DNA of 64,000 bases, from NCBI RefSeq assembly GCF_000381065.1, contig NZ_KB905843.1, positions 62,001 to 126,000 on the forward strand, written 5' to 3'. Each line of letters begins with the position of its first letter. Positions within the stretch are counted from its first letter, which is position 1. The notes below the pieces were generated by a model. That model saw only the letters and a list, made by a program, of their open reading frames with translations, made no database searches and was not told where the DNA came from. Source of the DNA: Propionispira raffinosivorans DSM 20765 (GTDB lineage Bacteria; Bacillota; Negativicutes; Selenomonadales; Selenomonadaceae). Below, piece after piece: positions 1 to 64,000 of this stretch. Position numbers and translations under genes: made by a program.

Positions 1-12
1 TTTTTCATTCAT
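1..12 (-). CDS. 5' end of a gene leaving the window on the left
   Basis: An ATG (complement of 10-12) follows a GAGGTG ribosome-binding site at about 21-26 by a normal distance and opens a frame M-N-E-K that leaves the window. Only four codons are visible, so no product can be named. Two LacI-type operators lie upstream (85-96, 194-205), which hints at a sugar-related regulon; that is inference. Confidence 0.4.
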
Positions 13-84
13 AAAAAATCACCTCATCTTATTTTTTAGTCAATACCAACAAATTATTTATTGTATCTTTTTTCATTTGCCATA

Positions 85-96
85 GTAAACGTTTTC
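85..96. promoter_or_regulatory. LacI/CcpA-type operator, site 1
   Basis: GTAAACGTTTTC is a near-palindrome around the central CG, as in LacI-family (GAAAACGTTTNC) or cre-like sites. The same sequence apart from one base recurs at 194-205, both followed by TTT. The pair lies upstream of the gene that leaves the window on the left. Confidence 0.45.
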
Positions 97-193
97 TTTT
101 TATTAAGCAAGTTTACCTTATCAAATTAAGCCACCTGGTACAAAACTTCACACTACTTCGACACCAAGCCGAGAATTGATCTACTTTTAAAAA

Positions 194-205
194 GCAAACG
201 TTTTC
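194..205. promoter_or_regulatory. LacI/CcpA-type operator, site 2
   Basis: GCAAACGTTTTC matches site 1 at 85-96 in 11 of 12 bases. The spacing of 109 bp would allow DNA looping by a tetrameric LacI-family repressor; this is inference from the sequence alone. Apart from these two sites and the small remnant at 359-469, the first 530 bases show nothing else recognisable. Confidence 0.45.
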
Positions 206-358
206 TTTGACAGCTTTCATTTTACACTCACCATAATCTAAAATCAACATTATTTTTGTAAAAATGTTTTTTTTCTGAAAATATCGTTATTTAATGCACT
301 CACAACTGCATCATAATCAAACAACCTTTTCACACAAATTAGCCCGCTAAGGCTGCTT

Positions 359-469
359 TCAGGCTAGGGAATCATTTTCTAAGTGGATATATTCCCGACC
401 TAGTCTCAGAATATATTTTGTATTTAATAATTCTGAAAAACCCTCTGTACATTCTTTCAGTCTATCCAT
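359..469 (-). pseudogene. fragment sharing the start of the 77-aa gene at 1650-1883
   Basis: The ribosome-binding region and first codons (MDRLKEC) match those of the gene at 1650-1883, including the stretch CATTCTTTCAGTCTATCCAT. After about eight codons the frame becomes unrelated and stops after 36 codons. It is read as a fused remnant outside the present element, one of several signs of an earlier related insertion to the left of the tRNA junction. Confidence 0.4.
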
Positions 470-496
470 CAAATAACCTTTCTAACAAAAAACAAG

Positions 497-532
497 AAAA
501 GACCGTCTGCTTCCAAACGACCTTTTCTTATA
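497..532 (-). terminator. terminator after hicB copy 1
   Basis: GAAAAGACCGTC...GACCTTTTC forms a hairpin just beyond the hicB stop codon. The same hairpin follows hicB copy 2 at 3607-3643. Confidence 0.6.
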
Positions 533-907
533 TTATTTAGTTAGCGGAATATGAAGGCCACTTGCGATAAGACACATGGCCATTTGATTTAAACTTACAC
601 CTTCATCTTTTGCGCACGCAGCTAAATTTCTATGCAAACTCTTAGGCAATCTTAGATTAAATTTACCACTAAAATCATCGTCATGAACTGGTTCTAGAAT
701 ATCTATCCCGGCCTCCAAAGCAGTTTCAATCCACCCCTTCTTTGCATCCTCCAGCATATCTAATAATTCGGCTTTTGTTTCGGCCTGCGCAATACATCCT
801 TTTAGATCCGGAATATATCCAACATAGCCGCCCTTAGAAGATGATTCTATAATTTCTTTATAAGGTAATTTCATATAATACTCTATATTTTTTTTCATGC
901 TTTTCAC
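533..907 (-). CDS. hicB: HicB-family antitoxin, orphan copy 1
   Basis: 124 aa. The N-terminal half is the HicB partial RNase-H-like fold (Y-I-P-D-L-K-G-C with A-E-T-K-A-E-L-L following), the C-terminal half a ribbon-helix-helix DNA-binding domain (F-N-L-R-L-P-K-S-L-H, then S-L-N-Q-M). HicB neutralises the HicA mRNA interferase and represses the operon. This copy differs from copy 2 at 3645-4019 at only five residues. Its hicA partner is reduced to a frameshifted stub (968-1018), so it is an orphan antitoxin. It lies outside the 1459-21456 element. An orphan HicB could still bind the operator of, or neutralise toxin from, the intact copy; that is inference. Confidence 0.85.
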   Translation of the reverse strand: MKSMKKNIEYYMKLPYKEIIESSSKGGYVGYIPDLKGCIAQAETKAELLDMLEDAKKGWIETALEAGIDILEPVHDDDFSGKFNLRLPKSLHRNLAACAKDEGVSLNQMAMCLIASGLHIPLTK

Positions 908-967
908 TTCTTTCTATCGTGATATTTATAATAAACTTAATAAGCCAAAGTTTAACAAAGGCTCGCA

Positions 968-1018
968 CAGTTTTAGGGTTGTTCCTGATTCGCTGCAAAA
1001 ATTTTTTATCTGACTCAA
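968..1018 (-). pseudogene. hicA: hicA remnant, internally deleted and frameshifted
   Basis: The ribosome-binding site, TTG start and about 13 codons of hicA are preserved (compare 4279-4329). One base is missing in the A/T run relative to the intact copy, shifting the frame, and about 200 bp are deleted: the sequence jumps from the hicA start region directly into the hicA-hicB spacer at a short ACA microhomology. No toxin can be made. The promoter region to about 1080 is still present and presumably serves hicB. Confidence 0.8.
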
Positions 1019-1369
1019 TAGGACGCCTCCTCGTCATCTAAACAGTACCATATATGATACCATCCTACAAATATTTATTCCATATATAAAAGAACTTCAA
1101 CGAAAAGAATCTGCGCTATGCCAATTTGGAATTACGCTATCCCAGAGTCGTCCAAGAGTCAGTAACAACACCCCATATTCAGGGGCAATGTTCCAAAACG
1201 TGCAACTACTATTCAGACAAAAAAACTTCAAATTTGACTTGGCCATTCATCTACAGTGATCATGCCACACAATCGTTAATCTTTCTATTACAACATAGGA
1301 AAATACCTCAAAAAGTGCAGGCTGTCAAATAGGCTGTCAATAATGTAATTGATTCCAGAAAAAAGCACA

Positions 1370-1403
1370 TAAAAAAGGCTCCACGCAAGCCACGCGAAGC
1401 CTT
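1370..1403 (-). terminator. terminator of the disrupted tRNA-Ser
   Basis: On the minus strand AAGGCTTCG...GGAGCCTTTTTT forms a hairpin with a T run just beyond the tRNA 3' end. The element-borne tRNA-Ser has a near copy at 21021-21053. Confidence 0.65.
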
Positions 1404-1414
1404 GAAATTACTAC

Positions 1415-1472
1415 TGGCAGAGAGGGTGGGATTCGAACCCACGGTACCTTGCGGTACAATTGATTTCGAGTC
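1415..1472 (-). pseudogene. 3' half of a split tRNA-Ser(CGA); left attachment site
   Basis: The bases match the 3' half of the complete tRNA-Ser at 21065-21152: CCA end, acceptor 3' strand, T arm (GGTTCGAATCCCACC), variable arm and anticodon loop. After GATTTCGAGTC the tRNA sequence breaks off into AT-rich DNA. Joining this piece to 21443-21486 through their shared 14-bp core (ATTGATTTCGAGTC, 1459-1472) restores a tRNA with a perfect ATTGA/TCAAT anticodon stem. This is therefore the chromosomal 3' half on the left side of the integrated element. Confidence 0.85.
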
Positions 1473-1480
1473 TCTTAAAA

Positions 1481-1500
1481 TTAGCACTTCGTTATATTTT
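1481..1500. promoter_or_regulatory. attP-side protein-binding repeat, site 1
   Basis: TTAGCACTTCGTTATATTTT lies 8 bp from the core. Its CACTTCGTTATA part recurs at 1543-1560 and in the repressor/excisionase spacer (14962-14979 and, with one change, 15030-15047). A shared binding site for repressor or excisionase at both places is inferred. Confidence 0.5.
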
Positions 1501-1542
1501 TATTGATTTTACTGGGTTTATAAAGCAATATTTTCCTAAAAA

Positions 1543-1560
1543 ATTCACACTTCGTTATAT
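1543..1560. promoter_or_regulatory. attP-side protein-binding repeat, site 2
   Basis: ATTCACACTTCGTTATA is identical over 17 bases to 14962-14978, more than 13 kb away in the same element and orientation. Confidence 0.55.
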
Positions 1561-1582
1561 TTTCATATAGAAATACCCACTT

Positions 1583-1604
1583 ACTGCACCCTTATTGCAC
1601 CCTA
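1583..1604. promoter_or_regulatory. candidate integrase arm site, left end
   Basis: Two TGCACCC heptamers 11 bp apart (ACTGCACCC TTAT TGCACCCTA) match a pair at 21321-21342 near the other end in 19 of 22 bases. In the excised circle these pairs lie on either side of the core, the layout expected of arm-type integrase sites. Confidence 0.55.
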
Positions 1605-1613
1605 AAAATCAGC

Positions 1614-1665
1614 AAAAGCGAAAAGGTAATCTATGCATAATTATATAGATTACCTTTTCGCTTTT
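1614..1665. terminator. 21-bp perfect hairpin, bidirectional terminator
   Basis: AAAAGCGAAAAGGTAATCTAT (1614-1634) is perfectly complementary to 1645-1665, with A and T runs at the outer ends. It overlaps the last codons of the gene ending at 1650 and insulates the element's left end. Confidence 0.8.
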
Positions 1666-1883
1666 TTAGGAGTCAGCCGATCAAATTGCATGTCACTTTT
1701 TCCAGTTCCGATATGTACTTTCTCTTTATATAATAACGTCATTGATGTTTGTCGTGTCGTATAGTCATTATTCGTTTTCGGAAAAAATGATTTACAATAT
1801 CGTAACCCCGCATCCGGAAATTCATCAAGAAACAGAGAAAGAATGTCCGGCAAAAACTCTGCACATTCTTTCAGTCTATCCAT
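1650..1883 (-). CDS. small hypothetical protein, 77 aa
   Basis: The start is the ATG at 1881-1883, preceded by a GAAAGGAT ribosome-binding site. The protein begins MDRLKECAEFLPDIL and is basic at its C-terminus (PKKAKR). I do not recognise a family. The stop codon sits inside the strong hairpin at 1614-1665. It is the leftmost gene of the element. A broken copy of its start is seen at 359-469 outside the element, so this gene belongs to a recurrent element type. Between it and the next gene (1884-2246) there is only a hairpin at 1909-1938 and AT-rich DNA without further signal. Confidence 0.55.
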   Translation of the reverse strand: MDRLKECAEFLPDILSLFLDEFPDAGLRYCKSFFPKTNNDYTTRQTSMTLLYKEKVHIGTGKSDMQFDRLTPKKAKR

Positions 1884-1908
1884 GAAAATATCCTTTCTAA
1901 CATAAAAT

Positions 1909-1938
1909 AAAAAGGTCCCGCTCACGCAGGACCCTTTT
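1909..1938 (-). terminator. hairpin upstream of the 77-aa gene
   Basis: AAAAGGGTCCTGC...GGGACCTTTTT on the minus strand is a stem with a T run, suited to end transcription coming from the right. Confidence 0.6.
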
Positions 1939-2246
1939 AGAACATTTTCTTTCAGCATTACTACCTATTCAAGTTGTGGTAAACGTTCAACCCTTATAGA
2001 GCTCCATAAAGCACTGCACCTTGAAACAACACTTTATATCAACACTACGATAAACACTCGACGTTGTTTACCCTTAATTTAATTATAACGGTCTCCACGA
2101 AAAATATCAATTAACTTTCACAGGAACTGGAGCTTCTGGTTTTTTATATTGTGACCGAATCGATTAAGACGTTATTACATAAAAACGTAACAAAAACAGC
2201 AACTAAGCAATAATTTTCTATAATTGCTGTTTCGTCTTTTTCAAAA

Positions 2247-3494
2247 TTATTGTATCGTATATATTGGCTGTTTTGACCAATTATCATTTTCAATATTAAA
2301 TTCATAAAAATTAAAACAACGTTGTCCATTTTTTTTAAGTTTATCGCGAATTATGTCAATAACAGAATATCGATCTGAAAATGATGTATTCCTCCCAAAA
2401 ATAATTGAATTCAGTGCTGAAAAATCATAGCAAATTTTTGCATAGTCTTTCCCCATATTAGGTATTAATAAACGGTATTCTTCTTCATATTGCCAATCTA
2501 CTGTTTTTTGTAAATAAGGACTTTTCATTAACTCTGGATCTATAGGACTCCCACACAATCTATTCTCAAAAATACTTAAAATATTAAATGCATTATCACC
2601 TTGATACAGCTTCTCGCGGTAATCAACTTTCTCAAAATATAAATTTTCGAATGAATTCCCCTTAAAGTGTATGCTTTTTTTCTTCCCATCGGAAATCAAA
2701 TTATAACATAAACATATCCCTTTTTGTGCATTTGCATAATGTCCCCATAAAGAAGTATTATCATTTCTTTTAGAAAAAGATGCAATCCGAAACTGTGGTC
2801 GTGCAGATTCGTCAAATTTTCTAAAAATCATCCAGGAAGCATTATAAATGGCACCTGTAAAGCTTTCGGCTATAGTTTTTTCAAAACAAAACAATTTCCA
2901 GTTCTCTTGAATGTATTTTTGTATTATATATACTGCTTCAACGTTTTGCAAAGCATCTTGTGGACGTATAAAGTTATGAATACCCGTTATTTTATTGTCA
3001 ATAATATCTTCAACCAACTTTTTTGCGCTATGATAAATAGCATTCATGCTTTCAATTTGATCGGTTGCTGCCCCTAAATATTTGTCTACATTGAATGCTA
3101 TAAACCAATAAATATACGGGTGTAAAAGATATTGAAAGCAAAAAACGATTCCAGCATTCGTATAATAAACCTCTGATTTCCCCATTTCTTCGACTATTTT
3201 CTGAATGAGTTCTGATTGAATAAAAAGATTTTCTATATCTAAAAGATCTTTTGGATCACTAAACCTACCAGGATAATTCTTTGTTAGATAATCATTGCAA
3301 ACTTCTCTAAAATAAAATCGAAATACACCTATCCAATGTTCTTTTACCCCTTTATAAAAAGGGGTAATACTTCCTTCCATTGGATCGTTTAATTCTTCCA
3401 TAGATGCAAAAAATATTTCCTGTTTTTCAAGTTCCTTATAATCTCCTAAAATACTTTTCATTGGTCGATAACGATATATTAATGATTGATCCAC
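2247..3494 (-). CDS. DUF2971-family protein, 415 aa
   Basis: The start is a GTG with a GGAGAGGG ribosome-binding site. Family features visible are an N-terminal YRYRP segment, F-F-A-S-M-E-E-L-N-D-P near residue 30, a central S-F-S-K-R...S-L-W-G-H-Y-A-N-A-Q-K-G-I-C-L-C-Y block, and near the C-terminus Y-E-E-E-Y-R-L-L-I-P followed by I-I-F-G-R. The biochemical role of DUF2971 is not established; members are frequent on phages and in defence regions. At 415 aa it is longer than the usual 250-300, with a helical insertion between the N-terminal and central motifs. It is next to hicAB among the element's cargo; a role in phage defence is inference. Confidence 0.75.
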   Translation of the reverse strand: MDQSLIYRYRPMKSILGDYKELEKQEIFFASMEELNDPMEGSITPFYKGVKEHWIGVFRFYFREVCNDYLTKNYPGRFSDPKDLLDIENLFIQSELIQKIVEEMGKSEVYYTNAGIVFCFQYLLHPYIYWFIAFNVDKYLGAATDQIESMNAIYHSAKKLVEDIIDNKITGIHNFIRPQDALQNVEAVYIIQKYIQENWKLFCFEKTIAESFTGAIYNASWMIFRKFDESARPQFRIASFSKRNDNTSLWGHYANAQKGICLCYNLISDGKKKSIHFKGNSFENLYFEKVDYREKLYQGDNAFNILSIFENRLCGSPIDPELMKSPYLQKTVDWQYEEEYRLLIPNMGKDYAKICYDFSALNSIIFGRNTSFSDRYSVIDIIRDKLKKNGQRCFNFYEFNIENDNWSKQPIYTIQ

Positions 3495-3606
3495 AAAACC
3501 CTCTCCATTCTAAAAGTATTGTCTATGCTTATCCACAGATTTTATTATCCAATGATTTTTTTAGTGGACATTTTAAGTGGCTACTGAATAGTTAAAAAGT
3601 GACATA

Positions 3607-3643
3607 AGAAAAGACCGTCTGCTTCCAAACGACCTTTTCTTAT
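3607..3643 (-). terminator. terminator after hicAB
   Basis: AAGAAAAGGTCGTTTGGAAGCAGACGGTCTTTTCTT forms a hairpin directly after the hicB stop; a copy is at 497-532. Confidence 0.65.
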
Positions 3644-3644
3644 A

Positions 3645-4019
3645 TTATTTAGCTAGCGGAATATGGAGGCCACTTGCGATAAGACACATAGCCATTTGAT
3701 TTAAACTTACACCTTCATCTTTTGCGCACGCAGCTAAATTTCTATGCAAGCTCTTAGGCAATCTTAGATTAAATTTACCACTAAAATCATCATCATGAAC
3801 TGGTTCTAGAATATCTATCCCGGCCTCCAAAGCAGTTTCAATCCACCCCTTCTTTGCATCCTCCAACATATCTAGTAATTCGGTTTTTGTTTCCGCCTGC
3901 GTAATACATCCTTTTAGATCCGGAATATATCCAACATAGCCCCCCTCAGAAGATGCTTCTATAATTTCTTTATAAGGTAATTTCATATAATACTCTATAT
4001 TTTTTTTCATACTTTTCAC
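3645..4019 (-). CDS. hicB: HicB-family antitoxin, copy 2 (intact pair)
   Basis: 124 aa, with the HicB fold in the first half (G-Y-I-P-D-L-K-G-C) and a ribbon-helix-helix domain at the C-terminus (K-F-N-L-R-L-P-K-S-L). It is second in the hicA-hicB operon, 67 bp after hicA, with a clear AAGAAGTGAAA ribosome-binding region. It sequesters HicA and autoregulates the operon. Differences from orphan copy 1: S/A22, K/E25, A/T40, A/T46 and T/A at the penultimate residue. The near-identity suggests a recent duplication or a second arrival of the same module. Confidence 0.9.
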   Translation of the reverse strand: MKSMKKNIEYYMKLPYKEIIEASSEGGYVGYIPDLKGCITQAETKTELLDMLEDAKKGWIETALEAGIDILEPVHDDDFSGKFNLRLPKSLHRNLAACAKDEGVSLNQMAMCLIASGLHIPLAK

Positions 4020-4086
4020 TTCTTTCTATCGTGATATTTATAATAAATTTAATAAGCCAAAGTTGAACAAAGGCTCGCACACTTTA

Positions 4087-4329
4087 TCAATCTTTTTCTT
4101 CCAATGCTTTTATAACCAACTTCACATAAAATTCTTTTACATACGGCTCTTTATACGGAATCGTCAATATCATCGGGATACCTGGTTTCGTATATGAATG
4201 ATGGCTAGAACCCCCATTCGGCTGCCTACACTTAAACCCTGCTTTTTTTAAAATCTTTTCCAGTTCTTCAAATCGAACAGCTTTAGGGTTGTTCCTGATT
4301 CGCTGCAAAAGTTTTTCTATCTGACTCAA
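4087..4329 (-). CDS. hicA: HicA-family mRNA interferase toxin
   Basis: 80 aa from a TTG start chosen because an AAGGAGGAGG ribosome-binding site sits about 8 bases upstream; a longer frame reaches back to 4374 but would start ahead of that site. The double-stranded-RNA-binding-like HicA fold is seen in K-I-L-K-K-A-G-F-K, then the catalytic G-G-S-S-H-H-S-Y segment with the active histidine, and a closing V-K-E-F-Y-V-K. HicA cleaves mRNA and halts translation. It is first in the operon with hicB. It is intact, in contrast to the stub at 968-1018. Confidence 0.88.
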   Translation of the reverse strand: MSQIEKLLQRIRNNPKAVRFEELEKILKKAGFKCRQPNGGSSHHSYTKPGIPMILTIPYKEPYVKEFYVKLVIKALEEKD

Positions 4330-4412
4330 TAGCACGCCTCCTCCTTGTCTAAATAGTACCATATATGATACCATTTTGTAAATATTTATTAGGAATTTTT
4401 TGGTTTCGGGTC

Positions 4413-4528
4413 TACTATCGATAAGCGTAAGGCAGTTATCGACCGTTAAGAGTGTGCTCGGCTTTCTAACTGGTTAAAATTCTTGGTACACTCTTAACTA
4501 TCGATAACTGTGCTTATCGGTCGTAGAC
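4413..4528 (+). ncRNA. long imperfect hairpin fused to structured repeat copy A
   Basis: Four nested paired blocks: GGTCTAC/GTAGACC, TCGATAAGC/GCTTATCG, CAGTTATCGA/TCGATAACTG and GTTAAGAGTGT/ACACTCTTAAC, in all about 37 paired bases around a short apical region. The closing GTAGACC is the first part of repeat copy A (4522-4816); copy B has no such hairpin. Whether it is transcribed, and on which strand, is unknown. Confidence 0.45.
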
Positions 4529-4816
4529 CAGTGTCCGAAGGACTGCCGGATTAAGGCTAGGGAATACGGGCGGCGGAAAAGGCAGGAGCCGCCCATCTTC
4601 CCCTATGCCGACTCCGGTCTTACAACACATAGTCAGTATCAGCCTCGCCCCAAAAGGCTGACCGATTCAACGCTGCGATGTTGTATCGGCACAATCACAG
4701 AAACGAAAGAAAGCCGAGTGCTGTCAGCATTCGGCTACATGAGCGGAAGACGAAGACGGCGGCACGGAATGTGCTTTCGCAGAGTCCGTGCCGCCGCCTT
4801 GGTCTGGAGCGCCTAT
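4522..4816 (+). repeat. structured GC-rich repeat, copy A (candidate non-coding RNA)
   Basis: This shares nearly all of its sequence with copy B (6958-7177) and is far more GC-rich than its surroundings. Hairpins visible: CAGCC/GGCTG; AGCCGAGTGCTG with its complement around 4711-4734; and an 11-bp GGCGGCACGGA/TCCGTGCCGCC stem at about 4757-4800. Copy A holds an extra ~75 bp containing GGGCGGC/GCCGCCC that copy B lacks. An open frame crosses both copies but has no ribosome-binding site and the copies differ by indels. It may be a structured RNA or a mobile repeat; function unknown. Confidence 0.6.
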
Positions 4817-4898
4817 TGTCAATTAGCTCCATTCTAAATAAAAAATACTGCAACACTTTGATTTTTCCCATAAAAAAGCATTCTCAGCCAAAGTTCTT

Positions 4899-5135
4899 TT
4901 AGTCTATCAATTCATGTTCTTTAAGATATTGTTCCCCTTTATCTGTAATATTTGTATTCGCAGGTGTATATCCTGCGCTCATAAGCGGATGAGCAGCAGT
5001 TCCACTTGAATATTTCGGATTGAGACCATCAATAAATCCATTGTCTTTTAATTCCATCAATACTTCACTATACTCATTGTTCAGAGCTTTTTTGTTATAC
5101 ACGGATAATAAAACTTGATCTTTTGATAATTCCAT
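4899..5135 (-). CDS. small YjcQ-like phage protein, 78 aa
   Basis: The start is the ATG at 5133-5135 with a TTAGGAGAT ribosome-binding site. The protein has a winged-helix character: an N-terminal helix, then E-Y-S-E-V-L-M-E-L-K-D-N-G-F-I-D-G, and a C-terminal I-T-D-K-G-E-Q-Y-L-K-E-H. That last pattern is typical of YjcQ-family phage proteins and small winged-helix regulators; the family assignment is tentative. It lies between the two structured repeat copies. The 280 bp upstream hold no gene. Confidence 0.55.
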   Translation of the reverse strand: MELSKDQVLLSVYNKKALNNEYSEVLMELKDNGFIDGLNPKYSSGTAAHPLMSAGYTPANTNITDKGEQYLKEHELID

Positions 5136-5416
5136 AATATCATCTCCTAATTTATGTTTACCATTTAGGTTGTAAACTAAATACAAAGTATTTTGCTATG
5201 GTCTCATTTTCGCTTCATTATACATTTTACAAACTTCTGATAAAGATATTTAATACGCACCTGATTTTTCTCATACGCTATAAGCTGCTAATTATTGCGC
5301 CCCATACTAACACTTGCACTATATATTCCAGTTTCATAGCCAATATTAATTAGAGTCTATGCTGAAAGTCATTTTGGAACTTTGCAATACACCCTGCCAT
5401 GTGTTAATAAATGAAC

Positions 5417-5656
5417 CTAATCCCAGTCTAAATTAGCATTTGATGCGTCACCATATTTATTATGCAATTTATCTAATATTTCCTTATCCTCACTTCGCCA
5501 TTCCAGTGTACTATGCCTTATATGCCAATTCCCAGGATTAAAACTCTGAGATACAGATACGGCTAATTTCTCATATACTGTATCTCCTTTTGGGGGTTCA
5601 ACAGTCCAACCACTTTCAGTAAGATATGCATAAGTATTTTTAGAATCTGCTGACAT
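5417..5656 (-). CDS. hypothetical protein, 79 aa
   Basis: It starts MSADSKNTYAYLTESGWTV, with a GGGGAGAGG ribosome-binding site eight bases upstream. No transmembrane segment or motif is recognised. It is rich in Trp and ends in LDWD. It lies between the structured repeats, with its own ribosome-binding site, and is probably real cargo of unknown role. Confidence 0.55.
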   Translation of the reverse strand: MSADSKNTYAYLTESGWTVEPPKGDTVYEKLAVSVSQSFNPGNWHIRHSTLEWRSEDKEILDKLHNKYGDASNANLDWD

Positions 5657-5844
5657 TTTTATTCCTCTCCCCTTTTTTATTTATCCTATACTCTTCGGTA
5701 ATTAAAAAGAGATACCTGTAAAAACATCATAACAAATAATTATTTGAAAAAAAATCTTCAACCTTATATAAACCGCACATCTCATTTCTTGAAGTCAGTA
5801 AAGCGACGTGCATCGCCCCGGTACAGCAAGGTAATGTAGACACA

Positions 5845-5885
5845 AACATAAATTATTTATTTATATCTCCATAAATAATTTATGT
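5845..5885. terminator. AT-rich inverted repeat at the end of the two-TM gene
   Basis: ACATAAATTATTTAT and ATAAATAATTTATGT are perfect 15-bp arms spanning the stop codon of the gene at 5861-6760. There is no T run, so terminator function is uncertain. Confidence 0.4.
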
Positions 5886-6760
5886 TTAAGATTAAGTAAA
5901 TCTATCATTAGTGTATACCATTTATATTTATTTAACACAATTTTTTCAAACTCAACATATGGAAGAAAACTTATCCTGTCATCTGTTTTTGTAGCCCAAT
6001 TACTCGTTGCTTTGGAGCATAATACACTGCCTATTCGCTCTTGAAGTATAGTTTTAGGTATCCGAAGTGGTTTCCCATTAAGATCTATATTTTTTAGCTT
6101 CTGAGCATCAACCGCAAACTTGTTACATTGGTTAATAAGTTTAGTAAATTCTTCAATGGTTATTGTCCCTACATCTTTTTTGATAATTGTGAACTTTTTA
6201 TATAATGTTCTACATTCACATTTATCTTTATCAAATGCAACATGTGCCGTCAATAACCAAAAGCAACGATCTATATAGTTTTTAAATAACATATAATCAG
6301 TTGACAATACAAAAATACGTTGTTCGATTGGTAATAATTCTATATATTCCTCCAACTTTTCAATTTCGCTATAAATATATTTCCATAGATTCCGATTTTC
6401 TTCAGTTTCTTGATTGAAGGAACTAATAAATTTATCGAGTGTTGTTTCATTTATAACTTGTTGAATTTCTTTAGTAATATTTTCCATGATACCCTGCGTT
6501 TTTATCTGAAAAGCAATTTTTTCAACTCGAAATTGAGCTTTAGTTTCCACTATCAAATCATAAATAGCAACTGCATCCCATGCAAGCAATGAGCATGCTA
6601 TTCCCATGGCTACCGTTACCAAAATAGGATTCCATATTAAACCATCTACATAGACAAAAATCATTATTATTGCGACACCTAAAATTAACATTCTGAACAA
6701 AAACTGATTAATTAATGCCTGTCTGCGCTGTTCTGCATCCAAAAAAATCACCCATTTCAA
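5861..6760 (-). CDS. two-TM membrane protein of unknown function, 299 aa
   Basis: Two adjacent hydrophobic helices at about residues 18-42 and 46-66, after a short RR-containing N-terminus, are followed by a long charged, largely helical cytoplasmic part (E-I-E-K-L-E-E-Y-I-E-L-L) with scattered Cys. No enzyme motif is recognised. The ATG start has only a weak ribosome-binding site (GTTGAAATG), so the start is less certain than for its neighbours. The codon usage is AT-rich like the KAP gene's. Neighbours are LRAT-like and KAP-like genes, so membrane-linked defence cargo is a reasonable inference, not a demonstrated role. Confidence 0.6.
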   Translation of the reverse strand: MKWVIFLDAEQRRQALINQFLFRMLILGVAIIMIFVYVDGLIWNPILVTVAMGIACSLLAWDAVAIYDLIVETKAQFRVEKIAFQIKTQGIMENITKEIQQVINETTLDKFISSFNQETEENRNLWKYIYSEIEKLEEYIELLPIEQRIFVLSTDYMLFKNYIDRCFWLLTAHVAFDKDKCECRTLYKKFTIIKKDVGTITIEEFTKLINQCNKFAVDAQKLKNIDLNGKPLRIPKTILQERIGSVLCSKATSNWATKTDDRISFLPYVEFEKIVLNKYKWYTLMIDLLNLKHKLFMEI

Positions 6761-6957
6761 CTTTCAGTACTATGTATTATAGCATAATGCTTATTAATGA
6801 TATAGATTTTTAGAAATTTCCGTATAACTTAAATTAAAGTTTTTGACAAAGAAAGTTGTCCGCAAAGCTGTTAGATAACGATGCTTACTTGAATGTTAAT
6901 ATAATCCACAAAAATTTTATATCAACTTAAAAACATTTTTCATTCCGATCAATGTTT

Positions 6958-7177
6958 CGTAGACCAGTGTCGCAAGGACTGCTGTCTCCGGTCTGAGTAT
7001 CAGCCTCGCCCCAAAAGGCTGACCGATTAAACGCTGCGATGTTGTATTGGCACTATCACAGATTGAAAGAAAGCCGAGTGCTGTCAGCATTCGGCTACAT
7101 GAGCTCCAGACGAAGACGGCGGCACGGAATGTGCTTTCGCAGAGTCCGTGCCGCCGCCTTGGTCTGGAGCGCCTATT
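6958..7177 (+). repeat. structured GC-rich repeat, copy B (candidate non-coding RNA)
   Basis: It begins at CGTAGACCAGTGTC and ends at GGTCTGGAGCGCCTATT, as copy A does. Here the outer stem of the last hairpin is longer and perfect (CTCCAGAC/GTCTGGAG) around GGCGGCACGGA/TCCGTGCCGCC, while copy A keeps only AGAC/GTCT. It lacks the ~75-bp insertion and the long hairpin of copy A. The rest of 6761-6957 is AT-rich with no signal. Confidence 0.6.
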
Positions 7178-7196
7178 TATAGAAAGATATCACGCG

Positions 7197-7748
7197 TCAG
7201 CCATGTCTACACCAGTGTACAAAGTTTTCACAATTATTATATATAACGTTATATTCCATTTCACTCGTTCGACTCCAAGCACGACGTATAATCTCATTTT
7301 CCGAAAATGCAGCCTTGCTTTTGCGTAAATGTATATCATCCGTCCCCGCAAAATCTTCAAGTGAAATACACCTAACCATGCCTTCATTATATTCAAAGAC
7401 AAAACCCGCGCCATCATATAGTCCATGATGCGTATAGGCTATTCTTGTTACAAATATATGATCGCCTTTATTTAGCTTTTTCTTGATTTCCACTACACTT
7501 TTACCTGTAAAAATTCGTTCCATTTTAGAGACTGGATCCACAGCATCTCTTACGTTTTGAATCGAATCTTCTGCATTGTTTATTTTTTCAAGGACTGCCC
7601 CCACATCTTCTGAAACATACCTTTTTACTATTTTTTCAATTATTCGTGGATTTTCCCTACCCCTTGATGGTATGTTTGGCTGACGCGAAACAACACCGTG
7701 AGGAGTCGTTACATTTACTAAAGCTCGAAATACATCTAATCCATTCAT
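7197..7748 (-). CDS. LRAT/NC-domain (permuted NlpC/P60-like) protein, 183 aa
   Basis: The C-terminal half carries the lecithin:retinol acyltransferase-like fold: K-G-D-H-I-F-V at about 94-100, the histidine box H-H-G-L-Y-D-G at about 107-113 and the catalytic N-C-E-N-F-V-H-W-C near 172-180. The family usually has N-C-E-H-F; here the fourth position is Asn. LRAT-like enzymes are cysteine acyltransferases or phospholipases acting on membranes. The first ~90 residues are helical and unassigned. The ATG follows AAGGGAG at a rather long spacing. In this cargo context an acyl-transfer or lipase effector is possible, but this is inference. Confidence 0.75.
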   Translation of the reverse strand: MNGLDVFRALVNVTTPHGVVSRQPNIPSRGRENPRIIEKIVKRYVSEDVGAVLEKINNAEDSIQNVRDAVDPVSKMERIFTGKSVVEIKKKLNKGDHIFVTRIAYTHHGLYDGAGFVFEYNEGMVRCISLEDFAGTDDIHLRKSKAAFSENEIIRRAWSRTSEMEYNVIYNNCENFVHWCRHG

Positions 7749-7839
7749 GATTATTCATATCTCCCTTATGATCTCATTTATCAAAATTGCTATATGGCAA
7801 TATAATTTTATCATATGTTTACTAAAATACTAGCACTAA

Positions 7840-7871
7840 AAAAAGTTTACTGCACTGCAATAAACTTTTTT
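7840..7871. terminator. terminator hairpin after the KAP gene region
   Basis: AAAAAGTTTA...TGCA..TGCA...TAAACTTTTTT forms a symmetric stem with T runs on both strands, between the LRAT-like gene and the yvrJ remnant. Confidence 0.6.
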
Positions 7872-7883
7872 AGAAATTCATCT

Positions 7884-7935
7884 ATTAATTTTTCCGGATC
7901 ATTGCCTAGATTTCTTTTATCTCACCCGTCATGAT
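7884..7935 (-). pseudogene. yvrJ: 3' fragment of a yvrJ gene
   Basis: CTATTAATTTTTCCGGATCATTGCC is identical to the end of the intact yvrJ at 10660 onward, and the match continues with changes (ATTTCTTTTATCTCACCCGTC). Read on the minus strand it gives TGEIKEI, a stop, then AMIRKN. The fragment lies on the far side of the KAP gene from the intact copy, so the KAP gene sits between a whole and a broken yvrJ. Confidence 0.7.
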
Positions 7936-7977
7936 GCTTATGGCTCTTTTTAGATTCCTGCAACCTTAATACTTATC

Positions 7978-10401
7978 TTAATTTTCTTCCTTTTTCAATC
8001 TATCAAACAGCCCTGCCCAATATATAATTGGAATACTTGCTTTTGATATTATTTTTTCTCGTTCTGCTTCCGTTCCTGCCTGTTGTAATTCCCTATAGAT
8101 TTTTTCAAGCTCCTCCGGTTCTATTGAAGATGTTTCTAGGGGTTGTGACACTGGAGGTTTACTAGCTAAAACATTTTTAATAAATATACCTATTTCATCA
8201 ATAAGACTAAGATGGTCTTTAAAATATTTTATTGTTTCCGGCAAGTTTCTTTTCTGATTCGCTAAAATTTTTTCAATATTCTCGAAACTATCTTCCATCT
8301 CTTCATATGTATTAAAAGTTATTGGAGACCGTAAATAGCCTAAGTTTCTAACTAAATCTATTAACAATTGCAAAAAATGTATATACTGATAATCATAATT
8401 TGCTACTACGTCAAATTTATTCATGCGCTGTAGTAACATAAGAAATGTAACCAAAGAATCCTCACGAATTCGAGCTAAAAAGGGCTTCATATTGGCAATA
8501 AAACTGTCATTAATTTGGGTTGGCTTTTCAATTAAAAAATAGAGTTCTAATAATCCTCTATAATCCACTGGTTGATTTGGTGATTCTGTCACAATAAAGG
8601 ATATAAAATATATTTTCCAACGATATTCTTTCTTTTTACTAAATAGCTCATTCGACATATCATCTGAAAAAGGTTCTGTTAATAATTTACTTTCAAAATT
8701 TTTATAGCCTGCTTCCCATTCCGTTTTTTTCTTGCATAAAATTAACGTTTGCATACTATTTACAATCCATTGATAGGCATCTATCAGCATAGGCTCCCCT
8801 GCTTCTAACAAGCGCCAAATAAGAGATTCCGTCTGATCCCGCTGGATCCTCTTGATGGCTATTTGGCTCTCAGTCAAATCTGTTCGAGATTTTTCAGTAT
8901 ATCGAGTGTCTAACTCATAATTGTCTGCCCACAAAAATTTATACGCAATATAAACTTTTATATCCTCATCATCCTGAAAGAGTTTCTCCGTTTTTATAAT
9001 TTCTTTTGGTTTGGAGTTGTCTTTACCTGCTAAAATGCGTAATATTTCTCCCGTGGGCATCATGGTATCATCATTTTTAATATCAAAACAATATCTTAGA
9101 TTCTTCCCACAGGCAAAACGACTATAAACTTCTGGCAAAAAATGTTTAATGAAAAAGAACGCTATTATTGTATAGTTATCATCATGAACTCTATTATTGG
9201 GTCGACTCAATATGTGATAAATATCTGTCAAAAAACACCCAACTGTCCTAATACTATACAAATCTCTAAATATCACATTTATTTTTTCTGTTAAGTCTAT
9301 ACCTGGAATTTTATCCTTTAGAAAAACCATTGAAGCTGCTTTAAAATATTTCAAATCATTTAATGTTAAAATACCTTTGACAAATTTTTCTTTTTCTTCT
9401 TTTTCTTTTATTTCATATTGTACTATTTCATAAAAACCAATTTTTGACAACTTCATTGTATATGGAATATATTTTTCCAAATATTTAGGCTCGCCTGCAT
9501 CTCCCAAACATTTTTTGAGTCTGACCGGATCATATTGATACAAAATTTTAACGCATTCATTATCACTTGCCAGTTTTTCTGAAATATAAAAAATTTTTAT
9601 TATTAAATTTTCATCTACGATCCTATCCAGATCTTCATAAACAATAATGATAGTTTTTTCAATTTTTTTTAATTCCTCTTTTAAGCTATCAAATGCTTTG
9701 GCATAAGATTCATTTGACTCTGAAAGTAATTCGCCAAAAAATTTTATTTTTGGTTCTTTATCAAAGAAATTTTTTAATCGTTTAGAATACCTTGATATAA
9801 TTCCATTCTCATATAAAACCCGTTCCATTTCATCGACTATAATCTGCGGTAAAACATCCAAATTGCAAGCTAATACATCAATCGTGATAACTTCATACTT
9901 CGCATTGTCTTCAAAAGAATCTTTTAATTTCTCAACAAAAAAAGTCTTTCCATCGCCCCATGCAGCTTCTATCCCAATAATCGGAAAATCTTTGTTTTCG
10001 ATTTTTTCTTTTATTGTATGTAAATCGCTTTTCCGTTTACCGTATAATTGCGGATTTAAATCTGATTTATTCACAACAAATTGGCAGAAAGTTGTGCAAT
10101 GCAAGGCAAACTGTATCATTTGCAATATAAGCAACAAGCATGCATCGCTAGGATTTACAAAAAAAAATGCTACATTTCCACCATACAAAACCGCAAAAAT
10201 TTTATTATAAAATACGCGATTCTTACAAGGACAAAATTGTATTAGCACTAAAATGCAACAAACCATACTTAATATTGCATAAATAGATAAAGGAACCTTC
10301 AATCCCCAAAATAGTACTACAAAAACCATCATACTTTGTAAAAAAAGCATTATAACGTTTTTCAATTCTTTTTTCAATTCTTTCTTCAATTCTTTTGTCA
10401 T
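7978..10401 (-). CDS. membrane KAP-family P-loop NTPase, 807 aa
   Basis: It opens with a repeated K-E-L-K-K-E-L-K-K-E-L-K and four hydrophobic helices at about 15-34, 36-57, 66-82 and 86-106. Walker A is G-I-E-A-A-W-G-D-G-K-T (143-153) and Walker B I-I-I-V-Y-E-D-L-D-R (251-260), the layout of KAP NTPases, in which transmembrane helices accompany the P-loop. The C-terminal ~450 residues are helical with no recognised domain. KAP proteins are membrane-associated NTPases often found in mobile and defence regions; the substrate is unknown. The start has a TTGGAG ribosome-binding site. It is flanked by yvrJ and a yvrJ remnant, suggesting insertion as cargo into a preexisting operon. Confidence 0.8.
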   Translation of the reverse strand: MTKELKKELKKELKNVIMLFLQSMMVFVVLFWGLKVPLSIYAILSMVCCILVLIQFCPCKNRVFYNKIFAVLYGGNVAFFFVNPSDACLLLILQMIQFALHCTTFCQFVVNKSDLNPQLYGKRKSDLHTIKEKIENKDFPIIGIEAAWGDGKTFFVEKLKDSFEDNAKYEVITIDVLACNLDVLPQIIVDEMERVLYENGIISRYSKRLKNFFDKEPKIKFFGELLSESNESYAKAFDSLKEELKKIEKTIIIVYEDLDRIVDENLIIKIFYISEKLASDNECVKILYQYDPVRLKKCLGDAGEPKYLEKYIPYTMKLSKIGFYEIVQYEIKEKEEKEKFVKGILTLNDLKYFKAASMVFLKDKIPGIDLTEKINVIFRDLYSIRTVGCFLTDIYHILSRPNNRVHDDNYTIIAFFFIKHFLPEVYSRFACGKNLRYCFDIKNDDTMMPTGEILRILAGKDNSKPKEIIKTEKLFQDDEDIKVYIAYKFLWADNYELDTRYTEKSRTDLTESQIAIKRIQRDQTESLIWRLLEAGEPMLIDAYQWIVNSMQTLILCKKKTEWEAGYKNFESKLLTEPFSDDMSNELFSKKKEYRWKIYFISFIVTESPNQPVDYRGLLELYFLIEKPTQINDSFIANMKPFLARIREDSLVTFLMLLQRMNKFDVVANYDYQYIHFLQLLIDLVRNLGYLRSPITFNTYEEMEDSFENIEKILANQKRNLPETIKYFKDHLSLIDEIGIFIKNVLASKPPVSQPLETSSIEPEELEKIYRELQQAGTEAEREKIISKASIPIIYWAGLFDRLKKEEN

Positions 10402-10661
10402 AGTATCGCTCCAAATATTGTTATTTTATTCCTCGTTATTATAACATTCTTGATGTCAAATTAGTTGGTAAATTAAGAAATTTCCAGCTAGTAAAGTTCT
10501 GTCGACGATCGAATGAATTGCTTCCAAGAACGTTAGCACCTATACATCGGATTAAAATACAATTACCCAGAAAAGTGTACCTATTTATTTTACGACAATA
10601 TAGTTTATAAAAGAGCAAAAAAAAATACAAAGCATAAACCATACTTTGTATTTTCTGCCTA

Positions 10662-10832
10662 TTAATTTTTCCGGATCATTGCCGAGAGTTCTTTGATCTC
10701 GCCCGCCAGGTCGCCTATTTTATCTGCGAAAACGTCCAGCGACTTTTGAAATTTAATCAGCAGGTAGAGCGTAATCACAATTGGAAACCCGACCTGTGCG
10801 ATTGCAGTCAATATATTGCCGTCCATAGCCAT
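10662..10832 (-). CDS. yvrJ: YvrJ-family small membrane protein, 56 aa
   Basis: It begins MAMDGNILTAIAQVGFPIVI, has one hydrophobic helix (about 9-27) and then an amphipathic helix ending S-A-M-I-R-K-N. The length and the F-P-I-V-I-T-L-Y-L-L pattern are those of the YvrJ family. An AAGGGGGTG ribosome-binding site precedes the ATG. YvrJ typically follows DUF1659 and DUF2922 genes, exactly as here. Its function is unknown. The 260 bp beyond it (10402-10661) hold no convincing gene. Confidence 0.8.
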   Translation of the reverse strand: MAMDGNILTAIAQVGFPIVITLYLLIKFQKSLDVFADKIGDLAGEIKELSAMIRKN

Positions 10833-10867
10833 ACACCCCCTTTTTGCCCAATCGATCTATATACAGG

Positions 10868-10895
10868 AAAAGCCCCGCAGTTGCAGGGCTTTTTT
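10868..10895 (-). terminator. terminator between DUF2922 and yvrJ
   Basis: AAAAGCCCTGC-AAC-TGCGGGGCTTTTCC on the minus strand: a GC-rich stem with flanking T and A runs. Confidence 0.65.
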
Positions 10896-10909
10896 GACGT
10901 TGACTACAC

Positions 10910-11122
10910 TTAGACAAGTGCCGTAACGGTGACTTCTTTAATTTGCGCTTTGACCGCCGTCTTTAAATCGCCACTTTTATTTGAAAATACATTTTTAGCG
11001 ATACACGCTGCCATATATTCGTCTGTATTGGCTTTGGTTAGACCGTCTTTCGGATCGGAAAGCGAATACTGCACTTCTTTATCTGACACCGTTTTAAATA
11101 CCAGTTCCAGAGACTTTGCCAT
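10910..11122 (-). CDS. DUF2922-family protein, 70 aa
   Basis: It begins MAKSLELVFKT, with the family core D-K-E-V-Q-Y-S-L-S-D-P-K-D-G-L-T and a C-terminal A-Q-I-K-E-V-T-V-T-A. The ribosome-binding site is GAAAGGAGG. DUF2922 genes are small, of unknown function, and stand next to DUF1659 and YvrJ genes in many Firmicutes. Here it is 34 bp after the DUF1659 gene. Confidence 0.85.
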   Translation of the reverse strand: MAKSLELVFKTVSDKEVQYSLSDPKDGLTKANTDEYMAACIAKNVFSNKSGDLKTAVKAQIKEVTVTALV

Positions 11123-11156
11123 GATGTTTCCTCCTTTCTAGCGAAATAAATGCCGC

Positions 11157-11381
11157 TTATTTACTAAGGAGTTCATACGATTCGGAAACTTGAATCGCAT
11201 CTACCGTATGCGACTGCAACGCTGCAGCCATGCTGCCGATTGCATACAAATCTTCATTGACTGCACTGGCTTTAACAGTTCCCAGTGTACGCGTTGACAA
11301 AACGGCTTCGCCAGTGGAATTGACACCAGTCTGCACTTTGACTTTTAGCGTTTTGGAATTTCCTGTTGCTGTAATTGCCAT
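11157..11381 (-). CDS. DUF1659-family protein, 74 aa
   Basis: It begins MAITATGNSKTLKVKVQTGV and contains the R-T-L-G-T-V-K-A-S-A segment and A-I-Q-V-S-E-S-Y-E-L at the end, as in DUF1659 proteins. The AAAGGAGGG ribosome-binding site is optimal. First gene of the DUF1659-DUF2922-YvrJ cassette. A 290-bp gap with one hairpin separates it from the amidase gene. Confidence 0.85.
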   Translation of the reverse strand: MAITATGNSKTLKVKVQTGVNSTGEAVLSTRTLGTVKASAVNEDLYAIGSMAAALQSHTVDAIQVSESYELLSK

Positions 11382-11401
11382 AACAAGCCCTCCTTTCTAT
11401 A

Positions 11402-11453
11402 ACAGAAAAGCCCCGCCTACACAGGAAACGTCTTGTGTAAACGAGGCTTTCTG
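11402..11453 (-). terminator. hairpin upstream of the DUF1659 gene
   Basis: On the minus strand AGAAAGCCTCG...ACACAAG...CTTGTGT-like bases...CGGGGCTTTTCTG form a stem between the amidase and DUF1659 genes. It may end the amidase transcript or lie in the leader of the cassette. The remaining DNA to 11674 shows nothing else. Confidence 0.5.
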
Positions 11454-11674
11454 CGGAATAGATTCTATAACAGGGAGCGCGCCCACTGCATCGTATTGAA
11501 AACAAACATGTCTACGCTTTGAACCTATTCCGTAAGTTCTTTTCTTGCAAAATCAACGAGGAAGTTTAAACAGTTACGTGGTTTAGTACAATTTAATACT
11601 ACAAAATCTACCGACTTTATTCAAGTAGTCAATTTAAATTACTTGTTTTATTTGCAATATTTAACGTTCTGCTG

Positions 11675-12205
11675 TCAATTACTGCCCGTCAACAATGCAT
11701 AATCCGTGATACCACGGGCAATTGCTTTGCTAAATTCGGGTCCTGCATCAACCAATAGTTCCTGATCGGCTTCGTTGCTTAAAAAAGCGGTTTCGACAAG
11801 GACCGCCGGGCAGGTTGTTTTACGCAGGACAAAAAAGGTCTTATTTTCTTTGACGCCCCGATCCACCGTATGCAATGCATTTAAAATTTGTGTCTGAATG
11901 CAGTTTGCCAAGGTGCCGCCGGCTGCCGACAAACTATAACAAAATGTCTCCGTACCTTTCGCCTCCGGATTCGAAAAACCGTTACAATGAATCGCTACAA
12001 AAACATCGGCGGCAAAATCCGCAGCACTCTGGACGATTTTCCCCAAATCATCATCCTGCATAAAACGAACTTCACAACCAGCCGCCAATAAAGAATCGGA
12101 TACCTCATGCATAAACGTGCAGCAAAGCTCTGCTTCCGTTGTCTGGGTGCCGACCACGCCCGGATCAATTCCCGGCGCATGTCCGCCATTTATAAATACT
12201 TTCAT
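11675..12205 (-). CDS. N-acetylmuramoyl-L-alanine amidase (Amidase_3)
   Basis: 176 aa from the ATG at 12203-12205, chosen because GAGGTG lies eight bases upstream; a GTG three codons earlier overlaps that site. The zinc-amidase motifs are N-G-G-H-A-P-G at the start, an early Glu (T-E-A-E-L), A-I-H-C-N-G-F near residue 75, and A-V-L-V-E-T-A-F-L-S-N near 135, giving two His and Glu ligands. It cleaves the lactyl-amide bond between muramic acid and the peptide stem. There is no signal peptide, so export would need a holin-like partner; the 31-aa membrane peptide ending at its ribosome-binding site is a candidate. An endolysin-like role is inferred. Confidence 0.85.
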   Translation of the reverse strand: MKVFINGGHAPGIDPGVVGTQTTEAELCCTFMHEVSDSLLAAGCEVRFMQDDDLGKIVQSAADFAADVFVAIHCNGFSNPEAKGTETFCYSLSAAGGTLANCIQTQILNALHTVDRGVKENKTFFVLRKTTCPAVLVETAFLSNEADQELLVDAGPEFSKAIARGITDYALLTGSN

Positions 12206-12210
12206 TTTGG

Positions 12211-12306
12211 TCACCTCACAACAAAATAGAAAAACAGGTTCGAGAGCGTACTACCCACAAAACTGCATACTGTAAAAATCAGCATCCACTTTATTTCTGT
12301 AGTCAT
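12211..12306 (-). CDS. 31-aa single-TM peptide (holin-like candidate)
   Basis: The frame MTTEIKWMLIFTVCSFVGST continues to FFYFVVR and is almost wholly one membrane helix. An AAAGGAGATG ribosome-binding site stands ahead of the ATG at 12304-12306. The stop codon lies within the ribosome-binding site of the amidase gene, implying translational coupling. Small membrane peptide plus amidase recalls a holin-endolysin pair, though it is shorter than known holins; that role is inference. Confidence 0.6.
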   Translation of the reverse strand: MTTEIKWMLIFTVCSFVGSTLSNLFFYFVVR

Positions 12307-12339
12307 TGTAACGGACATCTCCTTTCATTGTGGTTCGTT

Positions 12340-13092
12340 TGTTCGTTTCACATCGAGCCCTGCGCTGCCCGAACTGGCGGCACAGCCGATGCAACTCGCA
12401 CGGGGCGGCATCGATTGTGCCACCATTCCGCCAGCGCCCGAGGCTATCCGCCTAGGAGTGGCAAAAAACGCCCCTCCCACGCGGCAACGACCAAGCCGTG
12501 CCGACCATAAAATCCGAATTGACTACTAGGAAACATGGTTAAACTTCTCGATTGCCACGGCATTGCAGCTGTCACCCCGCCGCCTTTGGGGAGCCGTCTT
12601 GCCACGTGTACATGGCGGACAACCTGACAAACAGGGACGGCAAAAAACGCCGCCCGTCAGGCAGTTCGCCGTGTTCACTCTCCGTCCTCCTCCCCCTCTG
12701 CTGCGCATTCACCCCCACCACTGGCAACTCCTGCCGAGGGCAATTATGATGCGACAAAAGAAAAAGGGAGAGGAGGACTCCGGGCACCTGCGGTCGACTA
12801 TGCCCGCCTGCGGAAGCGGAGTCGCTAAACTAAGCCGCGCGGGCATACTCCCCAAAAGCGGCGGGGTGACCGAGGCGACGATCCGTAGTTCGCTTCGCGC
12901 CATTCAAACCTGCAAAAGGTAGGCGCTTGTGATAACGCATCACCCGTGGCTGCATCGAACCAACTTTCTGTATGTGGATTCACGCAGGCAACGGACTGCT
13001 CATAAGGCAGCTGTCCGTTGCCTGCGTAATTCCACCGCCCCTACATTATTTCGTAATGCCGAGTGCGACCGCCCCCGCGGTCGCACTCGGCA
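12340..13092 (-). ncRNA. ~750-nt GC-rich hairpin-dense region, candidate large structured RNA
   Basis: This stretch has no credible gene on either strand, is far richer in G+C than its surroundings and is packed with inverted repeats: a long-range pair 12571-12593/12848-12870 (22 of 23 complementary); 14 bp at 12983-12996/13013-13026; 16 bp at 13057-13072/13077-13092; GGCACA...TGTGCC at 12379-12421; and two hairpins sharing GGCAAAAAACGCC (12459-12471, 12639-12651). The single mismatch of the long-range stem is A-C if plus-strand RNA but G-U if minus-strand RNA, so I favour minus, as for neighbouring genes. Size and setting recall large ornate phage RNAs such as GOLLD or ROOL; identity is not shown. 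Confidence 0.55.
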
Positions 13093-13103
13093 CCCCAAAC
13101 CTT

Positions 13104-13274
13104 TTAATACCAATTTTTCTTACGAAGCTCTTCTTTCAATAAATCAAAATCAGTACACAAATTCGTCACTAACATAAGCACCGAATCATGTTCTGCCGCT
13201 GGTGACTTCGCCAGATTATCGATACATCTTCCCAGCGTGTCCACATTTTTCTTTACAGTAGAATCCGAATCCAC
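13104..13274 (-). CDS. hypothetical protein, 56 aa
   Basis: It starts at a GTG (13272-13274) behind a GGAGGCGA ribosome-binding site and reads MDSDSTVKKNVDTLGRCIDN, ending E-E-L-R-K-K-N-W-Y. It is all-helical in appearance and acidic-basic, with two Cys. I do not recognise it. It lies directly before the structured region; its stop is 12 bp from the 16-bp hairpin at 13057-13092. Confidence 0.55.
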   Translation of the reverse strand: MDSDSTVKKNVDTLGRCIDNLAKSPAAEHDSVLMLVTNLCTDFDLLKEELRKKNWY

Positions 13275-13376
13275 TTAAATCGCCTCCTTTCGGTACAATC
13301 TTTGCCGATCCGCCGCCTCTTTTCTCTACTAAAATTTCACCATAGGTACTATACCTAAAAACAGACTTCTATAGCA

Positions 13377-13856
13377 TCAGCATTTGTAAACGCTGAATCC
13401 ATTCTCATTTTCTTGTCTTTTATATCGCGCCGCTTGTTGATAGGTATGCGAAAACACCCTGTATAAACCAATATCCTCACAATCAACATCTACACAATCG
13501 CCTAGCTGCCCGATCAAAGCATCGACCCAATCATCATACGAAAAAAACTCACCCGAAACCTCTGGCATTACATCCACTTCTTGCATCAGCGATTTAACCT
13601 CAGCGGGAGGCAAAACCTTGCCAACCTTCACCGTAGGCGAAAGCGGCGCTGCCGATTCGATTATTTTATAAGTGGGCGGCTCATTCCCGCCTGGTGAAGT
13701 ATACTGTAAAAATTGTCGGTCCACCAGTTCTCGTCTGGCATGAATAAACGTTCCATGACTGACCCCAAGCACCTCACGTATCTCTTTTTCTTTAAGTTTC
13801 CCTTCATGCCCTGCTAAAAAATCCAAAAAACGCAAAGCCTGTTTTGATAAACTCAT
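13377..13856 (-). CDS. winged-helix DNA-binding protein, 159 aa
   Basis: The first ~65 residues are a winged helix (L-R-F-L-D-F-L-A-G-H-E-G, then V-S-H-G-T-F-I-H-A-R-R-E-L-V as recognition helix), the rest an acidic region with two Cys. The same recognition helix logic (F-I-x-A-R-K-E-L-V) occurs in the gene at 14404-14712, so the two are probably paralogues. Last of a four-gene operon with 4-bp ATGA overlaps. Phage replisome-organiser proteins have this type of N-terminal domain; replication initiation is a reasonable but unproven role. Confidence 0.6.
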   Translation of the reverse strand: MSLSKQALRFLDFLAGHEGKLKEKEIREVLGVSHGTFIHARRELVDRQFLQYTSPGGNEPPTYKIIESAAPLSPTVKVGKVLPPAEVKSLMQEVDVMPEVSGEFFSYDDWVDALIGQLGDCVDVDCEDIGLYRVFSHTYQQAARYKRQENENGFSVYKC

Positions 13857-14407
13857 GGTGTCACCTCCGGCGCTGCAGCTTCGACAAAAACAGCATCGTT
13901 GTATTCCATATCAATTTGCGCAATATGTATAAAACTCAAAACAGTCTGCATCGATTCCGCCGCTTGTATCGTAAACGGAGTCGCATCCGCCAGCCGAATA
14001 ATATCCTGTATCTTCTTTGAGTTTTTTAATAATTCCATAAATTCATTCTGCAACGGATCATTTTTCACCGAGGCATTCCATTCTGCCTCCAAATCACATA
14101 ATTCAGCAAACATATAATGATTCCGTTTAAAAAGCGACGTCATTTTTCCCGCTCGAACATCGATCTGCTGCAAATACATTGGCTGTATCCCTTTTTGGAT
14201 TAGGCTTTGTCGTTTTTGCTGAATCAACTGCTGTTCATTGGCAAAAATCTTCCAGTCCTCAAACTCTTCCGGCTTGCGTAAAACAGGTATTCCTTTTTTC
14301 TTATCATAAATTGCCTTCTCTTCAAGCAAAATATCGTACATTGTATCTAATCCATTAGAATCTCTGTATCTAAGTTCCCGTATTTCACCACTCACCAGTA
14401 TCTTCAT
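13853..14407 (-). CDS. hypothetical protein, 184 aa
   Basis: It overlaps both neighbours by four bases (ATGA), so it is translationally coupled within the 14917-to-13377 operon. It begins M-K-I-L-V-S-G-E-I-R-E-L-R-Y-R-D-S-N-G and is helical and Gln/Met-rich afterwards. No motif is recognised. Its place between two winged-helix genes suggests a part in replication or copy control of the element. Confidence 0.6.
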   Translation of the reverse strand: MKILVSGEIRELRYRDSNGLDTMYDILLEEKAIYDKKKGIPVLRKPEEFEDWKIFANEQQLIQQKRQSLIQKGIQPMYLQQIDVRAGKMTSLFKRNHYMFAELCDLEAEWNASVKNDPLQNEFMELLKNSKKIQDIIRLADATPFTIQAAESMQTVLSFIHIAQIDMEYNDAVFVEAAAPEVTP

Positions 14408-14712
14408 TGAATCTCTCCTCTGTTCGTCAGACTTCCACGGCTGACGATTCTATATTTTGCTGGTCGGTTCCCACTCTGCACTTCATGGATAATATATTCA
14501 CCATCGACCAGTTCCTTGCGGGCAATAATAAATTGCTCATGATTCAATCCTAAATCACCGCGAATTTTACTTTCCCGAATAACCAGTGGAAAATGCCAAC
14601 GTGCACTATTTGCATAATGCATTAGGATAAACCAGAAAGCAATCGCTCGTGCGCTGACTGGATTATACAAACACCGCTTATGAAATTCATTAATTTCACT
14701 AAGATAATTCAT
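14404..14712 (-). CDS. winged-helix replication-type protein, 102 aa
   Basis: Reads like the N-terminal domain of phage replisome organisers: S-A-R-A-I-A-F-W-F-I-L-M-H-Y-A-N, then L-G-L-N-H-E-Q-F-I-I-A-R-K-E-L-V-D-G-E-Y-I and a wing R-P-A-K-Y-R-I-V. It is short (102 aa) and lacks a C-terminal domain, which may have been separated into the following genes. It starts one base after the excisionase-like gene ends. Confidence 0.65.
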   Translation of the reverse strand: MNYLSEINEFHKRCLYNPVSARAIAFWFILMHYANSARWHFPLVIRESKIRGDLGLNHEQFIIARKELVDGEYIIHEVQSGNRPAKYRIVSRGSLTNRGEIQ

Positions 14713-14713
14713 T

Positions 14714-14917
14714 TCATCTTAGTCGATTGCTGCCCTGGGCATTTGACTGCTTCTTGACATAATCACGCAGCCAGTTCACAGCATCATCTTTATGGATCAA
14801 CGTATGTCTTCCCGAATGCATCGCCGGAAATCCAGTGATTTTCGTCATTTCACGAAGCCGGTTTATCCCTATACCCGTCAACTCAGCAAACTCTTTAATT
14901 GACACCATAATCGTCAT
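14714..14917 (-). CDS. excisionase-like MerR-type helix-turn-helix protein, 67 aa
   Basis: S-I-K-E-F-A-E-L-T-G-I-G-I-N-R-L-R-E-M is a MerR-type helix-turn-helix, followed by the wing H-S-G-R-H-T-L-I-H and a short C-terminal helix. Size and position, divergent from the repressor and near int, fit a recombination directionality factor that binds attP arms and drives excision. An AGGAAGTGG ribosome-binding site precedes the ATG. First gene of the divergent operon; likely silenced by the XRE repressor at 15142. Confidence 0.65.
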   Translation of the reverse strand: MTIMVSIKEFAELTGIGINRLREMTKITGFPAMHSGRHTLIHKDDAVNWLRDYVKKQSNAQGSNRLR

Positions 14918-14961
14918 GTAACCACTTCCTTTTATCTGACATTAGCAAAATGCGTTTTAAT

Positions 14962-15047
14962 ATTCACACTTCGTTATAATTTATTATAGCATGTGTCTAA
15001 AGACCTGTAAATACGTTTTGCTATTTACAATTCGCACTTTGTTATAT
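14962..15047. promoter_or_regulatory. operator region between repressor and excisionase-like genes
   Basis: ATTCACACTTCGTTATA (14962-14978) and ATTCGCACTTTGTTATA (15030-15046) are direct repeats 68 bp apart; a partly inverted form, ATTACGAAGCGTTATA, lies at about 15083-15098. The first is identical to 1543-1559 at the element's left end. The XRE protein and/or the excisionase-like protein probably bind here. Confidence 0.6.
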
Positions 15048-15141
15048 TATAATAGAATTAATAACAAATCGTATTATAAATAATTACGAAGCGTTATATA
15101 AGCCTAAACTTTACGAGTAAAAAATCAAGGAGGTGCTTAGA

Positions 15142-15528
15142 TTGGGATTTTCGCAAATGTTAAAAGATCTTCGCAATTCAGCCGGACTGCAACAAAAACA
15201 GCTTGCTGAAAAATTAGGTGTCACACAAGCTACAATCAATGGCTATGAATCAGGTAAACGAGAACCAAGAATTGAAATGCTGATAAAGATAGCAGCCCTT
15301 TTCAATGTCACGATTGATTTTCTCATTGATGCGCACACAGAAAAACCTTCGGATAGAGCACAGGACCTTCTGAAAAAGATTGATTCTTTATCCGAACAAA
15401 ATTTTGAAACAGCCGCCCAAGTAATTACCGCCCTCAGCAACGACCCGCGCCAACTTTATCGGGAATTTATGCTGAGTCGTCAAATAGCCGAGACACCCGC
15501 TGACTACAAAACCGACAAACAAAAATAA
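15142..15528 (+). CDS. XRE-family repressor of the element
   Basis: 128 aa from a TTG start, preferred over the upstream GTG because AAGGAGG is placed seven bases before it. The N-terminal helix-turn-helix is Q-Q-K-Q-L-A-E-K-L-G-V-T-Q-A-T-I-N-G-Y-E-S-G-K-R-E-P at about 17-42, followed by F-N-V-T-I-D-F-L-I. The C-terminal part is short and has no peptidase-like S24 region, so it would not self-cleave in an SOS response. It diverges from the excisionase-like operon and probably keeps the element quiescent. Confidence 0.85.
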   Translation: MGFSQMLKDLRNSAGLQQKQLAEKLGVTQATINGYESGKREPRIEMLIKIAALFNVTIDFLIDAHTEKPSDRAQDLLKKIDSLSEQNFETAAQVITALSNDPRQLYREFMLSRQIAETPADYKTDKQK

Positions 15529-15679
15529 ATTGCCTGTCGGCTGAACCTACGAACTACCCCTGCTATTACTGTTTTATTTTGTTTTATTTCCTTTAGTACT
15601 TATCTGTCGGAATAGCGACCGCAAACTCCCCTGCAAAGTAGACGGCACTCCCGACCGCAAATAATACGACAATGTTTTT

Positions 15680-15722
15680 TTATCCACAGCATATAAACAG
15701 GATAACCACAGAGTTATCCACA
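15680..15722. promoter_or_regulatory. two perfect DnaA boxes before the integrase gene
   Basis: TTATCCACA occurs at 15680-15688 and 15714-15722, with a partial ATAACCACA between. The second touches the integrase ribosome-binding site (AGAAAGGAG). Binding of host DnaA could control int or help replication of the excised element; inference. Confidence 0.5.
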
Positions 15723-15739
15723 GAAAGGAGTTTATAAAA

Positions 15740-16870
15740 ATGGCAAGACGAGGAAACGGAGAAGGGTCGATTTACTACGATAAAACAAAAAAATGCTGGG
15801 TTGCTTCCATCTGCATCGGGGTTGACACCACCACCGGAAAAACAATCCGCCGTCGTGTCTATGCCGATAATAATAAAGACATCATCACCAAGAAAAACGA
15901 TATGCTGGCAAAATATAAAGACACCTATTACATGGATGCTGACCGGATCACCGTCGGTGACTGGGTGTCAAAATATCTTGACACCTATAAAAAAGGCAGT
16001 GTCCGGCAAAACACCTACGAATCCTATCTATATCTAGCCAAACACTACATTGCCCCGCACTTAGGTACGGTAAAACTCGACAAACTGCTACCTATACAAA
16101 TACAGCATTTTGTCAACGATTTGGCGGCGCAACACTCGCCCCGCACGGCAGAATACGTCCTTGCCATTTTAAAAATGGCGATCCGAAGGGCGGTAGATGA
16201 AAACATTCTCGTCAAAGACGTCACTCGCGGCATTAAAAAACCGCGAAAAAAAGCAAAAGAAATTCATCCCCTGACCCCCGAAGATGTGCAAATTCTGATC
16301 GATAAAACAAAATCCGACAAAATGAAAATGGCGATCAAAATTCTCTATATGACGGGTATGCGTAGTGAAGAGCTGCTCGGTCTGACTTGGAATAAAATTA
16401 ACTTCGCCAAACAACAGCTTACCATCAGTCAGGTTATTATTCGCACCAAAGATGGTCCTATTATTGAAGCGCCAAAAACACAAGCCAGTGCCCGCGCTAT
16501 ATCCCTGCCGCCTAAACTTTTGACGGCACTCAAAAACTATAAAAAACTGCAAGCCGCTGAAATACTCAAAAACAAAAACTATCAAAATCAAAACTTCGTA
16601 ATCTGTCGGCAAAATGGACTGCCCATGATGCCGGTATGTTTCTGCAATATTTTTGGACGCAATGCCAAAAATGCCGATATTGCCATTACCGCCCACGGAC
16701 TCCGCCATACCCACGCCACCCAACTTTTCAAAGCCGGCTGGAACGCAAAAGATGTCCAGGAACGCCTCGGACATTCTTCCGTCAGCGTAACCCTGGACAT
16801 CTACACCCATCACGTTCCTCAAAGACAAAACGACATCGCCGCCTACCTAGACCAAATTTGCCCGAACTAG
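15740..16870 (+). CDS. int: tyrosine recombinase (integrase)
   Basis: 376 aa. The N-terminal AP2-like arm-binding domain (G-E-G-S-I-Y-Y-D-K-T-K-K-C-W, ~7-20, then G-K-T-I-R-R-R-V) is followed by a SAM-like core-binding domain (~72-155) and the catalytic domain. Visible catalytic residues are Arg208 (T-G-M-R-S-E-E), His319-x-x-Arg322 (H-G-L-R-H-T-H), His345 (L-G-H-S-S) and the nucleophile Tyr355 (L-D-I-Y-T-H-H). It should integrate and excise the element at the tRNA-Ser anticodon loop. It is 4.6 kb from the right attachment site, farther than usual, because the defence operon and tRNA lie between. The ribosome-binding site is AAAGGAG. Confidence 0.93.
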   Translation: MARRGNGEGSIYYDKTKKCWVASICIGVDTTTGKTIRRRVYADNNKDIITKKNDMLAKYKDTYYMDADRITVGDWVSKYLDTYKKGSVRQNTYESYLYLAKHYIAPHLGTVKLDKLLPIQIQHFVNDLAAQHSPRTAEYVLAILKMAIRRAVDENILVKDVTRGIKKPRKKAKEIHPLTPEDVQILIDKTKSDKMKMAIKILYMTGMRSEELLGLTWNKINFAKQQLTISQVIIRTKDGPIIEAPKTQASARAISLPPKLLTALKNYKKLQAAEILKNKNYQNQNFVICRQNGLPMMPVCFCNIFGRNAKNADIAITAHGLRHTHATQLFKAGWNAKDVQERLGHSSVSVTLDIYTHHVPQRQNDIAAYLDQICPN

Positions 16871-16873
16871 ACG

Positions 16874-16910
16874 AAAGGCACCGCTGCATTTTTGCAGCGG
16901 TGCCTTTTTT
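16874..16910. terminator. terminator between int and the HNH gene
   Basis: AAAGGCACCGCTGCA-TTT-TGCAGCGGTGCCTTTTTT: a 15-bp stem and T run serving the integrase gene, possibly both convergent genes. Confidence 0.85.
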
Positions 16911-18048
16911 ATCTACACTGGCGTTTAGCTTCCTTCACTATGCATTTTAATTTTTCAATCAGGTCAACATCCTCATTTCCATTCTTCACAAAATCTAATT
17001 GTTCAGCTAAATCTCTTTTAAGTTTTCCTAGAGCCTCTTGATTGATATTTTCTTTGCAATACGGATATCCTATCATCGCAGCCTTCAATGCCGCTTGATC
17101 AGCATACGGATTATAACCTTTCTTTGACAAATCCGTCCATAAATTATCCGTCCACATTAACTTTTTTCGTATAAAATCCGCTGCAATATTTTTATGATAC
17201 TTATATAATTCTTCAGTTTTAAATACCTTTAAAAAATTTTTAATATCTTTATCGCGAGTATTTACATGAACATTCAAATCTATCTCCATTAGACTTTTGA
17301 ACTCTGCTTTAAATTTGAAATAATCATTAAAATTATCACAATAAGGATTCGGATCATCAAATGTAAAGTCTTTATCCCCCTTTAGTGACGAATTACAAAA
17401 TTTGCAACTTGGCACCAAATTATAAAGCGACATTGAAAAATATGGGTATTTACTTTTAGGGAGAAAATGGTCTAAATCTGCCCGACATTTACCATCTTTG
17501 GTAAGTATAGGTGTTATATATTGTCTATTACAATATGGACAAACCCTTATATTTGACAGAAATACAAATGTATATGGTGTCCATTTTGTATCGAATTTTT
17601 GATTGTCACAATAGCTTTCTAAGTAAAGTGGTTGAGTCGGTTCGGTACTTGTTCGTTTGGAAAATCTTTCATAGCCAAATAGTTCTAATATTACATCTTG
17701 GTATATCTCTTGTTCTAAAGCACTGGACATATGTATAGCATTATATGCAACTGAAATTTCATCATACAGTGTTCTTAATACATTAACATCACCAATTGCC
17801 AACAATTCCGCATTGCTCTCACAAATTTGGATAAAGTCATCAAATTCAGTTGACATACCTTGCTGCTTAAATTCATCAAACCATTGCATTTGTTCTGGTG
17901 ATGCAGATTTTAATTTATTTTTTTTCTTTGTAACTTTCCTTTGAAAAATTTCATCATAATTTGCGCTGTCAAAATTGGGTACTATTTTATTTTGAAAATA
18001 TTCCAAATGTCTTCGTTGCATTTCGGTACTAATCTCAATTTTAATCAT
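16909..18048 (-). CDS. HNH endonuclease, PtuB-like effector
   Basis: 379 aa. The first ~160 residues are helical and charged. The HNH/zinc region is C170-P-Y-C173, then D-L-D-H-F-L-P-K-S-K (His194), N210, and C215-K-F-C218-N-S followed by S-L-K-G: two Cys pairs to bind zinc around a beta-beta-alpha-metal core. This is the pattern of the HNH partner (PtuB) in Septu systems and related retron-linked PtuAB pairs. The start overlaps the ATPase stop by four bases (ATGA). It should be the DNA-cutting effector, controlled by the ATPase. At 379 aa it is longer than common PtuB proteins. A Septu assignment is likely, not proven. Confidence 0.75.
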   Translation of the reverse strand: MIKIEISTEMQRRHLEYFQNKIVPNFDSANYDEIFQRKVTKKKNKLKSASPEQMQWFDEFKQQGMSTEFDDFIQICESNAELLAIGDVNVLRTLYDEISVAYNAIHMSSALEQEIYQDVILELFGYERFSKRTSTEPTQPLYLESYCDNQKFDTKWTPYTFVFLSNIRVCPYCNRQYITPILTKDGKCRADLDHFLPKSKYPYFSMSLYNLVPSCKFCNSSLKGDKDFTFDDPNPYCDNFNDYFKFKAEFKSLMEIDLNVHVNTRDKDIKNFLKVFKTEELYKYHKNIAADFIRKKLMWTDNLWTDLSKKGYNPYADQAALKAAMIGYPYCKENINQEALGKLKRDLAEQLDFVKNGNEDVDLIEKLKCIVKEAKRQCR

Positions 18049-20042
18049 TTCATTTCACCTAAATGTTTATGATTACGAATAATAAATTCCATTACCTTAA
18101 CTTGTTCAGGCTGCGTAAGATCTTTAAATTTTTCTATAACAACTGTTGAGTTCTGAACATGATCATCAAAACAAGCAGAAAGTTTATCATTTGCAGACTC
18201 CCATAAATTCAACAACATATTTTTTATCAATGGCTCGCCTATCAGATCAATTATCTTTTTATTTTTTTCTAAAACACGACGATACGCTGATACATATTCC
18301 AAATTCGACAAAGTTTGTATTTCATGCTTTCTATCATCCTCATAGTTGTTTAAGTCCTTATTTATGGACTCTAAATTTTCTCGTAGTGTTTTAATGATTC
18401 CATTAGAGTAATCACCTATTATGCCTATATGCTTATTGTCATTTAAGAAAAAAGAGTCATTGTATAAATTATATATATTGGCGGCAAAAGTTTTCTTTTT
18501 TATATTCGTATCAATAACAATCTTATCATCAGAACCGGTTAAATAAATAATATGATGATTGGGAATATCAGACAGAAAAATTGGCGAATGTGTTGTAAAA
18601 ATGATTTGAATTTTCTTTCCCTCAAAAATCGCAGGCATCATATCTAAAATTCTTTCTACAAATTTCTGCTGCCACTTCGGATGTAAGTAAAGATCCGCTT
18701 CATCCATTAGAATTAGCATACTGTGTGTCCTGGTCCCTGATTGCCTTTCTTGATCCTGTATTTTCTGTCCCAATTCATAGAATGTTGCATATAAATCAAA
18801 AAAAGCAAATTCGCCTGTGCTCATTTCCCATTCAAAAAGCAAATAATCATATATCTGTCCAATACTTACCAGATAATTATTATAAAAAGCCTTTATTTTC
18901 GCTACATTTTTTTTACCGTTTAAATTCAATAAAATACCATCATCAAGCATATCTGTTTTAATTTCATCTTCTAACAAAAATTTTATGGTTTTTTTATATG
19001 CCATAGCAATTGCAGCTTTATTCGCCGGTGGATTAATCATCTTATTCATCGTAACGTTTACAAATTTCATAATAAAAACAACATCATCTGTAATGTTATT
19101 TTTATTATAACTGATTATTTCTTCCCACTTTTCCAATATTTCTTTTATATTTATATAATATTTTTGAGTACTCTGACTGGACAGAGCTGGAACAATACGC
19201 CGTAACAAAGAAAAAAGAATACCCTCTATACAAAATCGAGCATCTTCCGCTTGTAGAAAATCAAACTTTTCAGATTGAAAAATATCATTTATCTGTTTTT
19301 TTATAACTCTAAATCCACTAAACTTATTTTTGATTAAGTCTTGAATAATATCTCGATAATTCATCTTCTTCACAGCTAATCTAGACAATGTAAATGGTAA
19401 GTTCGCTGATTCCAAAGCTCTCATTTGTCTTTGGGTTGATTTATGGAAAAAATTTAATATAGGATCAGACTCATTATTGGTAACACGCATCTCAACTGCG
19501 TTGCTCTTCGCTGATTGAAGACTTTGCATTAATGATAAATTGTAAAAATGCCCCTCCGACTTTAGAAAAGACGCCATATAACTAGAACAACTGAAAGTAT
19601 TTGTATAATTAACCATGCAAATACTTTCACTTAAACTTTTGGTGTTGAAAAAAAATTTATATTTTTCTTGCCTCTTTATTTGTTCTATATTTTCATCCAA
19701 CTTGCTATACCATATAAAAAATTCACCTGGCATGTTTTTTTCTGTAGCTGGTTGAAAAAAAATAATAATATATGGTATAGCAGAAGCCCCCTCAATTGAC
19801 TCTATTCTGTAAACATCACTGAGTGCCATAAGCAAGGTAGTTTTACCGCTACCATTTTCACCAACAATCACTGTAACATTAGAAATATTGGGAGTATTTT
19901 CTGCAAAAATATTTACAGCCTCATTATTTTCTTCAAAAAATAACTTATTTGCATTATATGAAAATTGAAAATTAGAACTGAAATTAAATGCTTCTGATTT
20001 TATTTTCTCATAACCTTTAATCCAAAAAAACACTAACTCCAT
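18045..20042 (-). CDS. Septu/PtuA-like SMC-type AAA ATPase
   Basis: 665 aa from the ATG at 20040-20042, chosen since AAGGAG lies eight bases upstream. Walker A is G-E-N-G-S-G-K-T-T (61-69); Walker B with the D-loop-like L-M-D-E-A-D-L-Y-L-H-P at about 445-455; then F-T-T-H-S-P (~483-488), the switch His of OLD/RecF-type ATPases. Between them is a ~370-residue helical insertion. These are features of PtuA and similar defence ATPases without a fused TOPRIM domain. PtuA forms a complex that holds HNH PtuB inactive until infection. Here it is the middle gene of three. Confidence 0.78.
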   Translation of the reverse strand: MELVFFWIKGYEKIKSEAFNFSSNFQFSYNANKLFFEENNEAVNIFAENTPNISNVTVIVGENGSGKTTLLMALSDVYRIESIEGASAIPYIIIFFQPATEKNMPGEFFIWYSKLDENIEQIKRQEKYKFFFNTKSLSESICMVNYTNTFSCSSYMASFLKSEGHFYNLSLMQSLQSAKSNAVEMRVTNNESDPILNFFHKSTQRQMRALESANLPFTLSRLAVKKMNYRDIIQDLIKNKFSGFRVIKKQINDIFQSEKFDFLQAEDARFCIEGILFSLLRRIVPALSSQSTQKYYINIKEILEKWEEIISYNKNNITDDVVFIMKFVNVTMNKMINPPANKAAIAMAYKKTIKFLLEDEIKTDMLDDGILLNLNGKKNVAKIKAFYNNYLVSIGQIYDYLLFEWEMSTGEFAFFDLYATFYELGQKIQDQERQSGTRTHSMLILMDEADLYLHPKWQQKFVERILDMMPAIFEGKKIQIIFTTHSPIFLSDIPNHHIIYLTGSDDKIVIDTNIKKKTFAANIYNLYNDSFFLNDNKHIGIIGDYSNGIIKTLRENLESINKDLNNYEDDRKHEIQTLSNLEYVSAYRRVLEKNKKIIDLIGEPLIKNMLLNLWESANDKLSACFDDHVQNSTVVIEKFKDLTQPEQVKVMEFIIRNHKHLGEMK

Positions 20043-20088
20043 TGAGGTCACTCCTTAAAATGATTAATTTTGAGTATTTATCTAAGCT

Positions 20089-20916
20089 CTATATCTTAAA
20101 TAAATACAATTTTTCAATTTCTGCATTCAGATTGATGAATTTCTCTTTATTCTTGCAAAGCTCTTCAACAATCTTTTTGTTAAGCTCAAAATCTTTTCTT
20201 AACCACAATATAGGATGAGATATACAGCTAATATCATTACAAATTATTTTATCTGCACAATTGTAATACCCAAAAGCCATTTGATAGAACTCTTGAATTG
20301 CCTTTATATTTTCCTCATCCGAATATATTAAATAATAGTTTTCTAAAAGCTGATTTAAATAAGAATAATCAATACTCTCAAAACAAAAACTTGTGTTTAG
20401 ATAATATTTTCGTCCTTGTTCAAAACACTGACGATAAACTGCCGCTAGATGATGAGCCCCATCATAATTATGTATACAAACCTCATTATTCCACGTTTGA
20501 ATAGAAGCATTCCAGCGAACTACTCTTTCATTTAAATGCTTTGTATTATTTTGAAAATCTAATTCCGTCTCAAACATAACCGGTCCATCTATATCCAACG
20601 ACATAGAAAAATCTTGTAAATTTCTTCTTTTTATTTCAGTTGTCTTCGCATCTGAGATTTTATCCACCGTTAATATATCTAACTTTATGTCTATGATGTC
20701 ACTTGTTGTAATAATATCTTGAAATTTCGAATATTTTCTTACATAACGGATTAATTCATTATAAAAGAAAAGAGTGGATTGATTCCAGTTTATGCAACAA
20801 TCCTTGTATGGGTAGTTTGTAATGTCTTCATATAGCTGTTTAATGTGATTCCTGGCTGTTTGCTTAGGAGTATTCACGCATTTCAAAATATCTTTTAAAA
20901 CCTTTAAAGCCTTAAT
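20089..20916 (-). CDS. unrecognised first gene of the Septu-like operon
   Basis: 275 aa if read from an ATT at 20914-20916, which stands exactly eight bases after a strong AAGGAG; no ATG, GTG or TTG has a usable ribosome-binding site, and the next possible start (TTG, 20886) is 38 bases away. The added residues M-K-A-L-K-V-L-K-D-I-L continue a helix. The one striking motif is H-N-Y-D-G-A-H-H-L-A-A-V-Y-R-Q (about 149-163), resembling the D-G-x-H-R-x-A-A of ParB/sulfiredoxin-like folds. The family is not recognised. Gap to the ATPase gene 46 bp, so co-transcription is likely. Confidence 0.6.
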   Translation of the reverse strand: MKALKVLKDILKCVNTPKQTARNHIKQLYEDITNYPYKDCCINWNQSTLFFYNELIRYVRKYSKFQDIITTSDIIDIKLDILTVDKISDAKTTEIKRRNLQDFSMSLDIDGPVMFETELDFQNNTKHLNERVVRWNASIQTWNNEVCIHNYDGAHHLAAVYRQCFEQGRKYYLNTSFCFESIDYSYLNQLLENYYLIYSDEENIKAIQEFYQMAFGYYNCADKIICNDISCISHPILWLRKDFELNKKIVEELCKNKEKFINLNAEIEKLYLFKI

Positions 20917-21020
20917 ATTAACATCTCCTTAATCCCTTAGGATTTTATTTTATGAAAATATCAACTAAGACAAGCTTTTTAATCACTCGCCCTCATTGCC
21001 TCTTTTTAAAAACAAATGCA

Positions 21021-21053
21021 AAAAAGGCTCCGTGCAAGCCACACGAAGCCTTA
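21021..21053 (-). terminator. terminator of the element-borne tRNA-Ser
   Basis: AAGGCTTCGTG...CACGGAGCCTTTTTT on the minus strand, a near copy of the hairpin behind the disrupted tRNA at 1370-1403. Confidence 0.7.
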
Positions 21054-21064
21054 TAAAATACTAC

Positions 21065-21152
21065 TGGCAGAGAGGGTGGGATTCGAACCCACGGTACCTT
21101 GCGGTACGTCTGATTTCGAGTCAGAGACCTTCGACCACTCGGACACCTCTCC
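21065..21152 (-). tRNA. tRNA-Ser(CGA), complete, carried by the element
   Basis: 88 nt with encoded CCA. The 5' GGAGAGG pairs with CCTCTCT (one G-U), the D arm is TCCGAGTGGTCGAAGG, the anticodon loop CTCGAAA with stem TCTGA/TCAGA, a long variable arm (TACCGCAAGGTACC) as in class II tRNA-Ser, and the T arm GGTTCGAATCCC. The anticodon CGA (21116-21118) reads UCG. It is inside the element, 290 bp from the right core, and should replace the host gene that the element splits. A TATACT -10 box lies upstream. Confidence 0.93.
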
Positions 21153-21320
21153 ATAACCATGTTCTTAATCAACGGTAATAGTATACCATAAATGGTAATA
21201 AATAAAAACCACTGATAAAAAACTGTTTCATCATAACATGAAACTTTATGAAATTTTTCTGCATACATAACAAAAAACAGAATGAATAAAAATTACATTC
21301 TCTTATGATGCATTACCGCT

Positions 21321-21342
21321 ACTGCACCCCAGTTGCACCCTA
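21321..21342. promoter_or_regulatory. candidate integrase arm site, right end
   Basis: ACTGCACCCCAGTTGCACCCTA: two TGCACCC heptamers, 11 bp apart, paired with the set at 1583-1604. It lies about 100 bp from the right core. Confidence 0.55.
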
Positions 21343-21442
21343 ACTGTAAAATAATTACTTAAAAGCATAATTTTATGCAGTCAAAATATCAGCAATATCA
21401 AGGCTTCGCGGCACTTTCTCTAAAAAACACAATTTCTGCTAG

Positions 21443-21486
21443 ATTGATTTCGAGTCAATCACCTTCGACCACTCGGACACCTCTCC
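21443..21486 (-). pseudogene. 5' half of the split tRNA-Ser(CGA); right attachment site
   Basis: GGAGAGGTGTCCGAGTGGTC through the D arm and 5' strand of the anticodon stem to CTCGAAATCAAT, after which the sequence leaves the tRNA pattern. The core ATTGATTTCGAGTC (21443-21456) repeats 1459-1472. The original promoter, with a TATAAT box at about 21517, is on the host side, so a truncated transcript into the element is possible. Confidence 0.85.
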
Positions 21487-21588
21487 GTAAGTGTTCTATA
21501 GAGAACATAAAATATTATATCATAGAATGCTTAAAAATAAAATACATAAAGCTAGTTTTTTCAAAAAAATCCTTTTTAACAAAAAATA

Positions 21589-21640
21589 CAAGATGAATTG
21601 TTACGTAAAATATTACAGAACAATTCATCTTGCTTTTTTT
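21589..21640. terminator. terminator of tadA
   Basis: CAAGATGAATTGTT and its complement AACAATTCATCTTG (21619-21632) flank a 16-nt loop, with T runs outside on both strands. The stem overlaps the end of tadA. Confidence 0.7.
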
Positions 21641-22122
21641 TCTTGTTTATTCGTTTTCCTACGCTGGCGAAAAAATGTTTTCATTATTGCAGAACATTCA
21701 TCACTTAAAACGCCTGCTGTAACCTGCAATTGATGATTCAATGCAGCATTATCGACAATATTAAATACCGATTCTGCTGCGCCAGCTTTATAGTCCAAAC
21801 CACCATAAACAATACGATCAATTCGGCTCATAACAAGTGCACCTGCACACATTGGACAAGGTTCTATCGTGACATATAATGTCGTTCCCGTTAAACGCCA
21901 ACGTTTCAGCTGCTTGCAAGCTTCTTGAATCACAATCATTTCTGCATGTGCCGTTGCATCATGCCAAGATTCACGCATATTATGCCCAGAAAAAATTATG
22001 CCGCCATTTCTATCCACCAAAATCGCGCCTATTGGTACTTCGCCCAAATCGAATGCTTTCTGTGCTTCTGCCAAAGCAAGTCTCATATATGTTTCATCTT
22101 GATTCATCTTGTCATTCCACAC
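21625..22122 (-). CDS. tadA: tRNA-specific adenosine deaminase
   Basis: 165 aa with the cytidine-deaminase zinc motifs H-A-E-M (His and the proton-shuttling Glu) and P-C-P-M-C-A-G-A, plus E-V-P-I-G-A-I-L-V in the first strand. TadA converts A34 to inosine in the anticodon of tRNA-Arg(ACG); that tRNA is encoded in this window at 55311-55387. The first in-frame start is a GTG; an ATG five codons later (M-N-Q-D-E) is an alternative. The gene is the first chromosomal gene beyond the right element junction. Essential in most bacteria. Confidence 0.93.
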   Translation of the reverse strand: MWNDKMNQDETYMRLALAEAQKAFDLGEVPIGAILVDRNGGIIFSGHNMRESWHDATAHAEMIVIQEACKQLKRWRLTGTTLYVTIEPCPMCAGALVMSRIDRIVYGGLDYKAGAAESVFNIVDNAALNHQLQVTAGVLSDECSAIMKTFFRQRRKTNKQEKKAR

Positions 22123-22167
22123 TCCACTACTTGTATGAGTGCATTATACACTACCACTAAAAAAGCG

Positions 22168-22383
22168 TCAAACTCGAGGCATCCTGCCCAACTCCAATGT
22201 ATATGCTGCCGAGGGTTGTTCTTCTACTGACTTTTCCATTGTATGTTTCAATATGTTTCGGAAAGCTGATTGTTTCTTTTTCTTCGGGTTGTCAAAAGAT
22301 TGACTTTGTTGATCATACTTATTTTTCAGATCGTATTGATGAATTTTTTGAACCCTAATAATTTCCGATACTTTTGGTAACAT
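22168..22383 (-). CDS. hypothetical protein, 71 aa
   Basis: It starts M-L-P-K-V-S-E-I-I-R-V-Q-K after a good AAGGGGGAG ribosome-binding site. It is basic and hydrophilic, with a P-K-K-K-K-Q patch in the middle and no membrane segment. No family recognised. It precedes tadA by 45 bp on the same strand. Confidence 0.55.
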   Translation of the reverse strand: MLPKVSEIIRVQKIHQYDLKNKYDQQSQSFDNPKKKKQSAFRNILKHTMEKSVEEQPSAAYTLELGRMPRV

Positions 22384-22586
22384 GACGTCTCCCCCTTAAA
22401 CTACTTGAATTAACATCCTTGTTACTAATATTATCGGCATTATTTGTAAAAACTTAATAGTTTCTGTAAAAATAATAGGACTTTTTCCTTATTGCTATAA
22501 TTGAATTAATGAATATTAGCTTTCAAATTGTTATAATGTCGTTTAAGTACGAAGATTTTAAACTTTATATTATGAGCAATAACAAG

Positions 22587-23825
22587 TTAATTTTGTACTG
22601 CTTTTTTCAAATTGCGCATGTCATTTTGTTCATAAATTAGCAATTGACTGAACGTCAATTGGAAGCACAGTGCCAGTGCCCCTATCAAAAGAAGGATGAC
22701 CATCAAGATAATGCCCGTCCAACCATAATTTTTCAAAAAAGCACCGCCTGCAGCCCCGATCGCACTACCGCCTACGTAATAGAAAAACATATACAAAGAC
22801 AATGCAGAGGCTTTTATCTTAAAAGATGCTATTTTTCCTGCCCAACTGCAAGCGGCAGAGTGGCTGCCAAAAAAACCAAAAGTTAAAATTGCCAAGCCAA
22901 AAATTTTAATAATAAGGCTTGTTGCCAGCGTCAAAGTCACCCCAACGATCATAATCATAAGTCCAAAGCATAATATGCGCCCATTGCCATATTGATCTGA
23001 CATACGCCCCAGAACCGCAGAACCAATTGTGCCAAAAACATACATCAGAAAAATAAATCCAATTAATGTTTGACTTAAATTGTAAGGAGCTGCCATAAAA
23101 ATATACGTAATATAATTATAAATACAAGTAAAAGCACCAAAGATCAAAAATGCTATACCATAAATCCCCCAAAGCTTGGTGTTGGTAAAAGTTTCTTTTA
23201 TATTGTCCAAAATAGGAACAGACTGTCTTCCAGCCGCTGGTTTGTTTTTAGATGCCGGCAAAGCAAAATAAAACAGCACACTAATCAGCACATAAATTAG
23301 CCCCACGCTGCCAATCCCAACTCGCCAAGAAACATAATCGGTGAGCACACTAATTACCAAACGCCCCACCAAGCCACCGATTGTAATCCCCGCGACATAA
23401 AAACCTACAACCCGACCAATCACAGCTGGTTCGAACTCTTCATTGATATAGACCAAAGCTAAAGCCGGATACCCCGCCAGTAAAAAACCCTGTAATGCCC
23501 TAATTTCCAAAATAAGCTGAAAATCCGGACTGACTGAAACACCAATTGCCAATAACGATGATATCAGTAAAGCAACCGTCATTGTATATTTACGATTTAA
23601 ATTTTTGGCAAAACCGGCAATCAGCAGCATCGACACTGCCATTCCCATTGTGGCGAAAGACATTGCAAGACCTGCCGTCATCGGCGTCAACTTAAAGTTT
23701 TCTGCCAAAACCGGAATAATCGGCTGCACAAAACACTCGACGCCAAAAGCAACAAAGCTCCCTAAAAACAGACTCGCAATTGCCCGCCAATATTTTACTG
23801 TACCTTTTTGTATATATTCATTCAC
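22587..23825 (-). CDS. MFS transporter (YnfM-like)
   Basis: 412 aa from the GTG at 23823-23825, chosen for the AAGAGGA eight bases upstream. There are twelve hydrophobic helices in two halves; the loop 2-3 MFS signature appears as G-F-A-K-N-L-N-R-K-Y and its repeat as G-R-M-S-D-Q-Y-G-N-G-R. The family exports or imports small solutes by proton coupling; closest in style to YnfM-type drug/sugar exporters, but the substrate cannot be told. A LysR regulator is transcribed divergently across 441 bp, and is the probable controller. Confidence 0.85.
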   Translation of the reverse strand: MNEYIQKGTVKYWRAIASLFLGSFVAFGVECFVQPIIPVLAENFKLTPMTAGLAMSFATMGMAVSMLLIAGFAKNLNRKYTMTVALLISSLLAIGVSVSPDFQLILEIRALQGFLLAGYPALALVYINEEFEPAVIGRVVGFYVAGITIGGLVGRLVISVLTDYVSWRVGIGSVGLIYVLISVLFYFALPASKNKPAAGRQSVPILDNIKETFTNTKLWGIYGIAFLIFGAFTCIYNYITYIFMAAPYNLSQTLIGFIFLMYVFGTIGSAVLGRMSDQYGNGRILCFGLMIMIVGVTLTLATSLIIKIFGLAILTFGFFGSHSAACSWAGKIASFKIKASALSLYMFFYYVGGSAIGAAGGAFLKNYGWTGIILMVILLLIGALALCFQLTFSQLLIYEQNDMRNLKKAVQN

Positions 23826-24266
23826 TATAATCATCCTCTTATATAGCAACTCTTTCTTTATCTTTATACTACGCGCCCTCTATCTATGTGTCCAATACAC
23901 CGTTTAGATACAAATGATAACTTTAGTGCATTATATTAAATATTTATACTGATAGTTCTTGCAATGATCTATGTTTATCGGTTATGTTAATTTAAGTCAT
24001 GCGCAATAAACATAATTATTATAATTAAATAACATAAATATAAAATATATATTAAAGCTAAATAATTACTAATAGTTATTATTATATTTACTTTAAGCTA
24101 TAATTCGCGTAAATATAAGTTTTCAATAATAAATATCTATATAAATAATAAAAAATAGTCATGGAATTTATTGAATCTTTCTATTATAATAAAATTCAAA
24201 CAATACTTTTTATGCATCATAAATTCAAACGGTAGTAACTACTAAATACAATTTAGGAGGATTCCT
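23826..24266. other. AT-rich divergent spacer, MFS and LysR genes
   Basis: 441 bp of very AT-rich DNA with several short A/T dyads (for example around 24060-24085) but no gene. LysR-type sites are expected here; I cannot place one with confidence. Confidence 0.4.
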
Positions 24267-25184
24267 GTGGAATTAAATCAATTAGAGTACTTCAAAGTAT
24301 TGGCACGTATCAATCACTTCACGCAGGCAGCTGAAAGTATATCCGTATCACAGCCTGCACTCAGCCGTTCCATTGCGAAATTGGAAAAGGAACTTGGTGT
24401 CCCGCTTTTTAATCGTGTCGGTAAAAAAATCAAATTAACACAATATGGCCAGACTTTTTTAATTCACGTTGAACGAGCTTTGCAAGAAATTGCCAACGGC
24501 AAGCAGGCTCTGGTTAATTTGTCAGAACCTGATCAAGGTGTAGTAAGTTTATCTTTTTTACATTCTTTAGGCAGTTATTTAGTACCTGTCCTTTTAAGTA
24601 ATTTTAAAAAGAAATACCCTAAAATTCAGTTTAATTTAAATCAAAACAACTCAGCTTTACTGACCAAAGAGTTAATCGATGGTGATACCGATCTTTGTCT
24701 TTGCTCAACATTAATGACAACGGAAACTCTAGGCTGGGTTTCACTTTGTTCCGAGGAACTTTTTGTTATTGTCCCCTCGAAGCATCCCCTGGCTAAACGA
24801 AAAAGTATTCGTCTTGAAGAAATCGTCCATGAACCATTTATCACCTTCAAACCGATGTATGGACTCCGTTTGCTTGGTGATCAATTCTTTGAAACAGCAT
24901 CGATTCGTCCAAAAATTACATTTGAAGGCGATGAAATCATGACCGTGGCCAGCCTGGTTGCTGCTAATCTTGGCGTTGCCCTTATCCCTCATATACCCGG
25001 CCTCGAATATCTAGAAATCGTCTTTATTCCCGTATCAGCACCGCTTTGCACGCGACCTTTAGGGATTGCCTGGAATACAAATAAGTATCTTTCTCCGGCA
25101 GCAAGAAAGTTTCAACAATTCATTATTGATGCCTTTGCGAATCAGGAATCTGTGCCGCTGGCACCTTATATCAAAGAATTTTAA
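24267..25184 (+). CDS. LysR-family transcriptional regulator
   Basis: 305 aa, GTG start after TAGGAGG. The N-terminal helix-turn-helix is F-T-Q-A-A-E-S-I-S-V-S-Q-P-A-L-S-R-S-I (about 18-36), followed by the linker helix and a periplasmic-binding-like effector domain (V-V-S-L-S-F-L-H-S from ~93). It is divergent from the MFS gene, the usual arrangement in which a LysR protein activates its neighbour on binding a substrate-like ligand. The ligand is unknown. Confidence 0.9.
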   Translation: MELNQLEYFKVLARINHFTQAAESISVSQPALSRSIAKLEKELGVPLFNRVGKKIKLTQYGQTFLIHVERALQEIANGKQALVNLSEPDQGVVSLSFLHSLGSYLVPVLLSNFKKKYPKIQFNLNQNNSALLTKELIDGDTDLCLCSTLMTTETLGWVSLCSEELFVIVPSKHPLAKRKSIRLEEIVHEPFITFKPMYGLRLLGDQFFETASIRPKITFEGDEIMTVASLVAANLGVALIPHIPGLEYLEIVFIPVSAPLCTRPLGIAWNTNKYLSPAARKFQQFIIDAFANQESVPLAPYIKEF

Positions 25185-25201
25185 AACAAAGAATCACAAA
25201 G

Positions 25202-25247
25202 AAATCCCCTGAACTATGTTTTGCTGAAAAACATAGTTCAGGGGATT
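25202..25247. terminator. 21-bp bidirectional terminator
   Basis: AAATCCCCTGAACTATGTTTT (25202-25222) is perfectly complementary to 25227-25247, between convergent lysR and the ECF-like gene. Confidence 0.85.
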
Positions 25248-25250
25248 TCT

Positions 25251-25760
25251 TTATATTTTCTTTGGTAGTTTTTTCAGCATGATTCTGGCTAAAATGATTC
25301 CCATTAAACCGGTAACAATTTGCGGCCAGCTCATCATGAAGGATAAAATGGCCGCTGTCTTTTCCGGCAGGTGCAGCATGTGAATAACCCACAAAGAACC
25401 TACATACAAAATAGCCATTTTTATAAAAGGAGCCAGCCAGACAAATTTTCCCTGCCAAAATTTCCGGCAATAAAGAACATAAACGATATTGCCAACCGCC
25501 ACAATTGGAATCATAAAAACAATCGCCAGCTGCCCCTGCATAAATGCCACAAACGGCAATAAAATAGCAATGATACTAGTTGGCATCACCCCTGTATAAC
25601 AGACAGCCAGAATAAGTGTCATATTGAGTAAACTGCCAATCAAAAACATCGTAATTGGACCCGGCAAGGGCAATATCACACGAATATTTTGAATAATCAA
25701 TGCAATTGCCAAAAAAAGCGCGGCGTATACAAATAATTTTCCTGTATTTTTTGCCTCCAT
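25251..25760 (-). CDS. small integral membrane protein, possible ECF transporter S component
   Basis: 169 aa, with about five hydrophobic helices. The early F-V-Y-A-A-L-F-L-A-I-A-L and a G-P-I-T-M-F-L-I-G loop recall ECF-type substrate-binding (S) components, which bind a vitamin or metal and use a shared energising module. No T component or ATPase lies next to it. The substrate is unknown; the family call is tentative. Confidence 0.5.
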   Translation of the reverse strand: MEAKNTGKLFVYAALFLAIALIIQNIRVILPLPGPITMFLIGSLLNMTLILAVCYTGVMPTSIIAILLPFVAFMQGQLAIVFMIPIVAVGNIVYVLYCRKFWQGKFVWLAPFIKMAILYVGSLWVIHMLHLPEKTAAILSFMMSWPQIVTGLMGIILARIMLKKLPKKI

Positions 25761-25867
25761 CTAAAAACCTCTTTTCCCCCTAAACAACTACTCCTATTAT
25801 AGCAAAAAAGACAGCTATGCAAAACCAGCTGCCTCTCAAAAAATAAATCTATGAAATTATCATTCTC

Positions 25868-26971
25868 TCATTCTGTTAATTCTTTATCTGTGACTTCAAC
25901 ATCAGGTGCAGGCACGGCTTTCTTATCCACTTCCGCGGTTTTGTCAGCAAGTAAGATTGCTCTAATTTTACTTTCAATCTCATCGGCTAACTGTGGATCT
26001 TCCATCATCGTTTTCTTCACATTTTCCCTGCCCTGACCAACTCTTTTATCCTGGTAGGAATACCAGCTTCCACTTTTGTTGATGACTTCCATCTCTGTCC
26101 CAAGATCAACAATAATACCTTCACGCGAAATACCATGCCCATACATAATATCAAATTCCGCTTCTTTAAAAGGTGGCGCGACTTTATTTTTCACAACTTT
26201 CACCCGTGTTCTAGTGCCAACGATCACATTATCCTGTTTTATCGGTTCTTTTTTTCGCACATCCAACCGAATCGAAGAATAAAATTTTAAAGCCCGTCCG
26301 CCTGTCGTAACTTCCGGACTACCAAACATAACTCCCACTTTTTCACGGATCTGATTGATAAAAATAACCGTCGTCTGCGATTTACTGACAATACCAGTCA
26401 GTTTCCGCAAGGCCTGTGACATCAATCTTGCATGCAACCCCACGTGAGAGTCGCCCATTTCGCCCTCAAGCTCTGCTTTCGGCACAAGAGCGGCTACTGA
26501 GTCAATTACAATAATATCAACTGCAGCGCTGCATACAAGCGCATCTACAATATCCAAGGCTTGTTCTCCATAATCAGGCTGCGAAATCAGAAGGTTATCT
26601 ATATCTACCCCTAAATTACGTGCATAACTGGGATCTAGTGCATGTTCTGCATCAATAAATGCTGCCACGCCGCCTAACTTTTGGGCTGCTGCTATAATAT
26701 GCAAAGCCACTGTCGTTTTTCCCGAAGACTCCGGTCCAAAAACTTCAATACAGCGCCCACGCGGAATCCCGCCCACACCAAGTGCAACATCGAGCGGTAA
26801 TACGCCAGTCGGTATTACTTCTATATTCATTTTTGCTGCCGCATCACCAAGTTTCATGATGGAACCTTCACCAAAATCTTTACGGATCTGCTTTAAGGCA
26901 GAAGCCAAAGAGGCTTCTTTATTGCCAGTTTTATCGATTGATTTATCTGCCATTGCCATCGCTCCAGACAT
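25868..26971 (-). CDS. recA: recombinase RecA
   Basis: 367 aa. Walker [10 protein letters not shown], Walker [11 protein letters not shown], the L1/L2 regions ([19 protein letters not shown]) and an acidic C-terminus are all present. It forms the filament on single-stranded DNA for recombination and triggers LexA cleavage. The start could be M-S-G-A-M or the later M-A-D-K-S. A LexA-like box precedes it. Isolated gene, with no recX adjacent. Confidence 0.97.
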
Positions 26972-27000
26972 TCACTTCATTTCTCTTAAACATATCACAA

Positions 27001-27011
27001 AACAAGTGTTC
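27001..27011. promoter_or_regulatory. LexA-like box before recA
   Basis: Minus strand GAACACTTGTT fits the Firmicute SOS box core GAAC-N4-GTTY and lies about 30 bp from the recA start. Some positions depart from the consensus. Confidence 0.45.
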
Positions 27012-27180
27012 TGTAAAGAAATATAAAAGAAAAGCAACCCTAAATATAGATTAAACCAATATAATTCTAAAATTTGTGTTATAGTAGAAGATATTGACTA
27101 TTTTCGTAAAAAAGAGACGTCGCTTGCACGTTTGTATAAAATAAACAGATTTACGAGAACGAGAAGGAAGTAATAACACA

Positions 27181-28725
27181 ATGAGTATTTTAACAGTTGA
27201 AAATATGAGCCATGCCTTTGGTGAAAGAACCATCTTCAGTGATGTATCCTTTCGACTATTGAAAGGCGAACACATCGCCTTAGTCGGTGCCAACGGCGAA
27301 GGTAAATCGACCTTTATGAAGATCATCACCAACCAATTGCTGCCAGATGCAGGAAACATTGAATGGAGCAATAAAATCAGCGTTGGCTATATGGATCAGC
27401 ATGTCGACTTGAAAAACGGTAATACCGTTGAAACCGTACTAAAAGGTGCCTTTTCCTATTTATTTGATCTTGAAACGCAAATTGCCGACTTATATAATGA
27501 CTTTGGCAATTTAAGCGAAGAAGAAGGTAATAAGACCTTGCAAAAAATTGCCGGTATGCAGGATATCTTAGATGAAAATGATTTTTACGGTATTGATTCA
27601 AAAATCCAAGCTACGGCAGCCGGTCTTGGCATCCGCGAATTTTTAGATGTCGATGCATCAAATTTAAGCGGTGGACAAAGAACCAAAGTCTTACTGGCAA
27701 AATTACTTTTAGAAAAACCGGATGTCTTACTCCTAGATGAACCAACCAATCATTTGGATGAAGAACATATCGAATGGCTTAAAAGTTATTTGATCCACTA
27801 TGAAAATGCTTTTCTCTTAATTTCCCATGACAGTGAATTTGTCAATGATGTCATCAATGTCGTCTATCATCTGGAACACAAAAAGCTAACCAGATACGTT
27901 GGCAACTATGTGCATTTCCTTAAACTATATGAAATCCAAAAAGAACAACGCCTGATCGAATACAAAGAACAGCAAAACGAAATTTCCAAGCTTGAAAATT
28001 TTGTTCGAAAAAATAAGGCCCGTGCTTCCACCGCCAAACAGGCAAAATCCAGAGAAAAGAAATTAGAGAAAATAGACCGCATTGAAATAAAAAGCGAAAA
28101 TATGAAACCTCAATTTCAGTTCAAAAAAGCTCGCCGCTCTGACAGCATGATCTTCCAATCCAAAAATCTAGTGATTGGTTATCAAAAACCACTGAGCAAA
28201 TCCCTCAATTTAAAAATGCAAAGAGAACAAAAAATAGCTATAGTCGGTGCTAATGGCTTGGGTAAATCTACCTTGCTGAAAAGTCTGCTCGGTTTATTAG
28301 AACCAATTGATGGAAATATTGACTTGGGTGATTACCAGTCTATCGGCTATTTCGAACAGGAATTAGCCGAAGAAAATACGAGCATCGTCCTCGATGATGT
28401 CTGGTTAAAATTTCCTGAAGCAACCCGCAGCGAAGTACGACGCAACTTAGCTCAATGCGGACTGAGTCATCAGCATATTGAAAGCCCTATCAACCGCCTA
28501 AGCGGTGGTGAACAAGCCAAAGTAAGATTATGTAAACTTATTAATAAGCCAACCAATATACTCGTTTTAGATGAACCAACCAATCATCTCGACGTTTATG
28601 CAAAAGACGAATTAAAACGTGCCCTAAAAGCCTATGAAGGCAGCATGATTTTAGTATGTCATGAACCAGAATTTTATAAAGACATCGTAACCGATGTATG
28701 GAATTGCGAAGACTGGGCAATCTAA
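27181..28725 (+). CDS. ABC-F family ATPase
   Basis: 514 aa, two ABC domains with no membrane part: first Walker A G-A-N-G-E-G-K-S-T, signature L-S-G-G-Q-R-T-K, Walker B L-L-L-D-E-P-T-N-H-L-D; a charged linker (K-N-K-A-R-A-S-T-A-K-Q-A-K-S-R, ~275-289); second Walker A G-A-N-G-L-G-K-S-T and L-S-G-G-E-Q-A-K. ABC-F proteins act on the ribosome, either as translation factors (EttA/YbiT type) or antibiotic protection proteins. The sequence is more like the general YkpA/YbiT type. The ATG follows GAAGGAAG. Confidence 0.9.
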   Translation: MSILTVENMSHAFGERTIFSDVSFRLLKGEHIALVGANGEGKSTFMKIITNQLLPDAGNIEWSNKISVGYMDQHVDLKNGNTVETVLKGAFSYLFDLETQIADLYNDFGNLSEEEGNKTLQKIAGMQDILDENDFYGIDSKIQATAAGLGIREFLDVDASNLSGGQRTKVLLAKLLLEKPDVLLLDEPTNHLDEEHIEWLKSYLIHYENAFLLISHDSEFVNDVINVVYHLEHKKLTRYVGNYVHFLKLYEIQKEQRLIEYKEQQNEISKLENFVRKNKARASTAKQAKSREKKLEKIDRIEIKSENMKPQFQFKKARRSDSMIFQSKNLVIGYQKPLSKSLNLKMQREQKIAIVGANGLGKSTLLKSLLGLLEPIDGNIDLGDYQSIGYFEQELAEENTSIVLDDVWLKFPEATRSEVRRNLAQCGLSHQHIESPINRLSGGEQAKVRLCKLINKPTNILVLDEPTNHLDVYAKDELKRALKAYEGSMILVCHEPEFYKDIVTDVWNCEDWAI

Positions 28726-28761
28726 AGGATCCCCTGTTTTCACCAAACGGAAACGAAATAC

Positions 28762-28824
28762 AAAAAAGCCCGCAAACGCATTAACGATTTCACGTGAAAT
28801 CCAATACGTTCGCGGGCCTTTTTA
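28762..28824. terminator. terminator after the ABC-F gene
   Basis: AAAAAAGCCCGC-AAACG...CGTTC-GCGGGCCTTTTT with an A/T-rich middle, between convergent genes. Confidence 0.7.
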
Positions 28825-28837
28825 TATCAAATTACAA

Positions 28838-30187
28838 TTAATATTGCCATTCTTTAACTGTACGCAAGCCTTCCATAAAGCTTTTACCACTTCGCAAAGA
28901 GGTATTTTTTATATCCGTTGTGACAACTTGCATCACTGGCACTCTTGCCAAACGCCCGTCACTGCCTACATTATTACTGTCACCATAGGAACCTAATGAA
29001 TTGATCACATAATACTGATCATCCATATGTCCAAGATAAAGCATCACGTGTCCGTCCATATGAAGTGTAGCCCCCGGCAACGTTGAATCCAGAACCGACT
29101 GCACATTTTGTGGTGTAACGCTTTGGACCTTACCGACTGCAACCTCCTGCGTATCCGCATCACGCGGCATCATAAAGCCAAAAGAGCGATAAATATCCAT
29201 AACAAAGCTCGAACAGTCCACACTATTTTCCAGGCCACCCCAGCCATATGGCTGTCCATAAAATTTAAAAGCCTGTTTAATGATATTCGCACGTGTATAA
29301 GATAAATTTCCTAAATGCACCTGATCATCAGCAGAAACTGTTTTTTTGATAAAAACTGCTTTCCCATCACTCTGCCGTTGTGGTAATTTTACAATATAAT
29401 TATTCTTATCTTTACCAACAACAGGTAAATGTGATCCCATTTCCAGCAATAAAGCCTCAGACTTCGTTTGTAGATTGAGTTCAGCCGCCGTCACTACCAA
29501 AAAATGATCCGGATTTTGCCATTTCAGCCACTCTTTATAACTCGTTTCGGCAATATTATCAGCCCAAACCCAGCCTCGATAATTATTACTTTGGACAAAA
29601 TTCCATTTTTGATCGGTACTCTTATATAATATAGCTACTGCCTCACCCGGATTGATAATCGTAGCTTGCAAGGAATCAAACTCCTGATCATCCGCATCAT
29701 CAAAAATCCCCTCAGTTGCAGGATATAAACGTAAAGAAGAACGTCTAACCGCTAATCCCCATTTTACGGGATTATCAACGGCTGCGGCTCCTAGATTCAT
29801 GTTACTCAATATTTGATTTTTAAAGGAACCCGAAATGGACTGCCCGTTCACATACCCTGTCGGAAAATCATTTTCCTGTAACATGGCTTGCAGCGTCGTG
29901 CCTTTAACAGATTTCGGATAATTTTTTAAATCATAATTCGTGGTCGGTTGTTTACGAAGCATCTCTTTATTATATTTTGTAATGTCATTATTGTTCATAA
30001 TAACGGCATCACCATTTTTTAAATTTTTGCGCCAAAAATCCACATTATTAACATCCGCTGAACTTGCCAGTACAGAAACTGAACTCACTGCGTAATATAT
30101 GAAAACCATGGCACAGGAAACTATAAACCTGTTTTTCAAACTAAAATTCCCTTTTAAAAACTGCATGGACGAATCAATTCCTTTCAT
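28838..30187 (-). CDS. secreted SH3-NlpC/P60 cell-wall endopeptidase
   Basis: 449 aa. A hydrophobic N-terminal segment (about 20-42, ending A-S-S-A) is a signal peptide or anchor. Two bacterial SH3-like regions (~150-205 and ~230-285) precede the NlpC/P60 domain: catalytic Cys in D-C-S-S-F-V-M-D (about 327), His in D-G-H-V-M-L-Y-L (about 380). The domain order matches gamma-D-glutamyl-diamino-acid endopeptidases (YkfC-like), which cut peptide stems in wall turnover or recycling. A conserved N-terminal helper domain (D-F-W-R-K-N-L) is also visible. Confidence 0.85.
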   Translation of the reverse strand: MKGIDSSMQFLKGNFSLKNRFIVSCAMVFIYYAVSSVSVLASSADVNNVDFWRKNLKNGDAVIMNNNDITKYNKEMLRKQPTTNYDLKNYPKSVKGTTLQAMLQENDFPTGYVNGQSISGSFKNQILSNMNLGAAAVDNPVKWGLAVRRSSLRLYPATEGIFDDADDQEFDSLQATIINPGEAVAILYKSTDQKWNFVQSNNYRGWVWADNIAETSYKEWLKWQNPDHFLVVTAAELNLQTKSEALLLEMGSHLPVVGKDKNNYIVKLPQRQSDGKAVFIKKTVSADDQVHLGNLSYTRANIIKQAFKFYGQPYGWGGLENSVDCSSFVMDIYRSFGFMMPRDADTQEVAVGKVQSVTPQNVQSVLDSTLPGATLHMDGHVMLYLGHMDDQYYVINSLGSYGDSNNVGSDGRLARVPVMQVVTTDIKNTSLRSGKSFMEGLRTVKEWQY

Positions 30188-30265
30188 TTTACTTTCTAAC
30201 AGGATAACAAAATGATTTTTGAAACTCCTTTGACTAAAAAATTACTGATACGGAGGATTACAAAT

Positions 30266-31045
30266 TTATTTAGTGATCAATTCTTTTACCGTAATTTGCG
30301 GATGACGATAACGTCGACGGCCAGACGTACGTTTGCCGAACTCAATACATTGTACTGGGCAAACATGCAGGCACGCCAGACATTCCTGGCAATTGTTCAA
30401 CCACTGAACCTTACCCGACTCCAATTGAATATTTCCCACTGGACAGATTTTCTTACAAAGTCCACACACCGTACAAGAATCAGCGCAGGAGAATTTTTTA
30501 TACGAATTCGGCAGTTGATTTTTTTGCCAATAACGTGAAATCGCCGTCCAAAGACTTTTGATATGTTCCCCGTCGAAATGATGTTCTCGCTTAGAAATCA
30601 TAGCGATGATGCGATCGAGTTTACGATCCGCTTTTGCCAACAATTTATCTTGTTTATCAATAGAAGGCAATGCAGATAATGGAAGATAAATGGATAACAT
30701 TTGCACAAGAAACCCCGCCGAAAGCTGCTGATCTTTTTTCCCTAAAATATGCTTAACCCGACTCAAAGCGCTGCTAAACGCTGAACTTCCGCATGTCACA
30801 ACAGCAAATACATAGGCTGCACTGGGTATTTCTAATCGTTCAACAAACTCCCTCACCAATGGTGGAACACTAAAATAATGCAGGGGAAAGACCAAGCCAA
30901 TCTGATCGCCATCTACTAAAATTTTATTTTGATCGCCAAGTGAGGCCATTGCCACTAGCTTACAATCCCCTATTCCTTCACTGATTTTCTTAGCAGCATG
31001 GAGCGAATTTCCGGTAGCCGAATAATAATAAATCGTTGTTTTCAT
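30266..31045 (-). CDS. EFR1-type flavodoxin-ferredoxin protein
   Basis: 259 aa. The N-terminal flavodoxin-like FMN loop is Y-Y-S-A-T-G-N-S-L-H-A-A (about 6-17). The C-terminal part has two 4Fe-4S motifs: C-T-V-C-G-L-C-K-K-I-C-P-V and C-Q-E-C-L-A-C-L-H-V-C-P-V. EFR1 proteins pass electrons from a bifurcating or hydrogenase source to unidentified partners. The fold and size are typical. An 18-bp element upstream (31133-31150) recurs at 30201-30218. Confidence 0.88.
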   Translation of the reverse strand: MKTTIYYYSATGNSLHAAKKISEGIGDCKLVAMASLGDQNKILVDGDQIGLVFPLHYFSVPPLVREFVERLEIPSAAYVFAVVTCGSSAFSSALSRVKHILGKKDQQLSAGFLVQMLSIYLPLSALPSIDKQDKLLAKADRKLDRIIAMISKREHHFDGEHIKSLWTAISRYWQKNQLPNSYKKFSCADSCTVCGLCKKICPVGNIQLESGKVQWLNNCQECLACLHVCPVQCIEFGKRTSGRRRYRHPQITVKELITK

Positions 31046-31339
31046 CTGAAAATCAAAACCTCCCTGAATGAATCTTATTTAAAAACTGCCTAAAACAAGA
31101 TCCCCCTCTATGAGCGCACTTTGCTATTTAAAAGGATAACAAAATGATTTGTAAAACGCTTTTTTGTATATTATGAACCGTTTTTTCACAATTATACATA
31201 TATTGCTTGAACATTTATTCTATTATTTTATTTCGCTAAAGACAATAAAATAACCTGCCCCAGTCAAGTTCGATCACTTGCCTGCTAAAAGAAAAATACC
31301 TCTCTTTGCGAGAGGCATTCTTCTGTAGACATCCGTAAA

Positions 31340-31633
31340 CTATCTTCGTACCGGACCCCATGTTAAAGATTCCAAAAGCATTCGTACACCATCGGAAAAC
31401 CCTTGGTCATAAAAGATATCTTCGGCAATACTTTCCTGCAGTCCAAGTTTATACCAACTCTCCCTTATTTTTGTCATAGTTTCTTGCGGTAAATTTGCTT
31501 CTAATTCTTCCTCTAATTGATTGATCGCCTTCTGCGCCCAATAATAATCTGCCGATATGTCCTCCAAGTTTTTCAAATTTCCTTCTTCGTGCTTCAACAA
31601 TAACTCCTGCGTTGCCATTTCAAAAACTTGCAT
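31340..31633 (-). CDS. small acidic protein, 97 aa (DUF6809-like)
   Basis: It starts M-Q-V-F-E-M-A-T-Q-E-L-L-L-K-H after AAAGGAGAGGG. Helical throughout, with D-Q-G-F-S-D-G-V-R-M-L-L-E near the end; this G-F-x-x-G-x-x-L-x-x-E tail is seen in small phage-type proteins of the DUF6809 kind. Divergent from an XRE regulator with three operator-like repeats between them. Function unknown; the pair may be a prophage remnant. Confidence 0.6.
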   Translation of the reverse strand: MQVFEMATQELLLKHEEGNLKNLEDISADYYWAQKAINQLEEELEANLPQETMTKIRESWYKLGLQESIAEDIFYDQGFSDGVRMLLESLTWGPVRR

Positions 31634-31650
31634 AATACCCTCTCCTTTAT

Positions 31651-31748
31651 TTATTTCATTTGTGATTTTATATTTATAATTATATCACTAATAAAATAAA
31701 AATCAATATAATATAATAATATACTTGTATTTTTATTTCGTTTGTGAT
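31651..31748. promoter_or_regulatory. three operator-like repeats between the 97-aa gene and XRE gene
   Basis: TTATTTCATTTGTGAT (31651-31666), TTATTTCGTTTGTGAT (31733-31748) and on the minus strand TTATTTTATTAGTGAT (31684-31699). They flank both starts and are probable binding sites of the XRE protein. Confidence 0.6.
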
Positions 31749-31771
31749 AATTTCTTTTAAGGGGTGACAAT

Positions 31772-32149
31772 ATGTATAATCGAATAAAAAAAATCCGTCA
31801 ATCACTAAAATTAAATCAAGCAGAATTTTCAAAGTTACTTGGTATGGGACAATCTACATTAGGTATGCTAGAAGTTGGTAAGCGAGAAATTCTCGACCGT
31901 CATATAAAAACCATTTGTTCTATATTTAATGTAAATGAAACTTGGCTGCGTACTGGTATCGGTGAAATGTTTATTGAACCTGACGACTCTGCTATAGAAC
32001 ATCTGGCAAAGACCTATAATCTGGATAAATTTGACCAGCAGCTGCTTCTTACATATTTGGAACTCCCCAAAAGCGACCGTGCTATTTTAAAGAAATATAT
32101 TCTTAATTTATCTGCAAAAATTTCCGCACCAACGTTCAGCACGAATTAA
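31772..32149 (+). CDS. XRE-family regulator, 125 aa
   Basis: The N-terminal helix-turn-helix K-L-N-Q-A-E-F-S-K-L-L-G-M-G-Q-S-T-L-G-M-L-E (about 12-33), then the F-N-V-N-E-T-W-L-R-T-G-I-G-E-M-F block typical of phage-type regulators. AAGGGGTGAC ribosome-binding site. Probably autoregulates and controls the divergent 97-aa gene through three repeats. Confidence 0.85.
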   Translation: MYNRIKKIRQSLKLNQAEFSKLLGMGQSTLGMLEVGKREILDRHIKTICSIFNVNETWLRTGIGEMFIEPDDSAIEHLAKTYNLDKFDQQLLLTYLELPKSDRAILKKYILNLSAKISAPTFSTN

Positions 32150-32289
32150 GATATCCCATCAAATAAAATAGTAACAGATGACCTATCCAATCGGGAAATT
32201 TAAAATATTATAAACGAAATATTAAGCTAGAGTAAACTTAGTAACAACTGCATTGCAGCTTACAATAAATTCAAGGAAGAAGTGTTGAT

Positions 32290-32628
32290 ATGGATTCAAA
32301 TTTATTAGCAAAAAGCAATCTATCCCCTGAACAATTAGTATTATTACAAAGCGAGTTTGACAAAAAGAACAAATCAAAAACAATCGCTTATTTATTATGG
32401 TTTTTTACCGGAGCTTTTGGCGGTCATCGCTTTTATGCTGGGGATACCATTCGAGGAATATGTATGTTATTAACACTTGGCGGTATCGGAATTTGGGCAC
32501 TTATTGATGTGTTTTTTATCGGCAGTCGCATTGAAGAAAAAAACAATGGCCTAGAATCAAATATTTTACAAGATGTTTTAGCTATTGCCGCTTCTAAAAA
32601 AGAAGCATTGTCCGAAGCAGTCCAGTAA
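32290..32628 (+). CDS. TM2-domain membrane protein, 112 aa
   Basis: K-S-K-T-I-A-Y-L-L-W-F-F-T-G-A-F-G-G-H-R-F-Y-A-G-D is the TM2 signature, with helices at about 30-48 and 58-77 and a D-x-F motif (A-L-I-D-V-F-F-I) closing it. The role of TM2 proteins in bacteria is unclear. A ribosome-binding site AAGGAAGAAG precedes the ATG, and a strong terminator follows. Confidence 0.85.
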   Translation: MDSNLLAKSNLSPEQLVLLQSEFDKKNKSKTIAYLLWFFTGAFGGHRFYAGDTIRGICMLLTLGGIGIWALIDVFFIGSRIEEKNNGLESNILQDVLAIAASKKEALSEAVQ

Positions 32629-32779
32629 AATTAACCATCTATCTCTATTGCAATTATTTATTATGTAAATTCATTAAGACTATCAATAAAGCAACGATCC
32701 ACGCAAAGCTTTATGGCCTTGCTAGCCGGGTTATTGTGATAAAATTATTAATAATGTAATTCAACTTTATACAGTGCCT

Positions 32780-32823
32780 AAATAAAGAGACGACTAGAAT
32801 AAAATCTAGTCGTCTCTTTATTT
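32780..32823. terminator. 19-bp perfect terminator
   Basis: AAATAAAGAGACGACTAGA (32780-32798) and its complement at 32805-32823. The rest of 32629-32976 shows no gene. Confidence 0.85.
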
Positions 32824-32976
32824 AAATTGATCTAATTCTTCCCACCCTAAAAACAGCATTTACTGAAACGACAGAGTGATATTAATAATTTTCATAAGTT
32901 ATTAACATGTTCTTCATAGTTTCTTGATATTTAAATTGTAAAATAAAACCAAACATAATAAGAGAAGGTGTTCTGT

Positions 32977-33681
32977 TTGAAAAAATTCTGGTTGGGAATT
33001 TTAATCAGCCTTGCAGCAGCAGGGATTTTTTTATCACCAGGCTATGCAGCGAATCATTCTAATGAAACAGTCGTTAATCAACATACTACAATGGTTATGG
33101 ATGATAGTATGGAAATGTCTCATGAACATACTTTTGATGCAAGTACGTCGGAAGGAAATACTATGTCCGGAGAAGATATCCATAAAAGCCATGGTTCAGA
33201 AAATACAGGTGAAGAACCAGTCGTTAATCAGCATACTACGATGGTTATGGATGATGGTATGGAAATGTCTCATGAACATGCTTCCGATGCAAGTATGTCG
33301 GAAGGAAATACTATGTCCAGAGAAAATATCCATAAAAGCCACGATTCTGAAAATGCAGGTGAAGAACCCGTCGTTAATCAACATTCTACAATGGTTATGG
33401 ACGATGATATGGAGATGTCTCATGAACATGCTTCCGATGCAAGTACGTCGGAAGGAAATACTATGTCCGGAGAAGATATCCATAAAAGCCACGGTTCTGA
33501 AAATGCAGGTGAAGAACCAAATCACCATAAACATGATGACCGGACAACAGGAAAAGCAGGTGTCGGTCCTAATTGGCCATTTATCTATACCTTTTTGTTG
33601 TTTAATACTATCGTTGTTATTTCTGCTGGCGTAATGAAATTCAGAAACAAGGAGGTGTTGGGAAATGGACGAAAAATTTAA
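32977..33681 (+). CDS. exported His/Met-rich repeat protein with C-terminal TM anchor
   Basis: 234 aa from a TTG behind AGAAGG at eight bases; the upstream GTG overlaps that site. A signal peptide (about 3-25, ending G-Y-A-A) is followed by three 50-residue repeats, each with N-Q-H-x-T-M-V-M-D-D-x-M-E-M-S-H-E-H and then acidic/Ser-rich bases ending H-K-S-H-x-S-E-N. A membrane helix (~207-226) and a short K-rich tail end it. The repeated Met and His pattern is like copper-binding segments. Its end overlaps the next gene, a polyferredoxin, so they form one unit. The function is not recognised; extracytoplasmic metal binding linked to electron transfer is inferred. Confidence 0.75.
   Translation: MKKFWLGILISLAAAGIFLSPGYAANHSNETVVNQHTTMVMDDSMEMSHEHTFDASTSEGNTMSGEDIHKSHGSENTGEEPVVNQHTTMVMDDGMEMSHEHASDASMSEGNTMSRENIHKSHDSENAGEEPVVNQHSTMVMDDDMEMSHEHASDASTSEGNTMSGEDIHKSHGSENAGEEPNHHKHDDRTTGKAGVGPNWPFIYTFLLFNTIVVISAGVMKFRNKEVLGNGRKI
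33070..33519 (+). repeat. three tandem 150-bp coding repeats
   Basis: GTCGTTAATCA starts each unit at 33070, 33220 and 33370. The units differ at only a few bases, so expansion is recent or is homogenised. Confidence 0.9.
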
Positions 33682-35017
33682 TTATGTATTAAAAAGAATT
33701 TTTAAAAGTCGCTGGTATCCTGGAATCTTGCAATGGCCTACAGCTATCGTATTTTGCGTTATTATCTTTCAAATGCTCTTTGGAAGTTCTTCCCCGCATG
33801 ATAATTTTGGTACTGCAATGACCTGGATTTTTTGGTGGTCTATTATTCCGCTAACCTTCTTGATTGTAGGACGTGTTTGGTGTGCAATTTGTCCTTTTGC
33901 TATGTTAAGTGATTTTGTGCAAAAATTTGTAGGCAATCATCGTCCCGTACCTCGTTTTTTAAAAAAATATGGCATATGGATTATTGATTTTATATATGTG
34001 CTAATTACCTGGAGTGATCATGTTTTTGGTATGGTAGAATATCCCCGCGGCTCTGGCGTTATAATGCTCTTAATTACTACAGGCGTAATTTTTTCTGGAG
34101 CTTTTTTTGAGCGTCGAACTTGGTGCCGTTATCTTTGTTTTTTAGGTGGACTGTCAGGTAATTATTCACGTAGTGCAGCTTTAGAACTTCGGAGTTCTCC
34201 TGAAAAATGTAAAACGTGTAATGTAGCAGCTTGCTATAAAGGTGGAGAACAAGCTCCCGGATGTCCAATGTTTGAATTTCCTAAAACAATGGACAGCAAT
34301 GCTTCCTGTAATTTTTGTGGAGACTGTATAAAAAATTGTCCCAATGATTCTATCAAGGTTTCCCTTCGTATGCCAACAAAAGAACTTTGGTTTATTCAAC
34401 GCCCTAAAGTTGCAGAAGCTTTCTTAGCGGTAATTATTATGGGAATCGTTTTTGTTCAAAACATTACAATGCTTGACGTCTGGGCTGAAGCACAACATTA
34501 TTTGGAAATATTTTTAGGCACGGATAATTATGCGATAACATTTACCGTAATTTTTGCTATTGCTATGGCGATTCCTGTTTTGTTGCTTTATATTACAAGC
34601 TGGATTAGTTCTCGTATAAACTCTGCTTCGACATATATAAATTTTGCTCGTTTTGGCTATGCATTAATCCCCTTGGATTTTGCCGGACATATGGCACATA
34701 ATTTATTTCATTTGCTCGCCGAAGGAAAATCTGTTTTATATGCTGGTATGGCAATGTTTGGAATACATGTACAGCCAAGTTCAACAGCATTACTATCTGC
34801 GAATACAATAGAAATCATGCAATTTACATTGTTGTTCTTAGGTGCGATAGGGTCTGCGTATACAGCATATCGTATTTCTGGATTTAATTACGGACCACAA
34901 AGCAATGACCCTAAAAAACAAGCGATATACTCATATATTCCTTATGTGATATTAATTATTCTATTGACCTTGTTAAATGTATATATTTTCCTACTGCCAA
35001 TGTCACATCGTGCCTAA
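33665..35017 (+). CDS. NosR/NapH-like membrane polyferredoxin, 450 aa
   Basis: About six to eight membrane helices with V-W-C-A-I-C-P-F-A and W-C-R-Y-L-C-F-L-G-G motifs, as in NapH/NosR/CcoG-type proteins. A cytoplasmic insertion has C-K-T-C-N-V-A-A-C and C-N-F-C-G-D-C-I-K-N-C-P-N for 4Fe-4S clusters. Such proteins carry electrons across the membrane to a periplasmic acceptor or maturation step. The gene overlaps the His/Met-rich repeat gene by 17 bp, and an AGGAGGTGTTGGG ribosome-binding site lies within that gene. No nos or nap genes are nearby, so the acceptor is unknown. Confidence 0.82.
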   Translation: MDEKFNYVLKRIFKSRWYPGILQWPTAIVFCVIIFQMLFGSSSPHDNFGTAMTWIFWWSIIPLTFLIVGRVWCAICPFAMLSDFVQKFVGNHRPVPRFLKKYGIWIIDFIYVLITWSDHVFGMVEYPRGSGVIMLLITTGVIFSGAFFERRTWCRYLCFLGGLSGNYSRSAALELRSSPEKCKTCNVAACYKGGEQAPGCPMFEFPKTMDSNASCNFCGDCIKNCPNDSIKVSLRMPTKELWFIQRPKVAEAFLAVIIMGIVFVQNITMLDVWAEAQHYLEIFLGTDNYAITFTVIFAIAMAIPVLLLYITSWISSRINSASTYINFARFGYALIPLDFAGHMAHNLFHLLAEGKSVLYAGMAMFGIHVQPSSTALLSANTIEIMQFTLLFLGAIGSAYTAYRISGFNYGPQSNDPKKQAIYSYIPYVILIILLTLLNVYIFLLPMSHRA

Positions 35018-35103
35018 CTGGTCACAGCTTCTTGATCCACTCTAAAAAAACCACCGCCGAAGCACCCTCAGCACAGGTAAGTGCCACATTAGGAATAAAT
35101 GAT

Positions 35104-35143
35104 AAAATCCGCAATCTTTATAGTTAAAGGTTGCGGATTTTTA
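35104..35143. terminator. terminator between convergent polyferredoxin and reductase genes
   Basis: AAATCCGCAA-TCTTTA...AAAGG-TTGCGGATTTTTA, with T runs on both strands. Confidence 0.75.
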
Positions 35144-35147
35144 TCAT

Positions 35148-35993
35148 TTAAAACTCTTCGTAACTGGCTGGATTTTGGTTAGCAAGACGTCCATTTTCTT
35201 GATTTAATATCGAAATCATCATCATATCTTGTTCACTTAGGGTAAAATCAAAAAGAGCTAAATTTTCAAGTTGGCGTTTTGGAGAGGAAGACTTCGGTAT
35301 AGGAATTGATCCGAGTTGTATGTGCCATCGAAGAATGATTTGTGATATGGATTTATGATGTGTTTCTGCAATTCTTAAAAGTTCCTTATTTTCCATCAGT
35401 AGAGTATTTTTGCGGCCTAAGGGACTCCATGATTCAGTAACAATTCCGTGTTTTTGATTATATATAAGTTGTTCTTTTTGCGAGAAAAAAGGGTGTAATT
35501 CAATCTGATTGATGCTCGGTATTACGCCAGTTTCTTGAATCAATCGTTCAATATGTTCTGGCAAAAAGTTACAAACTCCAATAGATCGGATTAACCCCCA
35601 TTTTTTTGCATCGATTAACGCTTGCCACGCTTCTACATATAAATTTTTAATCGGGTTTGGCCAATGAATTAAATAAAGATCATAATAATCTAAATTTGCT
35701 CGATATAAAGATTCTTGGATCGTGGTAATGGCTTCATTATATGAATGATGTCTTCCTGGTAATTTGGAAGTAATCAATAGCTGCTCTCGTGGAATGAATG
35801 AACGTCGCACAGCTTCACCAACTACTCCTTCATTTTCATAATTAAAAGCTGAATCTAATAAACGATAGCCAATATTTATGGCGCTTAGTATTGCCTGTAC
35901 CCCTGCAGCCCCATTTAACGTATAGGTGCCAAAACCAACACGTGGTAATGCTAAACCATCGTTTAAGATGACTTCGGGAATTGTATTTTTCAA
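35148..35993 (-). CDS. aldo/keto reductase
   Basis: 281 aa TIM-barrel reductase. Family marks: G-F-G-T-Y-T, D-S-A-F-N-Y-E-N-E (catalytic Asp and Tyr), T-S-K-L (Lys), L-I-H-W-P (His), and near the C-terminus I-P-I-P-K-S-S-S-P-K-R for the NADPH phosphate. It reduces aldehydes or ketones such as methylglyoxal; the physiological substrate is unknown. Single gene, with an AT-rich upstream region. Confidence 0.92.
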   Translation of the reverse strand: MKNTIPEVILNDGLALPRVGFGTYTLNGAAGVQAILSAINIGYRLLDSAFNYENEGVVGEAVRRSFIPREQLLITSKLPGRHHSYNEAITTIQESLYRANLDYYDLYLIHWPNPIKNLYVEAWQALIDAKKWGLIRSIGVCNFLPEHIERLIQETGVIPSINQIELHPFFSQKEQLIYNQKHGIVTESWSPLGRKNTLLMENKELLRIAETHHKSISQIILRWHIQLGSIPIPKSSSPKRQLENLALFDFTLSEQDMMMISILNQENGRLANQNPASYEEF

Positions 35994-36148
35994 AATTCAT
36001 CCACCTCAATGTTTTGTTTTAGATATATTATATACCGACTGCTCTAGAATGTCATTGTATTAGTAAATATTATTAGGTATTTATATTGCATTTTACTTAT
36101 CGAAAATTTAGAGCAGGCAACGTGATGGATAATATTTTGAAATAAATT

Positions 36149-36973
36149 CTATCTATTTTTTGCTATTATGCAACAAACTGCATGTTGATGTGCCAATCCA
36201 GCTGAGTTACAGTCTATAATTTGCTCATCATAATATAGAATTTGCCAATCTGCATAGAACTTAGCCACATCACCTGATAAATAAAAGAATTCATTTTTCT
36301 CCCAGTCTGGTGCAATCTTAATAAAAGGCTTTTCTACAAAAACTAAATGTGCATTAATTCCTCCGACAGCCGTATGTTTCTTATAGTTTTCAAAATGATC
36401 TTTTCTTTGATCAAGCGGTAAAAATTGCAAACTTCCACTTGAATAAATAATATTATATGTTTTTTTCAATTCGTAGTTAATCATATTTTCATGCAAAATA
36501 TGAACATTACAGCCATTTTCTTCACTATGTTTCCGTATTTTTTCTATACCAGGTTCAGATATCTCTAACGCATCAACTTGAAACCCATTCTTTGCAAAAT
36601 ATACTGCATCACGACCTTCGCCGCTTCCAATGTCTAGCAAACTTCTATTTGGTATATCATCAACTAATTTTATAATTTGTTTTGCTAGTAAAGACGGTTC
36701 CTTTCCCCAATAGTACGTTTCTTTTTGATATTGATTATCATAAGGGCTTATCTTTTCTAACAGGATCTCACCAGCTAACAAATAATCTATAGATACTTCT
36801 AACACTTGAGCCAACAAAGGTAATAGCCCTGTATCAGGCAATGAATCACCATTTTCCCACTTAGAAATTGCTTGTGGCGTAACATTTAAAAAAGAGCTCA
36901 TTTTTTCTTGTGTATAATTTTTATTTTTTCTCAATAGCACAATTCTTTTTCCAAATTCTATATTATTTAACAT
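36149..36973 (-). CDS. XRE helix-turn-helix fused to a SAM methyltransferase
   Basis: 274 aa from the ATG at 36971-36973, eight bases after AAGGA. Residues ~6-62 are an XRE domain (Y-T-Q-E-K-M-S-S-F-L-N-V-T-P-Q-A-I-S-K-W-E-N-G); from ~75 a TehB-like methyltransferase with the SAM loop L-L-D-I-G-S-G-E-G-R-D-A-V-Y-F-A (~111-126), I-I-Y-S-S-G-S-L-Q-F-L-P for motif IV, and a Y-L-S-G-D-V-A-K-F-Y tail. The fusion suggests self-regulation or a regulator that senses SAM or substrate. TehB methylates tellurite/selenite oxyanions; that is an analogy. Confidence 0.85.
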   Translation of the reverse strand: MLNNIEFGKRIVLLRKNKNYTQEKMSSFLNVTPQAISKWENGDSLPDTGLLPLLAQVLEVSIDYLLAGEILLEKISPYDNQYQKETYYWGKEPSLLAKQIIKLVDDIPNRSLLDIGSGEGRDAVYFAKNGFQVDALEISEPGIEKIRKHSEENGCNVHILHENMINYELKKTYNIIYSSGSLQFLPLDQRKDHFENYKKHTAVGGINAHLVFVEKPFIKIAPDWEKNEFFYLSGDVAKFYADWQILYYDEQIIDCNSAGLAHQHAVCCIIAKNR

Positions 36974-37149
36974 AAACATCATCCTTAATCTTAGTTAACA
37001 GTACTGTCAAAAATAATTCTATGCCTAAATATATTGAATGTCCAACAAACATTATTTGAAGTTTCTACATAAAAATCAACCAGTAGTTGTTTTGGCTTTT
37101 CCCTTTGAAATGCTCATGAACACCACTAACACTTGACAAAGAACCAAAA

Positions 37150-37174
37150 AAAGCCCCCCATCTCTGGGAGGCAT
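37150..37174 (-). terminator. terminator of tRNA-Arg(CCT)
   Basis: GCCTCCCAGAGATGGGGGGC followed by seven T on the minus strand. Confidence 0.7.
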
Positions 37175-37184
37175 TGATTTCATT

Positions 37185-37261
37185 TGGTGTGATTGGGGGG
37201 AGTCGAACCCTCGACCTATTGCTTAGGAGGCAACCGCTCTATCCGTCTGAGCTACAACCAC
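37185..37261 (-). tRNA. tRNA-Arg(CCT)
   Basis: 77 nt with encoded CCA. Acceptor GTGGTTG/CAATCAC (one G-U), D arm GCTCAGACGGATAGAGC, anticodon stem-loop GTTGC-CTCCTAA-GCAAT with anticodon CCT, T arm TCGAGGGTTCGACTCCCC. It reads AGG. Confidence 0.95.
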
Positions 37262-37309
37262 ACACTAAGATATAGTATAACAAAGCAATGATTCTTTGTC
37301 AAAATTTCT

Positions 37310-38173
37310 CTATTCTACACTGTAGCGTGAAACCCAGTCTTTATGGGATACGATGTATTTTTTTAGTTCTTTTATGCCAACATCTTCGTTACTATCAGGT
37401 ACAATGGAATTAAATCTGCCATCGATTCCGTCCGTTTCAACAATCCAGCCTTTGGTTTCATTCCAGTAATTATAGGTCACAACTTTGCTTGTTTCGTTGG
37501 TTAAATTGTAGACTTTTTTACGGAATTTTATTTCCGTCACTTTGCCACTCGTATTACGTTCTTCCCATACCCAAAGGGTTGCCGTATTACCGCGCACACG
37601 GATTGTGGTAGTATCCGCCCAGCATACAGTGGAACCATCTGCTGCATCGGATTTCCATAAGGTTAACCAGCGGTCACTTGCTTTGCTCTGCTTGGTTTCA
37701 TTTTTGTTAAATACCTGATCGACAATCAGACAATAAAAATCTTCATCAAAAGAGCGGGAATTTATCTCTTTCACGATAGGTGTACTGGTATCTTTCGACC
37801 ATAATACATTCCCATTCACATCATAAAAAATCTCCTGTACATATTCTACCGTACGCTCCTGTGGATTTATATGAAGTCTAGCTAAACTGTAGCTGAGTCT
37901 TGCTGGATCTGGAATAATAGCTTGAATTCCATAATTCGCAATTGTTTCTGCCGCACCAGCATAATCATAACCGGTTTTGGTCCAGGCTTCAATTTGAGTT
38001 GCGATATTATTTTTTTGCGCGGTGACCACAACTCGTTCTGGTGCAAAATATTTACTGTATTTGCTATCCGATGAAATCCACTGCCACTCTGTTTCCGCAC
38101 TTGCTATCTGGATATTTGCTATAAGAAATGTAAACAGCAAAAACAACAGCATGATTTTTGAATGTTTCAACAT
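37310..38173 (-). CDS. secreted protein of unknown function, 287 aa
   Basis: Start at the ATG (38171-38173) behind GAGGAGAG. A classic signal peptide (K-H-S-K-I-M-L-L-F-L-L-F-T-F-L, cut after A-S-A) precedes two related halves: each has W-x-W/W-L-T-L-W-K-S, a substrate-like V-T/T-T-x-R-V and T-K-T-G-Y/Y-N-W-N-E-T-K-G-W blocks, suggesting a duplicated beta-rich domain. No catalytic motif. Such exported beta proteins with W-I-S-S-D starts are common in Negativicutes; the function is unknown. Confidence 0.65.
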   Translation of the reverse strand: MLKHSKIMLLFLLFTFLIANIQIASAETEWQWISSDSKYSKYFAPERVVVTAQKNNIATQIEAWTKTGYDYAGAAETIANYGIQAIIPDPARLSYSLARLHINPQERTVEYVQEIFYDVNGNVLWSKDTSTPIVKEINSRSFDEDFYCLIVDQVFNKNETKQSKASDRWLTLWKSDAADGSTVCWADTTTIRVRGNTATLWVWEERNTSGKVTEIKFRKKVYNLTNETSKVVTYNYWNETKGWIVETDGIDGRFNSIVPDSNEDVGIKELKKYIVSHKDWVSRYSVE

Positions 38174-38377
38174 ATCATCTCTCCTCATATTGGCTGGATC
38201 AATAAAAATCACAGCTTATTTAAATTACGAACTCTTTTCTATTATACTATATCAGTGCATTTTCTTCTCTAAAAATCCGTAAAAATTATTTTCTTGCTAA
38301 AATCAACAGGAAAATTCACCCGTCTATTGTTTTCTGAGTTTTTGCACTATACAATATAGAAAAGGAGTGACTGGTTC

Positions 38378-39094
38378 ATGGACGAAAAAAAATATCGACG
38401 GATTCTGGCAGTTTCAGATATCCACGGGCAAAAAAAACATTTTCTCAAAGTTTTAGAACAGTCTCAATACGACCCCTCACAAGATTTATTGATTATCGCA
38501 GGCGATTCTTTAGACCGCGGTGAAGATAATATTGGGAGTTTTGAACTCTGTCAGAATTTACACAAAAACGGTGCTATTTTCCTGAAAGGCAATCATGAAC
38601 AAATGCTGGAAGAAAATCTACAAAAAATGCTAGCAGATACGAACTGGAAAAAACGTCCACCAGAAGAACTTTTGATTTGGTTCACCTATAATGGCGGTTC
38701 AAAAACGCTGAATGAAATCAAAGATTTTTCGGTGACAAAATTAACCAAACTTTTTTTCTACATCCGTGCCATGCCGACACATTTTGTAATAGATGATTAT
38801 ATTTTTACTCATGCCGGTATCAATCCAGCGAAAGAACTGGCTGAAAATACAACCAAAGATTTTGTTTGGGGACTTCGTGATTTTTACGCGCACCCGGCTT
38901 ATGTAGGCAAAACAGTCATCTTCGGACACACACCTACATTTTATCTACCGGATGCCCCCAAGCGTATCAGTGATTCACTCATCTGGCATGATCCGATTCA
39001 TCATGACAAGATTGATATTGACTGTGGTTGTGTCTTTGGTGGACGTCTGGCTTGCCTGGAGCTTCCTTCCTTGCAGGAATATTATTGTTCATAA
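38378..39094 (+). CDS. metallophosphoesterase (PPP-type)
   Basis: 238 aa. Motifs: A-V-S-D-I-H-G (Asp, His), A-G-D-S-L-D-R-G, K-G-N-H-E-Q, H-A-G-I-N and F-G-H-T-P, the full set of two-metal phosphatase ligands. Similar to bacterial PrpA-like serine/threonine protein phosphatases and Ap4A hydrolases; the substrate is not decidable. AAAAGGAGTGA ribosome-binding site. Confidence 0.9.
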   Translation: MDEKKYRRILAVSDIHGQKKHFLKVLEQSQYDPSQDLLIIAGDSLDRGEDNIGSFELCQNLHKNGAIFLKGNHEQMLEENLQKMLADTNWKKRPPEELLIWFTYNGGSKTLNEIKDFSVTKLTKLFFYIRAMPTHFVIDDYIFTHAGINPAKELAENTTKDFVWGLRDFYAHPAYVGKTVIFGHTPTFYLPDAPKRISDSLIWHDPIHHDKIDIDCGCVFGGRLACLELPSLQEYYCS

Positions 39095-39109
39095 CCTAAC
39101 TAAGCCCTA

Positions 39110-39150
39110 AAAAAAACGAAAACCTCAATTGCTGGAGGTTTTCGTTTTTT
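39110..39150. terminator. terminator between phosphatase and hydF
   Basis: AAAACGAAAACCTC...GAGGTTTTCGTTTTTT, symmetric, serving the convergent genes. Confidence 0.8.
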
Positions 39151-39153
39151 TAG

Positions 39154-40347
39154 TTAGAAATCAATTTTATCTAAGATACCGGACAAATAGGCGAGCACGA
39201 CGCCATAATTGGACATCGGCACATTCTGGGAACGAGCCTTTTCCGCACGGGATAAGACATATTTGCGATTGAACATGCAAGCTCCGCATTGAATTACAAG
39301 ATCATAGCCCGATAAATCATCAGGAAAATCTGTACCGCTCACAACTGTTATATTAAGTTTTTCACCAATTTTGGCACGCAGCAATCTTGGCAATTTTTCG
39401 CGGCCAATATCTTCTTTAAGCGGTGCATGCGTGCAGGCTTCGGCAATCAATACATGAGAAGCTTCCGTCAAGGAATCAATGGATTTTGCACTTTCCGTGA
39501 AAAATTTGATATCCCCTTTATAATTAGCAAAAAGTACCGAAAATGAAGTCAATTTACTTTCTTTCGGCTTTTTATCATACACTGTTTTAAAGACTTGTGA
39601 ATCGGTAATGATGAGATTAGGCGGATTTTTCATTGCTGCTAAGGCTTCATCGAGTTTATCTGTTGTTGCACTCATAACAAGACATTTTTTATCGAGCAAG
39701 TCACGTAAGGTTTGCACCTGTGGCAAAATCAAGCGGCCTTTTGGTGCCTGAATATCCTGCGGCATCACAAGAAGAACCGTATCGCCAGTTTTGGCAAGAT
39801 CACCAGTAATGCTTTTAATTTCATAATCTTCCGGCAGGAGACGAATAATTTCTTCCCGGATTTTTGCTATCCCCTGTTTTTCTTTTGCACTGACAACAAT
39901 CGGGTCCAGCCCACTGTTTTTCTTAATGACTTTTTTGAGTTCATCAATACGATCGGCAAGAATATCCGCCTTGTTGATAATCGCCACGACTGGTGTTTTC
40001 ACATGTTTAAAATGAGCAATCCATTGCAGTTCTTCGACAAGATCAACATCGCTGAATAAGACAAGTGCAATATCGGTTTTTTCACGAGCTAGTTTCGTTT
40101 TTTCGACACGCATTGTGCCGAGATCTCCACTATCATCAAAACCAGCTGTATCGATAAAAACGCATGGACCAATTCCATATATTTCCATAGATTTATAAAC
40201 AGGATCTGTTGTCGTTCCTGCCACTTCGGACACAAGGGCAATATTTTGATTGGTAAGAGCATTGACGAGTGAAGACTTGCCACTATTACGTTTGCCGAAA
40301 AGCCCGATATGAAGGCGATTTGCTCTTGGTGTATCTGTTAAGCTCAT
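39154..40347 (-). CDS. hydF: [FeFe]-hydrogenase maturation GTPase HydF
   Basis: 397 aa. N-terminal Era-like GTPase: G-K-R-N-S-G-K-S-S (P-loop), D-T-A-G-F, I-N-K-A-D. The middle dimerisation domain and a C-terminal cluster domain (A-C-T-H-A-P; I-Q-C-G-A-C-M-F-N) that holds a 4Fe-4S cluster follow. HydF is the scaffold on which the 2Fe subcluster of the H-cluster is assembled with HydG and HydE, then delivered to the hydrogenase. It is 127 bp after hydG; hydE and the hydrogenase are not in this window. GGAGGAAAAT ribosome-binding site. Confidence 0.95.
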   Translation of the reverse strand: MSLTDTPRANRLHIGLFGKRNSGKSSLVNALTNQNIALVSEVAGTTTDPVYKSMEIYGIGPCVFIDTAGFDDSGDLGTMRVEKTKLAREKTDIALVLFSDVDLVEELQWIAHFKHVKTPVVAIINKADILADRIDELKKVIKKNSGLDPIVVSAKEKQGIAKIREEIIRLLPEDYEIKSITGDLAKTGDTVLLVMPQDIQAPKGRLILPQVQTLRDLLDKKCLVMSATTDKLDEALAAMKNPPNLIITDSQVFKTVYDKKPKESKLTSFSVLFANYKGDIKFFTESAKSIDSLTEASHVLIAEACTHAPLKEDIGREKLPRLLRAKIGEKLNITVVSGTDFPDDLSGYDLVIQCGACMFNRKYVLSRAEKARSQNVPMSNYGVVLAYLSGILDKIDF

Positions 40348-40474
40348 AGATTTTCCTCCAAATATATAAAGGGGTGCTATAAAACAGACGCCGTAAAAAC
40401 AATCTATATTGTTTTACTGTGTTATGTTTTATAACGACCCCTTTGTCATTTATTCTTTTGTATATAAAATGCGT

Positions 40475-41893
40475 TTAAAATCTGAAATCACGTTTCCCAT
40501 CATGTAGTTCCTGCAAATGTTCCTGTGCGGTTACACGCACTTTTGGATTCGGGATATTGGAAATCTGGGCTTTGATGGCGATTTCTCCTTTACGCTGTGT
40601 ATCTTCTGATGCATAATCTTCCAAATATTCTTTGAGCGTCATCAAAGCATTTGGCAGGCAGCAGTTCGCAATCTGACCTGATTTTACCAATTTCATGAAA
40701 CGGTCACCCGTGCGGCCTTCACGGTAACAAGCCGTACAAAAGCTTGGTATATAATTAAGATCGAGTAGCCAGTTCACGACCTGATCAAGGGTACGTGTAT
40801 CGTTGACGTCAAACTGCGCTGAATTGTCATCTTCAGCTTCTTTATGATCATAACCACCAACACTGGTACTAGATGCACCACTGATTTGTGAAATCCCCAA
40901 ATCTAAGACACGTTCACGAGATTTTTGTGATTCACGGGTCGAAACAATCATCCCTGTATATGGTACAGCAATTCGAATAATAGCAACAATTTTAGCAAAA
41001 ACATCGTCATCAATTGCATTCGTGAATGTTGCCGGATCAATATCGTCAGCCGGACGAATCCTCGGTACACTGATCGTATGAGGGCCAACGCCCATTCTGG
41101 CTTCAAGATGTTCCGCATGCATCAAAAGACCGGTAAAGTCATAACGATACATATTGAGACCAAAAAGTACGCCGATACCGACATCGTCGATGCCGCCTTC
41201 CATCGCCCGATCCATTGCTTCTGTATGATACGCATAATTATGTTTCGGACCAGTCGGATGAAGTGTTTCATAATTTTCTTTATGATACGTTTCCTGAAAT
41301 AAGATATAGGTACCAATCTGTGCTTCTTTCAATTTGCGATAATTTTCTACCGTTGTTGCGGCAATATTGATATTTACTCGGCGAATTGCCCCATTTTTGT
41401 GTTTAATATTATAAATTGTTTTAATACTGTCAAGTACATATTCCATCGGATTGTTGACAGGGTCTTCGCCTGTTTCAATAACCAGACGTTTATGCCCCAT
41501 ATCCTGCAAAGCAATAACTTCTTTTTCAATTTCAGCCTGCGTCAGTTTTTTGCGGCTAATCGTTTTGTTTTTATGATGATATGGACAATATACACAGCCA
41601 TTTACACAGTAGTTGGAAAGGTATAACGGCGCAAACATAACGATGCGATTGCCGTATAGTTTTTGTTTTAATTTTTTTGCCAGCGTAAACATTTTTTCAT
41701 TGAGATCTTCCTGGTCACATTCTAATAAAATAGATGCTTCACGATGACTGATGCCTTTACCAGCAGATGCCTTCTCAATGATTTGCTCAATTAATTCACG
41801 ATTGCCTTTATTGGCTTTTGCATAGTCTAAAGTTTCTAAAATTTCTTCGTGGTCAATAAATTCTGTTGCTTCGCCAGATTTTGGATCATACAT
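40475..41893 (-). CDS. hydG: [FeFe]-hydrogenase maturase HydG
   Basis: 472 aa radical-SAM tyrosine lyase. The SAM cluster motif is Y-C-V-N-G-C-V-Y-C, then ThiH-like barrel features (E-T-G-E-D-P), and the C-terminal auxiliary cluster C-T-A-C-Y-R...A-N-C-C-L-P, which binds the dangler iron. It splits tyrosine into CO, cyanide and p-cresol for the H-cluster. Cotranscribed with the regulator upstream (22 bp) and hydF downstream. Confidence 0.95.
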   Translation of the reverse strand: MYDPKSGEATEFIDHEEILETLDYAKANKGNRELIEQIIEKASAGKGISHREASILLECDQEDLNEKMFTLAKKLKQKLYGNRIVMFAPLYLSNYCVNGCVYCPYHHKNKTISRKKLTQAEIEKEVIALQDMGHKRLVIETGEDPVNNPMEYVLDSIKTIYNIKHKNGAIRRVNINIAATTVENYRKLKEAQIGTYILFQETYHKENYETLHPTGPKHNYAYHTEAMDRAMEGGIDDVGIGVLFGLNMYRYDFTGLLMHAEHLEARMGVGPHTISVPRIRPADDIDPATFTNAIDDDVFAKIVAIIRIAVPYTGMIVSTRESQKSRERVLDLGISQISGASSTSVGGYDHKEAEDDNSAQFDVNDTRTLDQVVNWLLDLNYIPSFCTACYREGRTGDRFMKLVKSGQIANCCLPNALMTLKEYLEDYASEDTQRKGEIAIKAQISNIPNPKVRVTAQEHLQELHDGKRDFRF

Positions 41894-41914
41894 AGCTTAC
41901 TCTCTCCTTTTGTG

Positions 41915-42178
41915 TCATTCCGCAGTCGACGGCATTTTGGCATAAATCGTCTTCGTACTTACATTTGGCAGCATACCCAGTTTGCCTGATAATGCACTGA
42001 TTTCGTCCTGCGGTGCATCCATAACAATACTGATAACCGAAATATTTCGCTTGTGGTAAGGAATCCCCATACGCCCCACAATATATGTACCATATTCTTC
42101 TAAAATAGAATTCATTTTACTAACAGAATCTCGGTTTCCCACCATAATTCCAATCAGTGCCACACGTGTTTCCTCCAT
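41915..42178 (-). CDS. TM1266-type iron-only hydrogenase regulator
   Basis: 87 aa from the ATG at 42176-42178, seven bases after GGAGGAG; the frame stays open far upstream but without that site. The ACT-like/NikR-C-like fold reads T-R-V-A-L-I-G-I-M-V, G-R-M-G-I-P-Y and I-S-V-I-S-I-V-M-D-A-P, as in TM1266 proteins that sit next to hydE/hydG. It lacks a DNA-binding domain. It is first in the operon with hydG and hydF. Confidence 0.88.
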   Translation of the reverse strand: MEETRVALIGIMVGNRDSVSKMNSILEEYGTYIVGRMGIPYHKRNISVISIVMDAPQDEISALSGKLGMLPNVSTKTIYAKMPSTAE

Positions 42179-42437
42179 ATAAGAACTCCTCCGTTCAGAC
42201 ATAAAAAAATCCTGTGCAGCCAAGGCACAGGAATAGTATATACACCAAAATTTAGACAATAAATCAAGTGTCACTATAACTCGCCTTCTCATTCAGGACG
42301 AACCTTCATGAAAATCAGCACGATTACTTTTATCCAAAATTCGGTTTGTTGTCAGGTAATAGAATCTATCCCTAAGCAACGCACCCGCTATTAAAAATAA
42401 GTATAGCACCGTTTTAGCGAAAAAACCATACTTATTT

Positions 42438-42548
42438 AGCTAGCTGCTTAACCTTATAACCCTTATCCGTATATCGTTTGGTACAATCTCCATACGACAT
42501 TGACGGCGGTACATAACAACGATACTTTGCGCACCAAAAATATTTTTT
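42438..42548 (-). other. in-frame extension after the acr3 TAG stop
   Basis: Directly after the TAG of acr3 the same frame runs for 36 sense codons (K-K-Y-F-W-C-A-K-Y-R-C, then Y-V-P-P-S-M-S-Y-G-D-C-T-K-R-Y, ending K-V-K-Q-L-A-K) before TAA. Another frame is open here as well, so this may be chance, a decayed tail, or readthrough. Confidence 0.3.
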
Positions 42549-43616
42549 CTAGCTTTTTTCTTTAATTGATTGAGACTCAACGTCAAACCAATGCCGCGTC
42601 CGGTTGCAGAAGCTACAGACCGACAACATAACGGGAACTTCCACCAGCACACCAACAACAGTAGCCAGTGTCGCACCTGACGTCAAACCGAATAAGGAAA
42701 TAGTAACCGCAACCGCTAATTCAAAAAAGTTGCTAGCTCCGATGAGGGCCGCTGGTGAAGCGATATTATGTGGTACTTTAAAATACCGGGCCAAACCATA
42801 AGTTAACGAGGAATTAAAATAGACCTGAATAATAATTGGGATGGCAATCAGAATAATACTAAACCAATTATTGGTAATGACTTCCCCTTGGAAAGCAAAA
42901 ATAATAATGAGTGTTGCTAGCAAAGCAATAATAGTTACTGGTTTTAAAGGCATCAATATGGTGTCATTAAACCACTTCTCACCATGGGATGGAATCAATA
43001 TCCGTCTAGTAACATAACCCGCAACTAATGGAATGACAATATAGAGCAGCACCGACATAAACAATACATCTTTAGGTACGACAATGTCAGAAACCCCTAA
43101 TAAGAGCATAACAATTGGTGCAAATAGAACCAGCATAAGCAGATCATTGACAGCTACCTGCACCAATGTGTATGCAGGATCACCGTCCGTCAAATAGCTC
43201 CACACAAATACCATGGCTGTGCAAGGTGCCGCAGCTAGAATAATAGTGCCAGCTAGATATTCATTGGCCATTTGCTCACCAATCATACCAACAAAAAGAT
43301 ATTTGAAAAAGAACCACCCCAGTAGTGCCATGCTGAATGGTTTTACTAACCAGTTGACAAACAAGGTGATGAATAGTCCTTTCGGTCTATCGCCAACTTT
43401 AAGAATGGCTGAAAAATCGATTTTCAACATCATGGGATAAATCATCAGCCAAATTAAAACAGCAATAGGTAAATTCACGTGACTGATTTCCATTTTGCTC
43501 AGTGAATCAACCACCCCAGGTAATAACTTGCCAAAACCAATACCAATAACAATACATAATGCCACCCATAAGCTTAAATACCTTTCAAAAAAGTCCAACC
43601 GTTTTTCTGTAGACAT
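42549..43616 (-). CDS. acr3: arsenite efflux permease Acr3
   Basis: 355 aa, ten hydrophobic helices. The Acr3 hallmark A-A-P-C-T-A-M-V-F-V-W-S with the essential Cys is at about 130-142, and G-A-S-N-F-F-E-L-A-V-A near 295. It exports As(III)/Sb(III) by proton antiport. The start codon follows AAGGAGGTC. It lies 115 bp after arsR on the same strand, forming a two-gene ars operon with no arsenate reductase or ArsA. An in-frame stretch follows the TAG stop; see 42438-42548. Confidence 0.93.
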   Translation of the reverse strand: MSTEKRLDFFERYLSLWVALCIVIGIGFGKLLPGVVDSLSKMEISHVNLPIAVLIWLMIYPMMLKIDFSAILKVGDRPKGLFITLFVNWLVKPFSMALLGWFFFKYLFVGMIGEQMANEYLAGTIILAAAPCTAMVFVWSYLTDGDPAYTLVQVAVNDLLMLVLFAPIVMLLLGVSDIVVPKDVLFMSVLLYIVIPLVAGYVTRRILIPSHGEKWFNDTILMPLKPVTIIALLATLIIIFAFQGEVITNNWFSIILIAIPIIIQVYFNSSLTYGLARYFKVPHNIASPAALIGASNFFELAVAVTISLFGLTSGATLATVVGVLVEVPVMLSVCSFCNRTRHWFDVESQSIKEKS

Positions 43617-43731
43617 TGAAATAGACCTCCTTCTAATTTTAAAAATCCTTTATTAGTATTAGGAAAAGAAACTGCTCGCTGCTACACACTATGATCTCTT
43701 TATTTAAAAAGAATGATATGTTTAGTATTTT

Positions 43732-44103
43732 TTAGTTGTCAGCAATTCTAACAATTTTTTCACAACTGCCGCCTCTCTCTTTGTACTTTTTCAGTCGCGC
43801 CACATCTTTTTGGCATTGTGGAATTTTGTCCAATTCCTTTTTCAAAAGCTTATTTACAAATGAATATTCCTCAAGTATTTTTTCATTAACTCGATAGTAT
43901 ACCCACTGTGCTTGTTTTGTGCCGGTAATCAATTTTGCATTTTTTAATTTGGTTAAATGCCTTGAAGCATTAGACTGGTTAAGTTTTAATATTTCTTCCA
44001 AATCACACACGCATAAAGTTTCTTTGTATAATACGTTCAAAATTCGAATTCTTGTTTCATCTGCCAAGGCTTTAAGCACTTCTACAATAACCACTATTTC
44101 CAC
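43732..44103 (-). CDS. arsR: ArsR-family arsenic-responsive repressor
   Basis: 123 aa winged helix: K-A-L-A-D-E-T-R-I-R-I-L at the start, E-T-L-C-V-C-D-L-E-E-I-L holding the As(III)-binding Cys pair in the alpha-3 helix, L-N-Q-S-N-A-S-R-H-L-T-K-L as recognition helix. A third Cys lies toward the C-terminus (Q-C-Q-K). It releases the promoter when arsenite binds. First gene of the ars operon. Confidence 0.92.
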   Translation of the reverse strand: MEIVVIVEVLKALADETRIRILNVLYKETLCVCDLEEILKLNQSNASRHLTKLKNAKLITGTKQAQWVYYRVNEKILEEYSFVNKLLKKELDKIPQCQKDVARLKKYKERGGSCEKIVRIADN

Positions 44104-44345
44104 CTCTTCATGTAATATTTTTTGTCCATCATCTTCCCCACCCCAAGAAAAATGAACAATCTCCAGTATATGATACTATGCCAAGTATACCCATACGTAT
44201 CAATAAAATTTCAATAGCAACATAAACTCCTTAAAAAGTAGTCTCTGTTTTATATTCTTTATTAATTTTTCTTTTTCTTTACTACAAAAACAATATTACT
44301 ATATTCGATTTTAATCATATACTTTTCATGTTAAAGAGTCAATAA

Positions 44346-44383
44346 AAAAAGATGTTTCTCGTCACACTGAGAAACATCTTTTT
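44346..44383. terminator. terminator of the orphan ABC ATPase gene
   Basis: AAAAAGATGTTTCTC (44346-44360) and its complement at 44369-44383. The rest of 44104-44437 is AT-rich with no gene. Confidence 0.8.
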
Positions 44384-44437
44384 CAAGAGATTTAAGCGTA
44401 TTATCTATCTTGTATTTCGTCGTAAACTATAAAATCA

Positions 44438-45232
44438 TCAAGCGGGCTGACCAATATCTGCTGGCAAGTAGAGACATTGATTCATCGCATCGTGCGGAAG
44501 TTTCATTGTTTTGTCGTCTATATCATATAACTGACGCAGTATTTCTAAGGTAAAAACTTCTTTGACATTACCATCGGCTATGATATTTCCCTGCTTGAGA
44601 GCTAATAGGCGATCACTAAAACGTGCTGCTTGATTTAGATCCTGCATGGTAATTAGAATCGTGAGTCCTAACTGATTTTTGAGACGTTTGAGCAAAGTCA
44701 TCACTTCAAGTTGTTCATAAATATCAAGGCCAAGAATTGGTTCCTCGATTAAAAGGACCTCCGGTTTATGCGTAAGTGCCATTGCAATGGATACACACTG
44801 CCGCTGTCCCGCTGTTAATTTTGACAGGCGCAGCATCGCGAGATTTTCGATATTCACGAAGGCAAGCACTTCTTCTACCACAGCGACATCCGCTGGATTT
44901 TCCCGAAATAGGAGTTTGCGATATTTAAGCTGTCCATAAAACATCCAGTCATACACGGTCATATCTTCAGAAACTTTTGGAGACTGTGTTAAAAAAGCAA
45001 TTTTTTTGGCAGCCTCCCATGGTTTCAAGATTCGAATATCTTGTGTTTCCAACAAAACGGCTCCCGTCAAAGGTTTCAAAACTCGTCCTAAAATTTGTAA
45101 TAAAGTGGATTTTTCTGAATCAGCTGCACCTATCAATGAAATAATTTCCGGTTTTTCAACGGAAAAATCCATATAATCGGATATTCTGTAATTTTTATAT
45201 TGCAACCGCAATCTTTCTGCTTGTAAAATCAT
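44438..45232 (-). CDS. orphan ABC ATPase with degenerate nucleotide motifs
   Basis: 264 aa, closest in order to FecE/BtuD-type iron or cobalamin ATPases. Every key motif is altered: Walker A G-A-A-D-S-E-K-S-T (the last Gly of G-x-G-K replaced by Glu), signature L-T-A-G-Q-R-Q, Walker B L-L-I-E-E-P with Asp changed to Glu, and the switch His replaced by Gln (I-T-M-Q-D-L-N). ATP hydrolysis is doubtful. There is no permease or binding protein nearby. The frame is nevertheless intact, suggesting a retained regulatory role or early decay. Start at the ATG 45230-45232. Confidence 0.8.
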   Translation of the reverse strand: MILQAERLRLQYKNYRISDYMDFSVEKPEIISLIGAADSEKSTLLQILGRVLKPLTGAVLLETQDIRILKPWEAAKKIAFLTQSPKVSEDMTVYDWMFYGQLKYRKLLFRENPADVAVVEEVLAFVNIENLAMLRLSKLTAGQRQCVSIAMALTHKPEVLLIEEPILGLDIYEQLEVMTLLKRLKNQLGLTILITMQDLNQAARFSDRLLALKQGNIIADGNVKEVFTLEILRQLYDIDDKTMKLPHDAMNQCLYLPADIGQPA

Positions 45233-45434
45233 CACTGACTCATCCCCTTTTCGCTCAAACATCTTAAACTATACCTATGTACAATGGATGTTATTCTTCT
45301 TATTCCCCATTGTATCGATATTCATTATCATTGTCAACCAATTCTTTTTCAAGCTTTTCTATATTCTATTTTGTCTATCTAAAATATATGCTATAGTATT
45401 ACATGATATATTCAAAGAGTATGGAGGATTTTCT

Positions 45435-46001
45435 ATGTCATATACAAATTTCCAGGTAGGCGAAAAATTCCCGCTGCCCATCAGCACACCCGGTGAAGGC
45501 GGTCTTTTTCAATATGATATCAATGGACTTATGTTTATTTTAAAACTTAATAAAACAGATATAATTGCGGTGGAAGCATTTCGAACCGGCAAAATGGAAC
45601 TTGCTCTGTTCGCCGAAAATGATATACTTTTTTTTCTTTATAAAATTGATGGGATTTTTAAAGACGATTGGGGCGACTGTCCTTATAGTGTAAAGTTTCA
45701 AAAAGCAGCAATGCGACCTGATTTCAATAAGCCTCAGGAAGCGGAAATTCATCTTTATTTAGTAGATAATCGTCTTGATGTATTATTAGCTATGCGAACA
45801 ATCAAATTAAATGACGAATTCCAAACGAAGCTGCGGACCGCTACACAAGAACAGCTGAACAAGCCATTCAGTAAGGATGAATATATGACGTCCGTGCAAA
45901 ACGTCTGGAGAAAATATACCTCAGCCCAAATGCGGGAAAAAGCAATTGCTGTTCAAGACGTAGCCTTCGCACTGCCAACAAAAACGCCCCCACTGCATTA
46001 A
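45435..46001 (+). CDS. hypothetical protein, 188 aa
   Basis: The start is the ATG at 45435 behind GGAGG. It begins M-S-Y-T-N-F-Q-V-G-E-K-F-P-L-P-I and is a mostly beta protein with hydrophobic strands (F-F-L-Y-K-I-D-G-I-F, E-I-H-L-Y-L-V-D) and a helical end. No signal peptide. Family not recognised. Followed by a shared terminator. Confidence 0.65.
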   Translation: MSYTNFQVGEKFPLPISTPGEGGLFQYDINGLMFILKLNKTDIIAVEAFRTGKMELALFAENDILFFLYKIDGIFKDDWGDCPYSVKFQKAAMRPDFNKPQEAEIHLYLVDNRLDVLLAMRTIKLNDEFQTKLRTATQEQLNKPFSKDEYMTSVQNVWRKYTSAQMREKAIAVQDVAFALPTKTPPLH

Positions 46002-46012
46002 GCAGCAAAAAT

Positions 46013-46049
46013 AAACGCCCTTGATCCGAATAACGAATCAAAGGCGTTT
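46013..46049. terminator. bidirectional terminator
   Basis: AAACGCC-CTTGAT-CCG...CG-AATCAA-AGGCGTTT, between convergent genes. Confidence 0.75.
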
Positions 46050-46118
46050 ATGTGTTTCATGGTTTAGTGGTCGGTTTATTTGAAATAGGAGGAGGAAATT
46101 CTATTGTAAAGCGACAAA

Positions 46119-46436
46119 TCAATCGTTGGAATCATTGCTACCAAGGCTCATGGAATGAGCTGGGCTCAGAGAAGCATTTTCGCCTTCGGAACCATTGCTG
46201 GCATTACTTTGATTACTGCCAGTACTCATCACATGAGCTACACTTGTTGGTGCATTTGGTCCATCAATTGGATCTGTTGCATTGCTTTGGTTGCTGCCTG
46301 TACTCATTACATGTGCCAAACTAATTGTTCCCTGATCGGAAGCGGCTGCCTGTACTGCCTGATTGCCAAAGCCTAAACCAAAAACTGCTGCTGCCATAAG
46401 GCCGCTTACTACTAATTTATTTAAATTCTTATTCAT
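46119..46436 (-). CDS. small secreted Ser/Asn-rich repeat peptide
   Basis: 105 aa from the ATG at 46434-46436 with AAAGGGAG upstream. A signal peptide (L-V-V-S-G-L-M-A-A-A-V-F-G-L-G-F, cut near V-Q-A-A) leads to three repeats of A-H-V-M-S-T-G-S-N-Q-S-N-A, the last as A-H-S-M-S-L-G-S-N-D-S-N-D. No Cys, no enzyme motif. The mature ~75 residues would be disordered. Surface or signalling peptide is a guess. Confidence 0.6.
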   Translation of the reverse strand: MNKNLNKLVVSGLMAAAVFGLGFGNQAVQAAASDQGTISLAHVMSTGSNQSNATDPIDGPNAPTSVAHVMSTGSNQSNASNGSEGENASLSPAHSMSLGSNDSND

Positions 46437-46454
46437 TATATTTACTCCCTTTAT

Positions 46455-46472
46455 TTCCATATGTATATGGAA
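46455..46472. promoter_or_regulatory. palindrome upstream of the repeat-peptide gene
   Basis: TTCCATATGTATATGGAA, 18 bp with near-perfect dyad symmetry just ahead of the ribosome-binding site; operator or mRNA leader hairpin. The remainder of 46473-46813 shows nothing definite. Confidence 0.4.
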
Positions 46473-46813
46473 TCTTTTTATATTTTAAGCTGCTGTCGAA
46501 AAATCATCTACAACATTCGATGTTTTGATGCATCGTCCGTATTTTTTATCGGCAACTTCTCTGCGATAGCTTATGTTCTATATATTACAGGAGATGTGTG
46601 AAGATGTTGTGAAGAACTTTTGAAGATATTATGTCTTTTTCAATACAATTGTGAAGATCATTCATAATATATGACAACTATATATAACAAGTGGAATAAT
46701 TAATACAGTTTATCTTTCAAGAAGGGACTATCGTTCCTAAATTAGATGACTAGCAAAAGAATTCTATGTTACAATATTTCTTATAAGAAATTCATCTTGA
46801 GGAGTGAACAGGA

Positions 46814-47665
46814 ATGAAATTTGATTATCATATGCATTTTGAATATGGATCCTATGACCTTGACTGGGTTCAGGGATTTTTTACAAGTGCCGCAGCACGT
46901 GGCATTGATGAAATCGGGATTTCAGAACACAGCCATGGGTTTAGTGATTTTAAGGATCTATATTATGAAGATCTTATACTCAATGATTCGTTTGTTGGTT
47001 CCTTTCAACAAAAATGGCTGAAAGAAAATAAGTTTAAATACAGTCTCGATGATTATTTCACATTTATGGATACACTGAAACAGAAAGGCTATCGAGTAAA
47101 AACTGGCATTGAAGTCTGCAATTTTCAAAACCAGGCAAAGGTAAAGGACATACTGGATCGCTACCCGTTTGATTACATCATCGGTTCTGTACATTTTTTA
47201 CGCGGCTGGGCTTATGATTCATCTGCCATCAAAGCTGAATGGGAAAACCATGCGCTGTCCGATATCTACACCTGGTATGCTGAAGAAGTTGAAACCTTAT
47301 GCGCCTCTGGTCTGTATGATGTATTAGGGCACCCATTTAATATACGACTTTTTAAGTTTCTGCCTGAATTTGATGTTACCCCAATCTTAGAACGTGTAGC
47401 CTTGGCACTAAGTCAAGCAAATATGGCCATTGATATCAATACGGGTACATTTTATCGTTATCCAATTGCTGAAATTTCTCCTTATCCAGATTTTCTCAAA
47501 ATAGCAAAAGAGTATGATTTACCAATCATCACGTCGTCAGATGCACATAAGCCAGAAGACTGCGGACGCTACATTGAGGATGCAATTGTCTATGCCAAGC
47601 AGTATGGATATGATTCTTGTTTACAATTTACACAGAGACAGCGAACCAGCATAAAATTCGATTAA
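46814..47665 (+). CDS. PHP-domain phosphatase, histidinol-phosphatase-like (HisJ/HisK)
   Basis: 283 aa. Metal-binding PHP motifs: Y-H-M-H-F-E at the start, I-S-E-H-S-H-G, G-I-E-V-C, G-S-V-H-F-L, D-V-L-G-H-P and S-S-D-A-H-K-P-E-D near the end. HisJ-type enzymes dephosphorylate histidinol phosphate; other members hydrolyse other phosphate esters. No his genes adjoin, so the substrate is open. AGGAGTGAAC ribosome-binding site. Confidence 0.85.
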   Translation: MKFDYHMHFEYGSYDLDWVQGFFTSAAARGIDEIGISEHSHGFSDFKDLYYEDLILNDSFVGSFQQKWLKENKFKYSLDDYFTFMDTLKQKGYRVKTGIEVCNFQNQAKVKDILDRYPFDYIIGSVHFLRGWAYDSSAIKAEWENHALSDIYTWYAEEVETLCASGLYDVLGHPFNIRLFKFLPEFDVTPILERVALALSQANMAIDINTGTFYRYPIAEISPYPDFLKIAKEYDLPIITSSDAHKPEDCGRYIEDAIVYAKQYGYDSCLQFTQRQRTSIKFD

Positions 47666-47710
47666 AAAAATACCGCAGTGGCAAAATAATTTGCTGCTAC
47701 GGTATTTTTG
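47664..47710. terminator. terminator after the PHP gene
   Basis: AAATACCG-CAG..GCAAA...TTTGC..CTA-CGGTATTTTTG. Confidence 0.75.
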
Positions 47711-47829
47711 TCTATATACTACAATTAAATACATTATATCCAACCTATCAGTCTGCCAGAAATGGGATATAGGGTACCCCGTTCCTGACGATTGCCAAAT
47801 GCATTCTATATATATGAATTACATCTCGA

Positions 47830-48954
47830 TCAGATTTCAATCAATGTATATTTTCTCGTTCCCAAACCAATTTTTTCGGCATGATCAAGACAAACCGTCC
47901 AATTTGTATTCGGACTTATATTATGAAAATGATCATGTTTTTTTGCTTCTTCAGGATTTTGCTGAATCTGTTCTTCCAGTAAAGACCGACCGAGCACAGG
48001 CGCAGCATTTACAAGATCCGCACAAGCTTCGTCGAGTGCAACCGGATCAAAAGAAGCCGCCATGCCGATATTTGGTACAACAGCTGCATCATTTTCTGCA
48101 TGACAATCGCAAAACGGTGATACATCGACAATTAAACTGATATGAAAATGTGGCCTGCCATGCAAAATAGCAGCAGCATATTCTGCCATTTTTTTATTTA
48201 CCATATCACATGAAGCATCCCACGCTGGTGTAATCGCATTAAAATGACAGGCTCCAATACAACGGCCGCAGCCAACGCATTTGTCCAAATCGATTTTTGC
48301 TTTTTTATTTGTAATAACAGGTGCATCATGGGCGCATATTTTACGGCACGCACCACAGCCCACACAACGTTTTTCAATCACTTTCGGTTTACCATCACTG
48401 TGCATTTCCATTTTTCCAGCACGAGATCCGCCACCCATACCGATATTTTTAATTGCCCCGCCAAAGCCAGTTAGTTCGTGACCTTTAAAATGAGACAGTG
48501 TAATAATGATGTCCGCATCCATCAGAGCTGTACCTATTTTAGCTTCTTTGATATATTGACCATTTGGCACTGGTACATAGGCTTCATCCGTACCTTTTAG
48601 TCCGTCGGCGATAATGATCTGACAGCCTGTAGTAAACGGATTAAAGCCATTTTCATATGCAGCATCCATATGTTCCAGCGCATCTTTACGTCGTCCCACA
48701 TAAAGAGTATTACAGTCCGTCAGGAAAACTTTACCGCCCAAATTTTTGACCGCATCAACCACAACTTTAGCATAATTCGGCCTTAAATACGATAAATTAC
48801 CCGGTTCACCAAAATGAATTTTAATGGCTGTGAATTTTTGCTTAAAGTCGATTTGCTCAATACCGGCTTTCTTGATTAACTTATCCAATTTTTGTAATAA
48901 ATTCATACCTGATGCAGCTCTCATATTTGTAAAATATACATTTGATTTTTCCAT
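47830..48954 (-). CDS. DUF362 ferredoxin-type iron-sulfur protein
   Basis: 374 aa. The DUF362 domain (residues ~1-190, with K-I-H-F-G-E-P-G-N and S-H-F-K-G-H-E-L-T-G-F-G-G-A) precedes two 4Fe-4S motifs: C-V-G-C-G-A-C-R-K-I-C and C-V-G-C-G-R-C-I-G-A-C. DUF362 proteins are electron carriers or enzymes of unknown reaction. It follows the MerR gene by 49 bp, and both probably read from the MerR-type promoter at 49479-49509. Confidence 0.88.
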   Translation of the reverse strand: MEKSNVYFTNMRAASGMNLLQKLDKLIKKAGIEQIDFKQKFTAIKIHFGEPGNLSYLRPNYAKVVVDAVKNLGGKVFLTDCNTLYVGRRKDALEHMDAAYENGFNPFTTGCQIIIADGLKGTDEAYVPVPNGQYIKEAKIGTALMDADIIITLSHFKGHELTGFGGAIKNIGMGGGSRAGKMEMHSDGKPKVIEKRCVGCGACRKICAHDAPVITNKKAKIDLDKCVGCGRCIGACHFNAITPAWDASCDMVNKKMAEYAAAILHGRPHFHISLIVDVSPFCDCHAENDAAVVPNIGMAASFDPVALDEACADLVNAAPVLGRSLLEEQIQQNPEEAKKHDHFHNISPNTNWTVCLDHAEKIGLGTRKYTLIEI

Positions 48955-49003
48955 TATTTTCTCCTTTGAATGTGTTTTAGTCGAATTTTAAAACGCGAAG
49001 GAT

Positions 49004-49447
49004 TTACGAAACATTCGCAGTGATAAATTTAGTTGTGGTGGAAGCCGCAGTTTCGCAAGTATCCTTGTTATGGACCGCTTCCGTACCAGCTTCTACCGCC
49101 TTTGTATAATACCAGATCTTATGGTTGATTTTTTCCATGCAGTCTTGAAGTTCCGACATTTGTTCCTGAACTTCCTTTTGATGACGTAAAAACATTGTAA
49201 GTCGTTGCTGCAAAGTAGCATCGCCTTCTCTACACCAATTGATAAATTCGCGAATATTTTTCACAGGCATTCCTGTCCGTTTCAAACATGTAATAAGATT
49301 CAACCATTCAAAATCACTTTCTTTAAAATCACGATTTCCGGCTGAAGTACGATCAACAAAAGGCAAGAGTCCTTCTTTGTCATAATAACGCAGTGTATAC
49401 GCTGTCAAACCACTTCTTTTCGCAGCTTCAGAAATAGTACACCCCAC
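49004..49447 (-). CDS. MerR-family regulator
   Basis: 147 aa. I-S-E-A-A-K-R-S-G-L-T-A-Y-T-L-R-Y-Y-D-K-E-G-L-L at 4-28 is the MerR helix-turn-helix and wing, followed by the dimer coiled coil (~80-120). No metal-type Cys pair in the usual place; closest to aldehyde- or multidrug-responsive members. It lies behind a 19-bp-spaced promoter with a central palindrome, the MerR hallmark, and in front of DUF362. Confidence 0.88.
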   Translation of the reverse strand: MGCTISEAAKRSGLTAYTLRYYDKEGLLPFVDRTSAGNRDFKESDFEWLNLITCLKRTGMPVKNIREFINWCREGDATLQQRLTMFLRHQKEVQEQMSELQDCMEKINHKIWYYTKAVEAGTEAVHNKDTCETAASTTTKFITANVS

Positions 49448-49478
49448 AATGCATGCCTCCTTATAGTTTACTATCTAA

Positions 49479-49509
49479 ATTATACAGATTAGAGTTAACT
49501 CTAAGTCAA
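49479..49509 (-). promoter_or_regulatory. MerR-type promoter with overlapping palindrome
   Basis: Minus strand: -35 TTGACT (49504-49509), a 19-bp spacer, -10 TATAAT (49479-49484). The 16-bp palindrome TTAGAGTTAACTCTAA (49489-49504) occupies the spacer. MerR regulators activate such overlong promoters by DNA distortion. Confidence 0.8.
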
Positions 49510-49545
49510 GCTTTTTTTCTATTGTACTCTATATAAAAATAAGAA

Positions 49546-50889
49546 TCAAACCGTCCCCATTATTTTTTTATTTTTCCAGGCTCCACTATGCCAGCGATAA
49601 ACAAAAATAACGGCTCGTACACATTCATCGGCTGCCATGCCGATCCAGATTCCGACCAGCCCCATCCCCATGACAATACCAAAGAAATAGGCAAGACCAA
49701 CAGCCGTACTCCACATGCTAATGATCCCCACAACCACTGGCATTTTTATATCACCAGTTGCCTGGAGTGCCCGGACCATCGTGATGTTAATTGAACGTCC
49801 AATTTCCAGAAAAATATCGACAAAGAGAATCTGCTTACCTAGTGCTAATATTTCTGGATCTTTCGTGAAAATTCCCAGTACATAATCACTGGAAAAATAT
49901 AAGATAATAATCATACCTACAGCAATCGTCACTGCAATCCGCACCGTATACCAAACACGCTGTTTAACCTCATCATATTTCCCGGCTCCAATCAGATAAC
50001 CAACGACCACTTGCATTGCCGCTGAAATTGCCAAAGAGTATACATAGGCAAACATCAATAAGATATAGACATATACCTTGGTATTGATAACCACTAACCC
50101 AAAAACATTGACCATTTTCATGATGGTGGTCTGTGACAATTGATACGATAAAGCTTCTCCACCCGTCGGAATGCCAATACTGAGGATTTTTTTGATCGAC
50201 TCCCAAGGAAAGGGCTTTAAATATTTCCAAGAAATTTCCACGTCCAAATTTTTTCGGAACAAATAATAGATGATGATTAAACCCAAAACTTTACTGATGT
50301 TGGTCGAAATAGCAACCCCCATAACACCTAAAGCTGGGACACTGCCAAAACCATATATCAATAAATAATTGCCGCAAATATTAAAGATATTCATAATACT
50401 CGAAACAATCATCGTCGTTTTCATTAAAGAATAACTGCGAAAACATGCTATAAATGAAAAATACAACGCTTGAAAAACGATACCACCGGCGTAAATTGTA
50501 AAAAAAGTACTTGTTTCGGGCATAATTGATTCCGGTACCTGCAGCCAATGAAACATCGGTTCCTGAAATGTAATGAGTAAAATACTTGCGACTAAACCAA
50601 AAACACCATTCATCACTAACGATACCGTAAATATTTCTGAAATTTTCTTATGATTTTTCGAACCTAAATACTGCGTTAATAAAATGGTAGTTGCCATACA
50701 CATTACCGTCAATAAAATAATAATGACATTCATGATCTGATTACCATTGCCAACAGCAGCTACAGATGGTTGTGAATATTGGCTGATCATAAATTGATCA
50801 ATATTCCCTACCATTAACTGTAAAAATACTTCAATAAAAATAGGCCAGCTCATTTTAACAATGGACTGCTTATTTAAATTCATCTGCAT
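49546..50889 (-). CDS. MATE-family efflux transporter
   Basis: 447 aa, twelve hydrophobic helices in two halves; Q-L-M-V-G-N-I-D-Q-F-M near the start and the duplicate Q-V-V-V-G-Y-L-I-G in the second half match MATE exporters, which move cationic drugs by Na+ or H+ antiport. Substrate unknown. A strong AGGAGGAGG ribosome-binding site precedes the ATG. It ends just before the MerR promoter, so it is not part of the MerR-DUF362 transcript. Confidence 0.88.
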   Translation of the reverse strand: MQMNLNKQSIVKMSWPIFIEVFLQLMVGNIDQFMISQYSQPSVAAVGNGNQIMNVIIILLTVMCMATTILLTQYLGSKNHKKISEIFTVSLVMNGVFGLVASILLITFQEPMFHWLQVPESIMPETSTFFTIYAGGIVFQALYFSFIACFRSYSLMKTTMIVSSIMNIFNICGNYLLIYGFGSVPALGVMGVAISTNISKVLGLIIIYYLFRKNLDVEISWKYLKPFPWESIKKILSIGIPTGGEALSYQLSQTTIMKMVNVFGLVVINTKVYVYILLMFAYVYSLAISAAMQVVVGYLIGAGKYDEVKQRVWYTVRIAVTIAVGMIIILYFSSDYVLGIFTKDPEILALGKQILFVDIFLEIGRSINITMVRALQATGDIKMPVVVGIISMWSTAVGLAYFFGIVMGMGLVGIWIGMAADECVRAVIFVYRWHSGAWKNKKIMGTV

Positions 50890-50933
50890 ATAAACCTCCT
50901 CCTAAAACTCCCTATAAATAGAGCTGCAGGGTT

Positions 50934-50993
50934 TGTTTAAAATGTATGAGGGGTGCAAGTTCCCGGTGAACTCGTACCCCTCATACATTTTAA
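50934..50993. terminator. long near-perfect hairpin before the MATE gene
   Basis: GTTTAAAATGTATGAGGGGT and its complement (50974-50993) with inner AGTTC/GAACT pairing, about 27 bp in all. It can end the Cof-phosphatase transcript, though a T run is poor; it could also be a small inverted-repeat element. Confidence 0.55.
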
Positions 50994-51022
50994 ACGATTC
51001 TTTCTATGAATTTTCCCTGCTG

Positions 51023-51820
51023 CTAAATACCCTTTTCCAAAAGTTCTTTAATCCCCAGCATAACGCCATGATCTCGATTGCTTTTCGCCGCAAAATTGGC
51101 TACTTCCTTAATTTGCGGATGCGCATTGTCCATCGCAAAACTATAATATACCGAAGACATCATTTCAAGATCATTCAGGTAATCTCCAAAAGCTGCACAT
51201 TCCTTTGGTGAGATCCCCAACATTTTCTGGACTTGCTGAATTGCAATTCCTTTATTAATTCCATAGTTCATTACATCCACCCATAAATCGCTGCTCACCG
51301 CAATTTGTAATTGCTCCCTATACTCAGAAAAGTGCGGATAGGTATTAAATTCAGAACCTTGTTCACTGAAATCACAGAAGGATACTTTGATGACTTCATC
51401 TTGAATCTGTGAAAAATCTTTCACAATCTGAAATTTCGTATAATATTTTTCAAGTTCAGCCATAAAAGGTTCATAGTCTGCTGTAACATAAGCACCTTTT
51501 TTACCACAAACAACTGGATACGACTGCGGGATTGTTTTGGCAATCCTCAATAAATTTTTAACCGTTGCATTTGGCATAACACTGGAAAACAATTCAATTT
51601 CTCGATGAGCAACATACGTACCATTTTCTGCAAAGAATATAAATTCATCTTTATATTTTTCAAATTGACTAAGTAAAGCATAATACTGCCGACCACTAGC
51701 TGGGGCAAAAAGAATTTTTCTTTCTTTAATCATTTCCATTACTTCGTCAAATTCATCTGGCAATTTCCCATTTTCATCAAGCAATGTTCCATCCATATCT
51801 GTCATAATTAATTTTATCAT
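51023..51820 (-). CDS. Cof-type HAD phosphatase
   Basis: 265 aa. HAD motifs D-M-D-G-T-L-L-D (residues 8-15), P-A-S-G-R in motif II, K-G-I-A-I-Q lysine near 189 and G-D-Y-L-N-D-L-E-M in motif IV, with a Cof (IIB) cap between. It hydrolyses sugar phosphates or flavin/pyridoxal phosphates; the specific substrate is unknown. Confidence 0.9.
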   Translation of the reverse strand: MIKLIMTDMDGTLLDENGKLPDEFDEVMEMIKERKILFAPASGRQYYALLSQFEKYKDEFIFFAENGTYVAHREIELFSSVMPNATVKNLLRIAKTIPQSYPVVCGKKGAYVTADYEPFMAELEKYYTKFQIVKDFSQIQDEVIKVSFCDFSEQGSEFNTYPHFSEYREQLQIAVSSDLWVDVMNYGINKGIAIQQVQKMLGISPKECAAFGDYLNDLEMMSSVYYSFAMDNAHPQIKEVANFAAKSNRDHGVMLGIKELLEKGI

Positions 51821-51983
51821 GATTGCTCCTCACAAGGGACACGCTTGTTCGTACGCCCTTTTCCGTTCTATTATTCATCTGCGTTTCTAATTATAACAGA
51901 TTCTCGATTCACACTCAATTGAAAAGACGACAAAACGGGAATAAATCAGCCATTAAGGTGGTTGATCGATTCCCGTTTCTCAG

Positions 51984-52982
51984 TTAAACCTGACCTGTAC
52001 GACCATGATATAGACACCATGGCTCTTCTGCCATGTAATCACCTTCATGGTAATAAGCCGCTCTGGCACGACAGCCGCCGCAAGCCACTTTATATTCACA
52101 AGACCCGCAGCCACCTTTATATTGAAGCGTCCGCAGCTCTTTAAGGACAACATTATTTTCCCAAATTTCATCAAACGGAGTTTCTCTGACATCGCCAAGC
52201 GGTATGTTGAGATACGCACACGGCTGAACTTTGCCACGAGGACTAATAATGCAATACGACGTCCCTGCCAAACAACCGCGTTTGAAACGGAGATCCATCC
52301 CCATTTGTTTCGCAATACGCATAAACTGTGGTGCACAAGTCGGTTTAAGCTCAATCTTCACTTCTTTTTGTTTATTCATAATCCGTGTCAGCACATCTTC
52401 ATAATCATGTGCCCGCAAGGATTCTGCTTCAATCGTTTTCGCACGTCCCGTTGGTACCAAAAAGAAAAAATGATGAGCGACGGCGCCTTCGGCTACAGCA
52501 AAATCAGTCATGGCTTCGAGTTCATGCTGATTCCAATCCATAACCGTTGTATGTATCTGAAACGGCAGACCTACCTGACGGCAATTACGCATGCCTTGGA
52601 CTGCACCTTCCCAAGCGTTCGGAAATTTACGGAACGTATTATGTTTGTCTTTATCGAGGGAATCTAACGATATCCCCATCCCCATCGCTCCGGCATCTTT
52701 TAACTTTTGTGCCAGCTCAACCGTAAGCAGAGTTCCATTCGTACCAAATACAGAGCGAAGCCCCAATGATTTTGCATGCGCCACGAGTTCAACAATATCC
52801 GTACGCAGCAACGGTTCACCACCACTAAAAATCATAATTTTAAAACCGGCTTTGGCGATCTGATCCAAAAGTGTCTTTGCTTCACTGGTATTCAGTTCTT
52901 CTTCTGCCTTACAGCCTGCATCACGATAACAATGATCACAATACATATTACAAGCATTTGTTGTATTCCAGGAAATAATCAT
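51984..52982 (-). CDS. nirJ2: radical-SAM/SPASM heme-synthesis protein (NirJ2/AhbD-like)
   Basis: 332 aa. SAM cluster C-N-M-Y-C-D-H-C, then F-S-G-G-E-P-L-L, and a SPASM-type C-terminus C-G-S-C-E-Y-K-V-A-C-G-G-C-R-A-R. Paired with the next gene, it matches the NirJ1/NirJ2 pair of Firmicutes, relatives of AhbC/AhbD that remove acetate side chains and decarboxylate propionates in heme synthesis from siroheme. 36 bp after nirJ1, so cotranscribed. The decarboxylase and other ahb genes are not here. Confidence 0.85.
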   Translation of the reverse strand: MIISWNTTNACNMYCDHCYRDAGCKAEEELNTSEAKTLLDQIAKAGFKIMIFSGGEPLLRTDIVELVAHAKSLGLRSVFGTNGTLLTVELAQKLKDAGAMGMGISLDSLDKDKHNTFRKFPNAWEGAVQGMRNCRQVGLPFQIHTTVMDWNQHELEAMTDFAVAEGAVAHHFFFLVPTGRAKTIEAESLRAHDYEDVLTRIMNKQKEVKIELKPTCAPQFMRIAKQMGMDLRFKRGCLAGTSYCIISPRGKVQPCAYLNIPLGDVRETPFDEIWENNVVLKELRTLQYKGGCGSCEYKVACGGCRARAAYYHEGDYMAEEPWCLYHGRTGQV

Positions 52983-53018
52983 AATCTATTCTCCTCGCTC
53001 TCCAAAACATAGTCAAAT

Positions 53019-54200
53019 TTATTTCGTAAGACCAATTTCTTGGTCGGTTAAATAACAAGACGGATCGGATTCCCAAAAATCACCGGTTCTTGCTTCAGCG
53101 CGAGTTCGAAAATTCCCATTGCAATTAGCCAAATATTTACACTTACTGCAACGCCCCTTTAACAGTGGTTTACGGTCTTTAAGTCCCGCCATAATTTCAT
53201 TGGATACATCCGACCAAATATCACCAAATTTGCGATTCCGCACATTGCCAAACGTATGATGCTGCGTAAATTGATCTGGATGAACATAACCCATTGGATC
53301 AACTTCCCCAAAAGCAATACCAGAGCGATTACCACCGTTCATCGAAATGTATTTTTCAATCTGCTTCGCCACTACAATATCGCCTTCAGCAATAGCTTGC
53401 AAATACATATATATACCATCACAATGGTTATCTACTGTTAAAATTTCTTTTTTCAAACCACGCGCTTCAAAATCTTTCGTACGGCGAATGATGATATCCA
53501 TCGCTTTGCGAGACTCTTCTGCCGTCACATCTTCATCCATCATCTGATTACCGCGACCCGAATAAACAAGATGATAAAAACAAACCCGATTTATATTTTC
53601 CGCTTCAATAAAATCAAAAATACGTTCCAGTTCCTGTATGTTATGATGATTAATTGTGAAACGAAGTCCTACGCGCTGATCCACAGCTACACAGTTTTTA
53701 ATCCCCTGCATGGCTGCATCAAAAGCGCCTTCTTTACCACGGAACTTATCATTCACATCACGCAGCCCATCCAAAGATATACCTACATAACCGACACCGA
53801 TATCTTTAATCTTCTGCGCTACTTCCCGTGTTATTAAAGTTCCATTCGTCGACAATGTCGGGCGGATGCCTTTTTTCTCTGCATATTCAGCCAACTCAAA
53901 AAAATCAGGACGAATCAAAGGTTCTCCGCCTGAAAATAAGATAACTGGTACTTTAAAATCAGCCAAATCGTCAATAAACTGTTTCGCTTCTTCTGTCGAT
54001 AATTCATCTTTATACAATTTCGCATCGGAACTCATATAACAATGACGGCAGCTTAAATTACAGGTTCGTGTTGAATTCCAAACAACGACTGGACCAACGC
54101 CTGCATGTACACCATTTCGAGCTGTATTTGCGCCTTTCGTATAACGCAGTGAATCCCCAAAATATTCCGTTCCAAATAATAATTTCGTAACACTAATCAT
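53019..54200 (-). CDS. nirJ1: radical-SAM/SPASM heme-synthesis protein (NirJ1/AhbC-like)
   Basis: 393 aa from the ATG at 54198-54200, with AGGTGAG eight bases upstream; a GTG four codons earlier overlaps it. SAM cluster C-N-L-S-C-R-H-C-Y, F-S-G-G-E-P-L-I, and C-terminal SPASM cysteines G-R-C-S-K-C-K-Y-L-A-N-C-N-G. The opening M-I-S-V-T-K-L-L-F-G-T-E-Y and the pairing are characteristic of NirJ1. Proposed reaction: removal of acetate groups from didecarboxysiroheme. First of a two-gene operon. Confidence 0.87.
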   Translation of the reverse strand: MISVTKLLFGTEYFGDSLRYTKGANTARNGVHAGVGPVVVWNSTRTCNLSCRHCYMSSDAKLYKDELSTEEAKQFIDDLADFKVPVILFSGGEPLIRPDFFELAEYAEKKGIRPTLSTNGTLITREVAQKIKDIGVGYVGISLDGLRDVNDKFRGKEGAFDAAMQGIKNCVAVDQRVGLRFTINHHNIQELERIFDFIEAENINRVCFYHLVYSGRGNQMMDEDVTAEESRKAMDIIIRRTKDFEARGLKKEILTVDNHCDGIYMYLQAIAEGDIVVAKQIEKYISMNGGNRSGIAFGEVDPMGYVHPDQFTQHHTFGNVRNRKFGDIWSDVSNEIMAGLKDRKPLLKGRCSKCKYLANCNGNFRTRAEARTGDFWESDPSCYLTDQEIGLTK

Positions 54201-54549
54201 TTTCCCACTCACCTATACATCGTATTTTGATATACATAACTTATAAAATCTCTTTCACAACATAATTTTTCATTATACACAATTGAAAAATAAAATATAA
54301 ACCTTGTTTTATGCCAAAACTTTATAAATTACAGCTGTGAACAACTTCTTTGCTAAAAGAGAATCATCCTCAAAACTGAATCGCATTCATTATTTTTATC
54401 ATAACAGTTATTGATAGTTTGGTCAATAAATGAATTTGTAATTTATCATAAAGTTTTCATTTTATTTTTAGCAAATCAACAAAGGGATATAACATCCACT
54501 TGGTTTGGATGCTATATCCCTTTGGAATGGAAGCAGTAAAATAAGGATC
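54201..54549. other. intergenic region upstream of nirJ1
   Basis: 350 bp, very AT-rich, with the terminator at 54481-54523. No gene or clear operator. Confidence 0.5.
54481..54523. terminator. terminator after the TetR gene
   Basis: AAAGGGATAT..CATCCA...TGGATG..ATATCCCTTT forms a stable stem. Confidence 0.65.
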
Positions 54550-55185
54550 TTATTTTTTCAAAATAATTCCATCCATAATCAAAATTAATTTATAACGAAT
54601 ATTGGCTAGAAAACTAATCTGAATACTGCTAAAAGATGCTGCTTGAAAAACCGAATGAAACATCTCCGTAATAATCTCCGCTGGAATGTCCTGCCGAAAC
54701 TCGCCGCTCGCCTGACCAGCTTTAATAATCTGATCAAATATATGTTTAAATGTCATTTTTTTTGGCATACTGGCTGGTCTTTCTGTCTCGCTCATATCTT
54801 TCGATGGTTCCATACTATGGTCTTTGAATCCGCCTTTATGAGCAGCACTTAAAAACAGCGGTAACACAAACCGTTTGCTATCTAAGATTTCAGCTGTAAA
54901 CAAAAACATCTCACGCAGTGTCTCTCCCGCCAAGCGAGATTCTTTTTGCAACTCTTCAAATTTATCATTTGTTTCTACTATAATCTGAAATAGCAAATGC
55001 TTCAAAATGTCTTCTTTAGACTGGAAATAGTTATAAAAAGTGCCAATACCTAAATCTGCTTCACTCATAATATCCGCTACCGTTGTTTCCTGATAGCCCT
55101 TTTGCGCAAATAATTTTACAGCGGACTCTACAATGGCCTTCTGCGAAAATATTTTTTTCCGTTCTCTACGATTGATTTCTGCCAA
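54550..55185 (-). CDS. TetR-family regulator
   Basis: 211 aa. Helix-turn-helix A-V-K-L-F-A-Q-K-G-Y-Q-E-T-T-V-A-D-I-M-S-E-A-D-L-G-I-G-T-F-Y-N-Y-F (about 20-52). The C-terminal ligand domain is helical, ligand unknown. No target gene is obvious next to it; a tRNA-Arg gene lies upstream. Confidence 0.88.
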   Translation of the reverse strand: MAEINRRERKKIFSQKAIVESAVKLFAQKGYQETTVADIMSEADLGIGTFYNYFQSKEDILKHLLFQIIVETNDKFEELQKESRLAGETLREMFLFTAEILDSKRFVLPLFLSAAHKGGFKDHSMEPSKDMSETERPASMPKKMTFKHIFDQIIKAGQASGEFRQDIPAEIITEMFHSVFQAASFSSIQISFLANIRYKLILIMDGIILKK

Positions 55186-55270
55186 AACTTAGCCCCCTTT
55201 AGCAACAATAACGATACTTACTATTTATTATATATGAAAATGCTTTTATCTTCACGTATTTTTTTATACA

Positions 55271-55300
55271 AAAAAACTCCGAAACAACTTCGGAGTTTTT
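55271..55300 (-). terminator. terminator of tRNA-Arg(ACG)
   Basis: AAAAACTCCGAAG-TTG-TTTCGGAGTTTTTT on the minus strand. Confidence 0.8.
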
Positions 55301-55310
55301 AATTTCGATA

Positions 55311-55387
55311 TGGTGACCCTGGCAGGAGTCGAACCTGCGACCCTTTGATTCGTAGTCAAATACTCTATCCAGCTGAGCTACAGAGTC
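55311..55387 (-). tRNA. tRNA-Arg(ACG)
   Basis: 77 nt with encoded CCA. Acceptor GACTCTG/CAGGGTC, D arm GCTCAGCTGGATAGAGT, anticodon stem-loop TTTGA-CTACGAA-TCAAA with ACG, T arm GCAGGTTCGACTCCTGC. A34 would be the substrate of TadA (21625-22122). Confidence 0.95.
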
Positions 55388-55491
55388 ATGTTTAAGTTGT
55401 TCTCACAACCAACGAATATTATAATACCATTTATAATTTCATTTGTCAAATCTCTTTTGCAAAATATTGTTAAAAATGTAGTGTTTACTAT

Positions 55492-55807
55492 TTATACACA
55501 TTTTATACACAGAATTTGTGAATAAAAATTCCGCTCTAGCCTTAAAAGTTAAAACTTATACACATAGTCAGCTTATTTATCCACATATTTTTGCTATTTC
55601 TGCTTACTTATCCACTTTTTTGTTTTTTTTGTGGATAAAATTGTGGATAAGTCTTATTTTGTTGAGTAAAAATATTTTAAAAACTTGTTTACTCCATTAT
55701 TATCCAAAATTTTATCCACAATCATAAAATAAAATCTCCTGATTTAACGGCTTATATCCAATAGTTATCCACAAGAACAGTCGTTTTGTGGATAAAATTG
55801 TGGATAA
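55492..55807. promoter_or_regulatory. dense DnaA-box cluster (origin-like or DnaA-titration locus)
   Basis: Seven perfect TTATCCACA boxes: 55577-55585 (+), 55630-55638 (-), 55642-55650 (-), 55712-55720 (+), 55765-55773 (+), 55787-55795 (-), 55799-55807 (-). One-mismatch boxes lie at 55492, 55503, 55517, 55556 and 55608, with TTATCCAAA at 55700. An A+T-rich stretch sits at about 55651-55690. No dnaA, dnaN or rpmH is adjacent, and genes on both sides run the same way, so this may be a DnaA-binding control cluster rather than oriC. Confidence 0.75.
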
Positions 55808-55865
55808 CTGCAAAAAGAAGGCTGCCGCCAACGATAAATTTATATCGTTCATGCGACAGCATTTT

Positions 55866-57287
55866 TCAATCCTGATCAATTTGTGCCTTCAAAGAACCCT
55901 CATCTACCGCATCTACTTTATTAAACCCGGCTTTGTAATAAATGACGGTCAGAATGAGCAGCCAGACAGGGCCGACAAACAAAGATATACGATGTGCATC
56001 GTCGATAGCCATTGCAAAGACTACAAATCCCAAAAATATCATCGTCAGCCAATTCGTATAAGGATAACCCGGCATCGGAAATTTAAGCTTTGACACCTCA
56101 GCAGCGCTTAATTTTTTGCGATAACTATGCTGCGACCAAAGGATAATAAACCATACATACAGTCCAATGAATGTAATAACACTCATAAGATAATTAAAAA
56201 TTGCTTCTGGAACAAAATAATTGAGAATAACACTAATCACCATCATACCTACCGATGCTAAAATACCACGGTGCGGCACTGCAGATTTACTGAGTTTAAC
56301 AAAATACTTAGGGGCTTTGCCCTGCAGTGCCAAACTATGAAGGGTACGACCCGTTACATAGATACCACTGTTTCCCGTGGATAAGGAAGCCGTAATAACG
56401 ACAAAATTGATGATTCCCGCTGCCGCCGGAATACCCAAATGATCAAAGATCAAAACAAACGGACTTCCCATCGTACCAATATCCTCCCATGGATAAACCG
56501 ATAAGATGACCAACAGGGAACCCACATAAAAAATAAGCACACGATAAAATACTTTATTAATCGCTGATGGAATTGTTTTATCTGGATTTTCCGCTTCACC
56601 GGCTGTAACGCCGATGAGTTCCATCCCTAAAAAAGCAAATGCCACCATAACTAAGGATGTAATGAATCCTGATATGCCATTTGGAAAAATTCCGCCATGA
56701 ATCCAAAGGTTGGAAAATCCGATTGCGATACCACTATTTCCTATGCCAAAAAAAATCATGGCCGATCCGAAGAAAATCATGGCAATAATTGCAATAACCT
56801 TAATCAAAGCAAACCAAAATTCAAATTCGCCAAACACTTTTACTGAAGCGAGATTCGCCACCGTAAGAAAAACCGTACAAGCCAACGCTGCGATCCATTG
56901 TGGCATATCCGGCCACCAAAACTGTACATAAATTCCTGTAGCTGTTGTCTCCAACATACATACGAGCGCCCAAAAGAGCCAGTATGACCAGCCGGTAAGG
57001 TAACCTGCCAAAGGCCCAATGAATTGATATGCATAAGCCGTAAAAGAGCCGGAAATCGGCTGTTCTACGGTAAGTTCTCCTAATGCCCGGAGAATGAAAT
57101 ATATAAAAATACCGCCAAGCCCATAGGCTAGAACGATCGATGGCCCCGCTGCCTTGATGGCTGATGCTGAGCCGAGAAAAAGCCCGACGCCGATAGCGCC
57201 GCCAATTCCGATGAGTTGAACATGCCGCTCTTTCAAGCCGCGCTGCAGTCCTTCATGCAGAATATCAGGTTCTTGCTGTTGTTTCAT
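55866..57287 (-). CDS. amino-acid permease (APC superfamily, AAT type)
   Basis: 473 aa, twelve helices. The AAT-family marks are G-L-K-E-R-H-V-Q-L-I-G-I-G-G-A-I-G-V-G-L-F-L-G-S at the start, F-A-F-L-G-M-E-L-I-G-V-T-A-G-E-A-E-N-P at about 225-243. Imports an amino acid by proton symport; resembles GabP/CycA/ProY types, so the substrate cannot be fixed. The DnaA-box cluster lies just beyond its 3' end. The 375 bp upstream (57288-57662) carry a terminator but no gene. Confidence 0.88.
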   Translation of the reverse strand: MKQQQEPDILHEGLQRGLKERHVQLIGIGGAIGVGLFLGSASAIKAAGPSIVLAYGLGGIFIYFILRALGELTVEQPISGSFTAYAYQFIGPLAGYLTGWSYWLFWALVCMLETTATGIYVQFWWPDMPQWIAALACTVFLTVANLASVKVFGEFEFWFALIKVIAIIAMIFFGSAMIFFGIGNSGIAIGFSNLWIHGGIFPNGISGFITSLVMVAFAFLGMELIGVTAGEAENPDKTIPSAINKVFYRVLIFYVGSLLVILSVYPWEDIGTMGSPFVLIFDHLGIPAAAGIINFVVITASLSTGNSGIYVTGRTLHSLALQGKAPKYFVKLSKSAVPHRGILASVGMMVISVILNYFVPEAIFNYLMSVITFIGLYVWFIILWSQHSYRKKLSAAEVSKLKFPMPGYPYTNWLTMIFLGFVVFAMAIDDAHRISLFVGPVWLLILTVIYYKAGFNKVDAVDEGSLKAQIDQD

Positions 57288-57586
57288 GAAATAACCTCTT
57301 TTTTTCTAAATTCTTCTCAATAAACGCTTCTTTGATACAGCGAGCATGATGACAAGTTTATCATCATAGCATAATCCCGAACCCCGTTTTGTACGTCTAG
57401 GAAAAACATAGCTCCGTTATCGCAACATGATTTATATTTTACGACAATTTTTTTGATTAGTAAATTGTTAAATCCATTTCAAAGAAAAAAAGTACAAATG
57501 TTTCCATGAAAAATAAGTTCGGTGTATTGAATCGTAAAAATCTAACAAAATACTACATATTTTGTTATGCAGAAATAACAACGTAC

Positions 57587-57622
57587 AAAAAAAGCGAGCG
57601 GTTTTTAACAAAACCGCCCGTA
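57587..57622 (-). terminator. terminator after the 58-aa gene
   Basis: GGGCGGTTTTG-TTAA-AAACCGCTC followed by GCTTTTTTT on the minus strand. Confidence 0.7.
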
Positions 57623-57662
57623 AAAACATGCATTATTTCTTTTACTTCTCTTTTAGCTTTAC

Positions 57663-57839
57663 TTACTTAACTTCATAAGACTGACAATCTGTCTGCGAAA
57701 TCTGCCTCGTTACCATATATGGCATCGTTTTGCTTTTAAACCCCATTGCTTTACAACCATACGGCAATGCACGATCCCACGTAATATAGAAGTATTTACA
57801 GTTTGAACAAATTGCCCGTGAATTTTTCGTTTGCTGCAT
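57663..57839 (-). CDS. small Cys-rich protein, 58 aa
   Basis: The ATG at 57837-57839 has GGAG in the right place. I-C-S-N-C-K-Y-F-Y-I-T-W-D, then P-Y-G-C-K-A-M-G-F-K-S-K and T-D-C-Q-S-Y: four Cys that could bind zinc. This is a widely conserved short protein in anaerobes, sometimes mislabelled uracil-DNA glycosylase because of fusions; its role is unknown. Confidence 0.75.
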   Translation of the reverse strand: MQQTKNSRAICSNCKYFYITWDRALPYGCKAMGFKSKTMPYMVTRQISQTDCQSYEVK

Positions 57840-57912
57840 TTTTTTCTCCATCCTGCAAAACCTATTTTTTCATGGCTTACATAAATTTAAAGACCGATTC
57901 TATAAAAATAAG

Positions 57913-57946
57913 AAAAAGGCGTACAACTACAGCTGCACGCCTCTTT
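57913..57946 (-). terminator. terminator after the 104-aa gene
   Basis: AAAGAGGCGTGCAGC...ACGCCTTTTTC on the minus strand. Confidence 0.65.
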
Positions 57947-57952
57947 CACATT

Positions 57953-58267
57953 TTACTTATCCATACCATCCAGTACGTAGTCAATCGGACGGCTCCAGTC
58001 AACGTAGACATCCGTTTCGCCCCAAACGCGTGTCATAGCTAATTTAAATGATTCCAGACTCGCAAGCGGCTGAATTTTTTCTGTCGTAAAATCTCTAAGT
58101 GTCGCATGCGGTACTTGGATTTCATGTTCATTGGCCAAATAGTTTTCTACGGCCGCTTTCTTATCTAATGTCTTTAAAAAGACGTTTGCTGCTTTTGTAT
58201 TAATTACATATTCCACATATCCAATATCATTTAGATAATGAACAGCTACACGATATATATTTTCCAT
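57953..58267 (-). CDS. hypothetical protein, 104 aa
   Basis: It begins M-E-N-I-Y-R-V-A-V-H-Y-L-N-D and is soluble, with a Trp-containing C-terminus (V-W-G-E-T-D-V-Y-V-D-W-S-R-P). A normal GGGAGACCTG ribosome-binding site precedes it. I do not recognise the family. Confidence 0.65.
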   Translation of the reverse strand: MENIYRVAVHYLNDIGYVEYVINTKAANVFLKTLDKKAAVENYLANEHEIQVPHATLRDFTTEKIQPLASLESFKLAMTRVWGETDVYVDWSRPIDYVLDGMDK

Positions 58268-58441
58268 ATGCAGGTCTCCCTCGTATAAAAATCTCTTATA
58301 TATTATAATCTGTAAATTTCAATTTGTCTTGTCTTATTTTCGAAAGCCTAGATTTGTGTGATTGTCGAAAGGCAAGATTTGCCTATTGTGATGAATCATT
58401 ATATAATTATCTGCAAAACACAAATAAAGGATGATTTTCTT

Positions 58442-58897
58442 ATGTATTCTGAATATATTGCGATCGCAGCAATTTTGATTCTCAGTCTGGTTGGTCACAA
58501 CTTATCGGTTGCGTATGCCGCTGGAATTATTTTGGTTATCAAGGTGCTTGGGCTTACTTCTATAATGTCACTGCTTCAGACCAATGGTCTTAATTGGGGC
58601 ATTATACTTTTGACAATAGCAATCCTAATTCCAGTAGCGACTGGTGAAATCACAATCCAAATCATGATAAACTCTTTCAAATCCCCGCTTGGCATCACGG
58701 CCATCATTGCTGGTATTCTTGCCGCAGCTTCCGGCGGAATGGGTATTCAGCTTTTAAAAAGTTCCCCGGAAGTCGTAAGTTCGTTAATTATCGGTACCAT
58801 GATCGGCGTATTTTTCTTTAAAGGAATCACCGTCGGGCCTTTGATTGCCGGTGGTATTGTCTATATGGTTATGAATATCCTGACTTATTTCAAATAA
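58442..58897 (+). CDS. UPF0756/DUF441 membrane protein
   Basis: 151 aa from the ATG at 58442 (AAAGGATGA upstream). Four hydrophobic helices. V-G-H-N-L-S-V-A-Y-A-A-G and I-P-V-A-T-G-E-I-T are typical of the YeaL-like DUF441 family, whose function is unknown. Confidence 0.9.
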   Translation: MYSEYIAIAAILILSLVGHNLSVAYAAGIILVIKVLGLTSIMSLLQTNGLNWGIILLTIAILIPVATGEITIQIMINSFKSPLGITAIIAGILAAASGGMGIQLLKSSPEVVSSLIIGTMIGVFFFKGITVGPLIAGGIVYMVMNILTYFK

Positions 58898-58900
58898 AAT

Positions 58901-59506
58901 TTACTGCAACGTTTTTTTTTCTGTTGTTATGGTAACTTGGCGAAAATATCGACCATGTATTTCAATTACTTCATATTCCTCATTTTGAATCAGTTTCGCT
59001 CGCCCAGCTTGTAAAAACCTGTCCACTTTGGTAGGTTTTTCTATTTCTACCCACTTATAGGCCCGTTCTTCTGATGTGCCTTCATTTTCTATATAAATTT
59101 CACCTTTGGAACTTGGTTTTTCATCTCCCTGACATGGTTTAAAGCTGCTCTTGATCTGTTCTATAAACATCTGGCATACATGTTCCGGCATATCCACAAT
59201 GCCTTCTTTACCACTTTTTTCATTATAAACAGCAATAAATAAACAATTGCCAAAAATAATCTCTGCCTGATCCGGCTCTGGGAAATGACGATTAGGAGCA
59301 AGCCCCAATGGCACACTTAAATCATTTGTCACAATAAATAAGGACGCCCCATTTCCCACATCAAAAAATTCGGTTGCCCCAAAATTTCCGTCCACCAAGT
59401 CACAAATAGTGTCCTGCTGATCAGGGCCTGTCGGAATTTCAGCTATCTCCGGCTGCTGACCCGGTTTGACTAAAATCGCATGTATTACATTTTTCAATTC
59501 TTCCAT
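58901..59506 (-). CDS. DUF3846-like protein, 201 aa
   Basis: The first ~130 residues read as DUF3846: A-I-L-V-K-P-G-Q-Q-P-E, C-D-L-V-D-G-N-F-G-A, V-T-N-D, L-G-L-A-P-N-R-H-F and I-I-F-G-N-C-L-F-I-A. The last ~60 residues are a separate basic region. DUF3846 is found in phages and plasmids as well as chromosomes and has no known role. Convergent with DUF441 by three bases. Confidence 0.6.
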   Translation of the reverse strand: MEELKNVIHAILVKPGQQPEIAEIPTGPDQQDTICDLVDGNFGATEFFDVGNGASLFIVTNDLSVPLGLAPNRHFPEPDQAEIIFGNCLFIAVYNEKSGKEGIVDMPEHVCQMFIEQIKSSFKPCQGDEKPSSKGEIYIENEGTSEERAYKWVEIEKPTKVDRFLQAGRAKLIQNEEYEVIEIHGRYFRQVTITTEKKTLQ

Positions 59507-59663
59507 TGCCTATCTCCTTCTCATGTCCTAATTTCAGTATTATTCGCCAAAAAGCACAAAAGTTCCTTTGTTGCAAACCGGAATAACCTCGATTCATTTT
59601 ACATTTGCTCTCGAATTTGCGTGAATATTGGAAATATTGTCCTTAAACATACTTTTTTCAGGG

Positions 59664-59692
59664 TTGCACACCGGCTTTATTTATGTTATCAT
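59664..59692 (+). promoter_or_regulatory. promoter of the 6S-like RNA
   Basis: -35 TTGCAC (59664-59669), 17-bp spacer, -10 TATCAT (59687-59692). Start predicted near 59699. Confidence 0.7.
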
Positions 59693-59698
59693 TACCTC

Positions 59699-59896
59699 AG
59701 AAAGATTGATTTGCCTGAGATGCACGCAAACCTTTGATATGTCTAACCTACTTTTATTTATTGGGAATCTGATTTGTTTTGTGGATGCTGGATCGTCTCG
59801 TAGCGAATAGCAGAATCACGACTTAAGATACCCACCTGCTGAGCCGCAGGTCTTAGACATAAAGAGGTAACGGCATTGCGGGCGCAATTTTTTTAG
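59699..59896 (+). ncRNA. ssrS: probable 6S RNA
   Basis: About 195 nt between a good promoter and a T run (59888-59894), with no open frame. The ends pair over a long distance (ATATGTCTAA near 59738 with TTAGACATAA near 59855, plus ACCT/AGGT and outer blocks), leaving a large central bubble and a small GC hairpin ACCTGC...GCAGGT on the 3' side. That shape and length fit 6S RNA, which binds the housekeeping RNA polymerase. Not matched to a covariance model. Confidence 0.55.
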
Positions 59897-59926
59897 AAAG
59901 GACCTACCCTTTGGGTAGGTCCTTTT
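59897..59926. terminator. terminator of dinB
   Basis: AAAGGACCTACCC-TTT-GGGTAGGTCCTTTT; overlaps the last dinB codons. Confidence 0.75.
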
Positions 59927-61082
59927 CGTTATGCGGTTTCTGAATCAAATTGGCTTTCGTAATGATATTTTCACCAAAGCGAGCTTTTAAATCATCCATC
60001 ATGTGATATAGTGCTTTCTTTTTTTGATCTTCCTGAAAGAGTGACTCTTCTTCATGTAACGACAGATTACTCCCCGTAATACCGAGCAGCCGAATACTTT
60101 CTTTAACTTTAACTTGTCGATATAGATTCACCGCCATCTGATAAATCACTTCATCAAAATTGGTTGGTTCAAGCAAAGATTGACTGCGGGTAATGGTTTG
60201 AAATGAAGCAAAACGAATTTTAATCGTTAAAGTTCTGGCTTTAACTCCCGACAATCGCAGACGCCATCCTACTTTTTCCGCAAGCGCCAAAAATTGTTTT
60301 TCAACTTGTGCTGCTTGCAGAAGATCTTGTTCAAAGGTTATTTCATTGCCAATGGACTGGATATCACGCTCCGGTTCCACTTTACGCTCATCGCGGCCAT
60401 TGGCCAATTCAATTAATTGATAAGACAGCGTCTTGCCCAAATATTTGGCCAGTTCATCCGACGAAGCCTGGGCAATCTGCCCAATCGTTCTAAAACCCAA
60501 TGCCTGTAATTTTTCACCTGTTTTTTTCCCAACACCCCACAGCCGACGAATCGGCATATCCCGTAAGATAGATTGTTCCAGACCACGCTCAATGATGACC
60601 AATCCGTCGGGTTTATCGAAGTCCGATGCCAGTTTTGCCAAAAATTTATTTGGTGCAATACCGACGGAAGCAATCAGTCCCAGTTCATCTTTGATCCGTT
60701 TTTTTAGCAATTTTGCGTAGTCTCGCTGATTAAGTGTGATTTTTTCCATACCGGTAATATCCAAAAAAGCCTCATCCAATGATAACGGCTCCACTAGTGG
60801 GGAAAATTCTTGAAAAATATGAAATATTTGCTTGGATACCGCTTTATATAAACTATGATTTCCTGCAACAAAAATCCCCTGTGGGCAGCGGCGCCGTGCT
60901 TCAACCATAGGCATCGCCGAATGTATGCCAAAACTGCGTGCTTCATAAGAAGCCGTTGACACAACCCCCCGATTGCTGAGACCGCCAACAATTACCGGCT
61001 GATTTTGATATGCTTCATTGTCTCGCTGCTCAATCGAAGCAAAAAAAGCATCCATGTCTACATGCATGATCCAACGTTCCAT
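59904..61082 (-). CDS. dinB: DNA polymerase IV (Y family)
   Basis: 392 aa from the ATG at 61080-61082, behind GGAGGGG. H-V-D-M-D-A-F-F-A-S at 5-14 and S-L-D-E-A-F-L-D near 100 hold the catalytic Asp/Glu residues. Helix-hairpin-helix G-V-G-K-K-T-G-E-K-L and a little-finger domain follow. It performs error-prone translesion synthesis. The C-terminus lacks an obvious beta-clamp peptide of the Q-L-x-L-F type. Confidence 0.93.
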   Translation of the reverse strand: MERWIMHVDMDAFFASIEQRDNEAYQNQPVIVGGLSNRGVVSTASYEARSFGIHSAMPMVEARRRCPQGIFVAGNHSLYKAVSKQIFHIFQEFSPLVEPLSLDEAFLDITGMEKITLNQRDYAKLLKKRIKDELGLIASVGIAPNKFLAKLASDFDKPDGLVIIERGLEQSILRDMPIRRLWGVGKKTGEKLQALGFRTIGQIAQASSDELAKYLGKTLSYQLIELANGRDERKVEPERDIQSIGNEITFEQDLLQAAQVEKQFLALAEKVGWRLRLSGVKARTLTIKIRFASFQTITRSQSLLEPTNFDEVIYQMAVNLYRQVKVKESIRLLGITGSNLSLHEEESLFQEDQKKKALYHMMDDLKARFGENIITKANLIQKPHNEKDLPKG

Positions 61083-61233
61083 CAAACCCCTCCGCTTCGC
61101 CAATCATATGTTCTATTCTACTTGAAAAACCTTACGGATGCAAGTATCCAAAGGGCCATATACGTTGCATTAAAGAAATTACATCTAGACTATTAGGCTG
61201 CCATATAAAATATTTAATGCAACTTATATAATA

Positions 61234-61268
61234 AAAAAATGTCTTTTCCGACGGGAAAAGACATTTTT
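61234..61268 (-). terminator. terminator of the SNF2 helicase gene
   Basis: AAAAATGTCTTTTCC...GGGAAAAGACATTTTT, with T runs on both strands. Confidence 0.8.
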
Positions 61269-64000
61269 CTATTTCGTATTAAATAACTCGCGAATTTCAG
61301 TTTCAGTAAGTTTTGAAAGGAAATTGTCACCTGGTTGAATCATTTGGTCAATAAGTGCTTTTTTCTTTTGCTGCAAAGCAAAAATCTTTTCTTCGATTGT
61401 GTCTTTTGTTATAAATTTAAAGACCTGCACATTTTTTTTCTGTCCCAGACGATACGCGCGATCTGTTGCCTGATCTTCAACGGCCGGGTTCCACCATGGA
61501 TCATAATGAATAACCATATCCGCACCAGTTAAATTGAGTCCCGTCCCTCCAGCTTTTAGCGAAATCAGAAACACCGGCTGGGTACCACTATTAAAAGCCT
61601 TAACTCGTTCAATTCGTTCAAGCGCTGGTGTATGCCCATCAAGATATTCATAAACGATACCCGCTTTTTTTAATTTAGCACCAATCATCGCCAGCATACT
61701 CGTAAACTGAGAAAAAATAAGTAAACGGTGCCCCCCGTCGACTGCATCATGCACGACTTCTTCCAACATCTCCAGTTTACCGCTGCCGCCTTTATAATCT
61801 TCTAAAAACAACGAAGGATGGCAGCATATCTGTCGCAGCCTTGTCAAAAGTGCCAAAATCTTCATGCGATTGTTATTAAAACCCGACTGTGCCAGCCCAG
61901 TTTCAAGTTCCTGTTTGGCCTGCATAAAATAACCTAAATAGACCTTGGCCTGCTGGGTAGTCATTTCATTGATCATCTTACCTTCTACTTTATCCGGCAG
62001 TTCTTTTAAAACATCTTTTTTCATACGCCGCAAAATAAACGGTGTAATATGTCGATTGAGATCCCGGAGAGCATGTTTGTCCTGATCACGGATTATCGGT
62101 ATTTCAAATCGATTTTTAAATTCTTTATGTGATAACAAGTACCCTGGCATTAAAAAATCAAAAATAGACCACAATTCCGTCAAAGTGTTCTCAATTGGAG
62201 TACCTGTAAGCGCAAAATATCCATGTGTTTTAAGCCGTTTGACTGCTTTTGCATTTTGCGTACCAGGATTTTTGATATGCTGCGCTTCATCAAGGAAACA
62301 ATAACAAAAATCTAATTTCTCATATTCTTCAATATCTTTTTTTAACATATTATAAGTCGTAATTACGAGATCCGCACCTTGAATTGTCGCTAATTTTTCC
62401 CGACGTTCACTTTTGCTTCCCGCCAATACAATGGCTTTTAATTCTGGGGCAAAGTGTTCGATTTCATCCAGCCAGTTGTACATGAGTGATGTCGGCGCCA
62501 CAACCAGTGATGGACTTTTAGCATCATCACGCTGCGATAATAAAAAAGCAATGACTTGTAGTGTCTTGCCCAGCCCCATGTCATCCGCTAAAATGCCGCC
62601 TAGTCCATATTTAGCTAGTGTTGCCAGCCAGCGGAAACCAACTTTTTGATAGTCACGCAATATTTTTTTCAGTGATTCTGGAACTTCAACATCAGCATCC
62701 ATGGGATCTTTAAGATCGGTTACTAATTTTTTGAAGGCCTGATTGCGCTCTAAGCGAAAACCATGTTCCTCTTTAGCCAAACTATCTATATAGGCTGCTT
62801 TGGCCAGCGGCATCCGAATAAACTCTGCTTTGCCTGCCTGAAGCCCTGTATTTTCAACAAAATCCGCTACACCAGCCAAAGCATCATCTTCCAAAGGAAT
62901 AAATGTACCATCTTTTAACCGATGATAACGTTTTTTTAACCGATAAGATGAAATAATATCGAGAAGTTCATTTAAATTAAAGCCTTCATGATTGAGTGAT
63001 ACTTCCAGTAGATTATCCTGATTGACACTTACCCCTGCTGTCACTTTTTCGAGACGCTGAATCGGTTTTTTCTTAAGTGACTCCGAATAATAAATATCGG
63101 CTAATTCAGTAAGTTCGGGCAAAGCCTGCGTCAAAAAGTTATAACATTGTTCTTCTTCTTTTTGTACATATAATTCTTGTTCAGCTCGAAACTCAAACTG
63201 TTCAAAAAAACGTAAAATCTGCCCTTCTACTAACTGATCACGAATCAAAATCTTACGATTCATCGTTGAAATCTCCTGTGAACCAATGGCTGGATTAAAT
63301 GTCACATCACCATAACTAAACAGAATTTTTGCACCGATGCCAGCACCTGCATAATCGAGATAGATATCCGCACTGAGTGGCAGAATTTCAAAACGATTCA
63401 AGAAGGACGGCGCAACCTTCACATTTACAATTTTTTCAATTTCCGGCATGACATTACTAAAAAAATCCGGCATATATTTTTTATCTATTTTTATATGTTT
63501 GTCCTCTTTAAAACATTGAATGAGTGGTTTTATATAACGAGAAAATTCTTCATCCACCTTATGGATAACGGTATGATTATATAACAGATAGCGAAAATTT
63601 TTATCTAAATTGACAAGTTCATCCTGCCCCATCGATAGCTGCCCGCCTGCCGCCAAATCGTTTACCATCAGACGAATCTGCGGTCTTGACTCTTCAATTT
63701 TAATTCGAGTTGGCGCAAATTCATTGAGCCCAAACGAAAAAGCATGCTCTTCCATAATGGTGAAAAATTTCACCAAGTTGCTTGGTGACAATTTAAACCG
63801 TTTTTGATCAAATGTTTTGCTAATCCCTGAAGCAGCACTATATGGTGAGAGGCTTTTTTCATCTTCATAAGCCATGCGCAGCAGATCCCATAGCTCTTGC
63901 GATAGTGCATCAAATTTAATGCGATGCGGCCGCAGTGTCAATTCTTTGCCGAAGACAATTTCTTCTTCATATAACATGGATTTAACAAAATCCGCTACAT
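61269..64000 (-). CDS. SNF2/DEAD-box family helicase, 5' end beyond the window
   Basis: The frame is open to the window edge: codons V-A-D-F-V-K-S precede the first in-window Met at 63975-63977, so the true start lies beyond. About 910 residues are visible: a SNF2-associated domain, then the helicase core with D-D-M-G-L-G-K-T-L (motif I), D-E-A-Q-H (II), L-T-G-T-P (III), and C-terminal S-L-K-A-G-G-T-G-L-N-L-T and D-R-A-Y-R-L-G-Q (V, VI). Full-length relatives have an N-terminal SWIM zinc finger. An ATP-driven dsDNA translocase; the cellular role is unclear. Confidence 0.92.
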   Translation of the reverse strand, partial: VADFVKSMLYEEEIVFGKELTLRPHRIKFDALSQELWDLLRMAYEDEKSLSPYSAASGISKTFDQKRFKLSPSNLVKFFTIMEEHAFSFGLNEFAPTRIKIEESRPQIRLMVNDLAAGGQLSMGQDELVNLDKNFRYLLYNHTVIHKVDEEFSRYIKPLIQCFKEDKHIKIDKKYMPDFFSNVMPEIEKIVNVKVAPSFLNRFEILPLSADIYLDYAGAGIGAKILFSYGDVTFNPAIGSQEISTMNRKILIRDQLVEGQILRFFEQFEFRAEQELYVQKEEEQCYNFLTQALPELTELADIYYSESLKKKPIQRLEKVTAGVSVNQDNLLEVSLNHEGFNLNELLDIISSYRLKKRYHRLKDGTFIPLEDDALAGVADFVENTGLQAGKAEFIRMPLAKAAYIDSLAKEEHGFRLERNQAFKKLVTDLKDPMDADVEVPESLKKILRDYQKVGFRWLATLAKYGLGGILADDMGLGKTLQVIAFLLSQRDDAKSPSLVVAPTSLMYNWLDEIEHFAPELKAIVLAGSKSERREKLATIQGADLVITTYNMLKKDIEEYEKLDFCYCFLDEAQHIKNPGTQNAKAVKRLKTHGYFALTGTPIENTLTELWSIFDFLMPGYLLSHKEFKNRFEIPIIRDQDKHALRDLNRHITPFILRRMKKDVLKELPDKVEGKMINEMTTQQAKVYLGYFMQAKQELETGLAQSGFNNNRMKILALLTRLRQICCHPSLFLEDYKGGSGKLEMLEEVVHDAVDGGHRLLIFSQFTSMLAMIGAKLKKAGIVYEYLDGHTPALERIERVKAFNSGTQPVFLISLKAGGTGLNLTGADMVIHYDPWWNPAVEDQATDRAYRLGQKKNVQVFKFITKDTIEEKIFALQQKKKALIDQMIQPGDNFLSKLTETEIRELFNTK

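Follow-up and report, generated by a model that had tools for sequence, protein, structure and literature searches.

The minus strand of positions 12332-13101 of the window, which is the whole 64,000-nucleotide stretch of Propionispira raffinosivorans DSM 20765 DNA analysed here, likely encodes a member of a previously undescribed family of structured RNAs that acts as RNA. Transcription and function are inferred, and a role within a particle is not part of this reading. The computation shows homology, a multi-stem core with compensatory changes, the absence of a conserved reading frame, and linkage to one type of mobile island. There is very little doubt that the RNA family and its conserved structure are real. 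The first-pass annotation, made from the sequence alone, had proposed a candidate large ornate RNA on the minus strand, possibly of a new class. This was supported in all tests run, because homologues occur in 25 genomes, compensatory changes exceed those of the controls, no frame is conserved and the strand test favours the minus strand, but transcription remains unshown. Among the outcomes named as refuting the proposal were a lack of homologues with compensating changes and a strong protein match in one frame; such homologues were found, and a conserved protein on either strand was rejected.

The region at 12340-13092 comprises ~750 GC-rich, gene-free bases inside the mobile island and is the single occurrence of this sequence in its own genome. 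GC content is 0.51-0.58 over 12000-13249, compared with 0.25-0.47 in most of the element, and the minus strand folds with -406 kcal/mol versus -318 (sd 7) for shuffled sequences (z -12.5, 20 shuffles). In the minimum-energy fold the ends are joined by a predicted closing stem pairing 13096-13101 with 12332-12337. The parts of the RNA are as follows.

12332-13101, minus strand: large structured noncoding RNA; limits set by the predicted closing stem and the GC-rich region, exact transcript ends undetermined
12588-12804, minus strand: conserved core, matched by covariance models R1-R3 and present in 8 families of the class
12848-12870, minus strand: P1, 5' strand of the long-range stem, 22 Watson-Crick pairs and 1 G-U (22/23 bp inverted repeat)
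12571-12593, minus strand: P1, 3' strand, partner of 12848-12870
12799-12847, minus strand: P2 hairpin, 9-bp arms at 12839-12847 and 12799-12807, conserved GUCG directly after
12684-12778, minus strand: P4, arms at 12765-12778 and 12684-12697, with GGGGGUGAAUGCGCAGC in the loop
12606-12678, minus strand: P5 (GUGnACA...UGUnCAC), lengthened in the window by one GGCGUUUUUUGCC hairpin, then conserved GUGGCAAGACGGC
13057-13092, minus strand: perfect 16-bp hairpin on the RNA's 5' side, so far seen only in the window copy
12974-13035, minus strand: 27-bp hairpin, 89% complementary, in the 5' domain, window-specific so far
12460-12472, minus strand: second hairpin tip GGCGUUUUUUGCC (as read on the minus strand), in the 3' domain

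The GC-rich, hairpin-dense, noncoding character claimed in the first-pass annotation was borne out, and its 22/23 long-range stem and perfect 16-bp stem held as well. Its "perfect 14" stem held only in part, as the P4 arms of the window match at 13 of 14 bp, the single mismatch being G-U on the minus strand. The two hairpins with an identical tip (GGCAAAAAACGCC) were confirmed and located at 12460-12472 and 12639-12651, and the 27-bp hairpin had been omitted. For the outer domains of the window copy, no homologue was detected.

Relatives share structure more than sequence. Among the BLAST matches in 189 genomes of the family, one was real: L004, in the different genus Megamonas (Megamonas sp. 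UBA1799), which has only the short blocks GGGGGUGAAUGCGnnAGCAGAGGGGG, CGGAGAGUG and UGUnCACGnGGCAAGACGGCnCCC in common with the window. Where the window has its 22/23-bp and 14-bp stems, the Megamonas copy has stems of different sequence, a long-range one of 21/21 bp and an inner one of 16 bp. Two of the first genome BLAST matches, within dnaG (L005) and within an epimerase gene (L006), were judged to be chance. A covariance model of the window and Megamonas copies (R1) matched 15 genomes of the family, the weakest two (G033, G148) probably by chance, and models enriched with later relatives (R2, R3) recovered ~37 loci in 25 of 380 genomes of the class, covering 9 genera and 8 families, with E-values reaching down to 1e-23 and below, and 1-3 copies per carrying genome. 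Weak or partial matches (L043, L061, L077, L078) were left out as homologues. No credible addition was made by the covariance models in 398 genomes sampled across the phylum, where two matches outside the class (G389, G448) stood at chance level (E 0.006 in 398 genomes). Within the genomes sampled, the family is therefore confined to one class, taken to be Negativicutes. The relatives measure 0.75-1.2 kb and fall into four groups, consisting of the window, the Megamonas copy, genus g21 (~1.1-1.2 kb), and several families with large genomes (f8, f9, f17, f23, f25 and f31; ~1.05 kb, with shorter variants too).

A core is common to all four groups, in the order 5' P1 - P2 - UAGUC - P3 - P4 - CGGAGA - P5 - GACGG - P1' 3'. 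P1 measures 17-23 bp with arms 203-254 nt apart, P2 begins 0-2 nt after it, and both pair at the same place in all four groups with different bases. In P4, changes on both sides were seen across relatives in 10 of the 16 aligned and modelled pairs. A first test found compensatory changes in 12 pairs, a count that 0 of 500 shuffles reached (shuffle mean 3.6); once the large-genome families were included, the totals were 14 pairs and 49 double-change cells, against shuffle values of 7.2 and 17.0 (sd 4.1; 0/500). Sliding the stem partners destroyed the covariation signal, leaving the true register far above every slid version, and among nine full-length relatives 31 of 273 predicted pairs were double-changed. 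The shuffle counts are not probabilities, as the sequences are related, but this caveat does not touch the pairing of P1 and P2 in four groups or the slid controls. The alignments behind the models and counts (A1, A3, A7) were trimmed by hand to remove variable loops, leaving stem columns unaltered, and some rows of A7 also lost two nucleotides of a GCCCGG segment so that the register was preserved. A conserved fold with compensatory changes, as expected of a structured noncoding RNA, is present. Outside the core, g21 members carry ~4 copies of a hairpin module (GCGAcGUGG...CCACCaaAGC), the 5' end of f25-type members pairs with the 3' end, and in several relatives the body terminates in a hairpin and T-run.

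A conserved protein on either strand could be ruled out by three lines of evidence. Nine f25-type relatives share no long ORF, their common open stretches reaching ~40 codons at most; 87% of the pairwise indels would shift a frame, as just 49 of 376 have a length divisible by 3; and substitutions are spread evenly across the three codon positions. The strand was assessed from folds computed with G-U pairs disallowed, of which only the pairs common to both strands were retained. Columns with G-U versus A-C numbered 30:16, 28:18 and, in A3, 6:2, favouring the minus strand and summing to 64:36 (binomial p ~0.007), albeit with columns that are not fully independent. Alignment fold energies were also better on the minus strand (-382 vs -331; -283 vs -258), and conserved unpaired columns are purine-rich there. 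As these three observations agree, the minus strand of the window is likely the RNA strand. On the other side of the ledger, the long perfect stems taken alone gave G-U 14 versus A-C 15, the plus strand of the region folds strongly too (-374, z -15.7, 20 shuffles), and on the favoured strand the loops of some hairpins are rich in T. No convincing promoter for the window RNA was found, a 10/12 match at 13243-13215 being at chance level. Three relatives have a terminator-like hairpin immediately ahead of the 5' boundary of the RNA.

The carrier of the window copy extends from ~1409 to 21107, with a 49-bp direct repeat of tRNA-Ser at either end. Its main features are listed below.

1409-1457, no strand: distal att repeat, 49-bp copy of the tRNA-Ser 3' end
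21059-21107, no strand: proximal att site in tRNA-Ser(CGA)
11675-12214, minus strand: N-acetylmuramoyl-L-alanine amidase, endolysin-like
11157-11381, minus strand: DUF1659
10910-11122, minus strand: DUF2922, linked to the RNA across the class
10662-10832, minus strand: YvrJ (PHROG holin)
14714-14917, minus strand: AlpA/excisionase-like HTH protein
15133-15528, plus strand: CI-like repressor
15740-16870, plus strand: tyrosine integrase

The islands of two relatives are likewise bounded by tRNA repeats (13.6 and ~15.6 kb), and island size overall is ~13-20 kb (13.6-19.7 kb). No terminase or capsid gene was present among the island ORFs examined. With an integrase, a repressor, an excisionase, tRNA att repeats, a small size and no complete virion genes, the island has the gene content and size expected of a phage satellite. 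The phage-type setting suggested earlier is thus amended, the host being a tRNA-integrated, satellite-like island and not an ordinary prophage; the carrier is probably phage-satellite-like, with neither helper dependence nor packaging in helper particles shown. Islands with amidase, DUF1659, DUF2922, YvrJ and variable defence cargo form an apparently undescribed satellite-like family, with relatives of 13-16 kb in other genera. The literature searched offered nothing useful on DUF1659, DUF2922 or YvrJ, or on large RNAs of Negativicutes. Beside the integrase, a two-gene candidate defence operon occupies 16909-20051 (PADLOC PDC-M62A/B; resembling Septu PtuAB), and the cargo also includes a PDC-S31 candidate defence gene (DUF2971, 2247-3494) and a KAP family NTPase (7978-10401). 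Near-identical HicB-like genes lie outside (533-907) and inside (3645-4019) the island, possibly reflecting tandem islands at the same tRNA. A drum RNA (RF02958) is found in the island near its distal end, at 1937-2047, and a 6S RNA (RF00013) elsewhere in the window, at 59709-59888.

The RNA lies within 12 kb of DUF2922 in 29 of 35 copies, where 0.8 would be expected, DUF2922 itself being present in ~1-5 copies per genome. RNA copies are located at the border of backbone and cargo. In the eight islands with a mapped backbone (L052, L053, L113, L114, L117, L119, L120, L125), the RNA is co-directional with the integrase and points its 3' side at the amidase/AlpA operon, which is on the opposite strand; in five mapped islands, it stands tail-to-tail with the amidase at a distance of 0.5-2.9 kb. 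The sole exception is the window copy, which shares the strand and direction of the amidase and lies between it and 13377-13856. The earlier claim of a minus-strand operon setting beside an amidase consequently holds for the window only, as relatives face that operon tail-to-tail. At four g21 loci (L053, L052 and L055 among them), two RNA copies flank the cargo, inverted and both outward; as G149 and G150 carry the same island, these represent three independent cases. Copies within one island are no more similar to each other than copies from different islands. In L053 and L052, the second RNA copy is near the distal att site. In L121, the RNA is immediately preceded by a BsrG-like type I toxin-antitoxin RNA (RF01412, 9094-9324), and similar sequence occurs close to several further copies; in several large-genome families (L112, L121, L122, L124) the RNA is just upstream of genes resembling TetR-like regulators or efflux pumps.

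Very few large structured RNAs are known in bacteria, and no function has been established for GOLLD or ROOL. Scanning 4227 Rfam 15 models, including OLE, HEARO and raiA, at the gathering score gave no match inside the RNA, either in the window or in the relatives, and no credible weak match in the region; miRNA-type matches at E-value thresholds were rejected as generic long hairpins. The GOLLD model reached at best 11.5 bits against a cut-off of 150, outside the RNA, and had no match in relatives. The ROOL model was unmatched in the window and relatives in both gathering and E-value scans. The first-pass statement that nothing ties the region to either therefore held. GOLLD (RF02032) is an ornate RNA of ~0.8 kb found in phage-derived elements, with a conserved part, variable domains and no known function (PMC12286853). 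The island RNA resembles it in size class (0.75-1.2 kb), ornate fold, phage-derived carrier, unknown function and the combination of conserved and variable parts, but its P1-P5 core has no detectable relation to the GOLLD model and it is here seen only in Negativicutes islands. GOLLD is encoded in prophages or phages, often near tRNA islands; the island RNA is on a phage-like island integrated at tRNA-Ser, ~8 kb from that tRNA and not in a tRNA array. ROOL is a large RNA of prophages and phages that forms a cage and has no known protein partner (PMC12286853); the likeness is that of a large RNA of phage-type elements, yet there is no covariance-model match. OLE is a large, highly conserved structured RNA of Gram-positive lineages that forms a ribonucleoprotein complex with dedicated proteins (PMC9723947), while the island RNA gives no OLE match, sits on mobile islands and has no shown partner. 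Finally, phage ICP1 has a ~800 nt ncRNA beside its lysis cluster and the PLE satellite an abundant ncRNA, both of unknown role (PMC7567579). These are likewise long or abundant ncRNAs of a phage and a satellite, but they belong to Vibrio elements, and no covariation-based family is described in the passages of PMC7567579 considered here. By sequence, the island RNA is thus neither GOLLD nor ROOL, although it is likely the same kind of object, and the kind itself, a large ornate RNA of phage-like elements, is already known. In the literature searched, which mostly lacked subscription papers and preprints, there appears to be no description of the family, of its structure and spread through the class, or of the island. 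The finding adds an unrelated large-RNA family whose carrier is a single defined kind of small mobile island with few genes. As the class has cultured members, the role of giant RNAs in phage-like elements becomes directly testable, and the RNA may serve as a marker for satellite-like islands that carry defence cargo, are widespread in Negativicutes and have apparently not been described.

The best reading is that the minus strand of 12332-13101 would encode a standalone, trans-acting large structured RNA of tRNA-integrated, satellite-like islands, because the element is class-wide, ornate and noncoding, has its own orientation and keeps a fixed place at the backbone-cargo border. It may be transcribed independently, probably upon island induction, and may fold into a rigid multi-domain particle (~1 kb), both of which are inferred. 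It could be speculated that such a particle provides a scaffold or compartment, either by itself or together with island proteins, in line with what has been proposed for the phage RNAs GOLLD and ROOL, which form RNA cages (PMC12286853). This scaffold or particle role rests on analogy with GOLLD, ROOL and the ICP1/PLE ncRNAs, and we lean slightly against it. A bolder version, again by analogy, remains conceivable, in which a ~1-kb RNA of a new class assembles into an island-encoded particle or cage, possibly with DUF1659/DUF2922 partners, and serves packaging, lysis timing or the protection of island products.

The main rival explanation is a palindrome-rich DNA element, that is, a recombination or transposition site or an anchor of homologous exchange at the backbone-cargo border, with the hairpins acting as cruciform or single-stranded DNA. 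In its favour, two inverted, outward copies flank the cargo in four loci, copies sit at the border while cargo and neighbours vary among islands, and the long stems are almost wholly Watson-Crick without a G-U excess; it has also been cautioned that motifs occurring in multiple copies without a consistent orientation may be mobile elements (PMC11109978). However, the core is multi-branched, is closed by a long-range stem and keeps conserved single-stranded segments at its junctions; G-U exceeds A-C in the alignment-wide, strand-neutral test, and folding is strand-asymmetric with purine-rich unpaired columns. Moreover, paired copies of one island are no more alike than copies between islands, no transposase accompanies them, and genomes hold 1-3 copies and not many. 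This rival is accordingly unlikely, and function at the level of RNA is favoured over function at the level of DNA. A long antisense or 3'-end regulator, whose transcript would enter the convergent amidase-DUF-YvrJ operon and repress it, with structure giving stability, would fit the tail-to-tail arrangement of the five mapped islands. Yet conservation lies in the RNA body and not in the operon-overlapping part, second copies are directed to the att end, the window copy is co-directional, and a terminator-like hairpin closes several relatives, making this very unlikely. The same-strand position of the window RNA between 13377-13856 and the amidase suggests that it might act in cis on the amidase operon, as a leader or attenuator controlling lysis-type genes. 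This is largely refuted by orientation and most improbable, since in 8 of 8 backbone-mapped relatives the RNA, on the opposite strand, converges tail-to-tail with the amidase or AlpA operon and so cannot lead it.

Apart from the trans-acting RNA reading, a few sequence matches in phages and plasmids may be recorded. BLAST against phages and plasmids yielded short, chance-like matches only and no homologue. The pattern CTCTGCTN{1,4}CGCATTCACC occurred in 20 stretches of viral contigs, about the estimated chance number and without support from the models, and the viral pattern matches L131/L132 scored only 14 bits. A 37-nt stretch of the Sporomusa termitida plasmid NZ_CP036260.1 (33711-33747) matches the 3' part of the RNA at 92% and is perhaps a remnant. 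The sequence CCCCTCTGCTnCGCATTCACCCC, nearly identical to the P4 loop strand of the window RNA, is found at 3626-3654 of viral contig L015 and 3230-3262 of L025; homology of these sites to the RNA is not supported by the models, and the coincidence is unexplained. In both contigs, CCCCTCTGCTnCGCATTCACCCC is flanked by two long near-repeats resembling the template and variable repeats of diversity-generating retroelements.
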